Positions 1 to 50,742 of a stretch of 50,742 bases of DNA are shown one piece after another. The notes beneath the pieces were generated by a model. The model made no database searches, had not been told where the DNA came from, and worked only from the letters and a program-made list of their open reading frames with translations. The DNA comes from a virus: positions 1 to 50,742 of IMG/VR virus record IMGVR_UViG_3300014839_000010, one strand, 5' to 3'. Position numbers and translations under genes: made by a program. Numbering within the stretch: position 1 is the stretch's first letter; each line of letters opens with the position of its first letter.

Positions 1-2007
1 AACCATAAATCCTCTCAGGTTCGGATCATAATTAGGCTCTAAGGCATTGAAGGGCTGAGGTAAACTCTGGTCAAAGGTAAGGACTCTACCATTAACTAGG
101 GTAGGTCTAACGAGAATATTTTGACCCGTACCACTATCTTGTTTATAAAAAACAATATATTCACCACCAGTTCTTGTCTGATTATTATATATATTGTATG
201 GATCTATATTATCATAAATCTTGAACAAATACAATTCATTAGCTGGAGAATCGATAGTCGAGTCACAGGCGATTGTATCATTAATTAAATTACGACTAGC
301 ATAGGCAGGTAGGGGAGCCCCCGGAGTACCAGGATCAGATCCTGTATCATAGAGAAAACAGAATACACCCATATCTTCTGGTCTGCTTGAAGGCAGATAA
401 GTTGTGTATGCTCCACCATCAGAATCAGTAATAAGAGTATAATCCTCTAATTGGCCAATATCACCGGAGATAAAAAGATTAACTTCTTGATTCGATACAG
501 GTTGGTTCTCCCTATTAAAGACAGAGACATTAAGATCTGCAGATTCAAGTGTTGTTATTTTATTTGTTGAAAACCGTACAACTATAGAAGAAGGGATTAA
601 TTCTTTTCTGGAGAGATACAAAAATCCATTACTTAGACTATTATGAAGTGGATGTATGTCCAATCTACTATCCGTCCAATAGTCGGTGCTATTTTCGGGT
701 TCATATTCTATTCTAACAGATGTCTTAAGAGCAAACATAAAATATTTATAAACAGCGGGGATTGCTCCATTTACACCATCACCAAAGTAAATAAAACCCG
801 CAGCAGAATCCAATACATAATGCTTGTCATCCGGACCAGATGTAGACAGAGAACGAACCCTAATCCAATCACCATCGAAAAGCTGAGATCCGGGATCATA
901 AAGGAAGAATTTAAAGTTATTTATATCGAGATAACTTTCTGTTGTGTAGTCTATAATCGGAAATTGACCAATAGGTATTATCTGCCCCGTTTCACCGTTG
1001 CTCTGGATACCTCTGATAAAGTATTTGATATCATTCACGGTGGGGTAGACAATAGACAAACCACGATCTACTACGTAGTTATTGTTGAATTCCACAACTG
1101 CAGGATAGTCCCATGTAAAATTTACATACCCAAGATCTAAATAGTTTCTTCCTAGAATTACAGTGACTTCACCAGTTATATAATCTACCATGTAGTCACC
1201 AGTATTTTCTATACCAGTACCATAGGGATATATTCCATAATCTATATCCCCGTATTTGCCCGCCAAGTATTTCTGGTTTACAAAAATATCTTTTCTAGAG
1301 AAATAGATGCTGTAGTCTCTTAGGGGAATCTTGGGAAGTATAAAGGAAACAGTCCCAGGACCAAGATTATTGGGAATAATAAAGTTTCGAATAAAGTTAT
1401 TTGAATTATATCTAACGATAAATTCTTGAAGATCTTGATTTATATTTTGCGGGTCTGACGTATCTAACTCTACTCCATTTAGTGTTTTGCCAGTAAAAAC
1501 CCCAACCTTTTCAAAGGTTTGAGATATAGTAATGTCGTCATCGGAATCTAACTCAAGTCTAACCGCCTGTATGGGTATACCAATTTTGGGTTTAAACTTA
1601 AGGTTGACTTTTGATCTGCCGTCAGATGTATGATCTTCTCCCAGGGAAAGGATAATGGATTCATCGCCATAAAGATAGAACGGCACGTTTAAGGAATAGT
1701 ATATCCCATGATACAATTCTGGTAACCACTTTATTTTACTATTAGATTGTATGTTCTTTATTCTGTTAAAGAGAATATCTTTCCCATATCCATAACCCGA
1801 TTGAAAGAAGTTGTCAGAAACATTTGCAGTCGTGGAGTCCCAAAGTGTTGGAATAACTAGGTTATTATTCTGTCGATTTATATCAACGAAAAGACTGCTA
1901 TCCCAAGCAAAGGGATTTTTGGGTATGAACAATCTATCTCTGGAAGGATTTGTATAGTACCCATACACAGAAACTATAAGGTCAAAATTTTTACTTAATA
2001 TACCCAT
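1..2007 (-). CDS. Baseplate or tail-fibre protein with Ig-like domain (C-terminus cut by window edge)
   Basis: I translated this frame by hand: 669 codons stay open from the ATG at 2007 to base 1, so the C-terminus lies outside the window. The ATG directly follows the TAA of the upstream gene, with TGGGG about 8 bases before it. The protein is rich in beta-type sequence, with many Tyr, Asn, Asp and Pro and no membrane segment. Around residues 480-560 it looks like an invasin-type bacterial Ig-like domain (ADLNVSVFNRENQPVSNQEV, then TDSDGGAYTTYLP). Two shorter stretches of the type DYxxDYxTGxV recur near residues 270 and 400. It is last in the baseplate run after baseplate J and two wedge-like proteins, so a baseplate-periphery or fibre role is likely. 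The exact role is not recognised. Confidence 0.6.
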   Translation of the reverse strand, partial: MGILSKNFDLIVSVYGYYTNPSRDRLFIPKNPFAWDSSLFVDINRQNNNLVIPTLWDSTTANVSDNFFQSGYGYGKDILFNRIKNIQSNSKIKWLPELYHGIYYSLNVPFYLYGDESIILSLGEDHTSDGRSKVNLKFKPKIGIPIQAVRLELDSDDDITISQTFEKVGVFTGKTLNGVELDTSDPQNINQDLQEFIVRYNSNNFIRNFIIPNNLGPGTVSFILPKIPLRDYSIYFSRKDIFVNQKYLAGKYGDIDYGIYPYGTGIENTGDYMVDYITGEVTVILGRNYLDLGYVNFTWDYPAVVEFNNNYVVDRGLSIVYPTVNDIKYFIRGIQSNGETGQIIPIGQFPIIDYTTESYLDINNFKFFLYDPGSQLFDGDWIRVRSLSTSGPDDKHYVLDSAAGFIYFGDGVNGAIPAVYKYFMFALKTSVRIEYEPENSTDYWTDSRLDIHPLHNSLSNGFLYLSRKELIPSSIVVRFSTNKITTLESADLNVSVFNRENQPVSNQEVNLFISGDIGQLEDYTLITDSDGGAYTTYLPSSRPEDMGVFCFLYDTGSDPGTPGAPLPAYASRNLINDTIACDSTIDSPANELYLFKIYDNIDPYNIYNNQTRTGGEYIVFYKQDSGTGQNILVRPTLVNGRVLTFDQSLPQPFNALEPNYDPNLRGFMV

Positions 2008-3105
2008 TTATTGACCCCACATCAAAGGTGTGACATTCAGAAGTTCAGATGTGTATTCTATCATATCAGATTTAGGTTTCCCAGAAATATATCTATCATT
2101 AAGGGTATCATAGGTGTCCATCTCTATCTGTTCAAATAGAAAGTTCTCCACAGATTTGTCATTAAAATTGTTAATAACAATGGGACTTTTAAAGACATCA
2201 AACGGGAAAGACGAATATTTATAACTGACAGTACCAGTACCAGACGGGACAGTGGCTGTCATAATAAGTCCAGATGCATAATCTATAAAATAATTGCCAC
2301 TTTGCGCCACCAAATTTTCTTCTAAGACCTCGTAAGAAAACACATTCTTTTCAGAAAATCTTATGCTACTTTGTATTATACTCTTGTTCGCTAAACGGAA
2401 TCTCTTCATATGGGGTATCTGTTCATTACTAACTGTCTGAAGACTGGATTGCTTTAGCAGTAGTTTACAGAAATCTGTTGAATTATCATCAGTTAGGTCA
2501 ACTGCAGTAAAGTATGTAGAAGCGTTTATGGCATCAGTTACATCTTCTATAAAGGTATTCGAGCCATCCCTTAGGTTGATTATGCTATCTAACCTGTAGT
2601 TGTTGACCGAATAATAATCCCTATATAAAGAAATAGTAGAACTATCTATTATAACTACAGGATTATATGCAACAATATGGTAATCCCCTGAACTATATCT
2701 GGACAAATTGCCGTGGGATATCTGTAACACCGTATCGGTATTATTGATAATTTTATATATTGAAGTACCAATTTTCAACCCAAATCCGATAAGAGAATTC
2801 GGGACCCAGTTCTTAGATGAATCAGTAAGGGTTGTAGAAGAGATAACCGTAGGAGAAATCAATGAACCCACATATAATGGCTTAAGGTCTATCCGCAAAG
2901 CTTTCCTCTTCTGTAAACCCAATTCTCTTGTTATGCCATTAATAAGACCGTTGTATGTGGAGTTAGCCCTATTCGCATTTACATCAAGAAGTCTGAGCTT
3001 ATACGCGTGGAGACTCTCTTCCAAGATACGTTCTGTGTCAAGAAGGAGTCCATGCTCATCAAGTGGTGTAGGAATATTTATTGGTTGCTGTATTAAATCA
3101 GTCAT
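2008..3105 (-). CDS. Putative baseplate wedge or fibre-attachment protein
   Basis: This is a 365-residue protein. Its ATG at 3105 overlaps the end of the upstream gene by 8 bases, which suggests translational coupling. No enzymatic motif is visible. The N-terminal 60 residues are probably helical (TERILEESLHAYKLRLLD) and the rest looks beta-rich. Near residues 270-300 it has NYFIDYASGLIMTATVPSG followed by GTVSYKY, a strand pattern that recurs in the sheath, in the 404-residue head protein and in the next gene. Position after baseplate J and before an Ig-like protein suggests a wedge or adaptor that holds peripheral fibres. This is inference from gene order. Confidence 0.5.
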   Translation of the reverse strand: MTDLIQQPINIPTPLDEHGLLLDTERILEESLHAYKLRLLDVNANRANSTYNGLINGITRELGLQKRKALRIDLKPLYVGSLISPTVISSTTLTDSSKNWVPNSLIGFGLKIGTSIYKIINNTDTVLQISHGNLSRYSSGDYHIVAYNPVVIIDSSTISLYRDYYSVNNYRLDSIINLRDGSNTFIEDVTDAINASTYFTAVDLTDDNSTDFCKLLLKQSSLQTVSNEQIPHMKRFRLANKSIIQSSIRFSEKNVFSYEVLEENLVAQSGNYFIDYASGLIMTATVPSGTGTVSYKYSSFPFDVFKSPIVINNFNDKSVENFLFEQIEMDTYDTLNDRYISGKPKSDMIEYTSELLNVTPLMWGQ

Positions 3106-5029
3106 CTAAAGATACCTTATCGTATTTTTCACTGAAATATAAAGACCCTTCATCATAATCTACAAGCATGTTATTCTTGTGAAAATCTATAACATGTAGA
3201 TTATTCGCACTATCCAATATCTTTATCTTTTGGTCATAATCAAATATAATTCTTCTGGCGGTTTCAGACCCCAAATATTTATTTAACTTATATTTGGCAA
3301 TCGCTGACTTTCTTAATGTACGGACGACACGACCATCAATATCATATGTACCATCACTGTAAAGGGTATCCACATAAAGAACATAATCTCCAACTTGATC
3401 CAATACTAGATTAATCAGGTTACTTCTAAAATTTGAAGTAGCGTTCTCATTTGTAAACCAAGTTGAACCCATCTCTGACCCATCTAGACCTATGAAAACT
3501 TCAGAAGAATCAGGCTTTAATAATCTGATCCGATACCTCTTAACCTTCTTGCTAAAAACCATCTGTGTAACGGCAAACGTTATTGATTGCCCATCAGTTC
3601 TTGGAGATAGTTCTTCTGCCTCTATGTCGAGAATAGTTATTGGATCTTGCGGCAAACCATTTAATTCTTTTAATACTTTTGGATATTCTTCTTTCTTATC
3701 ATATAAATAGAGACAGTCATCTGTAATCGCGTATATCTTAGAATCAAATATACCAAGGACAAAATCATTAAAGAGGAGATGAGATGTGTTATCCACATCA
3801 TATAAGTCAAATTCTCTCAATATATCATTTCCAGGTCTTAATGCACTTTCGATAATATCGGTTGATCTATTTGCATAAACCTGCAATATGGAATATCCAC
3901 TATCATTATCTAATCTATAGATAGGTCTTTTAACTTCTTCAGTGTCAACATACCTGTCTACATCCTGCATCTTAGATAAGGCAGACTTGAAATAATCTAT
4001 CCTAAATGAACCGATAAAGTTATCCGGAATATTGTAGAAACTTATATAATCAATTCTACTCCATAGGTTCGAAGAATAAGAAGTGCCATTAGAAACAAAT
4101 GCAAGCACCTCTGTTTGTGGCTCATTAAACAAAGAAACTCCATAGACTTGGCATGTCAATATATCAAATTCTGAATTCCCTAATGTCTTAGTAAAAGTAT
4201 TACAACCTATCAACTCAATTACAAAATTACCATTTCTTTTCATATCATGGTTGACATTTATGTTGTTAAACGTAATTGGTGTAATTGGGAGAATCTCTGT
4301 TAAACCAAATGGGCTATATAGGTCGGAGATAGAGTCTGGTGATTTATTGTAGTAGAAATTATATAGATCGTTATTGTATTCCGCAAATATTGGATATCTA
4401 TGTATACCCCTCTGGCCATAAACCCTCGGGGGTTTGTATAGTGTGTCTCCATTATCTAGCAGTATAGTCTCAAAGGAAAAGGAAGCAGGAAGATTAACCT
4501 TATAAATAGTACCTAACCTAGATAGGTCGGCTGTCTGAACAAAATAGTCAGAGATCTGTTTAATAAGTAAGCTTTCAAATCTATTAGACTTTTCGCCTAT
4601 GGGGTTAATTAACTGTTGGAAATTACTGAATTTGTCAAACCTAGACTTAGACCAATCCGGCGTATAGTTTGCTAACTCCTGAGTTTCCGAATAATAAAAA
4701 TAGTCAGGATAATTAGAGTTCGGGATATATCCTGCCTCTATCTGAAAAGTAAAATTATCTGCAAATGTTTCAGTAGAATTATGAACAGAAACAAAGCAAG
4801 TATAGGATAACCCATATTCTAAATCAGACAAGGATCTAGAGAAGTTAATTGTCTTATGATCTAAACCATATGAACTCGTGACATTAGTAGATACATCATT
4901 TATCTTGAAGACAATAGTCGACAAGACAAGATCTGTAGTAGAACTCGTAATAGTAAAAGACAGTGATGCACTAAGTGATACATTCAATGCGCTGCGAATA
5001 GGGGTAAGTGAACTTAATGTTATGGCCAT
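3098..5029 (-). CDS. Putative baseplate structural protein (wedge type) with N-terminal Ig-like region
   Basis: This is a 643-residue protein whose ATG overlaps the TAA of the baseplate J gene (TAATG). The first 100 residues are Ser/Thr-rich and strand-like (ITLSSLTPIRSALNVSLSAS), resembling an Ig-like or fibronectin-like domain. Residues 110-170 include a Tyr/Asp-rich segment (NYPDYFYYSETQELANYTPD) followed by a helical stretch (RFESLLIKQISDYFVQTADL). The C-terminal half contains repeated short beta strands. There is no transmembrane segment and no catalytic motif. In contractile tails the genes just after baseplate J encode wedge proteins, so that is the most likely role. The family is not recognised. 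Confidence 0.5.
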   Translation of the reverse strand: MAITLSSLTPIRSALNVSLSASLSFTITSSTTDLVLSTIVFKINDVSTNVTSSYGLDHKTINFSRSLSDLEYGLSYTCFVSVHNSTETFADNFTFQIEAGYIPNSNYPDYFYYSETQELANYTPDWSKSRFDKFSNFQQLINPIGEKSNRFESLLIKQISDYFVQTADLSRLGTIYKVNLPASFSFETILLDNGDTLYKPPRVYGQRGIHRYPIFAEYNNDLYNFYYNKSPDSISDLYSPFGLTEILPITPITFNNINVNHDMKRNGNFVIELIGCNTFTKTLGNSEFDILTCQVYGVSLFNEPQTEVLAFVSNGTSYSSNLWSRIDYISFYNIPDNFIGSFRIDYFKSALSKMQDVDRYVDTEEVKRPIYRLDNDSGYSILQVYANRSTDIIESALRPGNDILREFDLYDVDNTSHLLFNDFVLGIFDSKIYAITDDCLYLYDKKEEYPKVLKELNGLPQDPITILDIEAEELSPRTDGQSITFAVTQMVFSKKVKRYRIRLLKPDSSEVFIGLDGSEMGSTWFTNENATSNFRSNLINLVLDQVGDYVLYVDTLYSDGTYDIDGRVVRTLRKSAIAKYKLNKYLGSETARRIIFDYDQKIKILDSANNLHVIDFHKNNMLVDYDEGSLYFSEKYDKVSLDD

Positions 5030-6249
5030 TAATTTTTATCCACAATCGAAATAGGATTATCTATTGTAGGTTCGACTATAACTCTGTCATATTCATTCGC
5101 GGTATAGTCTGATAATAGAGTTCTTTTAAGTCTGGAATCAGAAATGTCAGATCTCTTATATAGGATTATTCTATCTATTGGTTTGATTGGAGTTCCAATA
5201 CTCTGTATCTTGTCTGAAGAATTAAGAATTGTCTTTATTAATTGGTCTACAATCAATGACTGACCAATATCTAAACTATTAATTTGATTAGTCAAATTCC
5301 TGATAACATCAGTTTTTATTTGTTCTTTTTCTTTTGATTCTAATCTCTTTGTATAAGTTATAGATATAAAGAGTTGAACGCCGATATTAACTGGAGTTAT
5401 GGCTAAATGATCCAACCCATCCGATTCATATGAATCCAACACTGACTGTGCCAGGTCAAGCAGTTGACCAGAAACAGTAGGGGTGATAGATTTAATGATC
5501 CAATCTGCAGTACCTATCCCTCGTCTGTACAATATACGCTTAACATCCGATATGCCAGGTATCAGCCTTAACTTTGCTTCCAATGCAGTAAAATTAGCAG
5601 CTTCTTGAATCTGCTGCTGTTTACTTATAAAAAACCTATAGTTATCATCGGTCATTTCGTCCGAACCATAAGTTATACTTGTCTCATTCGCACACATCAA
5701 ACTATCATTTAGATAGTCGGAATAATTGGTGAAGTCGTGATATATGAGCGTGTTCTCGCCAGCATTAGCGTTCTCTCCATAGGAGTCACTTTGCGCGGCA
5801 AAATATACCTTATTCTGATTCCGAGGGAGTATAGTTGTTTCAGTAGTGAGATAGATTATCCTGTTACTTGTATCTGAAGTGGTGTTCATTATCTTTGTAC
5901 CAGCAGGAATGACAATGTCTCTACCATTATTTATCACACCGAAATTAGTTTCAAGTGTATGAAAATAGAAAATCTTATCTTCAGATTGAGTTGTAACCCG
6001 GGTTGCTTTTGGTCTTTCAACCCCGAATATCTCCCCAATATAATCCAAGAAAGCACCTGGTGCATTGCGCAAAAAGGGGATATTTATATTGTTTTCAAAT
6101 GTGTTTACTTGAGCCAAAAACTTATCATTAACAATATCAAAGATTAACTTAGCTTTGGAAGCAGCAGAAAAGTTAGTGATATTAGTGTTTTGTACGATCT
6201 TATCAATATCACTGTCGAGATAACTCTTATCGATAAAGGATATAGCCAT
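5029..6249 (-). CDS. Baseplate J-like wedge protein
   Basis: This is a 406-residue protein of the baseplate J family (P2 gpJ, Mu gp47, related to T4 gp6), which forms the inner wedge ring and triggers sheath contraction. Visible family features are the N-terminal helical part (FLRNAPGAFLDYIGEIFGVE), the strand region IPAGTKIMNTTSD followed by YLTTETTILP near residues 100-140, the segment LRLIPGISDVKRILYRRGIG, and the alpha/beta C-terminal region with VNIGVQLFISITY. It follows the gp25-like gene by four bases, the usual gp25-then-J order. The ATG at 6249 has AAGG about 7 bases upstream. Length and context are normal for the family. Confidence 0.85.
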   Translation of the reverse strand: MAISFIDKSYLDSDIDKIVQNTNITNFSAASKAKLIFDIVNDKFLAQVNTFENNINIPFLRNAPGAFLDYIGEIFGVERPKATRVTTQSEDKIFYFHTLETNFGVINNGRDIVIPAGTKIMNTTSDTSNRIIYLTTETTILPRNQNKVYFAAQSDSYGENANAGENTLIYHDFTNYSDYLNDSLMCANETSITYGSDEMTDDNYRFFISKQQQIQEAANFTALEAKLRLIPGISDVKRILYRRGIGTADWIIKSITPTVSGQLLDLAQSVLDSYESDGLDHLAITPVNIGVQLFISITYTKRLESKEKEQIKTDVIRNLTNQINSLDIGQSLIVDQLIKTILNSSDKIQSIGTPIKPIDRIILYKRSDISDSRLKRTLLSDYTANEYDRVIVEPTIDNPISIVDKN

Positions 6250-6253
6250 AATT

Positions 6254-6691
6254 TTACCTTACAAAAAACGGACCCTTCCCGTTTAGATCGTATACGAAGT
6301 TCATAATTATTTTACTATCTAAAACCTGATTCGTCAATAGTGTCGAGAACTTAACTTTGATCAGAACAGAACTTTCAGATACGGGTATAACCTCGACCAT
6401 GAAATCACTCGGACCCAAAAACTCATCAAATACCAAGGACTTAGTGATCGCTGCTGCAATTCTTTTTCCAGTGCTAGAGTTGTTAATCTCTCCCTCAAAA
6501 TCTTCTAGGTTAGCCCCCATATCTTGGACTAATGTCCAATCTGATTTAGAAGACATTATACGAGCAGTAACTTCTTGTTGGAAACTAAGTCCAGGATTGT
6601 TTTCCGTATCCTCTAGGGTTCCATTCTTTATCATGAAGTCACCAATCTTAGACCATTTTACGTCTACATTACCGATAGGATTGCTTAACAT
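6254..6691 (-). CDS. gp25-like baseplate wedge protein
   Basis: I chose the ATG at 6691 (protein start MLSNPIGNVDVKW, 145 residues) because GGGAG lies 6 bases upstream. A longer frame beginning with TTG at 6706 overlaps the upstream gene and has no better site. The size and pattern fit the GPW/gp25 family: an N-terminal strand region (DFMIKNGTLEDTENNPGLSF), then helices (QQEVTARIMSSKSDW, IAAAITKSLVFD), and a C-terminal strand pair (SSVLIKVKFSTLL, IIMNFVYDLNG). The T4 homologue joins the wedge to the sheath. It sits directly before baseplate J, as in most contractile systems. The name rests on pattern and context. Confidence 0.7.
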   Translation of the reverse strand: MLSNPIGNVDVKWSKIGDFMIKNGTLEDTENNPGLSFQQEVTARIMSSKSDWTLVQDMGANLEDFEGEINNSSTGKRIAAAITKSLVFDEFLGPSDFMVEVIPVSESSVLIKVKFSTLLTNQVLDSKIIMNFVYDLNGKGPFFVR

Positions 6692-6693
6692 AT

Positions 6694-7212
6694 TTAACTC
6701 CCACAAGCAGACAAAAGAGTACCCATAGTCGCCACTGACTTCATAAGGAATTGGACTGCTTTAACTCCAGGTATATTGAGAATACATACTGGCATAGGAC
6801 TTACAACAGTAGATGGAAATCCACTTAATAACAATGGGTTCAATGTTGTGATACCAGATAACCTAATCTGATTCGGCATGGCCACTATACTTAATGGACC
6901 CTTGATAATATTATTGCCATCATCTTTATAACTAAAAAATCCATTATCTCTATTCCCGGCAAGTCTGGCATAACCAGAAGTGACCTCGACCAATGACCCA
7001 TTCGCATCATCGCCAACCTTTAGAATCCTTTTATCTTCTACGTTATAATTCTTACTTTGTGAAACTTCAGTTGCCACAGATCTAGATTGTTCAACTGGAT
7101 CTCCATTATCCGCACGGACGATATCAACTAGATGTTTTTCTGGATCATAATCGACGATCTGGATTAAGGTACCTGAATATTTAGATCTAGGATTTGTTTG
7201 TTTTTCTGTCAA
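6694..7212 (-). CDS. Small baseplate-associated protein, TTG start
   Basis: This is a 172-residue protein that starts with TTG at 7212. AGGAGG lies exactly 6 bases upstream (7219-7224), no ATG is available for more than 100 codons, and the TTG overlaps the TGA of the upstream gene. The N-terminal half is charged and strand-like (GTLIQIVDYDPEKHLVDIVR). A Gly/Asp segment follows (RILKVGDDANGSLVEVTSGY), then a hydrophobic C-terminal half with many Pro and Leu (LNPLLLSGFPSTVVSPMPVC), ending in a Gly/Ser/Cys tail. The position between the hub and the gp25-like gene suggests a spike, hub cap or OB-fold adaptor. The family is not recognised. Confidence 0.5.
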   Translation of the reverse strand: MTEKQTNPRSKYSGTLIQIVDYDPEKHLVDIVRADNGDPVEQSRSVATEVSQSKNYNVEDKRILKVGDDANGSLVEVTSGYARLAGNRDNGFFSYKDDGNNIIKGPLSIVAMPNQIRLSGITTLNPLLLSGFPSTVVSPMPVCILNIPGVKAVQFLMKSVATMGTLLSACGS

Positions 7213-7433
7213 AATAAACCTCCTGGAGGAGCGAAGATCAGGGTAGGACCATTAATCTCTGGTTTCAGTGTCTGAGAAGATATATTGGGATTATCCCATA
7301 TCGGGCCGAGTAGTTCAATCATCCCATATTGATTAATATAACCGTATGATCCGATTACGCTCCCAAGTATCTGTTGAAGTTTAGGATGCCAATTTGGTCT
7401 AAAATAAACTTTCAATTCTTTCTTGCCTGTCAT
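7209..7433 (-). CDS. Small hub-adjacent protein (74 aa) with YFRPNW motif
   Basis: This is a 74-residue protein whose ATG overlaps the stop of the giant hub gene (TAATGA). It begins with a charged strand (MTGKKELKVYFRPNWHPKLQ) and ends with a Pro/Gly-rich tail (IFAPPGGLF). There is no transmembrane segment and no catalytic signature. The stretch YFRPNWHPKL resembles YFRPNWYARL found just after the intein in the 2410-residue protein, and the DNA beneath is nearly identical over 18 bases. Position between the hub and the wedge genes suggests a small baseplate component. The family is not recognised. Confidence 0.5.
   Translation of the reverse strand: MTGKKELKVYFRPNWHPKLQQILGSVIGSYGYINQYGMIELLGPIWDNPNISSQTLKPEINGPTLIFAPPGGLF
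7219..7224 (-). promoter_or_regulatory. Ribosome binding site deciding a TTG start
   Basis: AGGAGG on the minus strand, 6 bases before TTG at 7212. It is one of the strongest sites in the window and supports a non-ATG start for the 172-residue protein. Confidence 0.7.
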
Positions 7434-10400
7434 TATCCACCTATATTTAGTCTATTGCCGAGTATTTTATTTACAACTATCCCAGTGGCAGAAGCAATCC
7501 TGTTCCCCGCATTACCCAATGATTGCTTAAGTTTTTCCCAATCTGTATTATCTACTGCACCATATAGTCCTAAGGTCCAATTTTCTCCATTTCGCTTAAC
7601 AGGAAGCACAGATATTGGTTGTCTATATTTACTCCATTTAAACCAAGTATCCACTATATCGTCTGCAAATAAAGATACGAGGATAAGAGGTCCCTTACTC
7701 ATCAGGGTTTTTGCTAAGGGAAATGCCAATTTACTAGCACTAGAAGCTGCCACCTCACTAACTGGAACTGCTAATTTTTCAGCAGCTAATGTTAATTTAG
7801 CCATTCTCGATACTTCTGCACCTTCAAGAAACGCATTGTACCTAGCTGCTTCCATAGCATTTCCATAACTTGCATAACCTGATTTAGCTGCCGCTTTAAC
7901 CGCATCACTTCCTGATTTAGCTACATCCGCAACTGCAGTGGCAACTCTATTGGCGGCACTGACTCTAAGTGGATTTTTAATTAAATCAATAGCACCTTCA
8001 GTAACTTGCTTTCCAGCTCCATAACCGGGAACTGCATCTGGAGTAAAACGGTTCTCTATAGCCAATTCCATATTTTTAGTAAATAATGCAGTAGCATAAG
8101 CCCATAAGGCTTTTATCTGTGCCATACCTGAAAGATTATTATTGAAAACCAATAAGTTAGGAGTAATCTCAGTAATAAATCCAGTATCGTATGAGAAGGT
8201 TTGTACCACCTGTTCCACTTCTACAGCACCAAAAATTTGGTTATAAGTGTCAAAGATAAAGACTATATCATGCGGCTTAATACCTGGTCTACCCAGTATT
8301 ACTATCTCACCTTGATAAATCTTCTTCATCGACTTAACTAATAAAGAAAGAGCATATCTATCTCTTAACTTTATCTCACCCCAATCAATTGCATTATGGA
8401 ATACAAACGTACCCGTCTTGACATGTCTTGGTTCGATATCGTCATCAGCTTTCATTAGAGTAGATTCTTCATAATTTTCAAAACCAACTGATCCATCAAA
8501 GTTCGCATCAGAAGAATCCTTAGGAGCTATAACTTTTACAGCATTATTGGCCTCTCCATTACACCTCATGTTATTGGAAATAATATCATGTTCTGAAGTT
8601 ATAATATGATAATTTCTAAAAGGCTTCATATACTTCAGTAGATAGTCTAACGACTTTTCTAACTTTGGCTCATTACTCATTACTTCTTCATATTGTCTAT
8701 AGGGTTTGATAATAGTTTTTCGAAGAGCCTGCTCACTTAATAGTGCTGGGTTTGATCCTAGAGTATTCTTAACTCGATCATAATACACCCGATTACTTAA
8801 GACAGACCCAAGGAGTGTGGTATTAGTATTGTTCATGTTCTCGGATAAATTAGGTCCTCGATAGAGATATAGTTGCTCTGGATATCCGGCGAATAAAGTC
8901 ATTCGAGTATCATATGGAACAGCGGAGACTATTGTGTCGGGATGCCGGAGAGATAGTTCTTGTAGTGTATCCCAGGCAGTTTGTTTGTAAACAGTAAACG
9001 GAAAGTTGAATATTGAATGGTATATAGCCTTTGAGATTTTCCAGATTCCAACACCTACACCAATAACAAGACCAGCCGGAGGAAAGAAACTAGAAATCGC
9101 AAAACCAAGACTAACTGCAGTCATTGCTCCCCTGAATGCATCCCATCCACCAGAATACCCTATTGACGGAAAGAAAAGATTTTCAGCAAGACCTATACCA
9201 TTCAAACCGTTAAACCATGTTGATGGACCACAATCGGCAAAAGTAGAATGTCTTCCCTTGTCTCCAAAACTCTCTACTTCATTGCAGTCATTCTTTAACA
9301 ATCGAGCAGCTAAATCATTTGATTCAGAGTTGACAGAATAACTCCATTTGCCTTCCATTGTCGAACCTTTCTCATCAGCTATAAGTTCAACAGCAAGACT
9401 CTGACTTGTGATCTCTAGTACATCTGACCCACTTACTTCTGTCACCTTACCATTGAATTCCACGGTAAGATTATCGGGATCAGAATCATAGCCCAGACGT
9501 AACTGCACTCTAGTTCCCTGACTAAGCATCAATTGTTTTATCTTTTCATCTTTTTTGGGCATCAAGTTTTTATTAGAAACATAACCGCTACCCGTGACAG
9601 TGTGCGCATCATTAACTGTCCAGTTATCGTCTTTTTGTATGGTTGGAAAATCTGTATTAACAAGATCATTTTCTAAATTCGTCACATGGAGAATTAGTAG
9701 ATCAGGAGCAACATCCTTATTCTTTATTAATCTTATCTCTTTAACCTTATTCACATTATAAAAATCAGCAAAGTTCCTCCAGACATTCTCACCAGAATTC
9801 TTATTATCATATACAGATTCATCTAGGAAGTATAACTTAAAAGTGGGCATAGCCCTTCGCATGGTGTAAGATGTACTCTCTATATTCTTTATTGCTGCGG
9901 CCAAGGTAATCGTTTGTCCTTGAACCGAGAAATCATGGATAACTGAAGATTCTTTCTGATCTATCTTGTTACCATTACCCACAGCAAGAAGAGGAGGAGC
10001 TAGTTGGACAACCTTTTCGCTACCAGCTAATTTATTTGATGTTTTAGGAGAAGCCATTGCGTCAACCGTCATCTTATATACTTTACCAAATTCTTCAATA
10101 ACTGGAGCATATGCTGCCTGTCTTATATAATTAGAATATTGATCAGAATAATTCTGCCAATAAAAATCTGGATTCTTGCCACAAAGAGACCTAGGATCTT
10201 CTTTGTCTTTATTTGGTAACTTCATATCTGGATAGCACGGAGAGGCAGTAGTTGTATTGATGGTCGCCAATCTTTTAAGATACCACTGATAGGATGGTAA
10301 TGGATCAGAATTAAGTATATTGGTCAAGTTATTAGATATGGAAATAAGTTTCTTTTCTCTAGCATCCTTAAGGGTCAGCCATTCAGACCGTAGTTCTTTT

Positions 10401-11938
10401 GGAATCAGATTTATATCATCATTGGTCAAGAACTTCATTACATCTGTATTTCCACCCACTTCCCAAACCATATAGTTATTTAGATAATCTCGTAGCGGTT
10501 TTGCCACATCCTTGTACATCTTCTGATATGTACTAAAATGACCAGGAGTCATATTTTGAGGATAAGAAAGGGTAAACGATCTAAGGGAAACTCTAAAGTT
10601 GAAATCTTTTGCCACCTGTGCTAATGCATTTTTAGCTTCCTGTAAAATGTCTACACTCAACCCCTCATTAGCTAATCTAGCCTTGGCTTCATCAACTTCA
10701 ATATTTTCGGATAAAGAGATGTCAACAGTATTACAAAAGGGAAGATTCGGCACGGTGTTACTGTTTAGTTCATTTACAATACATCCAACAAAGTCATTAT
10801 TATCCTGATCAAATTCAATTGTTTTCTTATCTGCCCCTATATAAGTAAAGCTAGCATTTTTATATAAATCATATTTAGCCAAACGAAGTAATGGATTTCT
10901 GACATAGATAGGATCTCGTCTACTTATCTGCCGAAACTTAATAGAGTTCCTATTAACAGTTTCGAGGATATGGCTCAGTTCTGATAAGTTAGTAGAAGAA
11001 CAGGGTTTAAAACCGTCATCTATATCTACATCCGCATTAGCGAATAGGGAGATATTAATATCCATATTGGCCGCACCAAGAAACTGAGCGGTAGGAAGTG
11101 TATGTCCAAGGACTGGGATACTGGGCACATAAGTAGTAAGATTAAGTTCTAGTTGGACAGGGATCAATTCACCCTCATGTCTAGTGCCTTCCCCACTGAT
11201 ATAATATGACTGATAACGATAATATATATCGTCTCCCATTAACTTTGTAACATGTTTATCATCAAGTTTGGTCCATCCAGTTGTGTTCTTACCTAGAACT
11301 TTACTAAATTGATAATCCTTATAGATAATCTCTAATTCTTTTCCAAAACCATTAATCGCATTTATATATTTGTCATTAACAAAAGTACTATTCTGATAGA
11401 ATTCCTTATATGCAGGGCTTTCTTCTGGCGAATCAACTGGTCCATCCTTACCTACATATTTGAAGTTGGGGGAATATGGCCAATAGTTAAAAAACTTCAT
11501 TGTTATCAGACAGTTAACGGTGTCTGGACTCTGGGTATTATATGTAACTCTAATCCCCTGGATACATGCAGCTATATTCTTAACCTCTTCTGAATCCATT
11601 TCTCCAGCTAATTCTTTCCTAATCTTCTCGTTGTCAATCGAGCAAAATGGACACTTACGAGTTTGAATTATCAAGGGAGCCAACTGCTTATTAATAATAT
11701 TCTTGGCTTCTTGAGCTTCATTCATCGCAAAGTTATAGCCAGTAGCAAAAACAAGATTAAGCATTATAATTATATCTTTCTGTCCAGACTTAACCTTAAT
11801 AGGACTAGTAGACCTCAATGCTGGTATAGCAAAGTTATTCTCTCGTTTGATAACTTGGATACTCTGCGGCGGGATATCAAATACAATATCATTAATTCTA
11901 AAATAACCCTGTGGCTTAATCTCTTGAACAGTACTCAT
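7433..11938 (-). CDS. Giant baseplate hub protein (gp27 / late control D-like) with membrane-like segment
   Basis: This is 1501 residues from the ATG at 11938, which overlaps the TGA of the preceding gene (TGATG). A TTG one codon earlier is an extension artefact. Family signs of the baseplate hub are RVQLRLGYDSDPDNLTVEFN followed by GKVTEV near residues 800-830, TAWDTLQELSLRHPDTIVSA with YDTRMTLFAGYP near 990-1030, and IKPHDIVFIFDTYNQIFGAV followed by DTGFITEITPNLLV near 1215-1265. Unusually, a long hydrophobic stretch lies near residues 931-978 (PAGLVIGVGVGIWKISKAIY), inside the hub region. A CxxC pair (CPFC) lies near residue 97. The C-terminal 250 residues are Ala-rich and helical. Hub proteins join tube, spike and wedge. 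This one is far longer than the usual 300-500 residues, so extra domains are likely. Confidence 0.75.
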   Translation of the reverse strand: MSTVQEIKPQGYFRINDIVFDIPPQSIQVIKRENNFAIPALRSTSPIKVKSGQKDIIIMLNLVFATGYNFAMNEAQEAKNIINKQLAPLIIQTRKCPFCSIDNEKIRKELAGEMDSEEVKNIAACIQGIRVTYNTQSPDTVNCLITMKFFNYWPYSPNFKYVGKDGPVDSPEESPAYKEFYQNSTFVNDKYINAINGFGKELEIIYKDYQFSKVLGKNTTGWTKLDDKHVTKLMGDDIYYRYQSYYISGEGTRHEGELIPVQLELNLTTYVPSIPVLGHTLPTAQFLGAANMDINISLFANADVDIDDGFKPCSSTNLSELSHILETVNRNSIKFRQISRRDPIYVRNPLLRLAKYDLYKNASFTYIGADKKTIEFDQDNNDFVGCIVNELNSNTVPNLPFCNTVDISLSENIEVDEAKARLANEGLSVDILQEAKNALAQVAKDFNFRVSLRSFTLSYPQNMTPGHFSTYQKMYKDVAKPLRDYLNNYMVWEVGGNTDVMKFLTNDDINLIPKELRSEWLTLKDAREKKLISISNNLTNILNSDPLPSYQWYLKRLATINTTTASPCYPDMKLPNKDKEDPRSLCGKNPDFYWQNYSDQYSNYIRQAAYAPVIEEFGKVYKMTVDAMASPKTSNKLAGSEKVVQLAPPLLAVGNGNKIDQKESSVIHDFSVQGQTITLAAAIKNIESTSYTMRRAMPTFKLYFLDESVYDNKNSGENVWRNFADFYNVNKVKEIRLIKNKDVAPDLLILHVTNLENDLVNTDFPTIQKDDNWTVNDAHTVTGSGYVSNKNLMPKKDEKIKQLMLSQGTRVQLRLGYDSDPDNLTVEFNGKVTEVSGSDVLEITSQSLAVELIADEKGSTMEGKWSYSVNSESNDLAARLLKNDCNEVESFGDKGRHSTFADCGPSTWFNGLNGIGLAENLFFPSIGYSGGWDAFRGAMTAVSLGFAISSFFPPAGLVIGVGVGIWKISKAIYHSIFNFPFTVYKQTAWDTLQELSLRHPDTIVSAVPYDTRMTLFAGYPEQLYLYRGPNLSENMNNTNTTLLGSVLSNRVYYDRVKNTLGSNPALLSEQALRKTIIKPYRQYEEVMSNEPKLEKSLDYLLKYMKPFRNYHIITSEHDIISNNMRCNGEANNAVKVIAPKDSSDANFDGSVGFENYEESTLMKADDDIEPRHVKTGTFVFHNAIDWGEIKLRDRYALSLLVKSMKKIYQGEIVILGRPGIKPHDIVFIFDTYNQIFGAVEVEQVVQTFSYDTGFITEITPNLLVFNNNLSGMAQIKALWAYATALFTKNMELAIENRFTPDAVPGYGAGKQVTEGAIDLIKNPLRVSAANRVATAVADVAKSGSDAVKAAAKSGYASYGNAMEAARYNAFLEGAEVSRMAKLTLAAEKLAVPVSEVAASSASKLAFPLAKTLMSKGPLILVSLFADDIVDTWFKWSKYRQPISVLPVKRNGENWTLGLYGAVDNTDWEKLKQSLGNAGNRIASATGIVVNKILGNRLNIGG

Positions 11939-14900
11939 CAATGACCCCTATTTACCTTTCGATCAATATAATCTTGCGTCATATGCTGTCTAAAATCTTT
12001 TATATTCATGTTAACATTTGGAGTATTAAAATACGAGCTTAAAGATGATGGATCTGGAACATCGCTAACCCTACCCTTAATCTGAACTCTTTGCTTGCCC
12101 GGTATAGAATATTTCGTCCTAGGGAACCTAACTTGTTCCCTTACCCGACTAGAAGACTCATGTTCTTTGGTCGCAAGTGAAACTGGTACTTCTTTGGGCG
12201 AAGTTAAAAGAGTTGCAGCCAATCCGATCCCAGCAGCAGGTAGTAGACCATATTTACCAACATTCTTCAAGGCTCTACCAAATAGATTCTTTCCTTGAGT
12301 CGCCATAGCAGTTGCGTGTGGAGCGAGGATGGACTCACCCTTGGCGAGAGCTAGTTTAAGTTGTTCTTGACTAAGCCCATGCCCTACCCGTTGTGCGTCA
12401 AAGAAATGAGACATAGTCTCATCACTCGTTAACTCATTGTAAACATTAGCAAATCCATGCACATCTTCCTTTTTTACTTTACTAGATGAAACAATCCTAT
12501 TAAGCAGATCTTCTGAAAATTGACCACGTGCAGCACGTATCTCATTCCCCAATCCTGATTCCCCCTCTTTAAAGGTAATCATATCCAAGAATCCTCTTGT
12601 CCCAGCTATCCTCGATTCAGTACTCATATTACTATTTGGATTGATCGTTTCAAGTAGTTTGGGGAGAGTGTCTCCCAATAGGGCGTGTTCGGGCAAGACT
12701 TTCGATTTAAGCGCATTTTCCGCTATAAGTAGGCCCAAGGTATCAGTTCGATAAAACTTCCTCCATTCGTCAAATGTGGGTGATTTAGACAGTCCTGTAC
12801 GTAAGCCCATATGAACTGGTTCTAACGCAGTGGACAATAAACCTATCATTCCCTTTTCCGTTTTGCCCATAGCATAAGACATTTCATTAACCTTTAATGC
12901 CCCGCCTTCATAGTACATCTTGAAAGCATCCTGAGTTCCTTTGGTCTTGGGATTGTAATATGTGAAGATACTACTTAATGTATCCCTGTATGCCCTTCCA
13001 GCTTCTGCCGCAAAACCTTCTCCTCCGGCCATGGCTGCAGTTAAAGCTTTATCTTGATTTACCATACCAATAACAGTTAAAGGATCTCTATCAAAGTCCA
13101 ACCCCAATGAGGTGAGATAAGGTTTATGGCTTTGAAGACTCGTAACATATGCAGTACCGGGATTGTGACCCCTAGTTTTAGCGCCGAATTTCTCTGCACT
13201 TGTCAATAAACCGGGCACGACTCTGACCACACCCTCAGCCGGTTCTCTTGTAACGGCTATAGGAATACCAATAGTTTCAGCTAGTTCAACTGCTTTCCTT
13301 CCCTTCATTCTCCTTATCATTTTCTCTGCTGTCTCTGATCCAGAACCATATTTTTCATTTATCGCCTTAATTCTACCTTGATCAAGCATAGACTCCGATA
13401 TTTGAGAGGCATATCCCTTAGCTATATCCGGATTATGCATAGCGGCAACAAAGACTTCTTGGCCACCATATAGATCCCCTGCTCGCTTTCTTAAGGCTTC
13501 TTTTCCCCACTCGGCCATCCCAGGTAGTTCTGATTGAGCTTGGGCGAATACCGAACCCGATACCCGACCCTTAAATGACGATTTTACAAAAGTCTTACTA
13601 ATAGTCTTAATGTTTTCATCTAGTTCTGTCGCTGCGAATTGAAGGGCAGGAGTATTCTTGTTCCTATTTAATGCTAATTCTAAAATCCTTCTAGTCTGAA
13701 CATCTAGGTCTCCAGCGACTGTTTCTCCACCAATTGATATCCCCCGTCCAATATGTGGTTCTAATTCTTCGGAACTAGAAATAACAAGCCTATCTATTAA
13801 TTTGTGATGTTCAGTCTCTGCGGCGCTATCTCCCAGAGCTATAACTAAGTTATCTTTACCCCCAAGTTCACTTATTAAAGCTTTCCTTCTCTCTAGATTC
13901 TGATCGAATAATGCATCTAAAAGTTCTCCTTGTGTCGGAGAAATTAGGACCCCATTCCTATTGATCTTGGCATTTTGCAATCTAGACAGAGGTATAGCCT
14001 CTTTCGTTTTATCGGTCATAAGAGACAAATATTTCTGCATCTCTTCAGATTGAGAAGCTGGAGATGGACCAGAATAAGTCATACGGCTACGAATATCCGC
14101 AGCAACTTCTTCGGGATATGTTGCGGTGATTGCAGATAAAACTCTTTCAGATACAGAACCCATCTTATTGAATCCAGATTGTGAGCCATGTTGTTCTAAA
14201 CTTAATAGTATTGGATTAACGGCTATCTCTTCTCCGGCTGGTGGAAGTATTTCATCACCAATAAGTGCTGTTATATTTCTGTGTATGTCTTCACCCTCTA
14301 TCCCCTTAGATCTAGCCCAATTAAATAGACCTTCGATCTGTTTCTCTGTTCGTACTCCTTCAGGAACAGACCAACGCTTCCCATCCTTCTGTAAACCCAA
14401 GGCCCTAAGGACTTCTTCCGCTTCAGGAGTGTTCTTTCTTGCTAGTTTAGTCGACCAAATAGTAAGAGCATTAGAGAATTCTTTCTGGCCGATAACACCT
14501 TCAGATAGAAATTTAGCAGTGGGGTGTTCTCCAAGAAGCACATCTACATGCCCCCATTTCTTTTTATCTAAATCTTTTATCGAACTAGCTATTTTATGAT
14601 TATTAAGATAGTAATCATAATTACGTAATAGATTAGCCACGCTGAACGGAGTAGTATGGGCAGTACCCTTGAAACCAGAAAAGAACTTTTGACCTTCTCC
14701 AGCATCCCATTCAGAAGTTAGACTAACCGCTAGTTCTTTTTCTCGCTTACCCGGCAATAGACGAATATCGCGGAGATAAGAATTGACATCTCTATTCACA
14801 TTTTCATATTCTTCTTCTGCTGATTGGGCTGATCTACCGAGATTAAGACCCGTAACGTAATATTTCTTTCCACCCGCAGCAAGTCTACCGAGTTCCTCTG

Positions 14901-16557
14901 ATAATTCACCACGATTCATCATATTAAATAAATCTTGTTTAGTAAAACCAATTTGAGTGGCAGCAATATCACTCGTCATCTGATTTAATACCGTATCAAA
15001 CTCTTCACTTAGACCACTTCTCTTTACATGGTGAACATTAAGTTTATTTGAGGCGACAATGGACCCTTCTTGAATCAACATCTCTTCAGCTGCAAGATTG
15101 GCCCTATATCCTTCTAATTCCTTTTTCCTTTTATATAGTTTAGATATATGTTTTTTATGTATACCACCCATTCTTTCTAGTTCTAATCTTCTATCATCTA
15201 CCCCTAAAAGTTTTTCTTCATAATATGTAGTATCTTTGCCCTGACTTTTAAGGTCCTTTATCTTGCGGACAAAGTTACTTTGACCAGGAGGGTTAATCCC
15301 AAAATATGAGTTAGTTACGGGATTGACTTTAGCATAGTTGAGTGAAGCGTCTACCCCTTCTAAGATTTTTTCTTGTGCAGTTATTTGAGATTCAACTGAA
15401 CCTATCTCTTGGCGCAAGGCAGCTTGAAATTCTGCAAATTTGTCTGCATTAACTGAAGCAGCCTCAAATTCTCTTAACGACTTGGTTCCTAATGCTGAAC
15501 TGATTGTGGGTTTTTTACCACCTCTAATAAACTCAGTTGGACGTATACCTTTCTTGGACGTGAAATTAAACCCACCACCAATAAATTGTTCAACTAGAGA
15601 ACCTGGCAAGAATGCTTGTCCTTCCTCTGTCATCTCTCCAGTTCCAGGAGTTAATCCCTTATCCTTGATAGCTTGCAAGAGACGAGATTGTACAACATCT
15701 TTACGTACATCCCCCATAGGAGAGATATGAATTGTACTTTTCTTGAGGGCAGCAATATTTTCATTACGCCCAAAACCGCTCTCTTGTAGGGTTGCTATTT
15801 CTTTGTCACTTACTCCAGGAGTTCCCTCAAATATTAACTTCTGTTTCATTGTCTGATAAATATCTTTAGGGTTAGAAGTAGAGTTAAACTCACGAGGATT
15901 CTGGCCATATGGCATCAAAGATTTACTTAAGGTCTTTTCGTATTCCCCTAAAGTAGCTATATCGCTTTTAACAATCTCACCAGAATCAGATAGAACCCAA
16001 CTTGACGCATAAGTTCTTGGTGAGGGTTTAGCAATCAACACATCTCCACTTTGATTTACGGGAAGTACCGAGAATGTAGTTGTTTTAATACCTGATCTTG
16101 GAATCATATTAAATTCAGACAATCTACCATCAGCCGTATATACAGACCTAATATCTATATGCGTTCCATATCCATAATCCCCGGATATCTTGTCTATAAG
16201 TGATTGGGCCTTTGTTCGAAGATCGGGACTGAGTTCTCCCATCATCGACGAGAACTTACCCTTATCCGCCAGATTAGCATCAACAACTTTATAGGTTGGT
16301 TCTAACGAATCCACAAATTGTGCAACAGAAACGGGCTTGAAATCTACCTTATTCTTAATGAACTGAGAGGTAGGTGTTTTATATACATTAGTAAATTTAC
16401 TAATATAATTAGAGGGTTGAATGAAATTGGCCAAGGGTTTGCCCATCTCACGATGGGTTTTATAAAGACCATAACCAGTACCCGCAGCAAGTGCAAGCTT
16501 ACCCGCGAAAGAGAATATATCAGTTGAATCATTCTTGGTTTCTAAGGACGAGATCAT
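11938..16557 (-). CDS. Giant virion protein of unknown function (1539 aa), tail-associated
   Basis: This is a 1539-residue protein. Its ATG overlaps the TGA of the 2410-residue gene (ATGA) and its end overlaps the hub gene, so the three giants are probably translated as a coupled set. Near the N-terminus (residues 15-35) lies a Gly/Ala hydrophobic helix (FAGKLALAAGTGYGLYKTHR), and near the C-terminus another (GKYGLLPAAGIGLAATLL). Likely coiled coils occur near residues 355-405 (FQAALRQEIGSVESQITAQE) and 450-492 (KLYKRKKELEGYRANLAAEE). The middle is mixed helical with many charged residues. I see no nuclease, lysozyme or polymerase motif. Length, hydrophobic ends and position between the tape-measure slot and the hub suggest a second tape-measure-like, tail-lumen or ejected protein. 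This is inference. Confidence 0.5.
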   Translation of the reverse strand: MISSLETKNDSTDIFSFAGKLALAAGTGYGLYKTHREMGKPLANFIQPSNYISKFTNVYKTPTSQFIKNKVDFKPVSVAQFVDSLEPTYKVVDANLADKGKFSSMMGELSPDLRTKAQSLIDKISGDYGYGTHIDIRSVYTADGRLSEFNMIPRSGIKTTTFSVLPVNQSGDVLIAKPSPRTYASSWVLSDSGEIVKSDIATLGEYEKTLSKSLMPYGQNPREFNSTSNPKDIYQTMKQKLIFEGTPGVSDKEIATLQESGFGRNENIAALKKSTIHISPMGDVRKDVVQSRLLQAIKDKGLTPGTGEMTEEGQAFLPGSLVEQFIGGGFNFTSKKGIRPTEFIRGGKKPTISSALGTKSLREFEAASVNADKFAEFQAALRQEIGSVESQITAQEKILEGVDASLNYAKVNPVTNSYFGINPPGQSNFVRKIKDLKSQGKDTTYYEEKLLGVDDRRLELERMGGIHKKHISKLYKRKKELEGYRANLAAEEMLIQEGSIVASNKLNVHHVKRSGLSEEFDTVLNQMTSDIAATQIGFTKQDLFNMMNRGELSEELGRLAAGGKKYYVTGLNLGRSAQSAEEEYENVNRDVNSYLRDIRLLPGKREKELAVSLTSEWDAGEGQKFFSGFKGTAHTTPFSVANLLRNYDYYLNNHKIASSIKDLDKKKWGHVDVLLGEHPTAKFLSEGVIGQKEFSNALTIWSTKLARKNTPEAEEVLRALGLQKDGKRWSVPEGVRTEKQIEGLFNWARSKGIEGEDIHRNITALIGDEILPPAGEEIAVNPILLSLEQHGSQSGFNKMGSVSERVLSAITATYPEEVAADIRSRMTYSGPSPASQSEEMQKYLSLMTDKTKEAIPLSRLQNAKINRNGVLISPTQGELLDALFDQNLERRKALISELGGKDNLVIALGDSAAETEHHKLIDRLVISSSEELEPHIGRGISIGGETVAGDLDVQTRRILELALNRNKNTPALQFAATELDENIKTISKTFVKSSFKGRVSGSVFAQAQSELPGMAEWGKEALRKRAGDLYGGQEVFVAAMHNPDIAKGYASQISESMLDQGRIKAINEKYGSGSETAEKMIRRMKGRKAVELAETIGIPIAVTREPAEGVVRVVPGLLTSAEKFGAKTRGHNPGTAYVTSLQSHKPYLTSLGLDFDRDPLTVIGMVNQDKALTAAMAGGEGFAAEAGRAYRDTLSSIFTYYNPKTKGTQDAFKMYYEGGALKVNEMSYAMGKTEKGMIGLLSTALEPVHMGLRTGLSKSPTFDEWRKFYRTDTLGLLIAENALKSKVLPEHALLGDTLPKLLETINPNSNMSTESRIAGTRGFLDMITFKEGESGLGNEIRAARGQFSEDLLNRIVSSSKVKKEDVHGFANVYNELTSDETMSHFFDAQRVGHGLSQEQLKLALAKGESILAPHATAMATQGKNLFGRALKNVGKYGLLPAAGIGLAATLLTSPKEVPVSLATKEHESSSRVREQVRFPRTKYSIPGKQRVQIKGRVSDVPDPSSLSSYFNTPNVNMNIKDFRQHMTQDYIDRKVNRGH

Positions 16558-19500
16558 CTAATGTGTCCACCCTGTCTTAAGTGTTGGTCGATTTCTTTTG
16601 ACCTATCCTGATCTAGGTCTATATCTACAGAAGCACTATATCTAGAACCAATTGAAATGTCTACATTTTGAACGCCCATAGAGGCTACATGATCGTATGT
16701 ACTTTGTAGATCATTTCTCTCTGGTATTTTAACATATTTGACAGCTTCTTCCAAGTATGGTTTTCGACCCAATGCTCTAACCCTATTCTCCCATAGGTTA
16801 TAGTCATGATAGTCTAATCCCTCATTAATCAAATACTTAAGTTGTACATCCTTCATGTCCACATCAGACCGCCAACCTATCCAATCATCTGGCGGTAAAG
16901 TATCTTGGGACATGAATTGATCAACATCAGACTGGCGCCTAGCTCGCATCTGGATTCTTCTATTGGTTAATTCTTTACGCATTGACTCAAGTTCTTCAGG
17001 AGATCCTTCAACCTCACCATTCTTCATCCGATTATACAATTGCTTATCCCACTGAGCCTGATAGAAATCTTGCATATTCTCTGGGACAAGACTTTGTATC
17101 TTCTCTTTCTGCGTATCTGGAGCATCCAGGAAAGCTTGGAAGAATGATCTTTCACTCTTGGGCATAGACATCATAATCTCATATGGATATGAGTAGGGGT
17201 CAGTTCCGGCAAGTGTATTGTGCTTCATTTTAATCGCCGCAGACATACCCCAAGAATCACCCCTCGATTTGGCTTCTCTCTCAAGATGTTCTGCCTTGGC
17301 ATACTTCAACTTATCAAAATAGTCTTCTATCTCTCTCTTCTGTTGTATCTTCTCTGGAATCCCATTCCAGCCCAATCTATGTTCTAGTGTTTCTGCGGCT
17401 GGCTCTATGAAGTGCTCAATGGGTTTTTCCCATAACTTAAAGTCTCTGCCATAAATCTGCTCTTGGTATTGGGTCATTGCATCAGATGCAGGTAGAAATT
17501 TGTGAGCAGGAGACAAAGGGAGTAACTGTTCTAGTGGGTTAGCTTTAGCCAGATCAGTTAATGCCGCCGCATATGAAGCTATAATTCCTGCATTCTCTGG
17601 GTCTCTAAACTCTCTTAATCTTCTCTTTTCTTTTAGTTCTTGTTCTGTCTGAGTATAGATCTCTCGTTCTCTATCATTTAGGTTCCCGCTCTTATTCAGT
17701 TCTTGCATTTCGGCTTGAGACTGCCTAAACTCATGCGAGTACATAGCCACATCTGCAAGGATTTTATATTTATGAGCTAATGGGTAATTCTCTGGTTCCA
17801 TACCTTTAAGTTCCGGATATCTAGCCTCATATCCCTTACCCGGCAAACGATATTCCCCTTCATCAACCTTCGTATAGGGGTCGCCCTGATGGTAGTTCAA
17901 GTAGTAATCTTCGCCTGGCATCCACGAAGGCATATTGTTCGGTAGTGGATTTACGTATTCTACATCTGCTGTCCTTCTAGGAATGATACGACGAATTGCT
18001 TCTGTTAACCCAAATCCACCGCCAAGATTAAGACCCCAGAAGTCTCTTTGAGTGCTAGTTATGTCTGATCCAGGTTCTAAGATGGGGGTATCGGAGTAAA
18101 GTTCTTTCCCACCAGTGACATTTTTTGCAACTGCTGAAGCAATGAACCCTCTCAAACCAGCAGCTTCATATCCCGTATACCACTGCTGTTGCAATTGCTG
18201 CCTATAGTCATATGGACTAATCGCACCACGTTGTGGTAACCCACCTAATTCATATGACGGAGCAAATTCTTTATTCTCAGGTAATCCACCCGGTTCTTGG
18301 AATTCAGGATTATAAACCCTAGGAGGCTTAAGCAATCTACCTAAGGTCATTTCATAAAGAGGACCAAAGATACCCATAGCTTCTCCAGAAGGTCCAGTAA
18401 CCGGATATGGTCTATCTTTTCTTAGTCTATCTTCTACTTCATATGGGTTCAGAAACTCTCTAGCCCATCTCTTAAGTGGAAATTCGTCAGCATTATCTTC
18501 ATAGATTGATTTCTCTTTATATCCAGACATCAATCGTGCGTACCAATTAGGTCTAAAATAAGAAATCTGGCTATTATGCATTAAGAATCCTGGTCCAACA
18601 AAACTATTAGAGCCAGGTACTTCAAAGTCATATACTATACCATTATATTCTTCTATTTTTATACTATTTATTTTTATTGCAAATCCACTTTCAAGTTCTG
18701 TATATCCACAAGTAGTTTTTGATAAATTTAAACTGTTTATGGGGACTTCTTTAATCGGAATGATCTTGTTTAACTTTTCTGATGCAGCAGAAGGTATTAA
18801 AATTTCTTGGGTAGAATACCCATCTTTTGTAATGGACTTTTTCCCAAGAAAAGAATATATTTTAATTTTTGTTAGTAAAAGTTGGAATTGTTTCATCATA
18901 GGAGTAGGATGCATTCCTATCCTTATTGAATTTCTCTTAATAGACCCATCACCAGCAATAAATCCGTCAACAAGACCATAAATAAAATAGTTGTTAGCAA
19001 ACATTATCTCTTTACTAAATATCTTATCCCCATTAGTGGCAGTTCCTGGGATTAGTTTTCTTATGAGTTCTGTTAGGATTGATGAATTAATAGTAATTTC
19101 AATTCCATTTTCACTGGTACTTCTTATATCTGATTCCAATTTGAAAGTATTGTAGATATATTCTTTAATAAAATTTATGTAGTTGTTTTCGTTTTTATGA
19201 AAAGCAAACTTAATAGAATTATCGATTATGCATCCTTCAGCTGCATAAAAACCACAAAATTTGCCGAAATCATAGGTCAAATCTATAGTATCTATATTCG
19301 GGAAGTCAAGTTTTTTCCTTCTGGGTTGTCCACCCTTTTTGCTTAATTTAGTCAGATCAAGAGACCTATACCTTATCTGCATCTCGGTTAAATTATTCTC
19401 TTTCATTATCGATAATAATTTCACTCTACGATCTATAGATCTGCACCTCAATCCTTTCCACAGGACTATTTCTTTGTCAATAGTTGTATTATATTTGCAT

Positions 19501-22500
19501 TGTCTTTCTTTGGAATACCAACCATCAGACATTTTTTCCTGGTTTATTATCTCTCCTATATTAATAGATTGTAAATTTTCTAATGGTGAATAATAAGGAA
19601 TGAATAGTCTAGTCGTTGATAGATTTTTTATTTTGTCGATTCTTTCCCAAAAAATAGAAACATTAGACCTAGAGGGACGAAAACAATGAGGGCATGTGAC
19701 TACTAGAACATTATGATTGCCGGTTAATCCAACTTCTGCATCTCTATTAAAAGTTGTTGATACATAATATACTGGTTCATTTGTCTCTCTTGTGATCGTT
19801 TTTGCTATCGTATACTTCTTTCCGTCAATACCAATAATTTCATCCCCAGTTCTTATATCTTTAGCTTTTTTTCTATCCCCAATGAAAGTCAAAATACTAG
19901 ATTCAGGAGTAAGGCACCCCTTATATGGTGTTATACCCGCTTCCCACCATCTACCCTTATAGACAGGAACTTCTTTCTTGCCGGAATATTCCGCTTCTAG
20001 TTCAGCCGGTGTGTCCTCCGTCCCAATACCAGCCGCGAGTAATGGTAAACCAAGTGCTCCACCGATGAGCATACCCCATCTTCCCCATCTCCCCATGCGA
20101 TTATATTTACCACCGAACCACGGAAGTTTAGCAATAGTCTTCGGCATTTCAAGCATTTCTGCTTTCGCAACAGCCTTGTGCAGTTCACTTAATCTATCCT
20201 TGCCGAATAATTCTTTACCTAATGTGTAGGCTTCTGCGGCCATATAGCCTGTCAAAAATCCAGATCCAGCTAATCCAATAAATGGCGCAATACCTGTCGA
20301 TCCGGGATATTGCTCTTCTATTCCTTTCCTTAGACTCGTAAGACCAGTCATTTGGGAGACATGAGCAGCAGTTATGTGTGCTGTCTTCGCTGTCCAAGCT
20401 AGAGCGCCAGTTAGCCCCGCATCACCAGGTGCAGTGCCAGAAGGAAAAACTGTTTTGACCGCCCAATTAGCCAAACTGTACGCAGCGGGTAATCCGATCA
20501 TTAACGGTAGTGCTTGCTTGGCATGGCGAGCCATAAGCTGGATTATGTTTCCCTGCAATCCAACTTCGCCGCCAACACCAAATTTAGGCAATAACTTACC
20601 AACTGTTGACAGGACTCCCCTACCTGATCCTGTTGCCTTAAGGACATCTTCTGCTATTTTAAAAGGATCATCCATTAACCTAAGGTATTTAGAGAAGGTC
20701 TCATGGGCGAAAGCATGAGCCATTTTCCCATACAGCCCCGCTTCCGATTCTGCCCCAACAATCAAGAATGGATATTTCTCCGGAGATATAGTCCTAAGTC
20801 GATCCTTGCCAAGAAATGAACTTATATTTTCTGTTCTGATAAGTGATTCAGTGAACTGAGTAGCCCGAGTTGAAATTGCTGGATCATGTATACGACTAAA
20901 CAATCTGGCATGTTCGAATAAGGGTATTGTCTCATTCGAATATCTCTTAACACCATAAACCTTACCACCCTCGTACCTAACTGTTTCAATTCCCTCCGTT
21001 ATGAGGTCTCTACCCGTAATCTTGTTGAGATAATTTTTATAAAGTTCAGAACCCTGATCTGCAATATTGACACTGAAAGATCCTTCCCTAAGTACCGATC
21101 CAGACATCATTGTACTTAGACTTAATGTTCTTGGTATACCCCCTAGTGTGTATTCTAGCCGACGCACTGCATTGTAGGCTAAGTCTTTATACCTAGCTTG
21201 TGTTCTGCCAATACCAATAACTGATCCATGATAAGATAGATCTGATAGATTTATCTTCTTACCAAATATATTAACCGGTCGATTCCATAGAAAAGCTGAT
21301 ACACCTAGGGTAAGTCCTATACCGCCGACTAAAGACCAGTCAATATCCGTACTTGATTGATAATCAGGATACTTATACCCAGATCCGAAATCCGTATATG
21401 AAGAACGTCTATTACCATTCCATGTGTGGGGTAGACCCTCTATTGTGTTGTATTCGTCATCCTTACCAGAGAATCTATTAGTCTGGTATATTGCAAAGGC
21501 AACATCGTCAGCCATTCTTGCAATACCCTGCCATCCAGAACCAAAGCCAGTCCTACCCAATCTTTGTTTGCCAAACCAACCATGCTTGAGACCCTCTATG
21601 GTATTATAGTCATCATCCTTTCCGGATATCGCATTACTAAAACCAGTATAGAGAACCGCAGCAGCTGCAAGGGCGATACCACCCATGGCAACTTTAGGTC
21701 CAAATTTACGGAATAGACTTTCTTCTTGAACGGTCCCCCTTAATGCGGACTCCATTGTTTTGAATTCTGGAGCCATATGCCGACGTGCTCTTGAGAGGAT
21801 CTTCTCATTAGACAATGTATATTTGGCCGTGGAGTTTGCAAAGAAGTCATTCTCTAGATACTCATTGAATTGGTCTAAAGTAGTAAGATCCTTACCCCCT
21901 TGATAGGTATATCCATGTTTAGATAATTCTTCTACACCAGTCTGTATTCTCTTACGTAAAGCTAGAACTTTTAATGTAGTTTGATGTTTCCCAATAGCAG
22001 ATACGAGATCTTGTTCTTGTTTGCCCAATACTACTTGGGTTGGATTCTTTAACTTTTCGATTAATGCGGCGAGCCTAGGTGCAACCTGTTGAGCAAGCCA
22101 AGCATCACCAGTAGATGAATGTATCTCTTTTGTTGTAAGTAGGTATTTGGATATGAAGTCTAAATTAGAACCTGTGAAGATGTCGTATGTTTTAGGTATG
22201 TACCCACGATCTTGCATCAGGGCATAAGCATACTTCGTCATCTCCTGAGTATCGATTACGTGTCTGCCCTTCAGCGCCTTTATCTTGTTCTGCTCTAATA
22301 CTCCTTTAAAATAATTATACTTTTCATGTCCACGACGAAGTTGCTCTTGGAATATCGCCTCAGGCAGATTACCACGTCTAAACTTTAACTTCTCTACATT
22401 CTGCCGACTTAGGGCACTAGGTGTAAGACCAACCCCTGCTCTATATCTTATATTCTTTATGTGTGCTTTTTCTCTAGCAATAATCCCCTTATATTCTGGA

Positions 22501-23786
22501 GACATAAGAGAGTATTCTGGAGATCTATCATTTATAAAACCAAATTCATTAAGAAATCTATTCTCGAATATTGCATTATGTATGGTGATTACTTGTTCGT
22601 TTAATAAACTTTGTTTGAATATTCTTTTAGCTTTTTCTTCTTCAGCTGTGACCCTAGTTAAAGAAACTAGGTTAGTCATCAATTGTTTTTTCTTGGCAAC
22701 TTCTAGGGCAGTCTTATCTATATACCCCGCAACTGGTTTGGTGAAGTTTGCACCACTCGAAACAAGGTCAGCAATTATCTTCTTGGCCACAGGCCCAGCA
22801 GCAGCTAATTCAGCTTCTGTCCTAATCAAGTTTAACTCAAGCGCCCTACTTCCGCTAACAATACCTATTTGTACAATCTTGTCACCCCGATGTGGATGAA
22901 GTCCTCTGGTCTCAATATCAAGTGCAGTTATGCCCGTAAACAGATTAGCAGCCTGACTAGCACGCCGATGCATCTCACCAATACGCAGGGGCGATCCGAA
23001 AGGGGTTACTTCCTTTCTCTTCTCACTGGACCATCCCTCGGGAAGACCAGAGATTCTATTTAATAAGTCAATACCATTGATTGGAGAATTAGAGTTAAGT
23101 TTGTGTGTACTCAGATTGTGAATGGCAGAGATGTATTCTTCAGATAACTTATTGAGATTGCTAATATTGGCTTTCAGTTTATCTATGGCCCCAGCCGCTT
23201 CTTCTTCCTTGGCCTCCAAAGACGAAGTCATTGCCAACTGGCTTTCGTCTAGCTTACCTTCCTTTAACTCTTGTCTTATCTTCTCTCTGACCTTATTAAG
23301 TTTAGCTATGTCGAAGTTAAAAAGATCTTCACTCTTCTTTACTTCATATATATATTGTTTAGAAGGGTCTTCTCTGGAGACGAATTGCAGGAATCCGACT
23401 TCCTGATCCATCATATTGAGATAAAAGTTTAACTGAGAAACGTATTTTTGAGGTGGGCCATTTTGTAGATATTCAGCGAATTTAGATTCAGATACTGTCT
23501 TAATATCACCAACATAACCTTCTTTGGTTATTAAGTCGATGTGGCCAGTAATCTGATTCTTCTCATCCAATACGAAATGCTCAGCATCGGTTATTCTCTT
23601 TTCTTTATAACCTAATGCCTGTATGATTTCGTGTAAACGGGTGCCTAATCCAGCCGCTGAACCAAGTGATTGATCTTCATCGCTATCATCGGATGTAGGA
23701 GTAGTTAAGTATTTGTATATCTCTTTCTCGGACAGACCTATCTGAGAAGCTCGATATAGCTGGTATAGTGGGACATTAGAAGCCAT
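16554..23786 (-). CDS. Giant tape-measure-position protein: PD-(D/E)XK nuclease + DEDDh exonuclease + intein
   Basis: This is a 2410-residue precursor, 1962 residues after intein removal. Residues 40-135 form a RecB/Cas4-type PD-(D/E)XK nuclease: H52 (TRLHEIIQ), D84 (GHIDLIT), D94-x-K96 (GDIKT), Q118-xxx-Y122. Residues 282-565 form a DEDDh 3'-5' exonuclease: D290-x-E292 (ALDIETRGL), HNAIFENRFL at 403-412 with Glu408 where Asp is usual, D512 (VIDTQ), and H556-x4-D561 (HSSTGDAW). Hydrophobic segments lie near 700-716, 815-835, 1092-1112, 1165-1185 and 1236-1254. Two tandem SGKDD-YNTIEGL repeats lie at 721-803. The intein occupies 1291-1738. The C-extein is Pro/Tyr-rich with charged helices. The gene follows the two tail chaperones, where contractile phages encode the tape measure. 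The nuclease motifs are seen directly. The tape-measure role and ejection into the host are inferred. Confidence 0.75.
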   Translation of the reverse strand: MASNVPLYQLYRASQIGLSEKEIYKYLTTPTSDDSDEDQSLGSAAGLGTRLHEIIQALGYKEKRITDAEHFVLDEKNQITGHIDLITKEGYVGDIKTVSESKFAEYLQNGPPQKYVSQLNFYLNMMDQEVGFLQFVSREDPSKQYIYEVKKSEDLFNFDIAKLNKVREKIRQELKEGKLDESQLAMTSSLEAKEEEAAGAIDKLKANISNLNKLSEEYISAIHNLSTHKLNSNSPINGIDLLNRISGLPEGWSSEKRKEVTPFGSPLRIGEMHRRASQAANLFTGITALDIETRGLHPHRGDKIVQIGIVSGSRALELNLIRTEAELAAAGPVAKKIIADLVSSGANFTKPVAGYIDKTALEVAKKKQLMTNLVSLTRVTAEEEKAKRIFKQSLLNEQVITIHNAIFENRFLNEFGFINDRSPEYSLMSPEYKGIIAREKAHIKNIRYRAGVGLTPSALSRQNVEKLKFRRGNLPEAIFQEQLRRGHEKYNYFKGVLEQNKIKALKGRHVIDTQEMTKYAYALMQDRGYIPKTYDIFTGSNLDFISKYLLTTKEIHSSTGDAWLAQQVAPRLAALIEKLKNPTQVVLGKQEQDLVSAIGKHQTTLKVLALRKRIQTGVEELSKHGYTYQGGKDLTTLDQFNEYLENDFFANSTAKYTLSNEKILSRARRHMAPEFKTMESALRGTVQEESLFRKFGPKVAMGGIALAAAAVLYTGFSNAISGKDDDYNTIEGLKHGWFGKQRLGRTGFGSGWQGIARMADDVAFAIYQTNRFSGKDDEYNTIEGLPHTWNGNRRSSYTDFGSGYKYPDYQSSTDIDWSLVGGIGLTLGVSAFLWNRPVNIFGKKINLSDLSYHGSVIGIGRTQARYKDLAYNAVRRLEYTLGGIPRTLSLSTMMSGSVLREGSFSVNIADQGSELYKNYLNKITGRDLITEGIETVRYEGGKVYGVKRYSNETIPLFEHARLFSRIHDPAISTRATQFTESLIRTENISSFLGKDRLRTISPEKYPFLIVGAESEAGLYGKMAHAFAHETFSKYLRLMDDPFKIAEDVLKATGSGRGVLSTVGKLLPKFGVGGEVGLQGNIIQLMARHAKQALPLMIGLPAAYSLANWAVKTVFPSGTAPGDAGLTGALAWTAKTAHITAAHVSQMTGLTSLRKGIEEQYPGSTGIAPFIGLAGSGFLTGYMAAEAYTLGKELFGKDRLSELHKAVAKAEMLEMPKTIAKLPWFGGKYNRMGRWGRWGMLIGGALGLPLLAAGIGTEDTPAELEAEYSGKKEVPVYKGRWWEAGITPYKGCLTPESSILTFIGDRKKAKDIRTGDEIIGIDGKKYTIAKTITRETNEPVYYVSTTFNRDAEVGLTGNHNVLVVTCPHCFRPSRSNVSIFWERIDKIKNLSTTRLFIPYYSPLENLQSINIGEIINQEKMSDGWYSKERQCKYNTTIDKEIVLWKGLRCRSIDRRVKLLSIMKENNLTEMQIRYRSLDLTKLSKKGGQPRRKKLDFPNIDTIDLTYDFGKFCGFYAAEGCIIDNSIKFAFHKNENNYINFIKEYIYNTFKLESDIRSTSENGIEITINSSILTELIRKLIPGTATNGDKIFSKEIMFANNYFIYGLVDGFIAGDGSIKRNSIRIGMHPTPMMKQFQLLLTKIKIYSFLGKKSITKDGYSTQEILIPSAASEKLNKIIPIKEVPINSLNLSKTTCGYTELESGFAIKINSIKIEEYNGIVYDFEVPGSNSFVGPGFLMHNSQISYFRPNWYARLMSGYKEKSIYEDNADEFPLKRWAREFLNPYEVEDRLRKDRPYPVTGPSGEAMGIFGPLYEMTLGRLLKPPRVYNPEFQEPGGLPENKEFAPSYELGGLPQRGAISPYDYRQQLQQQWYTGYEAAGLRGFIASAVAKNVTGGKELYSDTPILEPGSDITSTQRDFWGLNLGGGFGLTEAIRRIIPRRTADVEYVNPLPNNMPSWMPGEDYYLNYHQGDPYTKVDEGEYRLPGKGYEARYPELKGMEPENYPLAHKYKILADVAMYSHEFRQSQAEMQELNKSGNLNDREREIYTQTEQELKEKRRLREFRDPENAGIIASYAAALTDLAKANPLEQLLPLSPAHKFLPASDAMTQYQEQIYGRDFKLWEKPIEHFIEPAAETLEHRLGWNGIPEKIQQKREIEDYFDKLKYAKAEHLEREAKSRGDSWGMSAAIKMKHNTLAGTDPYSYPYEIMMSMPKSERSFFQAFLDAPDTQKEKIQSLVPENMQDFYQAQWDKQLYNRMKNGEVEGSPEELESMRKELTNRRIQMRARRQSDVDQFMSQDTLPPDDWIGWRSDVDMKDVQLKYLINEGLDYHDYNLWENRVRALGRKPYLEEAVKYVKIPERNDLQSTYDHVASMGVQNVDISIGSRYSASVDIDLDQDRSKEIDQHLRQGGHIR
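18573..19916 (-). mobile_element. Intein with LAGLIDADG homing endonuclease (448 aa)
   Basis: In-frame protein-splicing element at residues 1291-1738 of the giant tail protein. Block A starts at Cys1 (CLTPESSILTF, then IRTGDEIIG). Block B has the T-x-x-H motif (GLTGNHNVLVV). Two LAGLIDADG-like helices flank the endonuclease core (FGKFCGFYAAEGCI and FIYGLVDGFIAGDGSI). Block F is NGIVYDFEVPGSNSFVGPGF and block G ends in His-Asn before Ser+1 (LMHN/S). All residues needed for splicing are present, so it is probably active. The element looks more AT-rich and more Ile/Lys/Asn-rich than the flanking extein, which fits horizontal acquisition. The extein junction is PYKG/SQISYF. Homing would copy the element into intein-free alleles of this gene. 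Confidence 0.92.
21378..21626 (-). repeat. Two-copy SGKDD-YNTIEGL protein repeat
   Basis: Residues 721-751 and 773-803 of the giant tail protein share the pattern SGKDDxYNTIEGLxHxWxG, then R-x3-TxFGSG in copy 1 and a closely similar ending in copy 2. The copies occupy 21534-21626 and 21378-21470. They lie between two hydrophobic segments. Their function is unknown; a ligand-binding or assembly motif is possible. Confidence 0.85.
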
Positions 23787-24427
23787 TATCTATTCTGCCT
23801 CTTATTCCATCTGGGATCTTTTTCTTCGTGAACATTATTTGCTTCATCTACTTGTTCTCTATACAGTTGTTCATTAGATGTATCCGAACCCATCTTGTCT
23901 AACATTTTAAATACTTCATGAGAATTATCTGTAACTTCATTCTTCTTTTTAAATTCAAATGATCTTTTCAATATGGTTTCAGATAGGGCTAGCCTATTAA
24001 GAACATCAGACCAGGATAGGTCTTTTATATCTTCGGGTTTATAGGCGGGGAAAGCTTCACAAATAGCCAATACAATTTGATTGTCTATATAGTTGACAGA
24101 TTCCCTCGCCGTCATAAACTCTTGATTAGCCTGGTCGAGACTATCCTCGTCCATAAAGGTACAACCCGATAAGAATATAATAGATTGAGAAATGCTTGTA
24201 ACAATACCAGCATCCATATATTGGATTCCAACTGCACAGTTGTGTTCCAACACACACATCTCCCAAATTATTTCTTCAATCTCGGTCTGAAGACTCGGAT
24301 ATTTTATAAGTAGAGAAGAAAAAGTACGATAGTCACCCCAAGTCAAAGGGCGGAATAATACCTTATAATCTTCAAATTCGAATAGATAAAGATCTTTATT
24401 CTCTTTAAAAGATTCATAGAGGTTCAT
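23786..24427 (-). CDS. Tail assembly chaperone, second copy
   Basis: This is a 213-residue acidic protein placed directly before the tape-measure-position gene, with which it shares TAATG. The N-terminal part (YLFEFEDYKVLFRPLTWGDY) matches in pattern the upstream 173-residue protein (EYYVFRPLKRLEWRNL). Both continue with a helix, a Cys/Glu-rich stretch and a segment of the type xAGxxxSxxxxIxxxS. Tail assembly chaperones coat the tape measure during tube growth. In many phages the pair comes from one gene by ribosomal frameshift, but here the two frames are separated by 8 bases. The C-terminal 60 residues are charged and probably disordered. AGAGG lies about 4 bases before the ATG. Confidence 0.65.
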   Translation of the reverse strand: MNLYESFKENKDLYLFEFEDYKVLFRPLTWGDYRTFSSLLIKYPSLQTEIEEIIWEMCVLEHNCAVGIQYMDAGIVTSISQSIIFLSGCTFMDEDSLDQANQEFMTARESVNYIDNQIVLAICEAFPAYKPEDIKDLSWSDVLNRLALSETILKRSFEFKKKNEVTDNSHEVFKMLDKMGSDTSNEQLYREQVDEANNVHEEKDPRWNKRQNR

Positions 24428-24435
24428 AGAACCTC

Positions 24436-24957
24436 TTATAGCTTACGCACGCAAGCTAATGCTTCCTGTGGAGCTAAGAAATTGGAAGCCTGTAGTATAA
24501 CTTCATATAGAGAACTAACTGATCCAGCTAAACCATTATTGATAACCATTGGATCTAATTTTGGCCAGAGGACCGACCTAATACAAATAGCTTCTTGACG
24601 CTTAGACTCATCTGGTTGTTTAGCTAATTGAGCAGTTAGATTACGCCATTCTAATCTCTTTAATGGCCTAAACACATAATACTCATCAGAATCAAACCCA
24701 ATGGTAAAGATCTTACCATGGACCTTCTTCCACTCTTCTATCATTTCATCACTAGGTTTCCCACCTAAAGCCTTAAACCCGTTCATGATTATATCTTCTT
24801 GGATTTGTTTCTGTTTGATCTTTTCAACAAGTTTTTCTTCTTCTGGAGTTAGATCACTCTCGACAGGATGTTCTTCTACCACAGGATCAAGATTAAGGTC
24901 ACATACACATTCGCCCGTTAATAGGCTCTTACCACATAATTCACATACATTTTCCAT
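24436..24957 (-). CDS. Tail assembly chaperone, first copy, with N-terminal zinc-ribbon-like motif
   Basis: This is a 173-residue protein. The first 20 residues contain C5-x2-C8 and C17-x-C19, a possible small zinc site. A Glu/Lys helix follows near residues 38-60 (LTPEEEKLVEKIKQKQIQED). The C-terminal half (FRPLKRLEWRNLTAQLAKQP, then CIRSVLWPKL and GLAGSVSSLYEVILQASNFL) is related in pattern to the next gene. The position after the tube genes and before the tape-measure slot is the classic chaperone position. GGGAG lies 6 bases upstream of the ATG. A candidate promoter lies in the gap before it. The role is inferred from family pattern and gene order. Confidence 0.65.
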   Translation of the reverse strand: MENVCELCGKSLLTGECVCDLNLDPVVEEHPVESDLTPEEEKLVEKIKQKQIQEDIIMNGFKALGGKPSDEMIEEWKKVHGKIFTIGFDSDEYYVFRPLKRLEWRNLTAQLAKQPDESKRQEAICIRSVLWPKLDPMVINNGLAGSVSSLYEVILQASNFLAPQEALACVRKL

Positions 24958-24995
24958 AGTTTACTCCCTTTATGAAAGTGGATAATAATAGTATA

Positions 24996-25023
24996 TTATA
25001 GCACTTATCGTGCTTATTTAAAA
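24996..25023 (-). promoter_or_regulatory. Candidate promoter with small hairpin in the tube-chaperone gap
   Basis: The 66-base gap 24958-25023 holds a perfect TATAAT (24996-25001) on the minus strand and a weaker TTTAAA 16 bases upstream (25018-25023). A 5-base-pair inverted repeat, AGCAC-ttatc-GTGCT (25001-25015), sits in the spacer and could be an operator. It would drive the chaperones and giant tail genes. In AT-rich DNA such a match can occur by chance. Confidence 0.3.
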
Positions 25024-25611
25024 CTAAAGATAGCGTCTGGCGATAAAGGAATATTGTTCCATTATTGGTTGACCATTAGACTCGATTATCTTTGATCTTC
25101 CCAATAGTTCTACACCCTCGATCTTCTCAATAACACCCGTAGATCCCACACCATATGTAAAAAACATCTCGAATGGATCGTGGTCTAGAGTGTCAGTTTG
25201 TGCTGCTTGAGGGATGGCTTCATTCCAGTACTTTTGTTTGTAGTATTTAGATACTTCAGACAAATCTTTATCGTCAATATTTGAAAGGTTATTCAGCTGA
25301 CCGAATAATTCCTGAGATGCAGACATACGATTAAGTTGATCCGTTATCGCATTCTGCTTTATTTTATCTTGTGAGCGTCTTTCCTTGTTTGCCAAGATTA
25401 TATATAGGTAATTGGGATGTCTATAATTTATAGCCAGAGTACCATTTATAGTAACGATTCCTTTAGCTACAAAATCATAGAACTGGGAACCATAACCATA
25501 TATCGGCATTTTTGCTTCTTGAACTGTCAGATTATATGCCGCAGCATCGTCTATCCAAATATCATTAATAAAAACAGATACTTGAGATCCGCTGAAATAG
25601 TCCTGACTCAT
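25024..25611 (-). CDS. Tail tube-like protein, third copy
   Basis: This is a 195-residue protein overlapping the previous tube-like gene by four bases (ATGA). The order of elements parallels the two proteins before it: an N-terminal FSGSQVSVFINDIWIDDAAA strand pair, then KMPIYGYGSQFYDFVAKGIV and TINGTLAINYRHP, which match the MGRVSPRAFARGKRGIAG / SLIFIVFD stretch of the first copy. The C-terminal part has DPFEMFFTYG and a final strand EQYSFIARRYL like YTYIARDITF in the first copy. It is the most divergent of the three. It could be a tube terminator, a tube initiator next to the baseplate, or a minor tube ring. Confidence 0.6.
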   Translation of the reverse strand: MSQDYFSGSQVSVFINDIWIDDAAAYNLTVQEAKMPIYGYGSQFYDFVAKGIVTINGTLAINYRHPNYLYIILANKERRSQDKIKQNAITDQLNRMSASQELFGQLNNLSNIDDKDLSEVSKYYKQKYWNEAIPQAAQTDTLDHDPFEMFFTYGVGSTGVIEKIEGVELLGRSKIIESNGQPIMEQYSFIARRYL

Positions 25612-26276
25612 ATGAGGATATTCCTTCCCTGATTAAACAATGCCTTCATCTTTGGATCATCAGTAATGATATCATCAAACGTTTTTCCCATAGCCTGCGT
25701 TAGGCCGGAAGAATAGGCTTGATCTCGGATATCACCACGGGCAACAATACTTTGTATCATATCATTATAAGACCCGAATGTACTTTTTATCGACTGTGGA
25801 GGAACTAGATCTTTGGCGTAGAAATTAAGTGTCTTATTAACAATAAGATCATCTATTGAGTGTACTTGACCTTCAGTATTAAACTCAACATCGTAGATAC
25901 GCATAATCGATTTATTGCCATACTCATTCTCAAATAATAATATAACATCAAAAGGAGGTAGTTGATCGAGCAACGCAACAGTTTCACCTTCATATATGTT
26001 CACCTGTTGAACGAGTTGATCTAACTCAAATTTATAGAACATTGTAAAAACCATAGACCCAGCTATGGTTCTCGCACCTCTTGTATAAGATCTAACAAAA
26101 CTCTCACCCAAGGACCTGACTGCAAATTTCTCTCTAAAGGAACTATATGAAATAGTAGAAAGAGACCCAAGTGTAACAGATTTACTGTCACTTTGTCCGA
26201 TTATCTGAGGCAGAGTCGCAATAACTGTTATATCGGAACCTGAATAGGTTGCTTGTATAAGACTATTGTTATCCAT
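25608..26276 (-). CDS. Tail tube-like protein, second copy
   Basis: This is a 222-residue protein clearly related to the 202-residue protein just upstream. Shared patterns are TYSGSDITVIATLP with SGVDITPVFQG, SFVRSYTRGARTIAGSMVFT with RAFARGKRGIAGSLIF, PPFDVILLFENEYG with PPFDIVLSAANEYG, and HSIDDLIVNKTLNFYAKDL with SIDDIVTEQQYTYIARDI. AAAGAG lies just before the ATG. A strong hairpin separates it from the first copy, so the two may be made in different amounts. It probably forms a minor tube ring or a specialised tube segment. The division of roles between the copies is not known. Confidence 0.65.
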   Translation of the reverse strand: MDNNSLIQATYSGSDITVIATLPQIIGQSDSKSVTLGSLSTISYSSFREKFAVRSLGESFVRSYTRGARTIAGSMVFTMFYKFELDQLVQQVNIYEGETVALLDQLPPFDVILLFENEYGNKSIMRIYDVEFNTEGQVHSIDDLIVNKTLNFYAKDLVPPQSIKSTFGSYNDMIQSIVARGDIRDQAYSSGLTQAMGKTFDDIITDDPKMKALFNQGRNILI

Positions 26277-26290
26277 ATCTCTTTAACAAA

Positions 26291-26321
26291 GAAGGGAATC
26301 CTAGTTTATAGGACTCCCTTC
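26291..26321 (-). terminator. Hairpin after the first tube gene, possible partial terminator
   Basis: On the minus strand a 12-base-pair stem, GAAGGGAGTCCT with AGGATTCCCTTC (one G-U pair), closes a 7-base loop and is followed by TTTGTT. It lies in the 62-base gap between the 202- and 222-residue tube-like genes. It could be a weak terminator that leaves the first, probably major, tube gene more highly expressed. Confidence 0.5.
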
Positions 26322-26338
26322 CAAATTGTGGAAATCAG

Positions 26339-26947
26339 TTATCCTACGATAGCTGTCTTACTGTGTCCAAGAGTATTCTGAAAATCAGTATTACTTCTTG
26401 TCCAGAATGTAATGTCTCTGGCAATATATGTATACTGCTGTTCAGTTACGATATCATCGATACTCACCCCTGAATTCTCATTCAGCAATTCAACACCATA
26501 GATATTCATAGATGCCTGAGCACCATATTCATTCGCTGCTGAAAGAACAATATCAAATGGAGGAATCTGATCCGAGTACCATGGGGCCATAGCTACTTGA
26601 CTATCTTGACCTGAATCAACACCCGTTTGTCGCATTGTTTCATGTGCCTTTGTCGCGCGATCCTTCGGGGCGATACCAGTTTCACTCGTGTCAGCCGAGA
26701 ACAATGATGTATTACCAAGAGCATCAATAAGAGCATGACTATCAAATACTATAAAGATAAGAGATCCAGCGATTCCCCTCTTGCCTCTTGCAAAAGCTCT
26801 AGGAGAAACCCTACCCATTGTATAGATAGGGGCCTTTTCTCTATTTATAGAATAGCTAACAGCCTGGATAGCACCAATTGGTTGTCCTTGGAAAACAGGA
26901 GTAATATCAACACCACTAAAAGATTCGTACCTTTTTTCATTTGCCAT
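26339..26947 (-). CDS. Major tail tube protein
   Basis: This is a 202-residue protein directly after the sheath gene, the standard tube position. Patterns typical of contractile-tail tube proteins are SFSGVDITPVFQGQPIGAIQ, then INREKAPIYTMGRVSPRAFA followed by RGKRGIAGSLIFIVFD, and the C-terminal PPFDIVLSAANEYGAQASMN and YTYIARDITFW. Subunits stack as hexameric rings to form the inner channel. AGGAGA lies about 6 bases before the ATG. Two related genes follow. The strong site and the hairpin behind it support this copy as the abundant one. Confidence 0.8.
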   Translation of the reverse strand: MANEKRYESFSGVDITPVFQGQPIGAIQAVSYSINREKAPIYTMGRVSPRAFARGKRGIAGSLIFIVFDSHALIDALGNTSLFSADTSETGIAPKDRATKAHETMRQTGVDSGQDSQVAMAPWYSDQIPPFDIVLSAANEYGAQASMNIYGVELLNENSGVSIDDIVTEQQYTYIARDITFWTRSNTDFQNTLGHSKTAIVG

Positions 26948-26959
26948 GATTATCTCCTA

Positions 26960-29074
26960 TTAGGCTTTAGCCAATGAAGTGATGACCACTATCTTGCGCA
27001 TCTCAAAGGCAGGGACAAGTGTTAGTTCAACGATTGTCTGTCCTAGAATGACCTGACTGTTTGTCGCACTGACCACTAGATCAAACCTTGTGATATTGCC
27101 ATCAGACTGATATTGGGCAAGAGCTTTTGTTAAAGATGTCTTTAACGATTCCCTTGTAATAGCAGTGTTTGGCTCGCCGATATATGGTTCACCTACTGTC
27201 CTGACAATACTGATCGCCTCAGATGTAATCCTCTTTGTGGTTAATCTTGTGAAATCAGATGCACTCATTGCTGCTGTTGGAGAATCGGAGATTCTAAGAA
27301 CCCCGCCCTTCTCTTTTAGGGCAACAAAATGAGCACCTGAGAGTGCATTCAGCTTAGCCTTACTCAGACTAAATGGTGAATTCACACCGATAATTGGCTT
27401 ATTCGTTGGGGCACTCTTCACCGCTAGGGTGCTGACAAAGCCCGCATAGAATGTTGCCATACTTGCCTGATAACCTAATTCTTGGAAATTATTGAAATAG
27501 ATTAAAGGCATCGCACAGACAGAGAGGTATTTGCCGATATCGACCTTATGACCACCCCTATCTTTTACGATATCACCGTTTGCATCAAGATTACCAACTG
27601 GAAGCTCACCGCTATAAGTAGCGAAGAAACCAGCTGTCCTGTTAGTTGACCCGGCCATAAACTTATTACCAAGCAATCCACTACCATTGATCGATACAGC
27701 TCCCGTTACCGGGTTAAGAGTTGGAGAACTTCCAACCCACTGAGCGATATCTTTCTTAGATAGGCTGTTTGGCATATTTACGCCGATCATACCATCGCAA
27801 TCATTATCGTTAGCCGATTGTCTAAAGCAGAAATTTGCTAATTGATAAGCAAAGTTCACTTCCTTAAACATAGCTAAGGTTAACAACTGTCCATCGATTG
27901 TTGTTGTAGAACTTGCAGATCCGACCGATGGGAAGATTTCTGCATGTCCATCTCCGTTTATATCCCAGAAGAAATAGGTTGTACCCTGATATTCTTCCGC
28001 GAATAACTTACCAAGACCATCATGAGCTGAACCAGAAACTGGGAAAGCTCTGCCAGCGGAAAGTGTTGGATCATCCGAAAGGACAATCACTCCACCATCT
28101 GCCACGTTTAGATCATCAAGGTAAACATCCATAGGACAGTAAATATCTGATTCATCATTCTCAAGGTTTGAGTATGCGACTTCGAGAGCCTCATATAACT
28201 CCATCTTAGAAAGATCAGAACCATCTTTACCATCTTTTAGGTTCATAGCTGGAACTGCGTCATATTGATAACTAACAGTTACTGCCCCATCTGGTGTTAG
28301 ACCAGCTAGAAGACTAACTGAATCTACTGTCACTCCGGGAACAAGTGTGAAATTTGTCTTGGCAATTTCTGTGCCAGCAATCTTCACGACAGGAGTTCCA
28401 AGAACAACATGACCATGAGCAAGAGCAACCACTGTTGGTGTTAGGGTTAGATGACTATATGTGACACCAGTAACTTCGTTAGAAACCTGAACCTTATCAT
28501 TCGCAACCAATCTCATCGAAACAAAATCATTTACGTCAAGTAAGGAACCGATATTCACGCCACCACTAAATGTGCCAGATACAATCACTTCTCCTGTATC
28601 AACGTGAGAGCCACCTGGGTTGTTATCAAAAACAATTTCACCAAGTGCATTTTTGACCTGTAGTCTGCCGATTACAGCATTTGGACCGAGGGTTGCAGGA
28701 TTTGTATACCTAATAAAATATACATCTGCCGCGGAACCATCTTTCATGAGAGTCTCAATGAAAGTAGGGTTTGAAGACTGACTAGCAGTTCCCACACCCA
28801 TAAGGATAGCCGACTCAGCACCTATTCTATAAAGATAGGTATCAATCGAACCACCAGCTCTGGTTTCATACATTCCTCTTACAAGGCTACCATCAAGACC
28901 GAAAAGAACTTCAGCTTCTTGATCGCGTGTAACCTTATATACCATTTCTGCTGGACCCTGAGTTGCTGTTCCTAGAACGAGCACCTTTGGGCCTGCTGCA
29001 GTATTCGACAAGGCAAGGCCACCATCCTGAACCTCGGAGACTATTCCTGCTAGATTTTCGTATTCATCAAACAT
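26960..29074 (-). CDS. Tail sheath protein
   Basis: This is 704 residues from the ATG at 29074, chosen because AAGGAG lies 6 bases upstream. A longer frame starting with TTG at 29104 is an artefact. The N-terminus (EYENLAGIVSEVQDGGLALS, then AAGPKVLVLGTATQGP) and the C-terminus (FDLVVSATNSQVILGQTIVE and RKIVVITSLAKA) match the contractile sheath pattern. The middle of about 200 residues contains a beta domain (VTVDSVSLLAGLTPDGAVTV then SYQYDA) that resembles domains in head and baseplate proteins here. Sheath subunits polymerise around the tube and contract to drive it through the cell envelope. Its start overlaps the upstream gene by 8 bases. Confidence 0.85.
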   Translation of the reverse strand: MFDEYENLAGIVSEVQDGGLALSNTAAGPKVLVLGTATQGPAEMVYKVTRDQEAEVLFGLDGSLVRGMYETRAGGSIDTYLYRIGAESAILMGVGTASQSSNPTFIETLMKDGSAADVYFIRYTNPATLGPNAVIGRLQVKNALGEIVFDNNPGGSHVDTGEVIVSGTFSGGVNIGSLLDVNDFVSMRLVANDKVQVSNEVTGVTYSHLTLTPTVVALAHGHVVLGTPVVKIAGTEIAKTNFTLVPGVTVDSVSLLAGLTPDGAVTVSYQYDAVPAMNLKDGKDGSDLSKMELYEALEVAYSNLENDESDIYCPMDVYLDDLNVADGGVIVLSDDPTLSAGRAFPVSGSAHDGLGKLFAEEYQGTTYFFWDINGDGHAEIFPSVGSASSTTTIDGQLLTLAMFKEVNFAYQLANFCFRQSANDNDCDGMIGVNMPNSLSKKDIAQWVGSSPTLNPVTGAVSINGSGLLGNKFMAGSTNRTAGFFATYSGELPVGNLDANGDIVKDRGGHKVDIGKYLSVCAMPLIYFNNFQELGYQASMATFYAGFVSTLAVKSAPTNKPIIGVNSPFSLSKAKLNALSGAHFVALKEKGGVLRISDSPTAAMSASDFTRLTTKRITSEAISIVRTVGEPYIGEPNTAITRESLKTSLTKALAQYQSDGNITRFDLVVSATNSQVILGQTIVELTLVPAFEMRKIVVITSLAKA

Positions 29075-29795
29075 TATGTACTCCTTCAGTAGTAATCTGA
29101 ACAATTAGTTTATTAAGCTGTTGTTCAGTTAACAAGTAATTAGTCTCTGTTCTCACATAGTATTTATGAGGTCTCCAGGCCATTTTGTAAGTACCATAAT
29201 TGACATACAGATCTGCCGTCCGTTCATCAAAATTGTATCTACCATAACCATTCAACTCAAAATACCACCGATTGGTCTCCATTAAGTTTTCAAACCAATC
29301 TGCGAGTTCGTCTGCTCTTTTATTGGTAAGAGCTCCGACATTAAAACCAATGAGATTATCGAACCATTGATTAATTACATAGGTTACTTCCCCGGGCCGC
29401 TCCGAAGTATTCTTTATTAACCTAAGTACTCTCTTTGGTTTTATATCTCTACGTCCTTTATCAAAGGGTTCATTCCCGCCGACTAAAGTGGCTGGAGCCC
29501 TGTGTAAAAGACTTGTTATTACCATGCCAGATAAATCTTTTGTAGGATCATCGGGGTCCTGCATTATATTGTTCTCTGACATAGTATCTGTAACTAATAC
29601 TCTCCTATCAACAAATCTTTCGTCTTGATCGACCAAGTTCTTTGTTAATATGAAGAATTTGTCAACAGTTGTTTCTCTAGGAATTTCTTCAATAGTACCA
29701 ATATGTTGACCATTAGTTATATCAAATAATATTTTATTTTTCAGCTCTATCTGATAAGCTTCTAGATTCTCATGATTATAAATATCCAGACTCAT
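29067..29795 (-). CDS. Putative tail terminator or tail completion protein
   Basis: This is a 242-residue soluble protein between the neck genes and the sheath, the usual place for the tail terminator that stops tube and sheath growth and joins the tail to the head. It has a charged N-terminal helix (NHENLEAYQIELKNKILFDI), a central segment RVLRLIKNTSERPGEVTYVI and an aromatic-rich C-terminal region (ETNRWYFELNGYGRYNFDER, then YKMAWRPHKYYVRTE). There is no membrane or catalytic motif. The ATG overlaps the upstream TGA, with GGGAAG about 8 bases before it. The assignment rests on position and size. Confidence 0.5.
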   Translation of the reverse strand: MSLDIYNHENLEAYQIELKNKILFDITNGQHIGTIEEIPRETTVDKFFILTKNLVDQDERFVDRRVLVTDTMSENNIMQDPDDPTKDLSGMVITSLLHRAPATLVGGNEPFDKGRRDIKPKRVLRLIKNTSERPGEVTYVINQWFDNLIGFNVGALTNKRADELADWFENLMETNRWYFELNGYGRYNFDERTADLYVNYGTYKMAWRPHKYYVRTETNYLLTEQQLNKLIVQITTEGVHNV

Positions 29796-30385
29796 ACCAA
29801 ATAACTTCCCAATGGATTTGCCTTAGTTCTCATACGGTAGTATTCAATCCTACCGCGTTCATCAAGCCTATAGGCATCCGTAGACAGTATATCATACCTG
29901 ATACGTTGCTTCAAAGGTGATGAAATTGCTCCGTCAATATCCATCTCTACTTCAATAATTTTATCATAAGTGGTTGGAATGTCAAGGTTATTACCGCTCT
30001 GTAGACTGATGAAATTATGTTCGAAATAGAATAACTCAAATAGATTTAGCTTCTTACCTTCATCTTCCATTACCGGAGATCCAGAAAAGGCTTGAGTTGA
30101 GCTTCTATACCCGCGAACGATATAGTCATCAAACAGGTACCCAAGACCCTTACAGGTATCACAGGTTGTGTCTACATCTTGTTCTTGAGTAAACGCATCC
30201 CAACATGTACACTTGAAAGGATATCCATGGTGGAATCTAACCTTACGATATATTAGATACATCCCACGCTTCTCTGTCCAAAGAATATCGTGTAATTCTT
30301 TACGCAGGTCAATCTCGCCATATTCTGATATTGGTGTATTGTATGGATTAAGATGCGTCAGATTTGTAGATCTATAGAAATCCAT
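29792..30385 (-). CDS. Putative neck / head-completion protein with zinc-ribbon-like Cys motif
   Basis: This is a 197-residue protein. Near residues 58-82 it has CTCW followed about 15 residues later by CDTCKGLGYLFDDY. A paired CxC / CxxC-x-G-x-G arrangement like this is found in some phage neck proteins and probably binds zinc. The rest is mixed alpha/beta, with a charged C-terminal part (AYRLDERGRIEYYRMRTKAN). The gene lies four bases after the previous connector gene and overlaps the next by four. AGAGG lies 6 bases before the ATG. The position between the connector and the tail terminator suggests head-tail joining. Confidence 0.5.
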   Translation of the reverse strand: MDFYRSTNLTHLNPYNTPISEYGEIDLRKELHDILWTEKRGMYLIYRKVRFHHGYPFKCTCWDAFTQEQDVDTTCDTCKGLGYLFDDYIVRGYRSSTQAFSGSPVMEDEGKKLNLFELFYFEHNFISLQSGNNLDIPTTYDKIIEVEMDIDGAISSPLKQRIRYDILSTDAYRLDERGRIEYYRMRTKANPLGSYLV

Positions 30386-30388
30386 AGA

Positions 30389-31090
30389 TTACCTCTGATA
30401 GTTATAGCGATACCAGAAATGATATCTTGACCAAGTAGAATACCATCTACCAAAAGCCTTCAACTTATCATCGGCAAGAGGATACTGAGAGTTCTCGTCC
30501 CAACGTCTACCAGCTGCAGGATAGTCCCCATTGTTCTCTCCGCGGATAAACTGCAATGATTGAGAGGGGTTATAGTCTCTGACTCGATAATCAGTAAGAC
30601 CCAGACAATCTCTAAGAGGTGGGGTACAATATCTAATTGCTGGTTCTAACTTATAAATTTCACACTGTAGAGCTTCTATGAGATATGGTTTACCTGTTGG
30701 TCCCTTCTTCTCTATCTTAAAGTCACCTAGTTCCTTGTCTATCCCACCAGCTAAAGCTCCAGAAAATCTTTCTGTATTTTCGAGCAATGTAAGGGAGGCC
30801 AATGCTGCAACATATCTATTTGCATAAACTCTCCACATTCTATCCTTAGACGTACAGAGTGTAAGTCCATCAGTATACTGGGATTGTGTCAAAATAAGTT
30901 GGTTTAGAGTATCTTCTGGCATATTGTTGATATGTCTTCCAATCCTCTTCCTAACTTCATCGGCAGTACTGTAAAATGGATACATCTCAGTTGTGAAATA
31001 ACTTTCATATCCTGCGCTTAGGGTGTCTCCATCTGTACTTTTAATTGTCTTATCTAGTACAATCTTTACTAGTTGATTGGGTTTAATCAT
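30389..31090 (-). CDS. Putative head-tail connector (adaptor) protein
   Basis: This is a 233-residue protein of a size and position typical for a head-completion or adaptor protein that docks under the portal. It starts with a strand-rich stretch (PNQLVKIVLDKTIKSTDGDT), then helices (ADEVRKRIGRHINNMPEDTL, VYANRYVAALASLTLLENTE), and ends with an aromatic, basic tail (RWYSTWSRYHFWYRYNYQR). That tail could bind the portal or DNA. There is no catalytic motif. AGGGG lies just before the ATG, which overlaps the upstream gene by four bases. The exact family is not recognised. Confidence 0.5.
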   Translation of the reverse strand: MIKPNQLVKIVLDKTIKSTDGDTLSAGYESYFTTEMYPFYSTADEVRKRIGRHINNMPEDTLNQLILTQSQYTDGLTLCTSKDRMWRVYANRYVAALASLTLLENTERFSGALAGGIDKELGDFKIEKKGPTGKPYLIEALQCEIYKLEPAIRYCTPPLRDCLGLTDYRVRDYNPSQSLQFIRGENNGDYPAAGRRWDENSQYPLADDKLKAFGRWYSTWSRYHFWYRYNYQR

Positions 31091-31314
31091 ATTCCCCTAA
31101 TTGCCACTTCAGCAAATATCTTGGCAACCATTTGTGCGTATGAATTAGTGCCCTGACCATATTTAATAAATTCTTTTCTATTACCACATAGGCAATCTGG
31201 TAAATTAATGATAGATCTATCTTCTGCAAAATTCAGAGAACTATATAGAATCTCTTGTTCTCTTTCACATTCACATAAACGAATGAAGGAGTCTACCTTC
31301 AATTCCTTAATCAT
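31087..31314 (-). CDS. Small cysteine-containing protein (75 aa)
   Basis: This is a 75-residue protein between the fibre-like gene and the connector gene, overlapping the latter by four bases. It contains C14-x-C16 and, about 25 residues later, a C-x-C pair (PDCLCGNRKEF), so a small zinc site is possible. The C-terminal 25 residues are probably helical (SYAQMVAKIFAEVAIRGI). The ribosome site is weak, so translation may be coupled to the upstream gene. A minor neck role is possible from context. No family is recognised. Confidence 0.45.
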   Translation of the reverse strand: MIKELKVDSFIRLCECEREQEILYSSLNFAEDRSIINLPDCLCGNRKEFIKYGQGTNSYAQMVAKIFAEVAIRGI

Positions 31315-31315
31315 A

Positions 31316-32362
31316 TCAATTACCTACAGTTGTATATGTTCCATAGATTCTAGAATTACCACCAGCAACTGAAGCAAACTGTACAAAGAATCCATATTTA
31401 GTTATATTAGTTACGGAAACAGATTGGGCATTTGTATTATTTAAAAGAGTTAGAGTTATTGATGCTGGTATATTGGCCAATTCTTGTTTAAAATTTACGC
31501 CAAATCCATTAAAGACATTACCAGGATCTGGTGAGAAGAACTGATTACCAAAATAACCAGTCTCTTGTACTCCTTCTTTAAGGACATGTACGCCAGTTGT
31601 AAGTTTGCTATTCTGATCAATATCTAAAAGAAGATTTGGAGAAGCTAAACTGTTCCCGGTATCATTGTTCTTTGTTATAAAGAATCGTTCACCGGTACCA
31701 TTGGCATCAGTATCTAGGTCTATGTGTAATGCATTTTGAGTCGTTTTAAGACTTGTATTGGTTATGGCCAGACCATCCAGGGTCATACTTCCATGACCGA
31801 CTATGTTGCCATTAAAGGTGGAAGTATCTGAAGTAGTTAGCCCAAAAGTTGTGTCATGAGATACTATTAAATTTGTCTGTACAGTTAATGAACCCTGTGC
31901 TATCTGCGCACCAGACTTACCAATATATCTGTTGTCTAATGTAAGGGAATTAACTGTCCCACCAAGCATTATAGTGTCTATATCAGATTGAAGTTCTTCT
32001 AAGGCAGACTGTAGTCTATTAGAGGTTAAATTACCACCTGCGGTAACATGGATAACTTCTGCATTATGTTGGACTGGGTCTGTTAGCAATACATAAGATC
32101 TATGTTGTGTAAGGTCAGCAATCGAGTTATATAGTGTAGTGTCTAGGTTCTTTATCCCCGTTACTATCGGGGTATTGTCAGAGATAAAGTGTGCACCACC
32201 CCAAGAAAAAGTAACACCTGGAGTTATCAATAGATGCTCAATTGCTTTAATCGCTTCCTGGACATCATTCATGTGGGCAGCTCTAACTACATCTATTCCA
32301 TCTACTTTGATAGATGTTGGATTAGAGAAGAGATCGATTCCACTTGGAAAAATTGTTGACAT
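31316..32362 (-). CDS. Putative head or collar fibre protein
   Basis: This is a 348-residue protein. The N-terminal part (FPSGIDLFSNPTSIKVDGID, then HMNDVQEAIKAIEHLL) resembles the attachment region of phage fibres that ride on the virion. The middle is Gly/Asn/Thr-rich and looks like repeated beta strands (NRLQSALEELQSDIDTIMLG, GSLTVQTNLIVSHDTTFGLT). The C-terminal 80 residues (ANIPASITLTLLNNTNAQSV, then GFFVQFASVAGGNSRIYGTY) look like a fibre tip. AAGGAG lies 7 bases before the ATG. Location in the head and neck region argues for a collar or head fibre rather than a tail fibre, but this is inference. Confidence 0.5.
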   Translation of the reverse strand: MSTIFPSGIDLFSNPTSIKVDGIDVVRAAHMNDVQEAIKAIEHLLITPGVTFSWGGAHFISDNTPIVTGIKNLDTTLYNSIADLTQHRSYVLLTDPVQHNAEVIHVTAGGNLTSNRLQSALEELQSDIDTIMLGGTVNSLTLDNRYIGKSGAQIAQGSLTVQTNLIVSHDTTFGLTTSDTSTFNGNIVGHGSMTLDGLAITNTSLKTTQNALHIDLDTDANGTGERFFITKNNDTGNSLASPNLLLDIDQNSKLTTGVHVLKEGVQETGYFGNQFFSPDPGNVFNGFGVNFKQELANIPASITLTLLNNTNAQSVSVTNITKYGFFVQFASVAGGNSRIYGTYTTVGN

Positions 32363-32381
32363 ATAAACTCCTTAACCCAAA

Positions 32382-32582
32382 CTAAATCAATCTTACGACA
32401 ACATCAATACAGCAAGTATTGGGATAACTTATAACAACATTTATCACATGACACAAGAACGTATGCCCATCTTTCACTAGGTTAAGCGTATCTCCCAAAC
32501 GTGGTACCAATGTAGATTGAGTCCTATATATGGTCTCAAGAATCGTGCCATTTTGTTCTTTAATATTGATTACTGGACCCAT
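32382..32582 (-). CDS. Small protein of unknown function (66 aa)
   Basis: This is a 66-residue protein with a strong site (AGGAGA, about 6 bases before ATG). It is strand-rich and lacks Trp (VINIKEQNGTILETIYRTQS, CHVINVVISYPNTCCIDVVV). Three Cys lie in the C-terminal half. It lies between the LamG-type protein and the fibre-like protein and may be an accessory or assembly factor for either. No family is recognised. Confidence 0.4.
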   Translation of the reverse strand: MGPVINIKEQNGTILETIYRTQSTLVPRLGDTLNLVKDGHTFLCHVINVVISYPNTCCIDVVVRLI

Positions 32583-32594
32583 GGTTATCTCCTA

Positions 32595-34514
32595 TCAGCA
32601 CATAAGAATATTAACGAGAACATCATATGCTAAAGCATTACTATTAAAAATTACTGTCTCAGTCGGACTTGTTTTGGTATAAATACAAGAAAATGATGAT
32701 TTACCTGGCACAAGAGCATTCAAGTAAACAAACTCTACTTCTGGTCCATTATCCGGATTGTTCGTCCCTAAACATATTGCTACATCAAAAGTATCTGCGA
32801 ATATGGTGTCCCAATCTACCTTTACTAAGCCCTGGAGTTCTTCAGTAGTATTACCTTGGGTTTTGATGTCTGCAAGATTAACTGTTTCGAATACTGAACC
32901 ATTCCATTTCTTCCATGTATTTCTTCCGTCAGTACTAACAAGGAATAACGCAGTTCCATACCAAGACCAATTCTGAACCCCAAAACTAGTCATTGCATCC
33001 CAACTAGAAGTATCTACTTGGCTATTATCAGTTGTGGTTACATACCAACTTCCAGAAGTATCAAATCCACCAAGATGTTGACCACTTGATTCTTTTTGAT
33101 GGAAGGAATACATAGAGTCAAAATAGGTAATACCTTTTACTATGCAAGTATCACTTATTCTTCCATTGAGGAAGTTATCTATTCCTGTTGCTCCATGTTT
33201 GGCCCCTACAAGAACGGGATCAACGTCATTATAAAAGAGCTCATAAAAATTGAATGGCAGAGTATAGTAAGCATGTTGACTACCATTGATGAACAAATGA
33301 ACCTCCCCGTCTGTGTGAAACAGGAACCACACATCGGTCATCTGGTAATCCATAATAACCGGGTAACTGCTGGCTATGGTGTATGCTACGTTTACACCAT
33401 CAAGAGACATATCCATTTTCAGAGCACCAGCTGTTGGACCAGTCTGATCAATATATATTCTCCATGATCTCCTATCATTTTCCTCATTCCAAAGACTTAT
33501 AACATCCCCCTCTGCACCATAGGCTGGGAAGGAAAATCTCTGAAGCCAGAAATGGATTGAAAATATATCTGCTCGTGTTTTACAAAAAGGACTAGGGTTT
33601 ACTGCGTCAGATCCCCCATACAATCGTGCTGACCCCTCAGCCACATGACTTATTGTTATCCTACTATTCCCAACCCATACAGCTACTTCCATCATTGTTG
33701 TGTTGCCAATTGTACCTGGGTACTTATACCCCATTGAAATTTTGACTTGAGATGTGGAAGTCTTGGTAAGTACTACAGTTCCTTTATCAACATAAGTTGC
33801 CGCTGCTGATACTAAGTTATCTATCGTAGCCTCAAGAGTGAGACCAATCTGAACATGGGAGGTATAGATTGGTGGGGTTCCTGGAGTGTCTTTGAATATG
33901 AACGTCCAAAATACAACACCAAATAGCACACACCCAATTGTGTCCCCATCTATTGGATTGTCAGAAAAATCAAAATTTGACCATGCCTGAACCTTAGCAA
34001 CATACCCAGTTGGTACCTCATTAGCTATTGAACCATAAGATGTAGTACCATTCATTACACAGGTTTTTTGTACCTGACCATCCATGAACGTGCAATCAGT
34101 TAGGGTCATATTGCGACCATGGGGTGTCTTATCCACTGCCTCATCGTCTGTATACCAATAACTACATACCATGCCATCAAGATAGGGTTGAGAGATCATT
34201 CCTAAAGAATTTTGAGCATCTATACCTACTTTAGTTTCATCTTCATAGGTAAGGTCAATCCCGGGGACAAAATAGAGACTAGAATCTTGTAACGTAGCAT
34301 GTTGAGTCACATCTATAAATCTTTTATAATCTGGGTCAGATGGATGTGTTATAGTTGCTGACTGTCCAAAATCTAAATTACCCACGTTATACTGAGTGAT
34401 TTCTGGACCAGATACTTCGAGATTCTCTAGCGCATTTTTAAGAGTAACCCCTGCAACACTTGAATCATTTGGGACCTCGGATGTTAGTGGTATTTTTGTA
34501 AATGAAGTACTCAT
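32595..34514 (-). CDS. Virion surface protein with LamG-like domain split by an inserted beta domain
   Basis: This is a 639-residue protein. Residues 115-165 look like the start of a LamG/concanavalin-type jelly roll (TPHGRNMTLTDCTFMDGQ, then MNGTTSYGSIANE). Residues about 170-290 are a different module with PIDGDTIGCVLFG, FIFKDTPG, VQIGLTLEATIDNLVSAAAT and YKYPGTIGNTTMM, the pattern DGDTxxxxxxxxxFxxxPG...QIGxTxxxTxxNL seen in many phage structural proteins. The jelly roll then resumes at about 305-475 (IFSIHFWLQRF, SWRIYIDQTG, VWFLFHTDGEVHLFINGSQH, NFLNGRISDTCIV). LamG domains bind sugars or proteins, so binding to host or environmental glycans by the head or neck is possible. The last 150 residues are strand-rich. 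Confidence 0.6.
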   Translation of the reverse strand: MSTSFTKIPLTSEVPNDSSVAGVTLKNALENLEVSGPEITQYNVGNLDFGQSATITHPSDPDYKRFIDVTQHATLQDSSLYFVPGIDLTYEDETKVGIDAQNSLGMISQPYLDGMVCSYWYTDDEAVDKTPHGRNMTLTDCTFMDGQVQKTCVMNGTTSYGSIANEVPTGYVAKVQAWSNFDFSDNPIDGDTIGCVLFGVVFWTFIFKDTPGTPPIYTSHVQIGLTLEATIDNLVSAAATYVDKGTVVLTKTSTSQVKISMGYKYPGTIGNTTMMEVAVWVGNSRITISHVAEGSARLYGGSDAVNPSPFCKTRADIFSIHFWLQRFSFPAYGAEGDVISLWNEENDRRSWRIYIDQTGPTAGALKMDMSLDGVNVAYTIASSYPVIMDYQMTDVWFLFHTDGEVHLFINGSQHAYYTLPFNFYELFYNDVDPVLVGAKHGATGIDNFLNGRISDTCIVKGITYFDSMYSFHQKESSGQHLGGFDTSGSWYVTTTDNSQVDTSSWDAMTSFGVQNWSWYGTALFLVSTDGRNTWKKWNGSVFETVNLADIKTQGNTTEELQGLVKVDWDTIFADTFDVAICLGTNNPDNGPEVEFVYLNALVPGKSSFSCIYTKTSPTETVIFNSNALAYDVLVNILMC

Positions 34515-34516
34515 TA

Positions 34517-34984
34517 TTATTTACCTATCGAGAGAATCTCGTATACAGTTGCCGTTGTTGCGTCATCTCCCTTAACCATAAAAGAGGGAACTTCGCACTT
34601 TATAACAGCCTTTTCGCCATACCCACAAACACAAAACCAATTTGCTCCCGCATTAAAGGAGACAGATAGAGTCCTGGCAAGATCATTACCAGCTTTGGGC
34701 ACACTAAAAACTATTTCTCTAGTTGTATGTGTGGGTGTTATTGTGGCCCCAGTGGATAAGACTGTACTATTAAAGTGTTGAGGAACACCATTTTGGACTT
34801 CTACGTCAATATCCCCAATAATCACATCTCCGCTCAATATTGCAGTTGTTCTAAGAGCTTTATTCCCACCAACAACCTCCACGAGGTTATCGCTCATCCA
34901 TTTAGAAGTAGGAGAACGAGGTTCTGCTGGAACCTGCATTGGGGCACTTTCTGAACCCATTGTTTGATATTGTGACATGTCCAT
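34517..34984 (-). CDS. Small virion-type protein (155 aa)
   Basis: I place the start at the ATG at 34984 (MDMSQYQTMGSE), because TGGAG lies 7 bases upstream. A longer frame starting at TTG 35002 abuts the previous stop and has no site of its own. The N-terminal 35 residues are Pro/Ser/Gln-rich and probably flexible. The rest is beta-rich (TTAILSGDVIIGDIDVEVQN, TREIVFSVPKAGND, FCVCGYGEKAVIKCEVPS), consistent with a small decoration or adaptor. It is the first gene of the surface-protein group after the Ig-like protein. No family is recognised. Confidence 0.45.
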   Translation of the reverse strand: MDMSQYQTMGSESAPMQVPAEPRSPTSKWMSDNLVEVVGGNKALRTTAILSGDVIIGDIDVEVQNGVPQHFNSTVLSTGATITPTHTTREIVFSVPKAGNDLARTLSVSFNAGANWFCVCGYGEKAVIKCEVPSFMVKGDDATTATVYEILSIGK

Positions 34985-35002
34985 ATTGTAAACTCCAGTC
35001 AA

Positions 35003-36346
35003 TTATTCGTTTATATTATCTGAGTCGTCATCGAGAAGACTTAACGTTAGTATTTTACCCGAGACAGTAAAACTAAAACGTAGATCCTCAGAATTTATAT
35101 CGGGACCAAGTGCTTCAGCAAAAAGACACACATTGTCGTGTGTTATAGTTGTGGGGTCTATATCTTTATTAAATTCTATAACTATATCTTTCTTATCTTT
35201 GCCACCAGAAAAATACTTCTTGGCAGTGATAGTCTGCGGAATTCCTTCTCTCGTGGTATCTACAGAAGCAGTAAATAGCAGATTAACATCCAAAGATGCA
35301 TTAAAGGCATCAACTATCTGTAGGGCAGAACTGACCCCATCTTCTATCCCAATGGTAATATCTTTACCCGTTATCGCCACCGATTCAGAACCGGCACTAA
35401 CCGTATCCGTATATCTTATGGTATAGTAATCATATTCATTGCCATAGTTAATTGCAACATAGGTCACATCACCAATAGTAAGAGTAGAATGACGGGGCAC
35501 ATAGAGATATGAAGTTCCAAATTCTGGGGTAATTTTAACTGCAAAGAAAGTCGGCGCTGTTGAAGATGGATCATTGGTTGGGATGTTAAGAAGAGCATCT
35601 GACCTATCATCTTTGGGGATCTCATAGGTTTGTGAACCCGTAGACATAGTCCAAGAGAAATAATCATTTAAATGGTCGGCGGGATAAACTCTTATTCTAT
35701 AAATAGTCCCAGCATTAAAGTTCCCCTCGAACTTTATCTTAACACCAGAGTCTATTTCTATAAATCTTTCCTTAGTAGTTTGAACCGTAGAAGTGAAAGA
35801 GTCAGAAGATCTAGTCCATGTATATTTAGCTAGACCAGGTGTTCCACTGTTCGTCACTGTGATCAAATATGTATCTGGAGTAGTCTTACTGTAGACACCC
35901 CTAGTCTCTAAAACCCCAGGTGAAGAACCACTTGTAACTTCCGCATCAAATACTGTGGTCTTTGTAAGATCTTTACTTAGTATAATCGCATAGTTAGAAT
36001 TTGCGTCTAATGGTTTATCGGGGTTTATTGTTATCTTAGTACGATATTTCTTGCCACGAGTAAGGTCAGAGGATAGACCATAGTCATGCGTAGTTACAGT
36101 AGAATTTGAGTGCAGATCTAGTCTCTCGGCAGAAACCTCAGATATTATAAAATCTTTAAAAGAATTAGGAGGGAACAATACAGCAGTAGAAGAGACATCC
36201 TCTCTGCGAATAGAAACAAGAAAACATGATGAATTAGTTATCGATCCGACATCAATAGATTCGGGGAAAATAGCATAAGGCGATATCTCAGTCTCGTTCC
36301 CCTGAGACCCATTGGTAGGAGTAACTATAGGTATAAGATTCGCCAT
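35003..36346 (-). CDS. Ig-like virion surface protein
   Basis: This is a 447-residue beta-rich protein with no membrane or catalytic motif. The C-terminal 60 residues have the pattern of SbsA-type Ig-like domains (DIVIEFNKDIDPTTITHDNV, CLFAEAL, FTVSGKILTLSLLDD) and stop abruptly in an acidic tail, so a longer ancestral protein may have been shortened. The middle contains TLTIGDVTYVAINYGNEYD and DGVSSALQIVDAFNASL, similar in layout to other structural modules here. Position after the capsid genes suggests a head decoration or head-fibre component, with surface binding possible. GAGTG lies shortly before the ATG. Confidence 0.55.
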   Translation of the reverse strand: MANLIPIVTPTNGSQGNETEISPYAIFPESIDVGSITNSSCFLVSIRREDVSSTAVLFPPNSFKDFIISEVSAERLDLHSNSTVTTHDYGLSSDLTRGKKYRTKITINPDKPLDANSNYAIILSKDLTKTTVFDAEVTSGSSPGVLETRGVYSKTTPDTYLITVTNSGTPGLAKYTWTRSSDSFTSTVQTTKERFIEIDSGVKIKFEGNFNAGTIYRIRVYPADHLNDYFSWTMSTGSQTYEIPKDDRSDALLNIPTNDPSSTAPTFFAVKITPEFGTSYLYVPRHSTLTIGDVTYVAINYGNEYDYYTIRYTDTVSAGSESVAITGKDITIGIEDGVSSALQIVDAFNASLDVNLLFTASVDTTREGIPQTITAKKYFSGGKDKKDIVIEFNKDIDPTTITHDNVCLFAEALGPDINSEDLRFSFTVSGKILTLSLLDDDSDNINE

Positions 36347-36381
36347 TTATCACTCTGTTTCCTTAAAGTTATATACGGATA

Positions 36382-36714
36382 TTATACCTTACCCTTGCTC
36401 TTCTTAGCAAGTTTGTCAGGTTTCTTTTCGTCCATAACTGGTAGCTCATTATCTTGTAAAACAGGAGCCTCTTCAGTTTTGATTACCTTATCCTGAACGG
36501 CCAATGTGATCTGTTCTTTTGCCCAAACAGGCAATGAACCAAAATCAACTTCAACTGGACCAGGATTACTCATCGTTAGAATGATTTGTGTGGGTTGACT
36601 ATCTGGTTGTCGAGAAGGACCACCACCAGTGTATTCCCCGCCCATATAGGTAAAATCTTCAGAAGGATCTTTGATGGCCCAAAACGGAACTTTGTTCGTT
36701 AGACTTATTTTCAT
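36382..36714 (-). CDS. Small protein following the major capsid gene
   Basis: This is a 110-residue protein. An N-terminal strand (KISLTNKVPFWAI) is followed by a Gly/Pro/Gln-rich stretch, then PVEVDFGSLPVWAKEQITLA. The last 35 residues are Lys/Glu/Pro-rich and low in complexity (KPDKLAKKSKGKV). The charged tail could be flexible and bind DNA or another head protein. AAAAGGGAAG lies before the ATG, and a strong GC hairpin separates it from the capsid gene, so it may be translated from read-through transcripts. It may be an assembly factor or a minor head component. No family is recognised. Confidence 0.4.
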   Translation of the reverse strand: MKISLTNKVPFWAIKDPSEDFTYMGGEYTGGGPSRQPDSQPTQIILTMSNPGPVEVDFGSLPVWAKEQITLAVQDKVIKTEEAPVLQDNELPVMDEKKPDKLAKKSKGKV

Positions 36715-36736
36715 ATACTTCCCTTTTTGAGAATAA

Positions 36737-36760
36737 GGGTGGGGAAATAAATCCCCACCC
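36737..36760 (-). terminator. GC hairpin after the major capsid gene
   Basis: A perfect 8-base-pair stem (GGGTGGGG with CCCCACCC) closes an 8-base AT loop in the 60-base gap after the capsid gene. On the minus strand it is followed by TTATTCTC, a weak T-rich run. It could be a partial terminator or an mRNA-stabilising end. The stem closely resembles the hairpin before the capsid gene. Confidence 0.45.
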
Positions 36761-36774
36761 CTACATAGATTATC

Positions 36775-38151
36775 TTAGACGATTGGTGTTCTTTCAGGAA
36801 TATCTTCCAGACCACCCGAAGCAGTTGCCGAACCGGAAGCTGTGGTAGCCGCAACCTGCATGATCTTACGAGCAGGATTCATGTCGATCATATTCGGAAC
36901 GTTGACGATATTCTTTATAATACCGGCGTTCTGACCTTCGTTGAGAATACCTAGTGTATATCTCTCACGAACCTTGATCTTCTTGATATCCCTTGCAGGA
37001 TCATTCCATTCTTCAGTTGTTGGATCTTCATCAACAAGGATTACTCCGAGCTCATTTGTATCAACAATCATCACGTCTGTGATTTTCTTAATAGCATCAT
37101 AGCGTGCGAATGGGGTTACGATAAACTTAAACGGAACGTTTAGATAGCCAGGAAGCTGTGGAGCAGAGGTAATGTTCTGATTTCTCAGAGCAGTACTTGT
37201 CCATGGCATAATCCTTTCTGTGGTTCCAGGACCCTGACCACCAGCGATAGGTGCCCATGGATTTCCACCAACAGGAGAACCCGTCCATCCAGCGTACATT
37301 GTTCCACCACCAGCGGCGAAAGCAAATGCCCTCATGTTAGGATCTTTGAGGAAATGGATGTATAGTAATGGATGACAGATTAGGGCGTCGGCCATAAAGC
37401 CTCTTGCCATAATATGACCCCATACATCGAAAATGTCGTCAGCCACGATTGACCCATTGGCATAACCGTTGAAGGCCCTACCGTGTGTCACACCGAGTGC
37501 TGAGTTCTTGGGATCAGCATTGTCGAAGTAAGCAATGCCCATGCTACCAAGCATGTTCATAATCTTAACTTCTTTATGCCTTGCCAAACAACGACCAGCG
37601 GCTCTAAGGTGCATATTGATCACGTCAACCTGCGAATAGCGGATCATTTCTTCTGTGATCTTCACAGCGATACCGCTCTTGCCGATATTGGCGACCATCG
37701 CACTTCCGCCTCTGTCCATCTTAGATTCTGGATACTCGCCACCTTCTGGGATGTCGAGGCCAGCAACCGAAATAGCTCCCATAGCGGGGAGGATGATTGT
37801 CTGTCCCATTGTATAGTTGATTCTCTGTAACAGAGAAGTTGCGATCATCATAGGCTCAACTGCCTCTCTGATCACTGTGGAAATGATCTTAGGCATGAGC
37901 ATTGGAGCATCAGGCACAGAATACATATCTGCAACTGACCACTCTTTACCATTTAGATCTTTTCCGTTCCTAAAGATAAAGTTGAATTCGTTAAGTCTCT
38001 TCTCAAAATAATCTTTGAAATCATTCTGAGTGACTGACTTACCCTCTGCAGCCTTAACTTCATCCTTGTATAGATTCTCAAGGACGTAGGGCTTAGAGGC
38101 ATCCGAATTTACCTTTAGTGTATATTTGCCGGATGCATCAAGAAATAGCAT
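36775..38151 (-). CDS. Major capsid protein (HK97 fold)
   Basis: This is a 458-residue protein with an unusually clear site (AAAGGAG) and GC hairpins on both sides, as expected for the most abundant virion protein. HK97-type features are the N-terminal charged helical part (LYKDEVKAAEGKSVTQNDFK, DYFEKRLNEFN), the segment MLMPKIISTVIREAVEPMMI, the strand region GQTIILPAMGAISVAGLDIP followed by EGGEYPE, and the helix EEMIRYSQVDVINMHLRAAG with many Met and Ala. The C-terminal half (FMADALICHPLLYIHFLKDP, KKIKVRERYTLGILN) fits the P-domain. It follows the protease-scaffold and 404-residue genes. The shell would be built from hexamers and pentamers of this protein. Confidence 0.85.
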   Translation of the reverse strand: MLFLDASGKYTLKVNSDASKPYVLENLYKDEVKAAEGKSVTQNDFKDYFEKRLNEFNFIFRNGKDLNGKEWSVADMYSVPDAPMLMPKIISTVIREAVEPMMIATSLLQRINYTMGQTIILPAMGAISVAGLDIPEGGEYPESKMDRGGSAMVANIGKSGIAVKITEEMIRYSQVDVINMHLRAAGRCLARHKEVKIMNMLGSMGIAYFDNADPKNSALGVTHGRAFNGYANGSIVADDIFDVWGHIMARGFMADALICHPLLYIHFLKDPNMRAFAFAAGGGTMYAGWTGSPVGGNPWAPIAGGQGPGTTERIMPWTSTALRNQNITSAPQLPGYLNVPFKFIVTPFARYDAIKKITDVMIVDTNELGVILVDEDPTTEEWNDPARDIKKIKVRERYTLGILNEGQNAGIIKNIVNVPNMIDMNPARKIMQVAATTASGSATASGGLEDIPERTPIV

Positions 38152-38175
38152 ATTTTTCTTTCTCCTTTGATTAGG

Positions 38176-38200
38176 CGGGTGGGGTTAATTCCCCCACCCG
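38176..38200 (-). promoter_or_regulatory. GC hairpin before the major capsid gene
   Basis: A perfect 9-base-pair stem, CGGGTGGGG with CCCCACCCG, closes a 7-base AT loop in the gap between the 404-residue gene and the capsid gene. The minus-strand sequence after it lacks a U tract (CCTAATC), so it is more likely an mRNA processing or stability element than a terminator. The core GGGTGGGG is shared with the hairpin after the capsid gene. Confidence 0.4.
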
Positions 38201-38210
38201 TACACTAAAA

Positions 38211-39425
38211 TTAAGTAATATTGAGATTAAATCTCACGATACCTGTTGTCTTATCGCCACCGGCAAAGTAAATATTGCCAGGCATACCGTCTGTAGCCGA
38301 ACCAGGCATTCTATCAAGGTTCATCTCTAAACCTGTCATACCGTCGACTAACCTTCCAGTAAGCCTTGGGTCGAATGCTGTCTTGACTCTGTCAAGATAT
38401 TGTTTTGGGAAATGAGCATCAACTAGGGTAATCTGACCAACGATATCAAGTGTCGCGTCAATAGCGGACAAGATATTCGCTGATTCGTTACCAGCTGATG
38501 TGTCACCAACTGCCACCGGGGTATACATAATGAAGTTTGATGCTTCATCAACTGTAACCTTAGCGCCAGCAACCGCAGGGCCTCTCCATACAGCCATTTC
38601 ATTCCAGAGTGACTGATAGAAGGACTCTTCGTACTTATATGTGACCACAACTGTGTCACCAGCAGCAAGTTTTGCTCTTTCTGCTGTGCTGAACTGGATC
38701 TGATCTACTCCACCTGGACCAGCATTGTTATTCATTGTAATCTGATCTGGAGAAATAGGTCTTCCATTCACAGTCACAGCTACTGTCCATGAAAGGACTG
38801 TAGCACTTGATAGATTCACAACATATGGACTTGCAACTGGGCTACCAACTGTAGCGGTAACTGTTCCGTCACTTCTCTTAAGAGGCTGTACCGGATACTC
38901 AAGCAAGTAATCGGTAAGGACAGCCACGCCATCCTGTCTCTTATAGTTGTGGAACCTGAAAGTAGCTGGATTTGATGGATCACTGCCAGCTAGGAGATAC
39001 ACATCATATGAGCAAACTCCAGCAACGTGACCAACCGTAAGACCAGCTGCGATCATCGAGTTAACGACATAATCGCCAACTGAAGGCACATTTCCTTCTG
39101 CATTCCTGATACCAAAATTGATATCGATCTGTGAATATTGTGGGCCGTGACCTGCGCCCATAGCAAGTAGTTTCTTGAAACCAGCTGGGACGAGCCAGCC
39201 GTTACTGTCAAGAGCTACTGGTTTTCCAGCACTTATCACTATCCAGTCCTGGAATTGTCTCTCTAACCTGATTGTTGGTAGATAAGGAGCTGGATGAAAT
39301 TGACCAAATCTCATACCCTCCATAATCTCGAAGTTAGGAGTTGAGTGTCCATAGAGGTTCCAACCCTTATGTTGTGGACTCTGATAGCCACCAGTTGGAA
39401 ACACTACACTAGGATAATCAGCCAT
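38211..39425 (-). CDS. Putative abundant head protein (404 aa)
   Basis: This is a 404-residue protein between the protease-scaffold and the major capsid gene, with a very strong site (CGGAGG) suggesting high output. The N-terminal half (NFEIMEGMRFGQFHPAPYLP, then TIRLERQFQDWIVISAGKPV) is strand-rich. Near residues 200-270 is a beta module ending in GDTVVVTYKYEES that recurs in sheath and baseplate proteins. The C-terminus has DGMTGLEMNLDRMPGSATDG. There is no catalytic motif. A capsid stabilising or second shell protein is the most likely reading, but a fibre-type head protein is possible. The role is inferred from position and expression signals. Confidence 0.5.
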   Translation of the reverse strand: MADYPSVVFPTGGYQSPQHKGWNLYGHSTPNFEIMEGMRFGQFHPAPYLPTIRLERQFQDWIVISAGKPVALDSNGWLVPAGFKKLLAMGAGHGPQYSQIDINFGIRNAEGNVPSVGDYVVNSMIAAGLTVGHVAGVCSYDVYLLAGSDPSNPATFRFHNYKRQDGVAVLTDYLLEYPVQPLKRSDGTVTATVGSPVASPYVVNLSSATVLSWTVAVTVNGRPISPDQITMNNNAGPGGVDQIQFSTAERAKLAAGDTVVVTYKYEESFYQSLWNEMAVWRGPAVAGAKVTVDEASNFIMYTPVAVGDTSAGNESANILSAIDATLDIVGQITLVDAHFPKQYLDRVKTAFDPRLTGRLVDGMTGLEMNLDRMPGSATDGMPGNIYFAGGDKTTGIVRFNLNIT

Positions 39426-39439
39426 TGTAAAATCCTCCG

Positions 39440-41848
39440 TTAGTTATTAGATTTCTGATATTGTTTAATAATACTGTCAGCCATTCGTTTACCGTGTGTC
39501 GCGCAAAGTTTATTATACAATGCGTACATCTCATCTTGGCTTTCTAAATGGCTTTTCTTCTCAGGATTTTCCATAGGGAGGGTGCCTGTTTTATCATCGG
39601 CAGATTGTAAAACTGGATTCTCTACCTTCTTGGTCGGTTCCTTTGAAATACCATTGTCTCTCTTAGAGGCGATTCCGAATAGATCAACCTTCTTTTCAAG
39701 ATCAGTTAGACTGTCCTGCAAGGAGACCGATTCTCTTTCCATATGCTGATCAATTGCGGCTTTACGATCAGTAATGGTTTCACCACTAAGTATTTTCATA
39801 TCAACAACTTTTGACGCAAGCTGTTGCTTATACGAATTCTCAAGATTTACTTTCTCAAGAACGAGCATATCAATTTCTTCGAGGTATCCCTCGATTTGTG
39901 CTTCAAGTACTTGAATCTCTTGAAGTTTCTGTGCACAGTTAGTACACTTGTCATTAATCAATCCTCTTTCCATTGCTAGTGCTTTGAAGTCATTTAGTTT
40001 CTGAAGTATCTCTTTATCTTGCATAACTGATTGATTACTAACATTATTTTCGCATGTTGGACATGTATTGTCAACAGCATTCTGGTTGGTTTCATCTTTA
40101 GACTTGCCACCACAACCCAGTGACTTAGCTTTGCGGCTTACACAGGATAGAATTCTTGCCTTTGTGGATGCTCCAACCTTTGCTCTTCCAATAAGTCTAC
40201 GAGCGGCAGTTACATGAGCACAGTCTGGTACTGGAAAAGACCTTCCGGGACCACAGAATGTAGAACCCTTGAGTTTCTTCCTTGCTTCACCAGATAACTT
40301 GGCATCTTGTTCAAGATCAGCTTCAAAGAACTTATATCCATCTTCGGCAATAAGCGCATCATAGGAGATAAGGTTTTCATAATAGTTGTAAGCCTTATCT
40401 AGGAGCTTGTTGAATCCAACTTCTGATAGACCTGTCTCGTCGACAAAATCCTTAGTAAAATCACTGGCTTCATCCAGCTCACCAAGATAATTCTTGTAGT
40501 AATCTGCGAATTCAGTGACTAAGGTTTTAGCATCGACAGCAAGAGAGTCTTTAAGAACCTCAGCAAATTCTTCTTTTGTTGTCCCATCTTCGAGTGAATG
40601 GATTACATCGACAAAAGAGTCATTCTCGCCGTTCTGTCCTTTAAACCCAACTCTTTTCTTGTTCTTCTTATTCTTCTTCTTACTTTCTTCTTTGCCAGTT
40701 TTGGGGTCAGCTTCTTTATTGCCTGGGTCTTCATTACCGGCTTCACTATTGTCCTTCTTGCTCTTCTTCGCATCTTCTTCTGTAACTGTATTCTCAGCAG
40801 GAGTAACTACAGCATCTGTGACTTGAGTCTCAGTACTTTCTGGAGTTTTCGCTGGTTCCGTTACAGGAGTCTGTACTGCGTCTATTGTTTTTTCAGCCAT
40901 AGCGTTTATAACTCCCTGTATCTCATCATTAATTTTAACTATATTAACATCACTCTCAGTATCAAGTGATTGAATGTTGTCCTTACTTGTATAAACAAAA
41001 CAACGTGCCGCAGCCTCAAGCATATCAGTATACGAAGCAAGCGGTGGGAGTTCCACACAATCTTTACCAGTATAAAGGACCGGACTGTGAGCATGCGGAT
41101 CGGCTGGGCTATTTACAAACCCAACATGATCATATGAAAGCGATGCTGGCATAATGACGCATAGTTCACCTTCTGGATCTTCCTTTCCATCCTTGTTGTA
41201 CCTTGCTCCTCTTTGATGATCGCAAAAACCATCCTTCACAAGATTTCTCCTGCATATGGAGCAATAAGCATCTGTTGAAGAGGCAGAGATAGAAACTGTC
41301 ATATATCTGCCATCTTTAATTTTCTGAATAGCATCTGGATCAGAGATATCTAGAACTCCCTCTAAATGTCCCATTCCTTGATAGTCTTTTTTATTGCCTA
41401 AATTGTATTTCTTTAAAACATATGTTGCATAATCGAGATAAGCTTCTGTATTTGAAAGATCATTCATATGATTGATATGCAGATCTTTTAACTTCTTGTC
41501 AGCGTCTACCCATTTCTCAGAAGTATCAACATAACTAACACCCTTGACTCTGCCTATCGGATCAGATTCACCAGCAAAGGGATTATTGTCATGACCTCTC
41601 AGGACTGGTTTATTGTATGGCTTTAGAAAAGTGAGGCCACCCTTCTGCATATGTGCAGGAGAGTACATTCCCTTATTTCTGGTCAGAAGACTCGAATGGG
41701 TCATAGGAATTTTTACAACAAAAGATCCACCACCATTTGATCCGCCCAATCCCTCATCTTTGAAAGTTATTAGGGACTTCTTATTATCTGCAATATTGAC
41801 GATACCTTTGAAGTGGTCTGTAAAACGAATACCTTCAAATTTTGACAT
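39440..41848 (-). CDS. Prohead protease fused to scaffold-like region with Cys-rich domain
   Basis: This is an 802-residue protein. Residues 1-260 look like a prohead protease: strand core (SFVVKIPMTHSSLLTRNKGM), the stretch VSISASSTDAYCSICRRNLV with C196, C199, C209 and H211 as a likely zinc site, and LSYDHVGFVNSPADPHAHSP. Residues 310-400 are low-complexity Glu/Lys/Pro (linker). Residues 410-520 are acidic and helical. Residues 525-580 (KGSTFCGPGRSFPVPDCAHV, then RILSCVSRKAKSLGC) resemble the short domain attached to some phage head proteases and portals. From 595 two CxxC pairs flank a coiled coil (IQVLEAQIEGYLEEIDMLVL), typical of scaffolds. Self-cleavage would release the scaffold during head maturation. 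Confidence 0.7.
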   Translation of the reverse strand: MSKFEGIRFTDHFKGIVNIADNKKSLITFKDEGLGGSNGGGSFVVKIPMTHSSLLTRNKGMYSPAHMQKGGLTFLKPYNKPVLRGHDNNPFAGESDPIGRVKGVSYVDTSEKWVDADKKLKDLHINHMNDLSNTEAYLDYATYVLKKYNLGNKKDYQGMGHLEGVLDISDPDAIQKIKDGRYMTVSISASSTDAYCSICRRNLVKDGFCDHQRGARYNKDGKEDPEGELCVIMPASLSYDHVGFVNSPADPHAHSPVLYTGKDCVELPPLASYTDMLEAAARCFVYTSKDNIQSLDTESDVNIVKINDEIQGVINAMAEKTIDAVQTPVTEPAKTPESTETQVTDAVVTPAENTVTEEDAKKSKKDNSEAGNEDPGNKEADPKTGKEESKKKNKKNKKRVGFKGQNGENDSFVDVIHSLEDGTTKEEFAEVLKDSLAVDAKTLVTEFADYYKNYLGELDEASDFTKDFVDETGLSEVGFNKLLDKAYNYYENLISYDALIAEDGYKFFEADLEQDAKLSGEARKKLKGSTFCGPGRSFPVPDCAHVTAARRLIGRAKVGASTKARILSCVSRKAKSLGCGGKSKDETNQNAVDNTCPTCENNVSNQSVMQDKEILQKLNDFKALAMERGLINDKCTNCAQKLQEIQVLEAQIEGYLEEIDMLVLEKVNLENSYKQQLASKVVDMKILSGETITDRKAAIDQHMERESVSLQDSLTDLEKKVDLFGIASKRDNGISKEPTKKVENPVLQSADDKTGTLPMENPEKKSHLESQDEMYALYNKLCATHGKRMADSIIKQYQKSNN

Positions 41849-41859
41849 GTTGTTACACC

Positions 41860-44217
41860 TTATTTTTCAATACTTGATCTGCATATCGCAATAGCAGAAC
41901 TAATGATGTGTTCTTTTGTCCAATTCTTGTGATCGTTTCTAAGCTGCTTTTTGACTTTAAGTATACAGCTTTCTTCCTTTTTTGTAAAGTCTGACATAAA
42001 CACACCACAATCACAATTTGAATGATGCGGAGGAAGGTCATCAAATGAGAGATGTTCAATATCTATATAATTAGATTTTTCGGAACATATCTCACATTCA
42101 AGATTGGTTTTAACACGAGCGATAGTCTCACCAGAGTTCTTTAGCGCAAGAACTCTACCTAGGTTGTAGGCTCTTTGTCTCTCGGTCGAATCAAAGAAGT
42201 TTAACCTATATTCTAAACGATCAAATAGATCTTTGACTTGTGTAGTCAGATGATCTGTCTTTTCAAAATTCTTAATAGTTCTTTCTAGTTCTTTCTTAAT
42301 AGCATCTTCAAATCTATTCATATAAATAGTAATCTTTTCTATAAAATAGGATTTTGCACTATTCAATATATCCGGAGTTGCCCTAACCGAATAACTATTT
42401 AAGCCATCTATAATTTCATTCTCGGTCAACTTGATATAGCGGTCTCTTGTATTAGCTAGGGTTAATCCAACCAAAGTCTTTAACCAAGGTAGATTTAATA
42501 CTGGTTTCTTAGAATGATCTATAACTTCATTCTTTAATATATTCCAATAGTTAGAGGCAATACTATCATTGCCTATATATGAATCTTTACGACTTGCCTG
42601 AGGTCCAGTTTTAGTCCCATGTTGATTTGTAGGAGAAGACATGGCCTTAATCCGACTAAAGGCTTTTGGATGCACTTTGGTCACTGTCTTTGAAGTTCCA
42701 CCAGTAGGAGATCTACTTGTCTTAATAGTAGAAGTATGGGCAGCAACAACTGCCTTGTGCAATGGATCAGCATTGCCCTGCTCCTTCTCATGCTTCAATT
42801 TTTCTGTATGCATTTCTTGCTGAGCATCAATACCCATACCAGCAATCTTCTCAGCAGACTTAGTCTTCTCCCTGATCTCTGGGATTGTGACTCTCTTTGA
42901 GAACATATCAGATTCATTTTCTGGCATGATTGGCTCGTAACCAGAAATGTGTCTTGCCTCGTCTATTTCAATAACATTGCCATTATACAACAATTGAGCA
43001 TTAACATTTTTCTTCAACTGTGTTTCAATATCAATTTCTCTAAATTTGAATTCAACATTATTCTCATCTTCAAACGGATCAAAAGAAAAATTAGCTTCTT
43101 CTAAAAGTTGTCTGAATATAACATGGTTGATAAATCCGGAAAGCATCTCTTGAAAATCTTTAACCGAATCGATCATTATCCTAGACATCGTATCAGACGT
43201 AGACCTGTTACTGGTATCTCCATATCCAAAATCTACAGCTGAACATCCTAAACCAGCGAACACTCTGTCTCTAAAATAATCCAGATATTCTCTAGCCTTA
43301 AGGGCCTTACCCTCTGCTCCAATATATTGAATGTCATGTCTTTCTGGGGTGACGATACCACCTTCAGAAGGCATAAAAGATATTTGTCCCCGTACATAGG
43401 TCACTTCATCAACAAGTTCGCCAGTTTGTAATCTGATCTGTCCTGCTGGTTTTTCTGGTGTGCCTATCTTATACTGGAATATTGGGAAGAGCGTTTGGTA
43501 TATAAGTAGTTCTACGTTCTCTTCTATCCTACGTAATGCTCTAACATCATCTTTAACGGCCACTATATAGGGTGTACCGAATGTTAACCCATGTTTCTTA
43601 TAGGCAAAGAAATGTACTATATCTTCTGGATCAAAGTTCTGGATACGGCCATCTGGCATCCACTGTCTGTATTCTAGAATCTCACCATTTCTTATGTGTT
43701 TACGAACATGTACAGTTTCAGGTGGTAATGGAAAGAAACCAGCAATTGGGGTCTTGCCATCCTTTCTAACTCCACCAGATGCCTCCTTGTCCCTTACTAT
43801 TACCCAGAATGCATTGGATCTAGATAGAAGATAATATCCAGTATCTCTAAGTAATTGCGTCCAGGAAACACCCGTAGCATTTTCTATCTGTCTGATTCGT
43901 TGTTTTATATAGTTTATTACTTTTTTATTCTTACCCCGGTATTCAAATCCTTCCTTAAACATTAATGCTGTTTTCTTTTGAAAAGCTTGCCTAACAAAAG
44001 AATCAACATCTTCAATAACTCCAATCTCTTGCAGATTATATTCACAAGCTTGGAACATTGCTCTAGTGCCATAGTCAAATGTTGGTTTGGTAAGTTTCTG
44101 AGATAAAGAATTAAGTTTATCTACTTTATTATTCTTAGCGTCATAGATGTTATTTATTGGAGCAGTTTTAGGGTCAAAATTATATGTGTTTATCTTCTGC
44201 AATTGCTGTATCTTCAT
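41860..44217 (-). CDS. Portal protein with C-terminal MuF-like domain
   Basis: This is a 785-residue protein. Residues 40-450 match phage portals: wing and stem segments (VIVRDKEASGGV, DDVRALRRIEENVELLIYQT, LFPIFQYKIG) and FRDRVFAGLGCSAVDFGYGD followed by TSDTMSRIMIDSVK. Residues 640-741 carry a MuF/SPP1 gp7-like signature: DSTERQRAYNLGRVLALKNS, then C708-x2-C711 and PPHHSNCDC (729-737), a probable zinc site. The tail (KKQLRNDHKNWTKEHIISSA) is helical. The dodecameric portal is the DNA gate. MuF proteins are usually separate minor head proteins, so this is a fusion. The gene overlaps the upstream gene (TAATG). A Pro/Thr/Ser linker joins the two parts. Confidence 0.85.
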   Translation of the reverse strand: MKIQQLQKINTYNFDPKTAPINNIYDAKNNKVDKLNSLSQKLTKPTFDYGTRAMFQACEYNLQEIGVIEDVDSFVRQAFQKKTALMFKEGFEYRGKNKKVINYIKQRIRQIENATGVSWTQLLRDTGYYLLSRSNAFWVIVRDKEASGGVRKDGKTPIAGFFPLPPETVHVRKHIRNGEILEYRQWMPDGRIQNFDPEDIVHFFAYKKHGLTFGTPYIVAVKDDVRALRRIEENVELLIYQTLFPIFQYKIGTPEKPAGQIRLQTGELVDEVTYVRGQISFMPSEGGIVTPERHDIQYIGAEGKALKAREYLDYFRDRVFAGLGCSAVDFGYGDTSNRSTSDTMSRIMIDSVKDFQEMLSGFINHVIFRQLLEEANFSFDPFEDENNVEFKFREIDIETQLKKNVNAQLLYNGNVIEIDEARHISGYEPIMPENESDMFSKRVTIPEIREKTKSAEKIAGMGIDAQQEMHTEKLKHEKEQGNADPLHKAVVAAHTSTIKTSRSPTGGTSKTVTKVHPKAFSRIKAMSSPTNQHGTKTGPQASRKDSYIGNDSIASNYWNILKNEVIDHSKKPVLNLPWLKTLVGLTLANTRDRYIKLTENEIIDGLNSYSVRATPDILNSAKSYFIEKITIYMNRFEDAIKKELERTIKNFEKTDHLTTQVKDLFDRLEYRLNFFDSTERQRAYNLGRVLALKNSGETIARVKTNLECEICSEKSNYIDIEHLSFDDLPPHHSNCDCGVFMSDFTKKEESCILKVKKQLRNDHKNWTKEHIISSAIAICRSSIEK

Positions 44218-46109
44218 TAGACAATCCCTATATTTTTAACCCACGCCTGAAGCTTATCGCGCGACGTAGAGTCTGGAGAATATTTGCATAAATCAAAAGG
44301 AACAATAGTCGGGGCAACAGAAGTACCTGTCACGGTTGTACTGGTAAGTGCAGTTGCCGAAACCGTTCCCAAGTTCTGGACCAAACCCTTTGAATTCATG
44401 TCTTTAGCTTCACTTGAATTCTTAGGACCAGTCAGACTACTTGATCCAGTTCCTCCGGTATTAAGTATAGCACCAATTGGTGTAAGAATCAATTTATCTT
44501 GACCATCTATATTGGCTACTACAAAAGTTGGCACATTATTCGTTGGAGAACTTTGTAATGTGTTTAAAAAAGATCCAAGAACATTTGTTGGGACGGTATT
44601 GTCTTTACAAATATCACTTTGTTTCTTTAACTTGATTATGGCATTTACAATCCCGATTAATCTGGTCAATCTCTGTATATTTCTAGCAGCCTCTATCGCG
44701 CTATATCCATTGCCGAGTTTGAATCCGATAATTCTCTTAATCTCATCCCCAATTAACGCCATCTGTTTATCAACATAATCGGCAACATCCATAAGAGCAT
44801 TACGTAAGGATTCCAGGCCGAGATTATGAGTAAAATCAGGTATCTTCGTATTGTCTATTTCAAATCCCTGTTCTCTCCTATCCCGTGTTATCTCTAGTCT
44901 TAGTTCCACTATTTGAGAATCTAAATCTTCTATATCCCTATTCATCCCAACTATTTCATTTTGATAGGATTCAACAGTTGGATCATTAGCCGAAGATGGA
45001 TGATGATAAACCGGATAGACGATTTGAAAAGTCTTCTGTTCTGTTTGTAGTGCAGTTATTTTATTATTAAGGTATGCTATTTTTTCTTTGATTGCTTGTC
45101 TTCTAGATTCGAGGTCAGATAGGCGAGTTTGTTTATCAGATATCTTCTGCGCTTTTAGATCATTAAGTGCGCGCGGTATATCCGTGATCTTGGCTAGTTG
45201 TGTGTTTAATGAATCGACGATACAACGTATGGGTCCAATAATCATTAGAATATATTTATCTAATAAGTCTCCAAGTCCCACAAATATGGGAGCAAATAAC
45301 GGAGAGATTAACTCTATCAAACCACTGGCATTAAAATCAAATATACCCTTATATTTTAAAAATAATAACCCTATAGCCATTATGATGGCGCCAAGATCTG
45401 GTATACACTGGAAGTTAAGAGCATTTATTAGATTACAAATATCATCGTATACTTCTGTATTGTTGAGTAGGTTATCCAATCCAGTAAAAAAGTTCTGTAG
45501 GTTATTGTGAAAATTGTTCTCAATTAAGTCAGTTATATCCCTAAAGAAATGGCTTAAGTCATCTGTATTTATTCTGTAATTACATGGAATACACTGAGTA
45601 GTTATATAGTTTTGAAATTCCCCGAATGTTGGACTGGTAACATTAGTCGCTGATCGTTTCGCACTAATCTGATCTGGAGGGGTTGAGCCAGCAAGTAAAG
45701 ATTTAGAAGCAGGGATATTTTGAGGAACCTTAGCAGCATATTGACGTTGTATAGAGTCGGTATAGAAATTTACATCTTGTTGGACAGATGCCTTAGTCTT
45801 TGTGTCTAATTGTATGCCCAATGGACGATTAGATAGATCCGAATAAGAAGTAACAGAACTGGGTGGGTCTTGCGCTTCAGCCTTATCAATAGAAGACTTA
45901 TCCGCCTGATTTATAACATTACTATATAGATCGGTATCGGTTTTGAACCCCTCTATATGAGGACGAACCATTGCTAAGGCGACAGCTTCATCTGTAGACG
46001 CCTGGTCAAACACTTTAGTCTGATAATAAGATATGATAATACCTATATTCTTTTTTGTCTCTGACAGGTTCTCGGCAGTAATCTGAGTACTTATAGTTGC
46101 ATCAGCCAT
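44217..46109 (-). CDS. Virion-type protein with hydrophobic core and coiled coil (630 aa)
   Basis: This is a 630-residue protein just upstream of the portal and overlapping it. Residues 205-300 are strongly hydrophobic (LGAIIMAIGLLFLKYKGIFD, GLIELISPLFAPIFVGLGDL, YILMIIGPIRCIV), long enough for two or three membrane helices. A charged coiled coil follows near 310-360 (DKQTRLSDLESRRQAIKEKI, AYLNNKITALQTEQKTF) and another near 390-410. The C-terminal 130 residues are Thr/Ser-rich. Two Cys pairs (CIPC near 193) could be structural. A hydrophobic core plus coiled coil is unusual next to a portal. It may be an internal head, portal-vertex or ejected protein. No family is recognised. Confidence 0.5.
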   Translation of the reverse strand: MADATISTQITAENLSETKKNIGIIISYYQTKVFDQASTDEAVALAMVRPHIEGFKTDTDLYSNVINQADKSSIDKAEAQDPPSSVTSYSDLSNRPLGIQLDTKTKASVQQDVNFYTDSIQRQYAAKVPQNIPASKSLLAGSTPPDQISAKRSATNVTSPTFGEFQNYITTQCIPCNYRINTDDLSHFFRDITDLIENNFHNNLQNFFTGLDNLLNNTEVYDDICNLINALNFQCIPDLGAIIMAIGLLFLKYKGIFDFNASGLIELISPLFAPIFVGLGDLLDKYILMIIGPIRCIVDSLNTQLAKITDIPRALNDLKAQKISDKQTRLSDLESRRQAIKEKIAYLNNKITALQTEQKTFQIVYPVYHHPSSANDPTVESYQNEIVGMNRDIEDLDSQIVELRLEITRDRREQGFEIDNTKIPDFTHNLGLESLRNALMDVADYVDKQMALIGDEIKRIIGFKLGNGYSAIEAARNIQRLTRLIGIVNAIIKLKKQSDICKDNTVPTNVLGSFLNTLQSSPTNNVPTFVVANIDGQDKLILTPIGAILNTGGTGSSSLTGPKNSSEAKDMNSKGLVQNLGTVSATALTSTTVTGTSVAPTIVPFDLCKYSPDSTSRDKLQAWVKNIGIV

Positions 46110-46540
46110 TATACATTTATTGGTAAGGGTTTAAGTTCTTCTCCCCATGCAAATACTTCCTGATTTCTGGCTATATTCGCAGCGGTTAGAGGAATAGTTG
46201 GTATACTTGTTTTTGTGTAAAAAGTTTGTTGAGGGACTACTTGCATAGTCGTAGGTGCTCCACCCAATCCCGCATGATTATGGGTATCATACATGGTAAC
46301 AAAATTAGTATAGGCAGAGTTCACTTGCGCGACATAACTTGCCAAGTTAGTCTCTAATTGTTCGATACGTTTATTTAAAGTAGATATTGTATTTTCAAAA
46401 TCAGTCTTATGTGTCATGTCTTTAAATAGAAATAGATTATATATTTTCCTGTATAACTTCATCCATCTCTGATTCTCTACGACCTCACCCGTTACGGCGT
46501 TCGAGGCTGCCGCAGCTAAACCTTGACCCGGAATAGACAT
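46109..46540 (-). CDS. Small coiled-coil virion protein with HNH-type His motif
   Basis: This is a 143-residue protein. A helix (NQRWMKLYRKIYNLFLFKDM) is followed by a likely coiled coil (ENTISTLNKRIEQLETNLAS) and then MYDTHNHAGLGGAPTTMQ with H87-x-H89. HxH followed by Gly-rich turns resembles the metal-binding tip of phage spike proteins, though the gene is in the packaging/head region. The coiled coil suggests a trimer. GGAGGTGG lies 6-8 bases before the ATG. The start overlaps the upstream gene by one base and the end overlaps the 630-residue gene. No family is recognised. Confidence 0.45.
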   Translation of the reverse strand: MSIPGQGLAAAASNAVTGEVVENQRWMKLYRKIYNLFLFKDMTHKTDFENTISTLNKRIEQLETNLASYVAQVNSAYTNFVTMYDTHNHAGLGGAPTTMQVVPQQTFYTKTSIPTIPLTAANIARNQEVFAWGEELKPLPINV

Positions 46541-46998
46541 TAAATCCCACCTCCGCTTTCCACTGACCTTTGAGCGATATGGTTATCTAATTTATGTTGG
46601 AATTCTAGGGCGTCCCTATACATATTATAACTTATCTTGCCATCTGTTGTTCCAAATATTGCATTACATGCTTCAGTGACTGATTCATAGTCTGGGTTAG
46701 ACGGATCGTAGTATACAGTCAGATGAGCACATCGTTTATCGATTGTATCTGCATAAAGATTCAATAATCTTTTATCTTCCTGTAGTTTTATCTTCAATGC
46801 CTCATTATTGGCTTTATAGTCTAGTATTTCTATTGGCACAGACGGTTGTACTTCTGCGGGCTGGACAATCTTAGATGGAGTGTATTGAAATCCACCAAAA
46901 GAAGCTAATTCAGATTTATCATCTGAATTTAGACCCCGAGTTACGGTAGGGAGGATAACAACTAATCTATAATCAAAGTTTTTATTAATAGATGCCAT
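46540..46998 (-). CDS. Unknown small virion-type protein (152 aa)
   Basis: This is a 152-residue protein. The N-terminal part is strand-like (NFDYRLVVILPTVTRGLNSD, FGGFQYTPSKIVQP). The C-terminal half is helical and charged (ALKIKLQEDKRLLNLYADTI, YRDALEFQHKLDNHIAQRSV). It has two Cys, no membrane segment and no catalytic motif. It is part of a four-gene coupled run (151, 152, 143 and 630 residues) between the terminase and the portal, spaced by 0-2 bases. A head-assembly or minor virion role is suggested by position only. No family is recognised. Confidence 0.4.
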   Translation of the reverse strand: MASINKNFDYRLVVILPTVTRGLNSDDKSELASFGGFQYTPSKIVQPAEVQPSVPIEILDYKANNEALKIKLQEDKRLLNLYADTIDKRCAHLTVYYDPSNPDYESVTEACNAIFGTTDGKISYNMYRDALEFQHKLDNHIAQRSVESGGGI

Positions 46999-47000
46999 GA

Positions 47001-47456
47001 TTAGACTGAGTTCTCTTCTCCTTCAAGATGAAGGGAAATATCGCTTATATTCTGAATACCCGTCCCAGCAGGGATTGATGTTTGTATCCAAAATGGTTTA
47101 TAAGAAGTATCGGGAGATCCAACAGAACCAATAGCCGGGAAAATTACGGCCTGTCCAGATTGTACCGATTTCCATTGGTTTGCAGTTGGCTGAAGATCTT
47201 GTACAATTATCTTAAAGGAGACATAAGCCTCCGGATAGTTTATATTACCAACTCCAGTCCGAGTTAGGGGCAGCGGCTGAAGAGTTAGATTAGAATAATA
47301 CAATCCGGCATCATCATTCATTAAAAACAGTTTCTTTTCGACGACTTCACCATCTGTCCCATCATGGGTAGTCTGAACTGGATTAGTCAAAACTCCGTTC
47401 TCTGAATGCCTTATATATGTATTATTATTTACATCATATTCATAGATACCAATCAT
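47001..47456 (-). CDS. Unknown beta-rich protein after the terminase (151 aa)
   Basis: This is a 151-residue beta-rich protein (MIGIYEYDVNNNTYIRHSEN, LFLMNDDAGLYYSNLTLQPL, AYVSFKIIVQDLQPT, ISDISLHLEGEENSV). It has no Cys and no membrane segment. GAGG lies 5 bases before the ATG. Its leader contains two inverted repeats, so its expression may be controlled separately from the terminase. The fold is probably a small beta sandwich, which would suit a decoration or portal-vertex protein. It starts the run of genes leading to the portal. No family is recognised. Confidence 0.45.
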   Translation of the reverse strand: MIGIYEYDVNNNTYIRHSENGVLTNPVQTTHDGTDGEVVEKKLFLMNDDAGLYYSNLTLQPLPLTRTGVGNINYPEAYVSFKIIVQDLQPTANQWKSVQSGQAVIFPAIGSVGSPDTSYKPFWIQTSIPAGTGIQNISDISLHLEGEENSV

Positions 47457-47477
47457 ATTAACCTCATTTAGCGGCAG

Positions 47478-47503
47478 AGGAGGGAAAAGGGTATAACCCT
47501 CCT
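47478..47503 (-). promoter_or_regulatory. Hairpin in the leader of the 151-residue gene
   Basis: A 7-base-pair stem, AGGAGGG with CCCTCCT, encloses a 12-base loop in the 86-base gap 47457-47542. There is no U tract after it. Its AGGAGGG arm is a ribosome-site-like sequence lying about 40 bases before the ATG, so it may mark a processing site or a lost start region. Confidence 0.35.
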
Positions 47504-47513
47504 TGCCTACCCC

Positions 47514-47535
47514 ATATAAGTGGGCCGACTTATAT
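47514..47535 (-). promoter_or_regulatory. Hairpin just after the terminase stop
   Basis: A perfect 8-base-pair palindrome, ATATAAGT with ACTTATAT, separated by 6 GC-rich bases, starts 7 bases after the terminase stop codon. It is AT-rich in the stem and GC-rich in the loop, unlike a typical terminator. It could be a protein-binding operator or an mRNA hairpin. Confidence 0.35.
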
Positions 47536-47542
47536 AGAGATT

Positions 47543-49525
47543 TTAAAAACTGCGTCTCTTAGGTGGACCATTCCAAAATTTAACTGGTTGTTGACGCATT
47601 CTATCATCATTACGAAAACTCTCAGGAGAATATATTCTTGAATTACTCCTAATACTAAAGACTCCAGGTGCCCCATGAAAGGTATCCAAATCGTTCGAAT
47701 GTGGTATCCTTGGTTCAGGGTGTTTTGGATTTGATGTCTTATTTATTGCGTTTATATCTGGCTCCCTTTGCTCGACATTAGCCATAGCTAATTCTGATTC
47801 AAGAGTCTTAGTCCCAAATCGGCCCGCAAAAGAAATTATACCATTATGCTCGACATTTGTAAACTCTGATAATTCAAGGGAAAAGGCAAGTAGGCCCAAC
47901 ATAAAAGCATCTAGATCATGGTCGCCATCGGGACCAGCTTCATATACCGGAACACCTAATTGAGTGACCCGAACAACCGTATACCCTAAGAGTTGTTTAT
48001 AGAGAACATCATCATATCTAGATATCTCAACCATACCCAATTCGAACTTGCTAACTGCATTATTAACCAGATAGGGTTTCATTGGAACACTTCTTGGTTC
48101 CTTAGTAAATGGGTCAAATATATCAACCTTAGATCCAAAGTCTATTCCCTTAATGTTCATGAGCATCATGTCTGCTTCGGCATTAGGATCACCGGAGAAT
48201 TGTGCTTCTATCCCTATCTTTTTAATCAATTCGATTTGGACTGTCCCATATCCTTCATCAACGTAGATATATTTAGGCCGCCATTTACGGTTAAGCCTTC
48301 TTAACTCAGCTATTGCAGTCAACTGAGTCCAACCAGCTTTTTGAACCGTGATCTTCTCAACCACACGGAATTTCTTTCGCTCCATGTCAAAACCGACAAT
48401 GCAAAGTTTAGTTCCATTAGCTGTATCGTTCCAGTCTGTGCCTAAGCTATATATCCATTTGCTTTTTGGCACCTGTTCTTCATACTTATAGTTAACCTGT
48501 GAATCTTCAACAAAGTTAGATTGGAATACGCCCTTAGCATGCTCACCAAACTCGGCCAAGATTTCGTGCTTCCAACCAAGTTCAGTTCTATAGAACAACC
48601 TTAATTCCTGTTCCATCTCGGGCGACCAGGATGGGTTAACCATTGATGTGTAATGGAACTCTTTGAAATCCATACGCTCAGTACAAAATCTCCAGAAATG
48701 TTCTCTCTTACCAGACGGGGTAGATGAACACCACAGTTTCACATCTCCATGTTCCATCAACATGGCAAGAACGTTTTCTATATCTGATTCATTAAGGTAA
48801 TCCATCTCATCAAGAACAATCAAGTCGGCTTTCTGCCCTCTTATTGATGCAGCTCCGCTTCCAGTCTTTGCACCGGAAGGGAACATAACAATCCTAGCCC
48901 CATTATATAACTCTATGATATGAAATGGATTTGCTACACTTCTTTTAACCTCATTCGACAGAACGGGATTGCCACCAATGAACTTCATCAACCTGTCGAA
49001 GATATCTTTGATCTGGGCAAGGTAAGGAGTAAGAACTAGTATGGTAGAAAAACCTTTGACATACTTCTGTTGAGCAACATCCCATCTTTCAATCTCTGGA
49101 GAGTTAGTAAATAGATAATGGAGAATTTTGATACACAATATCTCCGTTTTCCCGAGACGCCTTCCTAGTCTGAAGACCTTACGCTTAGCAGAGCATTGTG
49201 TCATAACTTTTTGGAATTCGACTCCGTCAATCGACCTTCTTGGTTCCCAATTAAGATTAGTCTTAGCCCAAGCTATGGGGTCATACAGGGTCTGAGCATA
49301 GTTGATTTCTTCTTTTGTAAGTTTATGTTTTATCTGATCGAAATTAGGAATACAATTACCATCTGCCGGTATACCCGAACATTTGATAATGAACTCCCCT
49401 GTTCTGAATATTGGTTCTTTTGTAACTGGATCTTTTGGGCCATCCTGTTGTGCCACCCTGCATTTCCTGCACTCGTGACAATATGGATGTAAGTTATCGC
49501 CCTTTGAAATTTCCCTTTTAGTCAT
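47543..49525 (-). CDS. terL: Terminase large subunit
   Basis: This is a 660-residue protein. The ATPase domain has Walker A at 121-128 (GRRLGKTE, preceded by VFRL), Walker B at 235-240 (LIVLDE) and the coupling motif CSSTPSGK near 266. The RuvC-like nuclease domain has D364 (GTDWND), D423/E424 (YVDEGYG) and the acidic cluster D535-x-D537-x-D539 (GDHDLDAFMLG). An N-terminal Cys cluster (C16, C19, C22, with C49 and C58) may bind zinc, an extra not found in all terminases. It pumps DNA into the prohead and cuts the concatemer. AAAAGGGG lies about 6 bases before the ATG. No small terminase subunit is recognised in the window. Confidence 0.92.
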   Translation of the reverse strand: MTKREISKGDNLHPYCHECRKCRVAQQDGPKDPVTKEPIFRTGEFIIKCSGIPADGNCIPNFDQIKHKLTKEEINYAQTLYDPIAWAKTNLNWEPRRSIDGVEFQKVMTQCSAKRKVFRLGRRLGKTEILCIKILHYLFTNSPEIERWDVAQQKYVKGFSTILVLTPYLAQIKDIFDRLMKFIGGNPVLSNEVKRSVANPFHIIELYNGARIVMFPSGAKTGSGAASIRGQKADLIVLDEMDYLNESDIENVLAMLMEHGDVKLWCSSTPSGKREHFWRFCTERMDFKEFHYTSMVNPSWSPEMEQELRLFYRTELGWKHEILAEFGEHAKGVFQSNFVEDSQVNYKYEEQVPKSKWIYSLGTDWNDTANGTKLCIVGFDMERKKFRVVEKITVQKAGWTQLTAIAELRRLNRKWRPKYIYVDEGYGTVQIELIKKIGIEAQFSGDPNAEADMMLMNIKGIDFGSKVDIFDPFTKEPRSVPMKPYLVNNAVSKFELGMVEISRYDDVLYKQLLGYTVVRVTQLGVPVYEAGPDGDHDLDAFMLGLLAFSLELSEFTNVEHNGIISFAGRFGTKTLESELAMANVEQREPDINAINKTSNPKHPEPRIPHSNDLDTFHGAPGVFSIRSNSRIYSPESFRNDDRMRQQPVKFWNGPPKRRSF

Positions 49526-49542
49526 AAAGCCCCTTTTATTTG

Positions 49543-50022
49543 TTATAAACCGCGCAATTGTCTGTAATAAGCTATTCTTTCCGCCAACGTAGACGACTGC
49601 AGTGTAGAGGAAGATCCCCTATTACTTGGAAGTAAAGCAAACCCAGCCGCACCAACACCTACTCCTGCATACATATTTCTTGCGCTTATAAACGGTGTTG
49701 TTCTATTTTTTAAACCCCTCAGAACAGCAGCTCTAGTCCTGCCACGATCTCCGGGACTCATTCCTATCACATTCTTCGATCTAAAATCGTTTATACCATT
49801 TCTTAATGCTGAATTCCTATAGGGCCTGGCAAAAGCGTTTATGGTTCCACTAATTGCACCAATTCCAGCACCTACAGCCGCACCACCCAAGGCGTTTCCG
49901 ACCACAGACCGCATATCATCACCGGCAAGAGCAGAAGTTGCCGCACCAGCGATAGCTCCGACAGCAGCACCTGTTAAGGCGTTACTTGCTGCCCTCATCA
50001 TTCTTCCGACTACTCTTCCCAT
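49543..50022 (-). CDS. Glycine-zipper hydrophobic protein (159 aa)
   Basis: This is a 159-residue protein. The N-terminal 65 residues are Gly/Ala-rich with small-residue spacing (LTGAAVGAIAGAATSALAGD, NALGGAAVGAGIGAISGTIN), the pattern of glycine-zipper helices that pack in membranes. A basic middle follows (RNGINDFRSKNVIGMSPGDR, GRTRAAVLRGLKNRTTPF) and another Gly/Ala stretch (GVGVGAAGFALL). It overlaps the HNH gene by 41 bases. GAGG lies about 9 bases before the ATG. It resembles phage proteins thought to insert into membranes or to be packaged in the head. No catalytic motif is seen. Confidence 0.5.
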   Translation of the reverse strand: MGRVVGRMMRAASNALTGAAVGAIAGAATSALAGDDMRSVVGNALGGAAVGAGIGAISGTINAFARPYRNSALRNGINDFRSKNVIGMSPGDRGRTRAAVLRGLKNRTTPFISARNMYAGVGVGAAGFALLPSNRGSSSTLQSSTLAERIAYYRQLRGL

Positions 50023-50332
50023 ATCTTTTCCTCACACCAAGTCTGACAAGTCTTCTAAAGAAAGCAACATATCTATCTTCTTTCTTATAAACTTTATCAT
50101 GACATTTCTTACACAGTGTTATCCCATTTGTAACTTTATATATAAGTCGTGGAAAATTATATTTCCTCTTTATATGATGTGCGTTTAACTTCCCGCCCCT
50201 TCTACCACACCATAAACATGTAAATCTGTCTCTCTTGAAAACTCTATCTCTCCACGCTATATATTTCTTCGTATAGTATATCGTTCTATTTAATATCTTT
50301 TCTCTAATCCGTTCTATTGTCTCTGTATTCAT
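49982..50332 (-). CDS. HNH endonuclease
   Basis: This is a 116-residue basic protein with a complete HNH/beta-beta-alpha-metal signature: RVFKRDRFTCLWCG (C39-x2-C42), LNAHHIKRK (H52, H53), NGITLCKKCHDK (N69, C74-x2-C77, H78). The N- and C-termini are Lys/Arg-rich for DNA contact. HNH proteins encoded next to the terminase are known to help terminases cut DNA in some phages, so a packaging role is likely. A free-standing homing endonuclease is the alternative. AAAGG lies about 5 bases before the ATG. There is no intron or intein at this place that would point to homing. Confidence 0.85.
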   Translation of the reverse strand: MNTETIERIREKILNRTIYYTKKYIAWRDRVFKRDRFTCLWCGRRGGKLNAHHIKRKYNFPRLIYKVTNGITLCKKCHDKVYKKEDRYVAFFRRLVRLGVRKRYGKSSRKNDEGSK

Positions 50333-50339
50333 TTATCCT

Positions 50340-50393
50340 TTATTTTAATCCAAGTATTCTCTTAGCTTTTTCTTCTTTCTCTGTTTCCACCAT
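50340..50393 (-). CDS. Possible 17-residue leader or small peptide
   Basis: A tiny frame in the 62-base gap, with ATG one base after the TGA of the 111-residue gene. The peptide is MVETEKEEKAKRILGLK, charged and helical. Its stop lies 8 bases before the HNH start. There is no ribosome site, so translation would depend on re-initiation. It may be chance. Confidence 0.2.
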   Translation of the reverse strand: MVETEKEEKAKRILGLK

Positions 50394-50394
50394 A

Positions 50395-50730
50395 TCAATT
50401 ATGTAAAAATGAAGCTTCCTGTCCCATCATATTCCCTGCTGATTGGCCAATTAAAGCTTTCATCATTTCTCTAGCTTGTAATGCGTTCTGGGTGTTAACC
50501 ACCGACCCGTTCCCAAATCCACCACGCCGTTTATTCCAAATTTTATCACTCTGTTGTTCCATCCATTCGCCTAGCTTATCACCCATCACATATTTTGATG
50601 CTTCATTAATCGCGCTACCCTCTGGAGTAAGTATACTGGCCGCAATAGAACCTAGGAATAAAGCTCCACCAGCTGCACCTATTGCCCCACCAACACCTCT
50701 AGCGAGCAGACCACGACTAAACATCGCCAT
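50395..50730 (-). CDS. Small glycine-rich hydrophobic protein (111 aa or 109 aa)
   Basis: The first 35 residues are Gly/Ala/Leu-rich with glycine-zipper spacing (ARGVGGAIGAAGGALFLGSI), similar in style to the 159-residue protein 0.4 kb downstream. A charged, probably helical part follows (KYVMGDKLGEWMEQQSDKIW, then NALQAREMMKALIGQ). The start may be the ATG at 50730 or, better spaced from AGAGAG, the ATG at 50724 (MFSRGLL). The frame is open to the window edge, only 12 bases further, so an upstream start cannot be excluded. It is possibly a membrane-inserting virion protein. No family is recognised. Confidence 0.45.
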   Translation of the reverse strand: MAMFSRGLLARGVGGAIGAAGGALFLGSIAASILTPEGSAINEASKYVMGDKLGEWMEQQSDKIWNKRRGGFGNGSVVNTQNALQAREMMKALIGQSAGNMMGQEASFLHN

Positions 50731-50742
50731 CTCTCTCGAAGC

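Follow-up and report, generated by a model that had tools for sequence, protein, structure and literature searches.

The 50,742-nucleotide stretch of viral DNA analysed here (IMG/VR record IMGVR_UViG_3300014839_000010, positions 1 to 50,742; hereafter, the window) carries, on its minus strand, a 448-aa element which is very probably a canonical class 1-type intein with an apparently intact LAGLIDADG endonuclease, able to excise itself and to home, in a recurrently targeted gene of the 0305phi8-36 orf145 family. This kind of intein is already known; its host is unusual, as is the clustering of inteins at six sites of one gene family.

Intein anatomy

The intein (18573..19916; all features described below are on the minus strand) lies within an ORF of 2410 aa (23786..16554) that is read in one frame. 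It extends from Cys1 (codon 19916-19914) to Asn448 (18575-18573), at a position designated site B, and separates an N-extein of 1290 aa (19917..23786) from a C-extein of 672 aa plus stop (16554..18572); the predicted spliced protein is 1962 aa long. Its identification is based on curated models, profile comparison, an AlphaFold fold, an empty site in homologues, and an intein at the same site in another contig, L128; chance does not account for it. An earlier note, made from the window's sequence alone, had proposed an intein with these coordinates, which proved exact to the base.

The N-terminal half of the Hint domain (residues 1-75; 19692..19916), delimited from the model and the alignment, contains Cys1 in block A and T65-G-N-H68 in block B. 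The C-terminal half (18573..18704) contains block F (VYDFEV) and block G (FLMHN), ending in H447-N448, which is followed by Ser+1, the first residue of the C-extein (18572-18570). The element thus exhibits the nucleophile at position 1, the block B Thr and His, the block F Asp, the C-terminal His-Asn, the Hint fold, and the seamless in-frame insertion of class 1 inteins. Across the 15 inteins of our set, Cys1 is the position 1 nucleophile and Ser+1 follows the intein in every case, and C1, T65, H68, and the block F residue D430 are invariant in the 14 that were aligned.

Between the Hint halves, the LAGLIDADG homing endonuclease domain (residues 210-395; 18732..19289) was recognized by Pfam LAGLIDADG_3 and by an I-DmoI-like fold (Z 16.5). 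It has the two helices of such enzymes, each with an acidic residue: motif 1, DFGKFCGFYAAEGCI (19227..19271), contains E227, and motif 2, IYGLVDGFIAGDGSI (18939..18983), contains D323. Residues 79-205 (19302..19682), modelled partly with low confidence and conserved in the same-site intein of L128, form a linker or, by analogy with PI-SceI, a probable DNA-recognition segment. All of the elements listed in the earlier note (Cys1, TGNH, His-Asn, Ser+1, and two LAGLIDADG helices) were recovered.

Empty site and base composition

The insertion point follows Gly1290 and precedes a Ser, inside a conserved motif of the host protein, as the earlier note had supposed in calling this position conserved. 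The nearest homologue, L002, whose C-extein is 47% identical to that of the window, is uninterrupted and seamlessly empty there (WEFGTTPWEG^SKTDYYRPNWY, where ^ marks the insertion point), and the host profile alignment showed a gap of 0 plus a 448-aa insertion. Site B was empty in most of the 113 non-redundant homologues, including L002, ME3, and MTATph1; the segment is thus not an ordinary domain retained throughout the family. Its GC content was 31.0%, whereas the flanks had 43.6% and 41.6%. No other 1.3 kb of the record is as poor in GC, and among the 1344-bp windows sampled along it none was equally low.

Profile and fold matches

Curated models supported the assignment: LAGLIDADG_3 matched the intein at E 8.8e-7, over its cut-off, and TIGR01443 (intein_Cterm) exceeded its own when the whole host protein was scanned, while Pfam Intein_splicing (E 1.5e-7) fell just under (31.8 bits versus a cut-off of 35.8). 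A profile built from the window intein and eight relatives, compared with solved inteins, matched PI-PkoII at E 5.7e-22. The AlphaFold model had a pLDDT of 71.6, with residues 127-205 at low confidence, and aligned with solved Hint domains and full inteins at Z 16-30. Whole-length alignments gave Z 30.4 for the TliVMA intein, 28.0 for PI-PkoII, and about 24 for PI-SceI. A tblastn search of phage records with the intein returned only weak matches in the endonuclease region, to ribonucleotide reductase inteins of Tenacibaculum phages.

Six intein sites in one gene family

A total of 15 inteins was found at six sites in 11 homologues, with a maximum of three per protein. Inteins from different sites shared about 20-29% identity, and those from the same site formed clades (support 100/99 for sites A and B, 100/100 for D and E), although their hosts were scattered across the host tree. 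Same-site clades on scattered hosts are, as far as the sequences tell, the signature of homing. For example, at site A the hosts L030 and L076 were 70% identical and their inteins 47%, whereas for L044 and L076 these values were 56% and 66%, respectively; since the two identities rank in opposite order, intein and host histories disagree.

At site B, two members are known, so homing at this site is argued from a single pair. L128, from another metagenome, carries an intein at the identical position that shares 40% identity with the window intein over 448 aa; its host protein is 34% identical to that of the window and belongs to a distant branch of the host tree. No relative was found in a viral-contig search with the window intein alone, and a search with the window and L128 inteins together returned only L128's record, so inteins at site B are uncommon among those contigs. 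A search of genome contigs yielded one distant locus, on a Bacteroidales MAG contig, too little to point to the bacterial host of the phage.

Endonuclease motifs were intact in nearly all copies. The exceptions included L124, in which site A holds a 151-aa mini-intein that has lost the endonuclease, and L076, in which the site E endonuclease has lost a catalytic acid (E to G). Empty sites, full inteins, an intein lacking its catalytic acid, and a mini-intein, which represent stages of a homing cycle, coexist in the family.

Other insertions were also observed among the homologues. The large insertion of L060 was a subtilase, and that of L019 was devoid of intein motifs, so both were rejected as inteins. 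Inserts of 180-245 aa near host profile positions 783-794, in 0305phi8-36-like members, showed no match to intein splicing domains in those records. The host gene family also includes a group I intron with a LAGLIDADG gene: no intron was detected by Rfam at gathering thresholds, and a relaxed search revealed a group I match in L070 and a marginal one in KLEB27-3.

The host protein

The intein host is a member of the 0305phi8-36 orf145 family, tail-module virion proteins with variable enzyme domains, in an uncultured large phage. This assignment follows from a homologous C-terminal region and from gene position. The protein was linked by tblastn to ME3_35 of Acinetobacter phage ME3, annotated as homologous to YP_001429636, for which we deduced the number orf145 from accession order; L056 is a further family member. 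The gene order around the host is sheath, chaperonin, host, ORF, and hub, with the tail chaperonins on one side of the family gene and the assigned tape measure (orf146) on the other.

Near the N-terminus, we observed a PD-(D/E)XK (RecB/Cas4-like) nuclease-like region (23265..23576; phrog_1674 and phrog_1990; 34.6% to a RecB-family exonuclease of Thermus phage phiFa) and a weakly matching region resembling motif I of DnaQ/RNase_T-like exonucleases (22839..22925; RNase_T E 0.0016, below cut-off; phrog_192, also weak). In relatives, enzyme domains were matched strongly (SNase in L002, subtilase in L060), whereas the nuclease-like matches in the window were weak. The family had a viral fold match to a 'large polyvalent protein associated domain' protein (E 3e-30), although the LPPA Pfam domain gave no match in the window protein, and for the conserved host region we found no Pfam family, no PDB sequence match, and no convincing PDB fold match. 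Because of its nuclease-like N-terminus, the host may be an injected polyvalent protein; the giant tail protein of the earlier note is thus a tail-module protein by gene order, but may not be purely structural.

Proposed mechanism and alternative explanations

We infer splicing, DNA cleavage, and transfer from the anatomy, the fold, the exact empty site, and the same-site clades on scattered hosts. The Hint domain would excise the intein post-translationally, through an N-S acyl shift at Cys1, transfer to Ser+1, and cyclisation of Asn448, leaving the 1962-aa protein. During co-infection, the endonuclease would cut intein-free copies of the gene, and repair is proposed to copy the intein into the same position. 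Conserved motifs of the host gene would be recurrent homing targets, each of the six sites with its own intein lineage.

An assembly chimera, in which an intein of another gene or organism was misjoined to the host gene, is hardly credible. The record is a metagenome fragment and the GC content of the intein differs (31% versus 42-44%), but the frame is continuous over both junctions, a second contig, assembled independently from a different metagenome, carries a related intein at exactly this residue, and other sites in further contigs are equally seamless, several being repeated in independent contigs. A relic that is dead or defective in splicing is also very improbable, as is a self-cleaving Hint domain (bacterial intein-like or hedgehog-like) that leaves two protein pieces. 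Such Hint domains are indeed fold neighbours of the model, at Z about 17.5, but endonuclease-containing inteins matched far more strongly over their whole length (Z 24-30). Furthermore, the catalytic residues and Ser+1 are all intact, the insertion is seamless relative to homologues, and the same residues are kept across the 14 aligned inteins despite their low identity between sites.

Domestication, whereby splicing conditional on temperature, redox, metal, or an assembly partner would time the activity or assembly of the tail protein, seems unlikely, if less so. Conditional splicing of other inteins is reported (PMC5790916, PMC7360933), site B lies in a conserved virion-protein motif where function would need splicing, and the site A mini-intein persists without an endonuclease. 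Nevertheless, most relatives are intein-free, intact endonuclease motifs predominate, and the scatter of same-site inteins is the pattern of a mobile element rather than that of a conserved regulator. We consider it very doubtful that parasitic inteins of a multi-element homing hot spot were co-opted such that splicing, of up to three per chain, delays or gates the activity of a tail protein that is packaged and bears a nuclease, holding it back to a late step of assembly or to injection, with the injected nuclease inactive in the producing cell.

Significance and comparison with known systems

The phage inteins known so far are concentrated in nucleic-acid enzymes. In large 0305phi8-36-like phages, a single tail-module virion gene has been invaded at six points by separate intein lineages. 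With related inteins at six conserved points, and up to three at once, this virion protein has repeatedly been colonized by selfish elements; considered together with the group I intron in some relatives, the six-point invasion indicates that a conserved late virion gene can rival polymerase or terminase as a homing target. The intein sites mark motifs seemingly intolerant of change in an otherwise uncharacterised protein family. Moreover, at defined sites the alleles range from empty and full to degenerate and mini, a natural series for studying the phage homing cycle, and the set can supply new splicing domains and endonucleases.

Among solved structures, the TliVMA and PhoVMA inteins (7qss, 7qsu, 7qst) likewise carry a two-motif LAGLIDADG endonuclease within a Hint domain (Z 25-30 over 308-343 residues), but their host is the archaeal V-ATPase catalytic subunit and their sequence identity is 14-17%. 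PI-PkoII (2cw7) and PI-SceI (1vde, 1lws) have the same architecture as the window intein, with other hosts (V-ATPase for PI-SceI) and a different recognition segment. Polyvalent proteins (PMC5512222) resemble the host family, which is likewise giant, encoded among virion genes, and apparently variable in its enzyme domains; the text of that paper nowhere uses the word intein.

Mycobacteriophage terminase, portal, and nuclease genes offer a parallel, with inteins at several neighbouring positions within the conserved motifs of a single gene; in terminases the sites number seven, of which two differ by one residue, and the inteins have spread sporadically, with some endonucleases shown to be active (PMC5050341). 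The hosts in that survey, all described as nucleic-acid binding, comprise packaging and DNA enzymes plus portal, whereas a tail-module host is absent from the list. The earlier note had considered a tail host unusual, which holds for this host and its six-site clustering but not for homing elements in virion genes as such, given the portal inteins and homing elements in tail genes, namely Twort tmpA (PMC5526547) and the minor tail gene of mycobacteriophage BAKA (PMC11855218). The latter two are RNA introns, whereas the element in the window is an intein.

The window intein and its empty site

In the window, a virus record of 50,742 bases, the host gene is a single minus-strand frame of 2410 codons (23786 to 16554), in which we located, in order, Cys1 of the intein (codon 19916-19914), the block B motif TGNH (intein residues 65-68), VYDFEV, and His447-Asn448, ending at 18573 and followed by a Ser codon (18572-18570). 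The intein measures 448 aa from Cys1 to Asn448. An earlier note, made from the sequence alone, had placed an intein at 18573-19916 and listed Cys1, TGNH, His-Asn, and Ser+1; both coordinates proved exact and all these blocks are present in the frame. In Pfam, the protein matched Intein_splicing slightly below the cut-off (E = 1.5e-7) and LAGLIDADG_3 above it (E = 8.8e-7), and a profile of nine related inteins matched solved inteins, the best being PI-PkoII (5.7e-22). To describe the fold, we used an AlphaFold2 model (mean pLDDT 71.6), which aligned over residues 1 to 448 with the TliVMA intein (Z = 30.4), PI-PkoII (Z = 28.0), and PI-SceI (Z about 24). The endonuclease part of the model alone resembled I-DmoI (Z = 16.5) and, together with the LAGLIDADG_3 match, agrees with the two-motif LAGLIDADG endonuclease proposed earlier. 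A composition scan, also suggested in the earlier note, gave a GC content of 31.0% for the intein versus 43.6% and 41.6% for its flanks; no other 1344-bp window sampled along the record was as low. The element belongs to the ordinary class 1-type LAGLIDADG inteins.

Alignment with intein-free homologues, likewise proposed at the outset, showed the exact insertion. Locus L002, which encodes a close homologue of the C-extein (46-47% identity, full length), reads uninterrupted through RWWEFGTTPWEG-SKTDYYRPNWY at the point where the window has RWWEAGITPYKG-[intein]-SQISYFRPNWY. This site, termed B, was also empty in Acinetobacter phage ME3, Moorella phage MTATph1, and Bacillus phage KLEB27-3. On a host profile of 16 intein-free relatives, the insertion falls between positions 524 and 525, with zero host residues lost.

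Two other relatives exhibited broken frames. In a near, intein-free relative of the window protein (L158:7926-8023), a break with an apparent loss of about 16 codons lies just downstream of site B, and may be a scar left by imprecise repair or an error of assembly. At L031:8414-8525, the host ORF stops and restarts about 110 bases on in a different frame; no endonuclease ORF was found at this break, which is probably a sequencing frameshift.

Six insertion sites in one gene family

Three scans with host alignments identified over 150 loci, of which 113 rows were kept in the host tree after removal of near-duplicates (>97% identical). Host proteins were checked for large seamless insertions, each of which was read, and a total of 15 inteins was identified, spread over six sites and carried by 11 of the proteins. 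Site A, which lies five residues upstream of site B, is occupied in L030, L044, L076, L116, and L201, and also in L124, by a mini-intein of 151 aa; site B in the window and L128; site C in L076; site D in L044 and L039; site E in L039, L076, and L165; and site F in L123. L076 carries three inteins, and L044 and L039 two each. The family is a hot spot for inteins rather than the scene of a single event.

Cys1, the block B Thr and His, the block F Asp, and His-Asn were kept in all 14 aligned inteins, and Ser directly followed all 15. Both endonuclease acids were present in 12 of the 13 aligned full-length inteins; the first of these acids is missing from the site E intein of L076 (E to G), and the whole endonuclease is gone from the L124 mini-intein. 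The record of L076 also has inteins in ribonucleotide reductase and RecA (L106, L092), and other genes of relatives with inteins encode terminase (L088, L103) and DNA polymerase III alpha (L104).

The view that the window's insertion point is highly conserved held on the host profile, where this site ranked in the top 14% of positions. Mean relative entropy within 8 columns of the five separate sites (B to F) was 1.13 versus 0.59 overall (p = 0.001, resampling; p = 0.009 with the better conserved C-terminal region as sole background), with site F reaching no higher than the top 24%. Such conservation is in line with the general rule that inteins occupy motifs intolerant of change, in which the DNA target is stable and imprecise loss is lethal.

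Evolution of the inteins and their hosts

Inteins at the same site were 37-70% identical, those from different sites mostly 20-29% (BLAST), and a maximum-likelihood tree joined same-site inteins in clades (A 100/99, B 100/99, D 100/100, E 100/100). Their hosts did not group in the tree of 113 proteins: each intein at sites A, B, D, and E requires a separate change (5, 2, 2, and 3, respectively; L201, found later, is outside this tree). Such scatter could come partly from repeated loss since a common ancestor. However, the relationships of inteins and of hosts disagree at site A, with hosts 70% and inteins 47% identical for L030/L076, versus 56% and 66% for L044/L076, and this conflict favors transfer. 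Inteins were more similar than the conserved host regions in 11 of the 15 same-site pairs compared. The inteins of site B may be the sister group of those of site A (support 90/92), in which case an intein lineage may have shifted between adjoining sites.

What was observed comprises the anatomy and fold of the intein, the exact empty site, the conserved residues, and site-specific lineages on scattered hosts. Beyond this, we propose that the window precursor would splice autocatalytically to a 1962-aa protein, and that the endonuclease would cut empty alleles, the intein spreading by repair in mixed infections.

Other homing elements and known phage cases

In L070, the host gene is broken after GEAYEALHELHPDE and continues at YGAFDKFKILADVAP (L070:5546-6743), with a 300-aa LAGLIDADG ORF at 5809-6711 between the halves and a group I intron match (RF00028; 39.7 bits, E = 2.9e-8) below the Rfam gathering score of 50. 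The broken gene of L082 has the same ORF coordinates. In KLEB27-3, the host gene is annotated as two genes, gp031 and gp033, with a 211-aa ORF between them (L005:10966-12067); the intron match was only marginal (E = 0.028), and the insert is probably an unrecognised intron or an inserted endonuclease gene.

Among the phage intein hosts named in the literature searched are terminase, portal, RecB-like nuclease, methylase, thymidylate synthase, DNA polymerase, ribonucleotide reductase, PhoH, and nicotinamide phosphoribosyl transferase (PMC5050341, PMC3556154, PMC3322345, PMC6892783, PMC5526547, PMC7886860). Introns have been reported in the tail gene tmpA of Twort (PMC5526547) and a minor tail gene of BAKA (PMC11855218), whereas the window's tail-module gene holds an intein. 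In that literature, from which a bioRxiv survey of inteins in actinobacteriophages (cited in PMC11855218) was absent, no tail-module virion protein was described as carrying an intein; this is no proof of priority. The earlier description of a tail protein as an unusual intein host fits this literature but is tempered by portal protein inteins (PMC5050341) and the tail introns.

Identity of the host protein

The minus-strand order in the window is terminase, portal, major head protein, sheath, small tail genes, the intein host, a 1539-aa ORF, and a protein that matched endolysins and, weakly, baseplate hubs; ME3 has the same order. The annotation of ME3_35 names the 0305phi8-36 virion structural protein YP_001429636 as its homologue, the hub being YP_001429638. 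The 0305phi8-36 study assigns orf146 as tape measure and orf147 as hub, and describes orfs 143-144 as the only non-structure genes in this neighborhood (PMC2147016). Together, these assignments suggest, by accession order, that the intein host corresponds to orf145, a virion protein that adjoins the assigned tape measure but is distinct from it. The name "giant tail protein" calls for some caution: the family is placed by gene order, and with nuclease-like domains at its N-terminus the protein may be an injected polyvalent protein rather than a purely structural one.

For the conserved host region, there was no match to a Pfam family or a PDB sequence and no convincing one to a PDB fold; among viral folds, the best match was a "large polyvalent protein associated domain" protein (E = 3e-30). 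Enzyme-like domains differ among family members: the start of the window protein has PD-(D/E)XK RecB/Cas4-like and weak DnaQ-like regions (22839-23576, minus strand), its nearest relative has instead a staphylococcal nuclease domain (L002:7700-8300, E = 5.5e-16), and L060 has a subtilase (E = 2.6e-64). Such variable domains resemble those of polyvalent proteins, which some phages are predicted to package and inject (PMC5512222). Two copies of the repeat GKDD(D/E)YNTIEGLxHxWxGxxR...FGSG were observed in the window protein (residues 720-811; about 21354-21629, minus strand), with similar copies in L002.

Follow-up and report, generated by a model that had tools for sequence, protein, structure and literature searches.

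A giant tail-region protein with predicted nuclease domains, beside an RNA polymerase beta'-like protein, that a contractile-tail virus may deliver at the start of infection

Long-tailed phages are believed to eject their tape measure proteins into the cell envelope, and that of Thermus phage P23-45 is fused to an RNA polymerase (PMC10770324). In Bacillus phage 0305phi8-36, according to the available part of its published description (PMC2147016), orf143 and orf144 encode chaperonins, orf146 the tape measure and orf147 the hub. Mass spectrometry identified 55 virion proteins, and in the same part of that source the only products near the tape measure given as non-structural are those of orf143 and orf144, so that orf145 would code for a virion protein. 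An SNase domain on the hub of the related module BtI1 was also noted there in 2007, and was left unexplained in the text available.

The DNA analyzed here, called the window, is the whole 50,742 nt stretch of IMG/VR record IMGVR_UViG_3300014839_000010. Its gene A, which like the other tail genes and domains described below lies on the minus strand, is a stop-free frame of 2410 codons running from 23786 to 16554, and was recognized as coding for a giant tail-region protein by its open frame and C-terminal homology. The start codon overlaps the stop codon of the upstream gene by one base (TAATG), and an AGAGG sequence is found about 12 bases 5' of the ATG. The earlier note on this DNA had described a protein of 2410 residues, positioned directly after two tail chaperones and before the hub. 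The frame is intact, yet its length is inflated by a predicted intein of 448 aa, and the spliced product would be 1962 aa. Two chaperone-sized genes do lie directly upstream. By gene order they occupy the tail-chaperone position; the first (24436-24957) matches phrog_29362 (function unknown), while the second (23786-24427), placed as in ME3 and 0305phi8-36, gave no convincing family match in profile searches. The hub is not the next gene, however, as gene B (11938-16557) intervenes between gene A and the baseplate hub (7433-11941, 1502 aa; PHROG 20474, 8809 and 4930). The five hydrophobic segments described previously were all recovered by a Kyte-Doolittle scan (19-residue window, >1.2), at residues 699-717, 815-833, 1092-1110, 1166-1184 and 1238-1256 (20019-21692). 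The C-terminal region of gene A (residues 1739-2410; 16557-18572; NPLPNNMPSWMPG ... RLPGKGYEA) is conserved (alignments A1 and A2), and is common to ME3_35, MTATph1 CDS0026, KLEB27-3 gp031/gp033 and IMG/VR contigs. A chimeric assembly around gene A was considered unlikely, given that the gene order is that of the relatives and the base composition of the N-terminal part is ordinary.

In the ME3 record, ME3_35 is given as similar to 0305phi8-36 YP_001429636.1, and the hub, ME3_37, as related to YP_001429638.1. The gene A homologues of ME3 and KLEB27-3 carry virion or structural annotations. Because gene A is homologous to ME3_35 and has the same order of neighbours, it is assigned by sequence to the orf145 type of virion protein, a link to 0305phi8-36 that runs through the ME3_35 record and gene order. 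The earlier note had placed it at the tape measure position, and it does directly follow the chaperones, but orf146, published as this lineage's tape measure, is at the position of gene B in the available description (PMC2147016), which leaves the label for gene A contestable.

The predicted intein of gene A (residues 1291-1738; 18573-19916) carries a LAGLIDADG domain and was detected with Pfam (Intein_splicing, E = 1e-5; LAGLIDADG_3, E = 3e-5) and delimited by alignment of the exteins. It begins with Cys, ends in His-Asn, is followed by Ser and contains Hint blocks, as is typical of inteins, and it is AT-rich, unlike the N-terminal part of gene A. Its excision in silico restores a single unbroken alignment with ME3_35 (junction TPYKG/SQISYF). 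Among relatives, whose sequences are given as L numbers, LAGLIDADG inteins are also present in gene A of L013 (7370-12736) and L030 (9884-14953), four residues from the window site and in the same conserved motif. The gene A of KLEB27-3 (L004:9046-16199) has an HNH-containing insertion, probably an intron, that splits the NPIRNQMPDW motif.

The first 190 residues of gene A (23217-23786) are well supported by sequence comparison as a PD-(D/E)XK nuclease domain of the RecB/Cas4 type. They match a PHROG exonuclease (E = 2e-4) and a Cas4-domain family (E = 4e-4), and align with phage RecB/Cas4-like exonucleases in profile-profile comparison (hhalign probability 97.5, E = 7.4e-12). When 26 whole records of relatives were searched, a stand-alone homologue of 300 aa was retrieved (E = 6.9e-28). 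These matches go far beyond chance and bear out the nuclease proposed for this region, and every residue named in the earlier note for the two N-terminal domains (H52, D84, D94-x-K96, Q118-x3-Y122, D290-x-E292, HNAIFENRFL at 403, D512 and H556-x4-D561) was located where it had been placed. The active-site pair H52-E53 (23628-23633) aligns to FHE of the stand-alone homologue, and D84 ... D94-x-K96 (23499-23537) to its GYAD...DIK; together with Q118 the core motifs are present. Many Cas4/RecB-type phage exonucleases have Fe-S cysteines, which the wider fold family does not need; they are invariant in the exonuclease homologues (alignment A8) and absent here, residues 1-565 of gene A containing no Cys at all.

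The more distant matches to this domain are RecB/Cas4-like exonucleases of Thermus phage phiFa, MTATph1, another relative and KLEB27-3, and their genes lie beside a replicative helicase gene (phiFa) or a DNA-polymerase-III-like gene (MTATph1 and the other relative). Such a location in replication modules would fit an N-terminal region that is cleaved off during maturation to serve inside the cell as an ordinary nuclease of replication or recombination. We regard this as very improbable, as the region is translated in frame within a late tail operon and no cleavage site is known.

When viral contigs were scanned with the PD-(D/E)XK pair, only the stand-alone gene was returned. It lies in a late operon of the phage of L013 (L052:9932-10831, the record behind L013), next to genes for small glycine-rich hydrophobic proteins and a terminase gene, and its product has an N-terminal hydrophobic helix. 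The proximity of terminase genes, together with the example of T4 gp4, a virion-associated REase-fold nuclease needed for packaging (PMC7824862), would suit nucleases that work in the infected producer cell while tails or heads are being assembled, and not after ejection; they might trim DNA where head and tail join, for example, or clear nucleic acid from the growing tail. We consider this unlikely, since the window domain is fused to a tail protein and not to a packaging protein, and unrelated nuclease folds recur on tail components (gene A, gene B and the hub). In the window, a cluster of glycine-rich small hydrophobic proteins with an HNH-like gene is found upstream of the terminase (49543-50730), and resembles the cluster around the stand-alone gene.

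A DnaQ-type DEDDh exonuclease domain with two insertions is moderately supported at residues 285-570 (22077-22934). Three motif blocks are present in the order LDIETRG...DKIVQIGIV, VITIHNAIFENRFLNEF and NLDFISKYLLTTKEIHSSTGDAWLAQQVA, an order which, with the two insertions, we take to be that of DnaQ. Motif I is D290-I-E292 (22911-22919), motif II is HNAIFE (residues 403-408; 22563-22580) and motif III is H556-x4-D561 (22104-22121); D290, E292, D512, H556 and D561 are all in place. Pfam RNase_T matched the domain alone with E = 0.0019, and with E = 5e-4 after removal of the two insertions, both under the curated cut-off, and the match was absent in a shuffled control of the domain. In the exonuclease recognized earlier, the acid of motif II is Glu408, where Asp is usual. 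A DEDDh fold, which would be RNase H-like, is taken as likely from these sequence features, and full activity is uncertain. Structure prediction of residues 1-605 with AlphaFold2, from an alignment of three sequences, gave a pLDDT of 38 and no usable model; phmmer searches of the PDB found no real match to residues 1-565 or to the trimmed DEDDh domain, and no relative was found when viral contigs were scanned with the 565-aa N-terminal region alone.

Nuclease domains are also present on the tail genes of relatives. In a tree of gene A proteins the window clusters with ME3, L016 and L040, and among those three only L016 (8891-11557) has a gene A nuclease, a seemingly catalytic SNase domain (Pfam E = 4e-13) that retains DGDT, R, D-x-P-E and KR. 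The N-terminal PD-(D/E)XK and DEDDh pair was found in the window only among the sampled relatives, and is lacking in ME3 and L040 of its closest clade. In a sister clade (KLEB, MTAT and L019-L026), a DEDDh exonuclease is carried by gene B in nine of nine distinct phages, two of the nine sequences ending at a contig edge. Its catalytic residues are invariant in the seven that were aligned, and its PDB matches are TREX2 and polymerase exonucleases (L019; L020-L026; L004:16223-23524; L003:15234-19163). When compared with profiles of these gene B domains, the window DEDDh domain aligned at motif I alone, so they appear to have been acquired separately. In a set of 32 proteins that included 18 hubs, three matched SNase; besides gene A of L016, SNase or SNase-type loci are the ME3 hub (L011:17080-21645) and the hub of L024 (19662-22328). 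Judged from these sequences, nuclease domains of unrelated folds look to have been acquired several times by adjacent tail genes, and their recurrence favours a shared task over chance.

Activity does not appear to have been kept in every case. A third PD-(D/E)XK copy, inserted at a different place in gene A of L020, has lost its D-x-K, and about ten gene A members of the KLEB/MTAT clade have an SNase-like domain in which the catalytic motif is missing. With Glu408 of the window, these degenerate copies would be compatible with domains that have little or no catalytic activity and instead bind DNA or play a structural part, for instance by securing the genome end inside the tail. However, the catalytic residues of the PD-(D/E)XK domain are all retained in both the window and the stand-alone homologue, as are those of the gene B DEDDh domain in every aligned member of the sister clade, and loss or weakening of catalysis is, in our view, an unlikely explanation.

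Gene B (1539 aa) occupies the tape measure position of 0305phi8-36 and, on its own, had no family match in Pfam. Against a profile of nine relatives it aligned over 429 columns (hhalign, E = 4.5e-5), and in an alignment of ten homologues, the window included, a D-x-D-x-D motif (DFDRD in the window, 13084-13098) and an upstream Arg are invariant. The homologue of L036 (12396-16937) was modelled with AlphaFold2, with pLDDT values of 70-90 across much of the core, and the best 50 PDB matches listed by Foldseek were all to RNA polymerase, nearly all of them bacterial beta' chains (E from about 3e-4 upward, with a probability close to 1; because only part of the chain corresponds, overall TM-scores were low). 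The profile of the relatives is co-linear with Escherichia coli RpoC through RFRQNLLGK, NRAPTLHR and NADFDGD (hhalign, E = 0.0036), with shuffled, reversed and RpoB controls at 0.37 or worse. A sister-clade profile reached E = 0.034 to RpoC, again at this motif, and matched the first clade with E = 1.6e-11, and the viral-structure matches of the family include an uncharacterised protein of ME3 (E = 1e-8). The residues expected of a beta' double-psi barrel, DxDxD with an upstream R-x-P, are represented in the family, and on these grounds gene B is counted among the RNA polymerase beta'-like proteins, as a putative two-barrel polymerase.

Other relatives with an RNA polymerase beta'-like protein in this position include L030, L035 and L005. 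The MTATph1 gene B is shortened and followed by a gene annotated as a transposase (L003:19260-20747), and DxDxD was not present in the region of it that was read. Glycine-rich, low-complexity sequence accounts for prion matches of the gene B profile, which were dismissed as artefacts. A second, beta-like barrel was not found in gene A by HMM, and a likeness to NPLGVPSRMNIG seen by eye, which would have made gene A the beta-like partner, was rejected when hhalign gave E = 0.31, not improving on controls, and aligned a different region.

Taken as a whole, the locus is best explained by an orf145-type virion protein that has acquired nucleases and is co-ejected with the gene B product, a reading to which we give a probability of about one half. 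Against it count the restriction of the N-terminal pair to the window among the relatives sampled, the degenerate copies elsewhere, Glu408 in the DEDDh domain and the low-confidence model of residues 1-605. Gene A would be a giant virion protein of a 0305phi8-36/ME3-type contractile tail module whose N-terminus gained the PD-(D/E)XK and DEDDh domains, with the C-terminal region and hydrophobic stretch performing tail or ejection work. It would be made beside gene B, joint action being probable, and both products would be carried within the tail or head-tail channel and ejected on tail contraction, before or along with the genome. The hydrophobic segments would then span or sit in the cell membrane. 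Nucleic acid at the entry site or in the cytoplasm would be the substrate of the nuclease domains, and gene B would meanwhile start early transcription. Delivery into the host can reasonably be inferred because the homologues are virion proteins by annotation and neighbouring tail genes have repeatedly and independently acquired nucleases; joint ejection of the two products is proposed by analogy with P23-45 and crAss-like phages. Possible targets are DNA of the host or of plasmids, nucleic acid linked to defence and the incoming genome ends, and we favour host-side or defence-related nucleic acid over processing of the virus's own genome. Contractile-tail phages of this group probably load their giant tail proteins with nucleic-acid enzymes that are ejected at entry, and the window virus may likewise carry such enzymes in its tail and deliver them as infection begins.

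Action outside the cell was also weighed, in which the nucleases, at the tail tip, would break down extracellular DNA or that of biofilms and so open a path. The hubs of the group carry SNase and cell-wall hydrolases, as indicated by the protein set above and by the available part of PMC2147016, but gene A is at a position of the tail-lumen or tape measure type, not among fibre genes, and an RNA polymerase-like neighbour needs the cytoplasm, which makes this improbable. Within co-ejection, we put forward only tentatively the more specific proposal of an ejected, nuclease-armed transcription complex of the 0305phi8-36/ME3 type, in which the gene A nucleases and gene B as a virion RNA polymerase would clear competing or hostile nucleic acid and begin transcription. 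The same proposal covers the sister clade, where the polymerase protein itself carries the predicted exonuclease as a fusion.

If co-ejection is correct, the delivery of nucleases would be added to transcription among the enzymatic tasks of tail proteins, and the nucleases would act before any phage gene expression, when host defences meet the incoming DNA. The orf146-type gene, called a tape measure since 2007, would need re-annotation, and virion RNA polymerases would seem to reach the contractile-tail jumbo phages of the 0305phi8-36/ME3 group. The cultured relatives KLEB27-3 (a Bacillus phage), MTATph1 (a Moorella phage) and ME3 would provide a concrete set for testing.

A search of the available literature did not turn up a tail protein that combines PD-(D/E)XK and DEDDh domains, but the separate elements have precedents, and related cases are partly described in PMC10770324, PMC7886860 and the available text of PMC2147016. 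Phage RecB/Cas4-like exonucleases such as Thermus phage phiFa_19 share the PD-(D/E)XK core (GHID ... DIKT ... Q-x-N-x-Y) with the window, but are stand-alone replication or recombination genes and have a cysteine cluster. The 0305phi8-36/BtI1 tail module has the same order of chaperones, orf145, orf146 and hub, and BtI1 offers a further likeness in the SNase domain of its hub; domain swapping has also been noted in the module. It differs in that orf146 is named as the tape measure, and the available description, which is the sole basis of the comparison, mentions neither a nuclease on orf145 nor a beta'-like RNA polymerase on orf146 (PMC2147016). In crAss-like phages, as in the window, there are several giant proteins, one with the RNA polymerase DxDxD, and in some phages one of them has a PDDEXK domain; the RNA polymerase is a virion component, and inteins and introns are common (PMC7886860). 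Their structural block is P22-like, with gp4- and gp10-like tail proteins (PMC7886860), whereas the window has a contractile-tail module (sheath, chaperones, hub) with, in addition, a DEDDh domain, and no sequence relation was found between their giant transcription-block proteins and gene A. P23-45 gp96 is likewise a giant tail protein bearing a nucleic-acid enzyme, with a DFDGD-type beta' motif in a tail-module protein and a proposed role during genome entry (PMC10770324). In that phage the RNA polymerase lies within the tape measure itself, the tail is non-contractile and a nuclease is not described (PMC10770324), whereas in the window the predicted nucleases are on gene A and the RNA polymerase-like domain is on the next gene.
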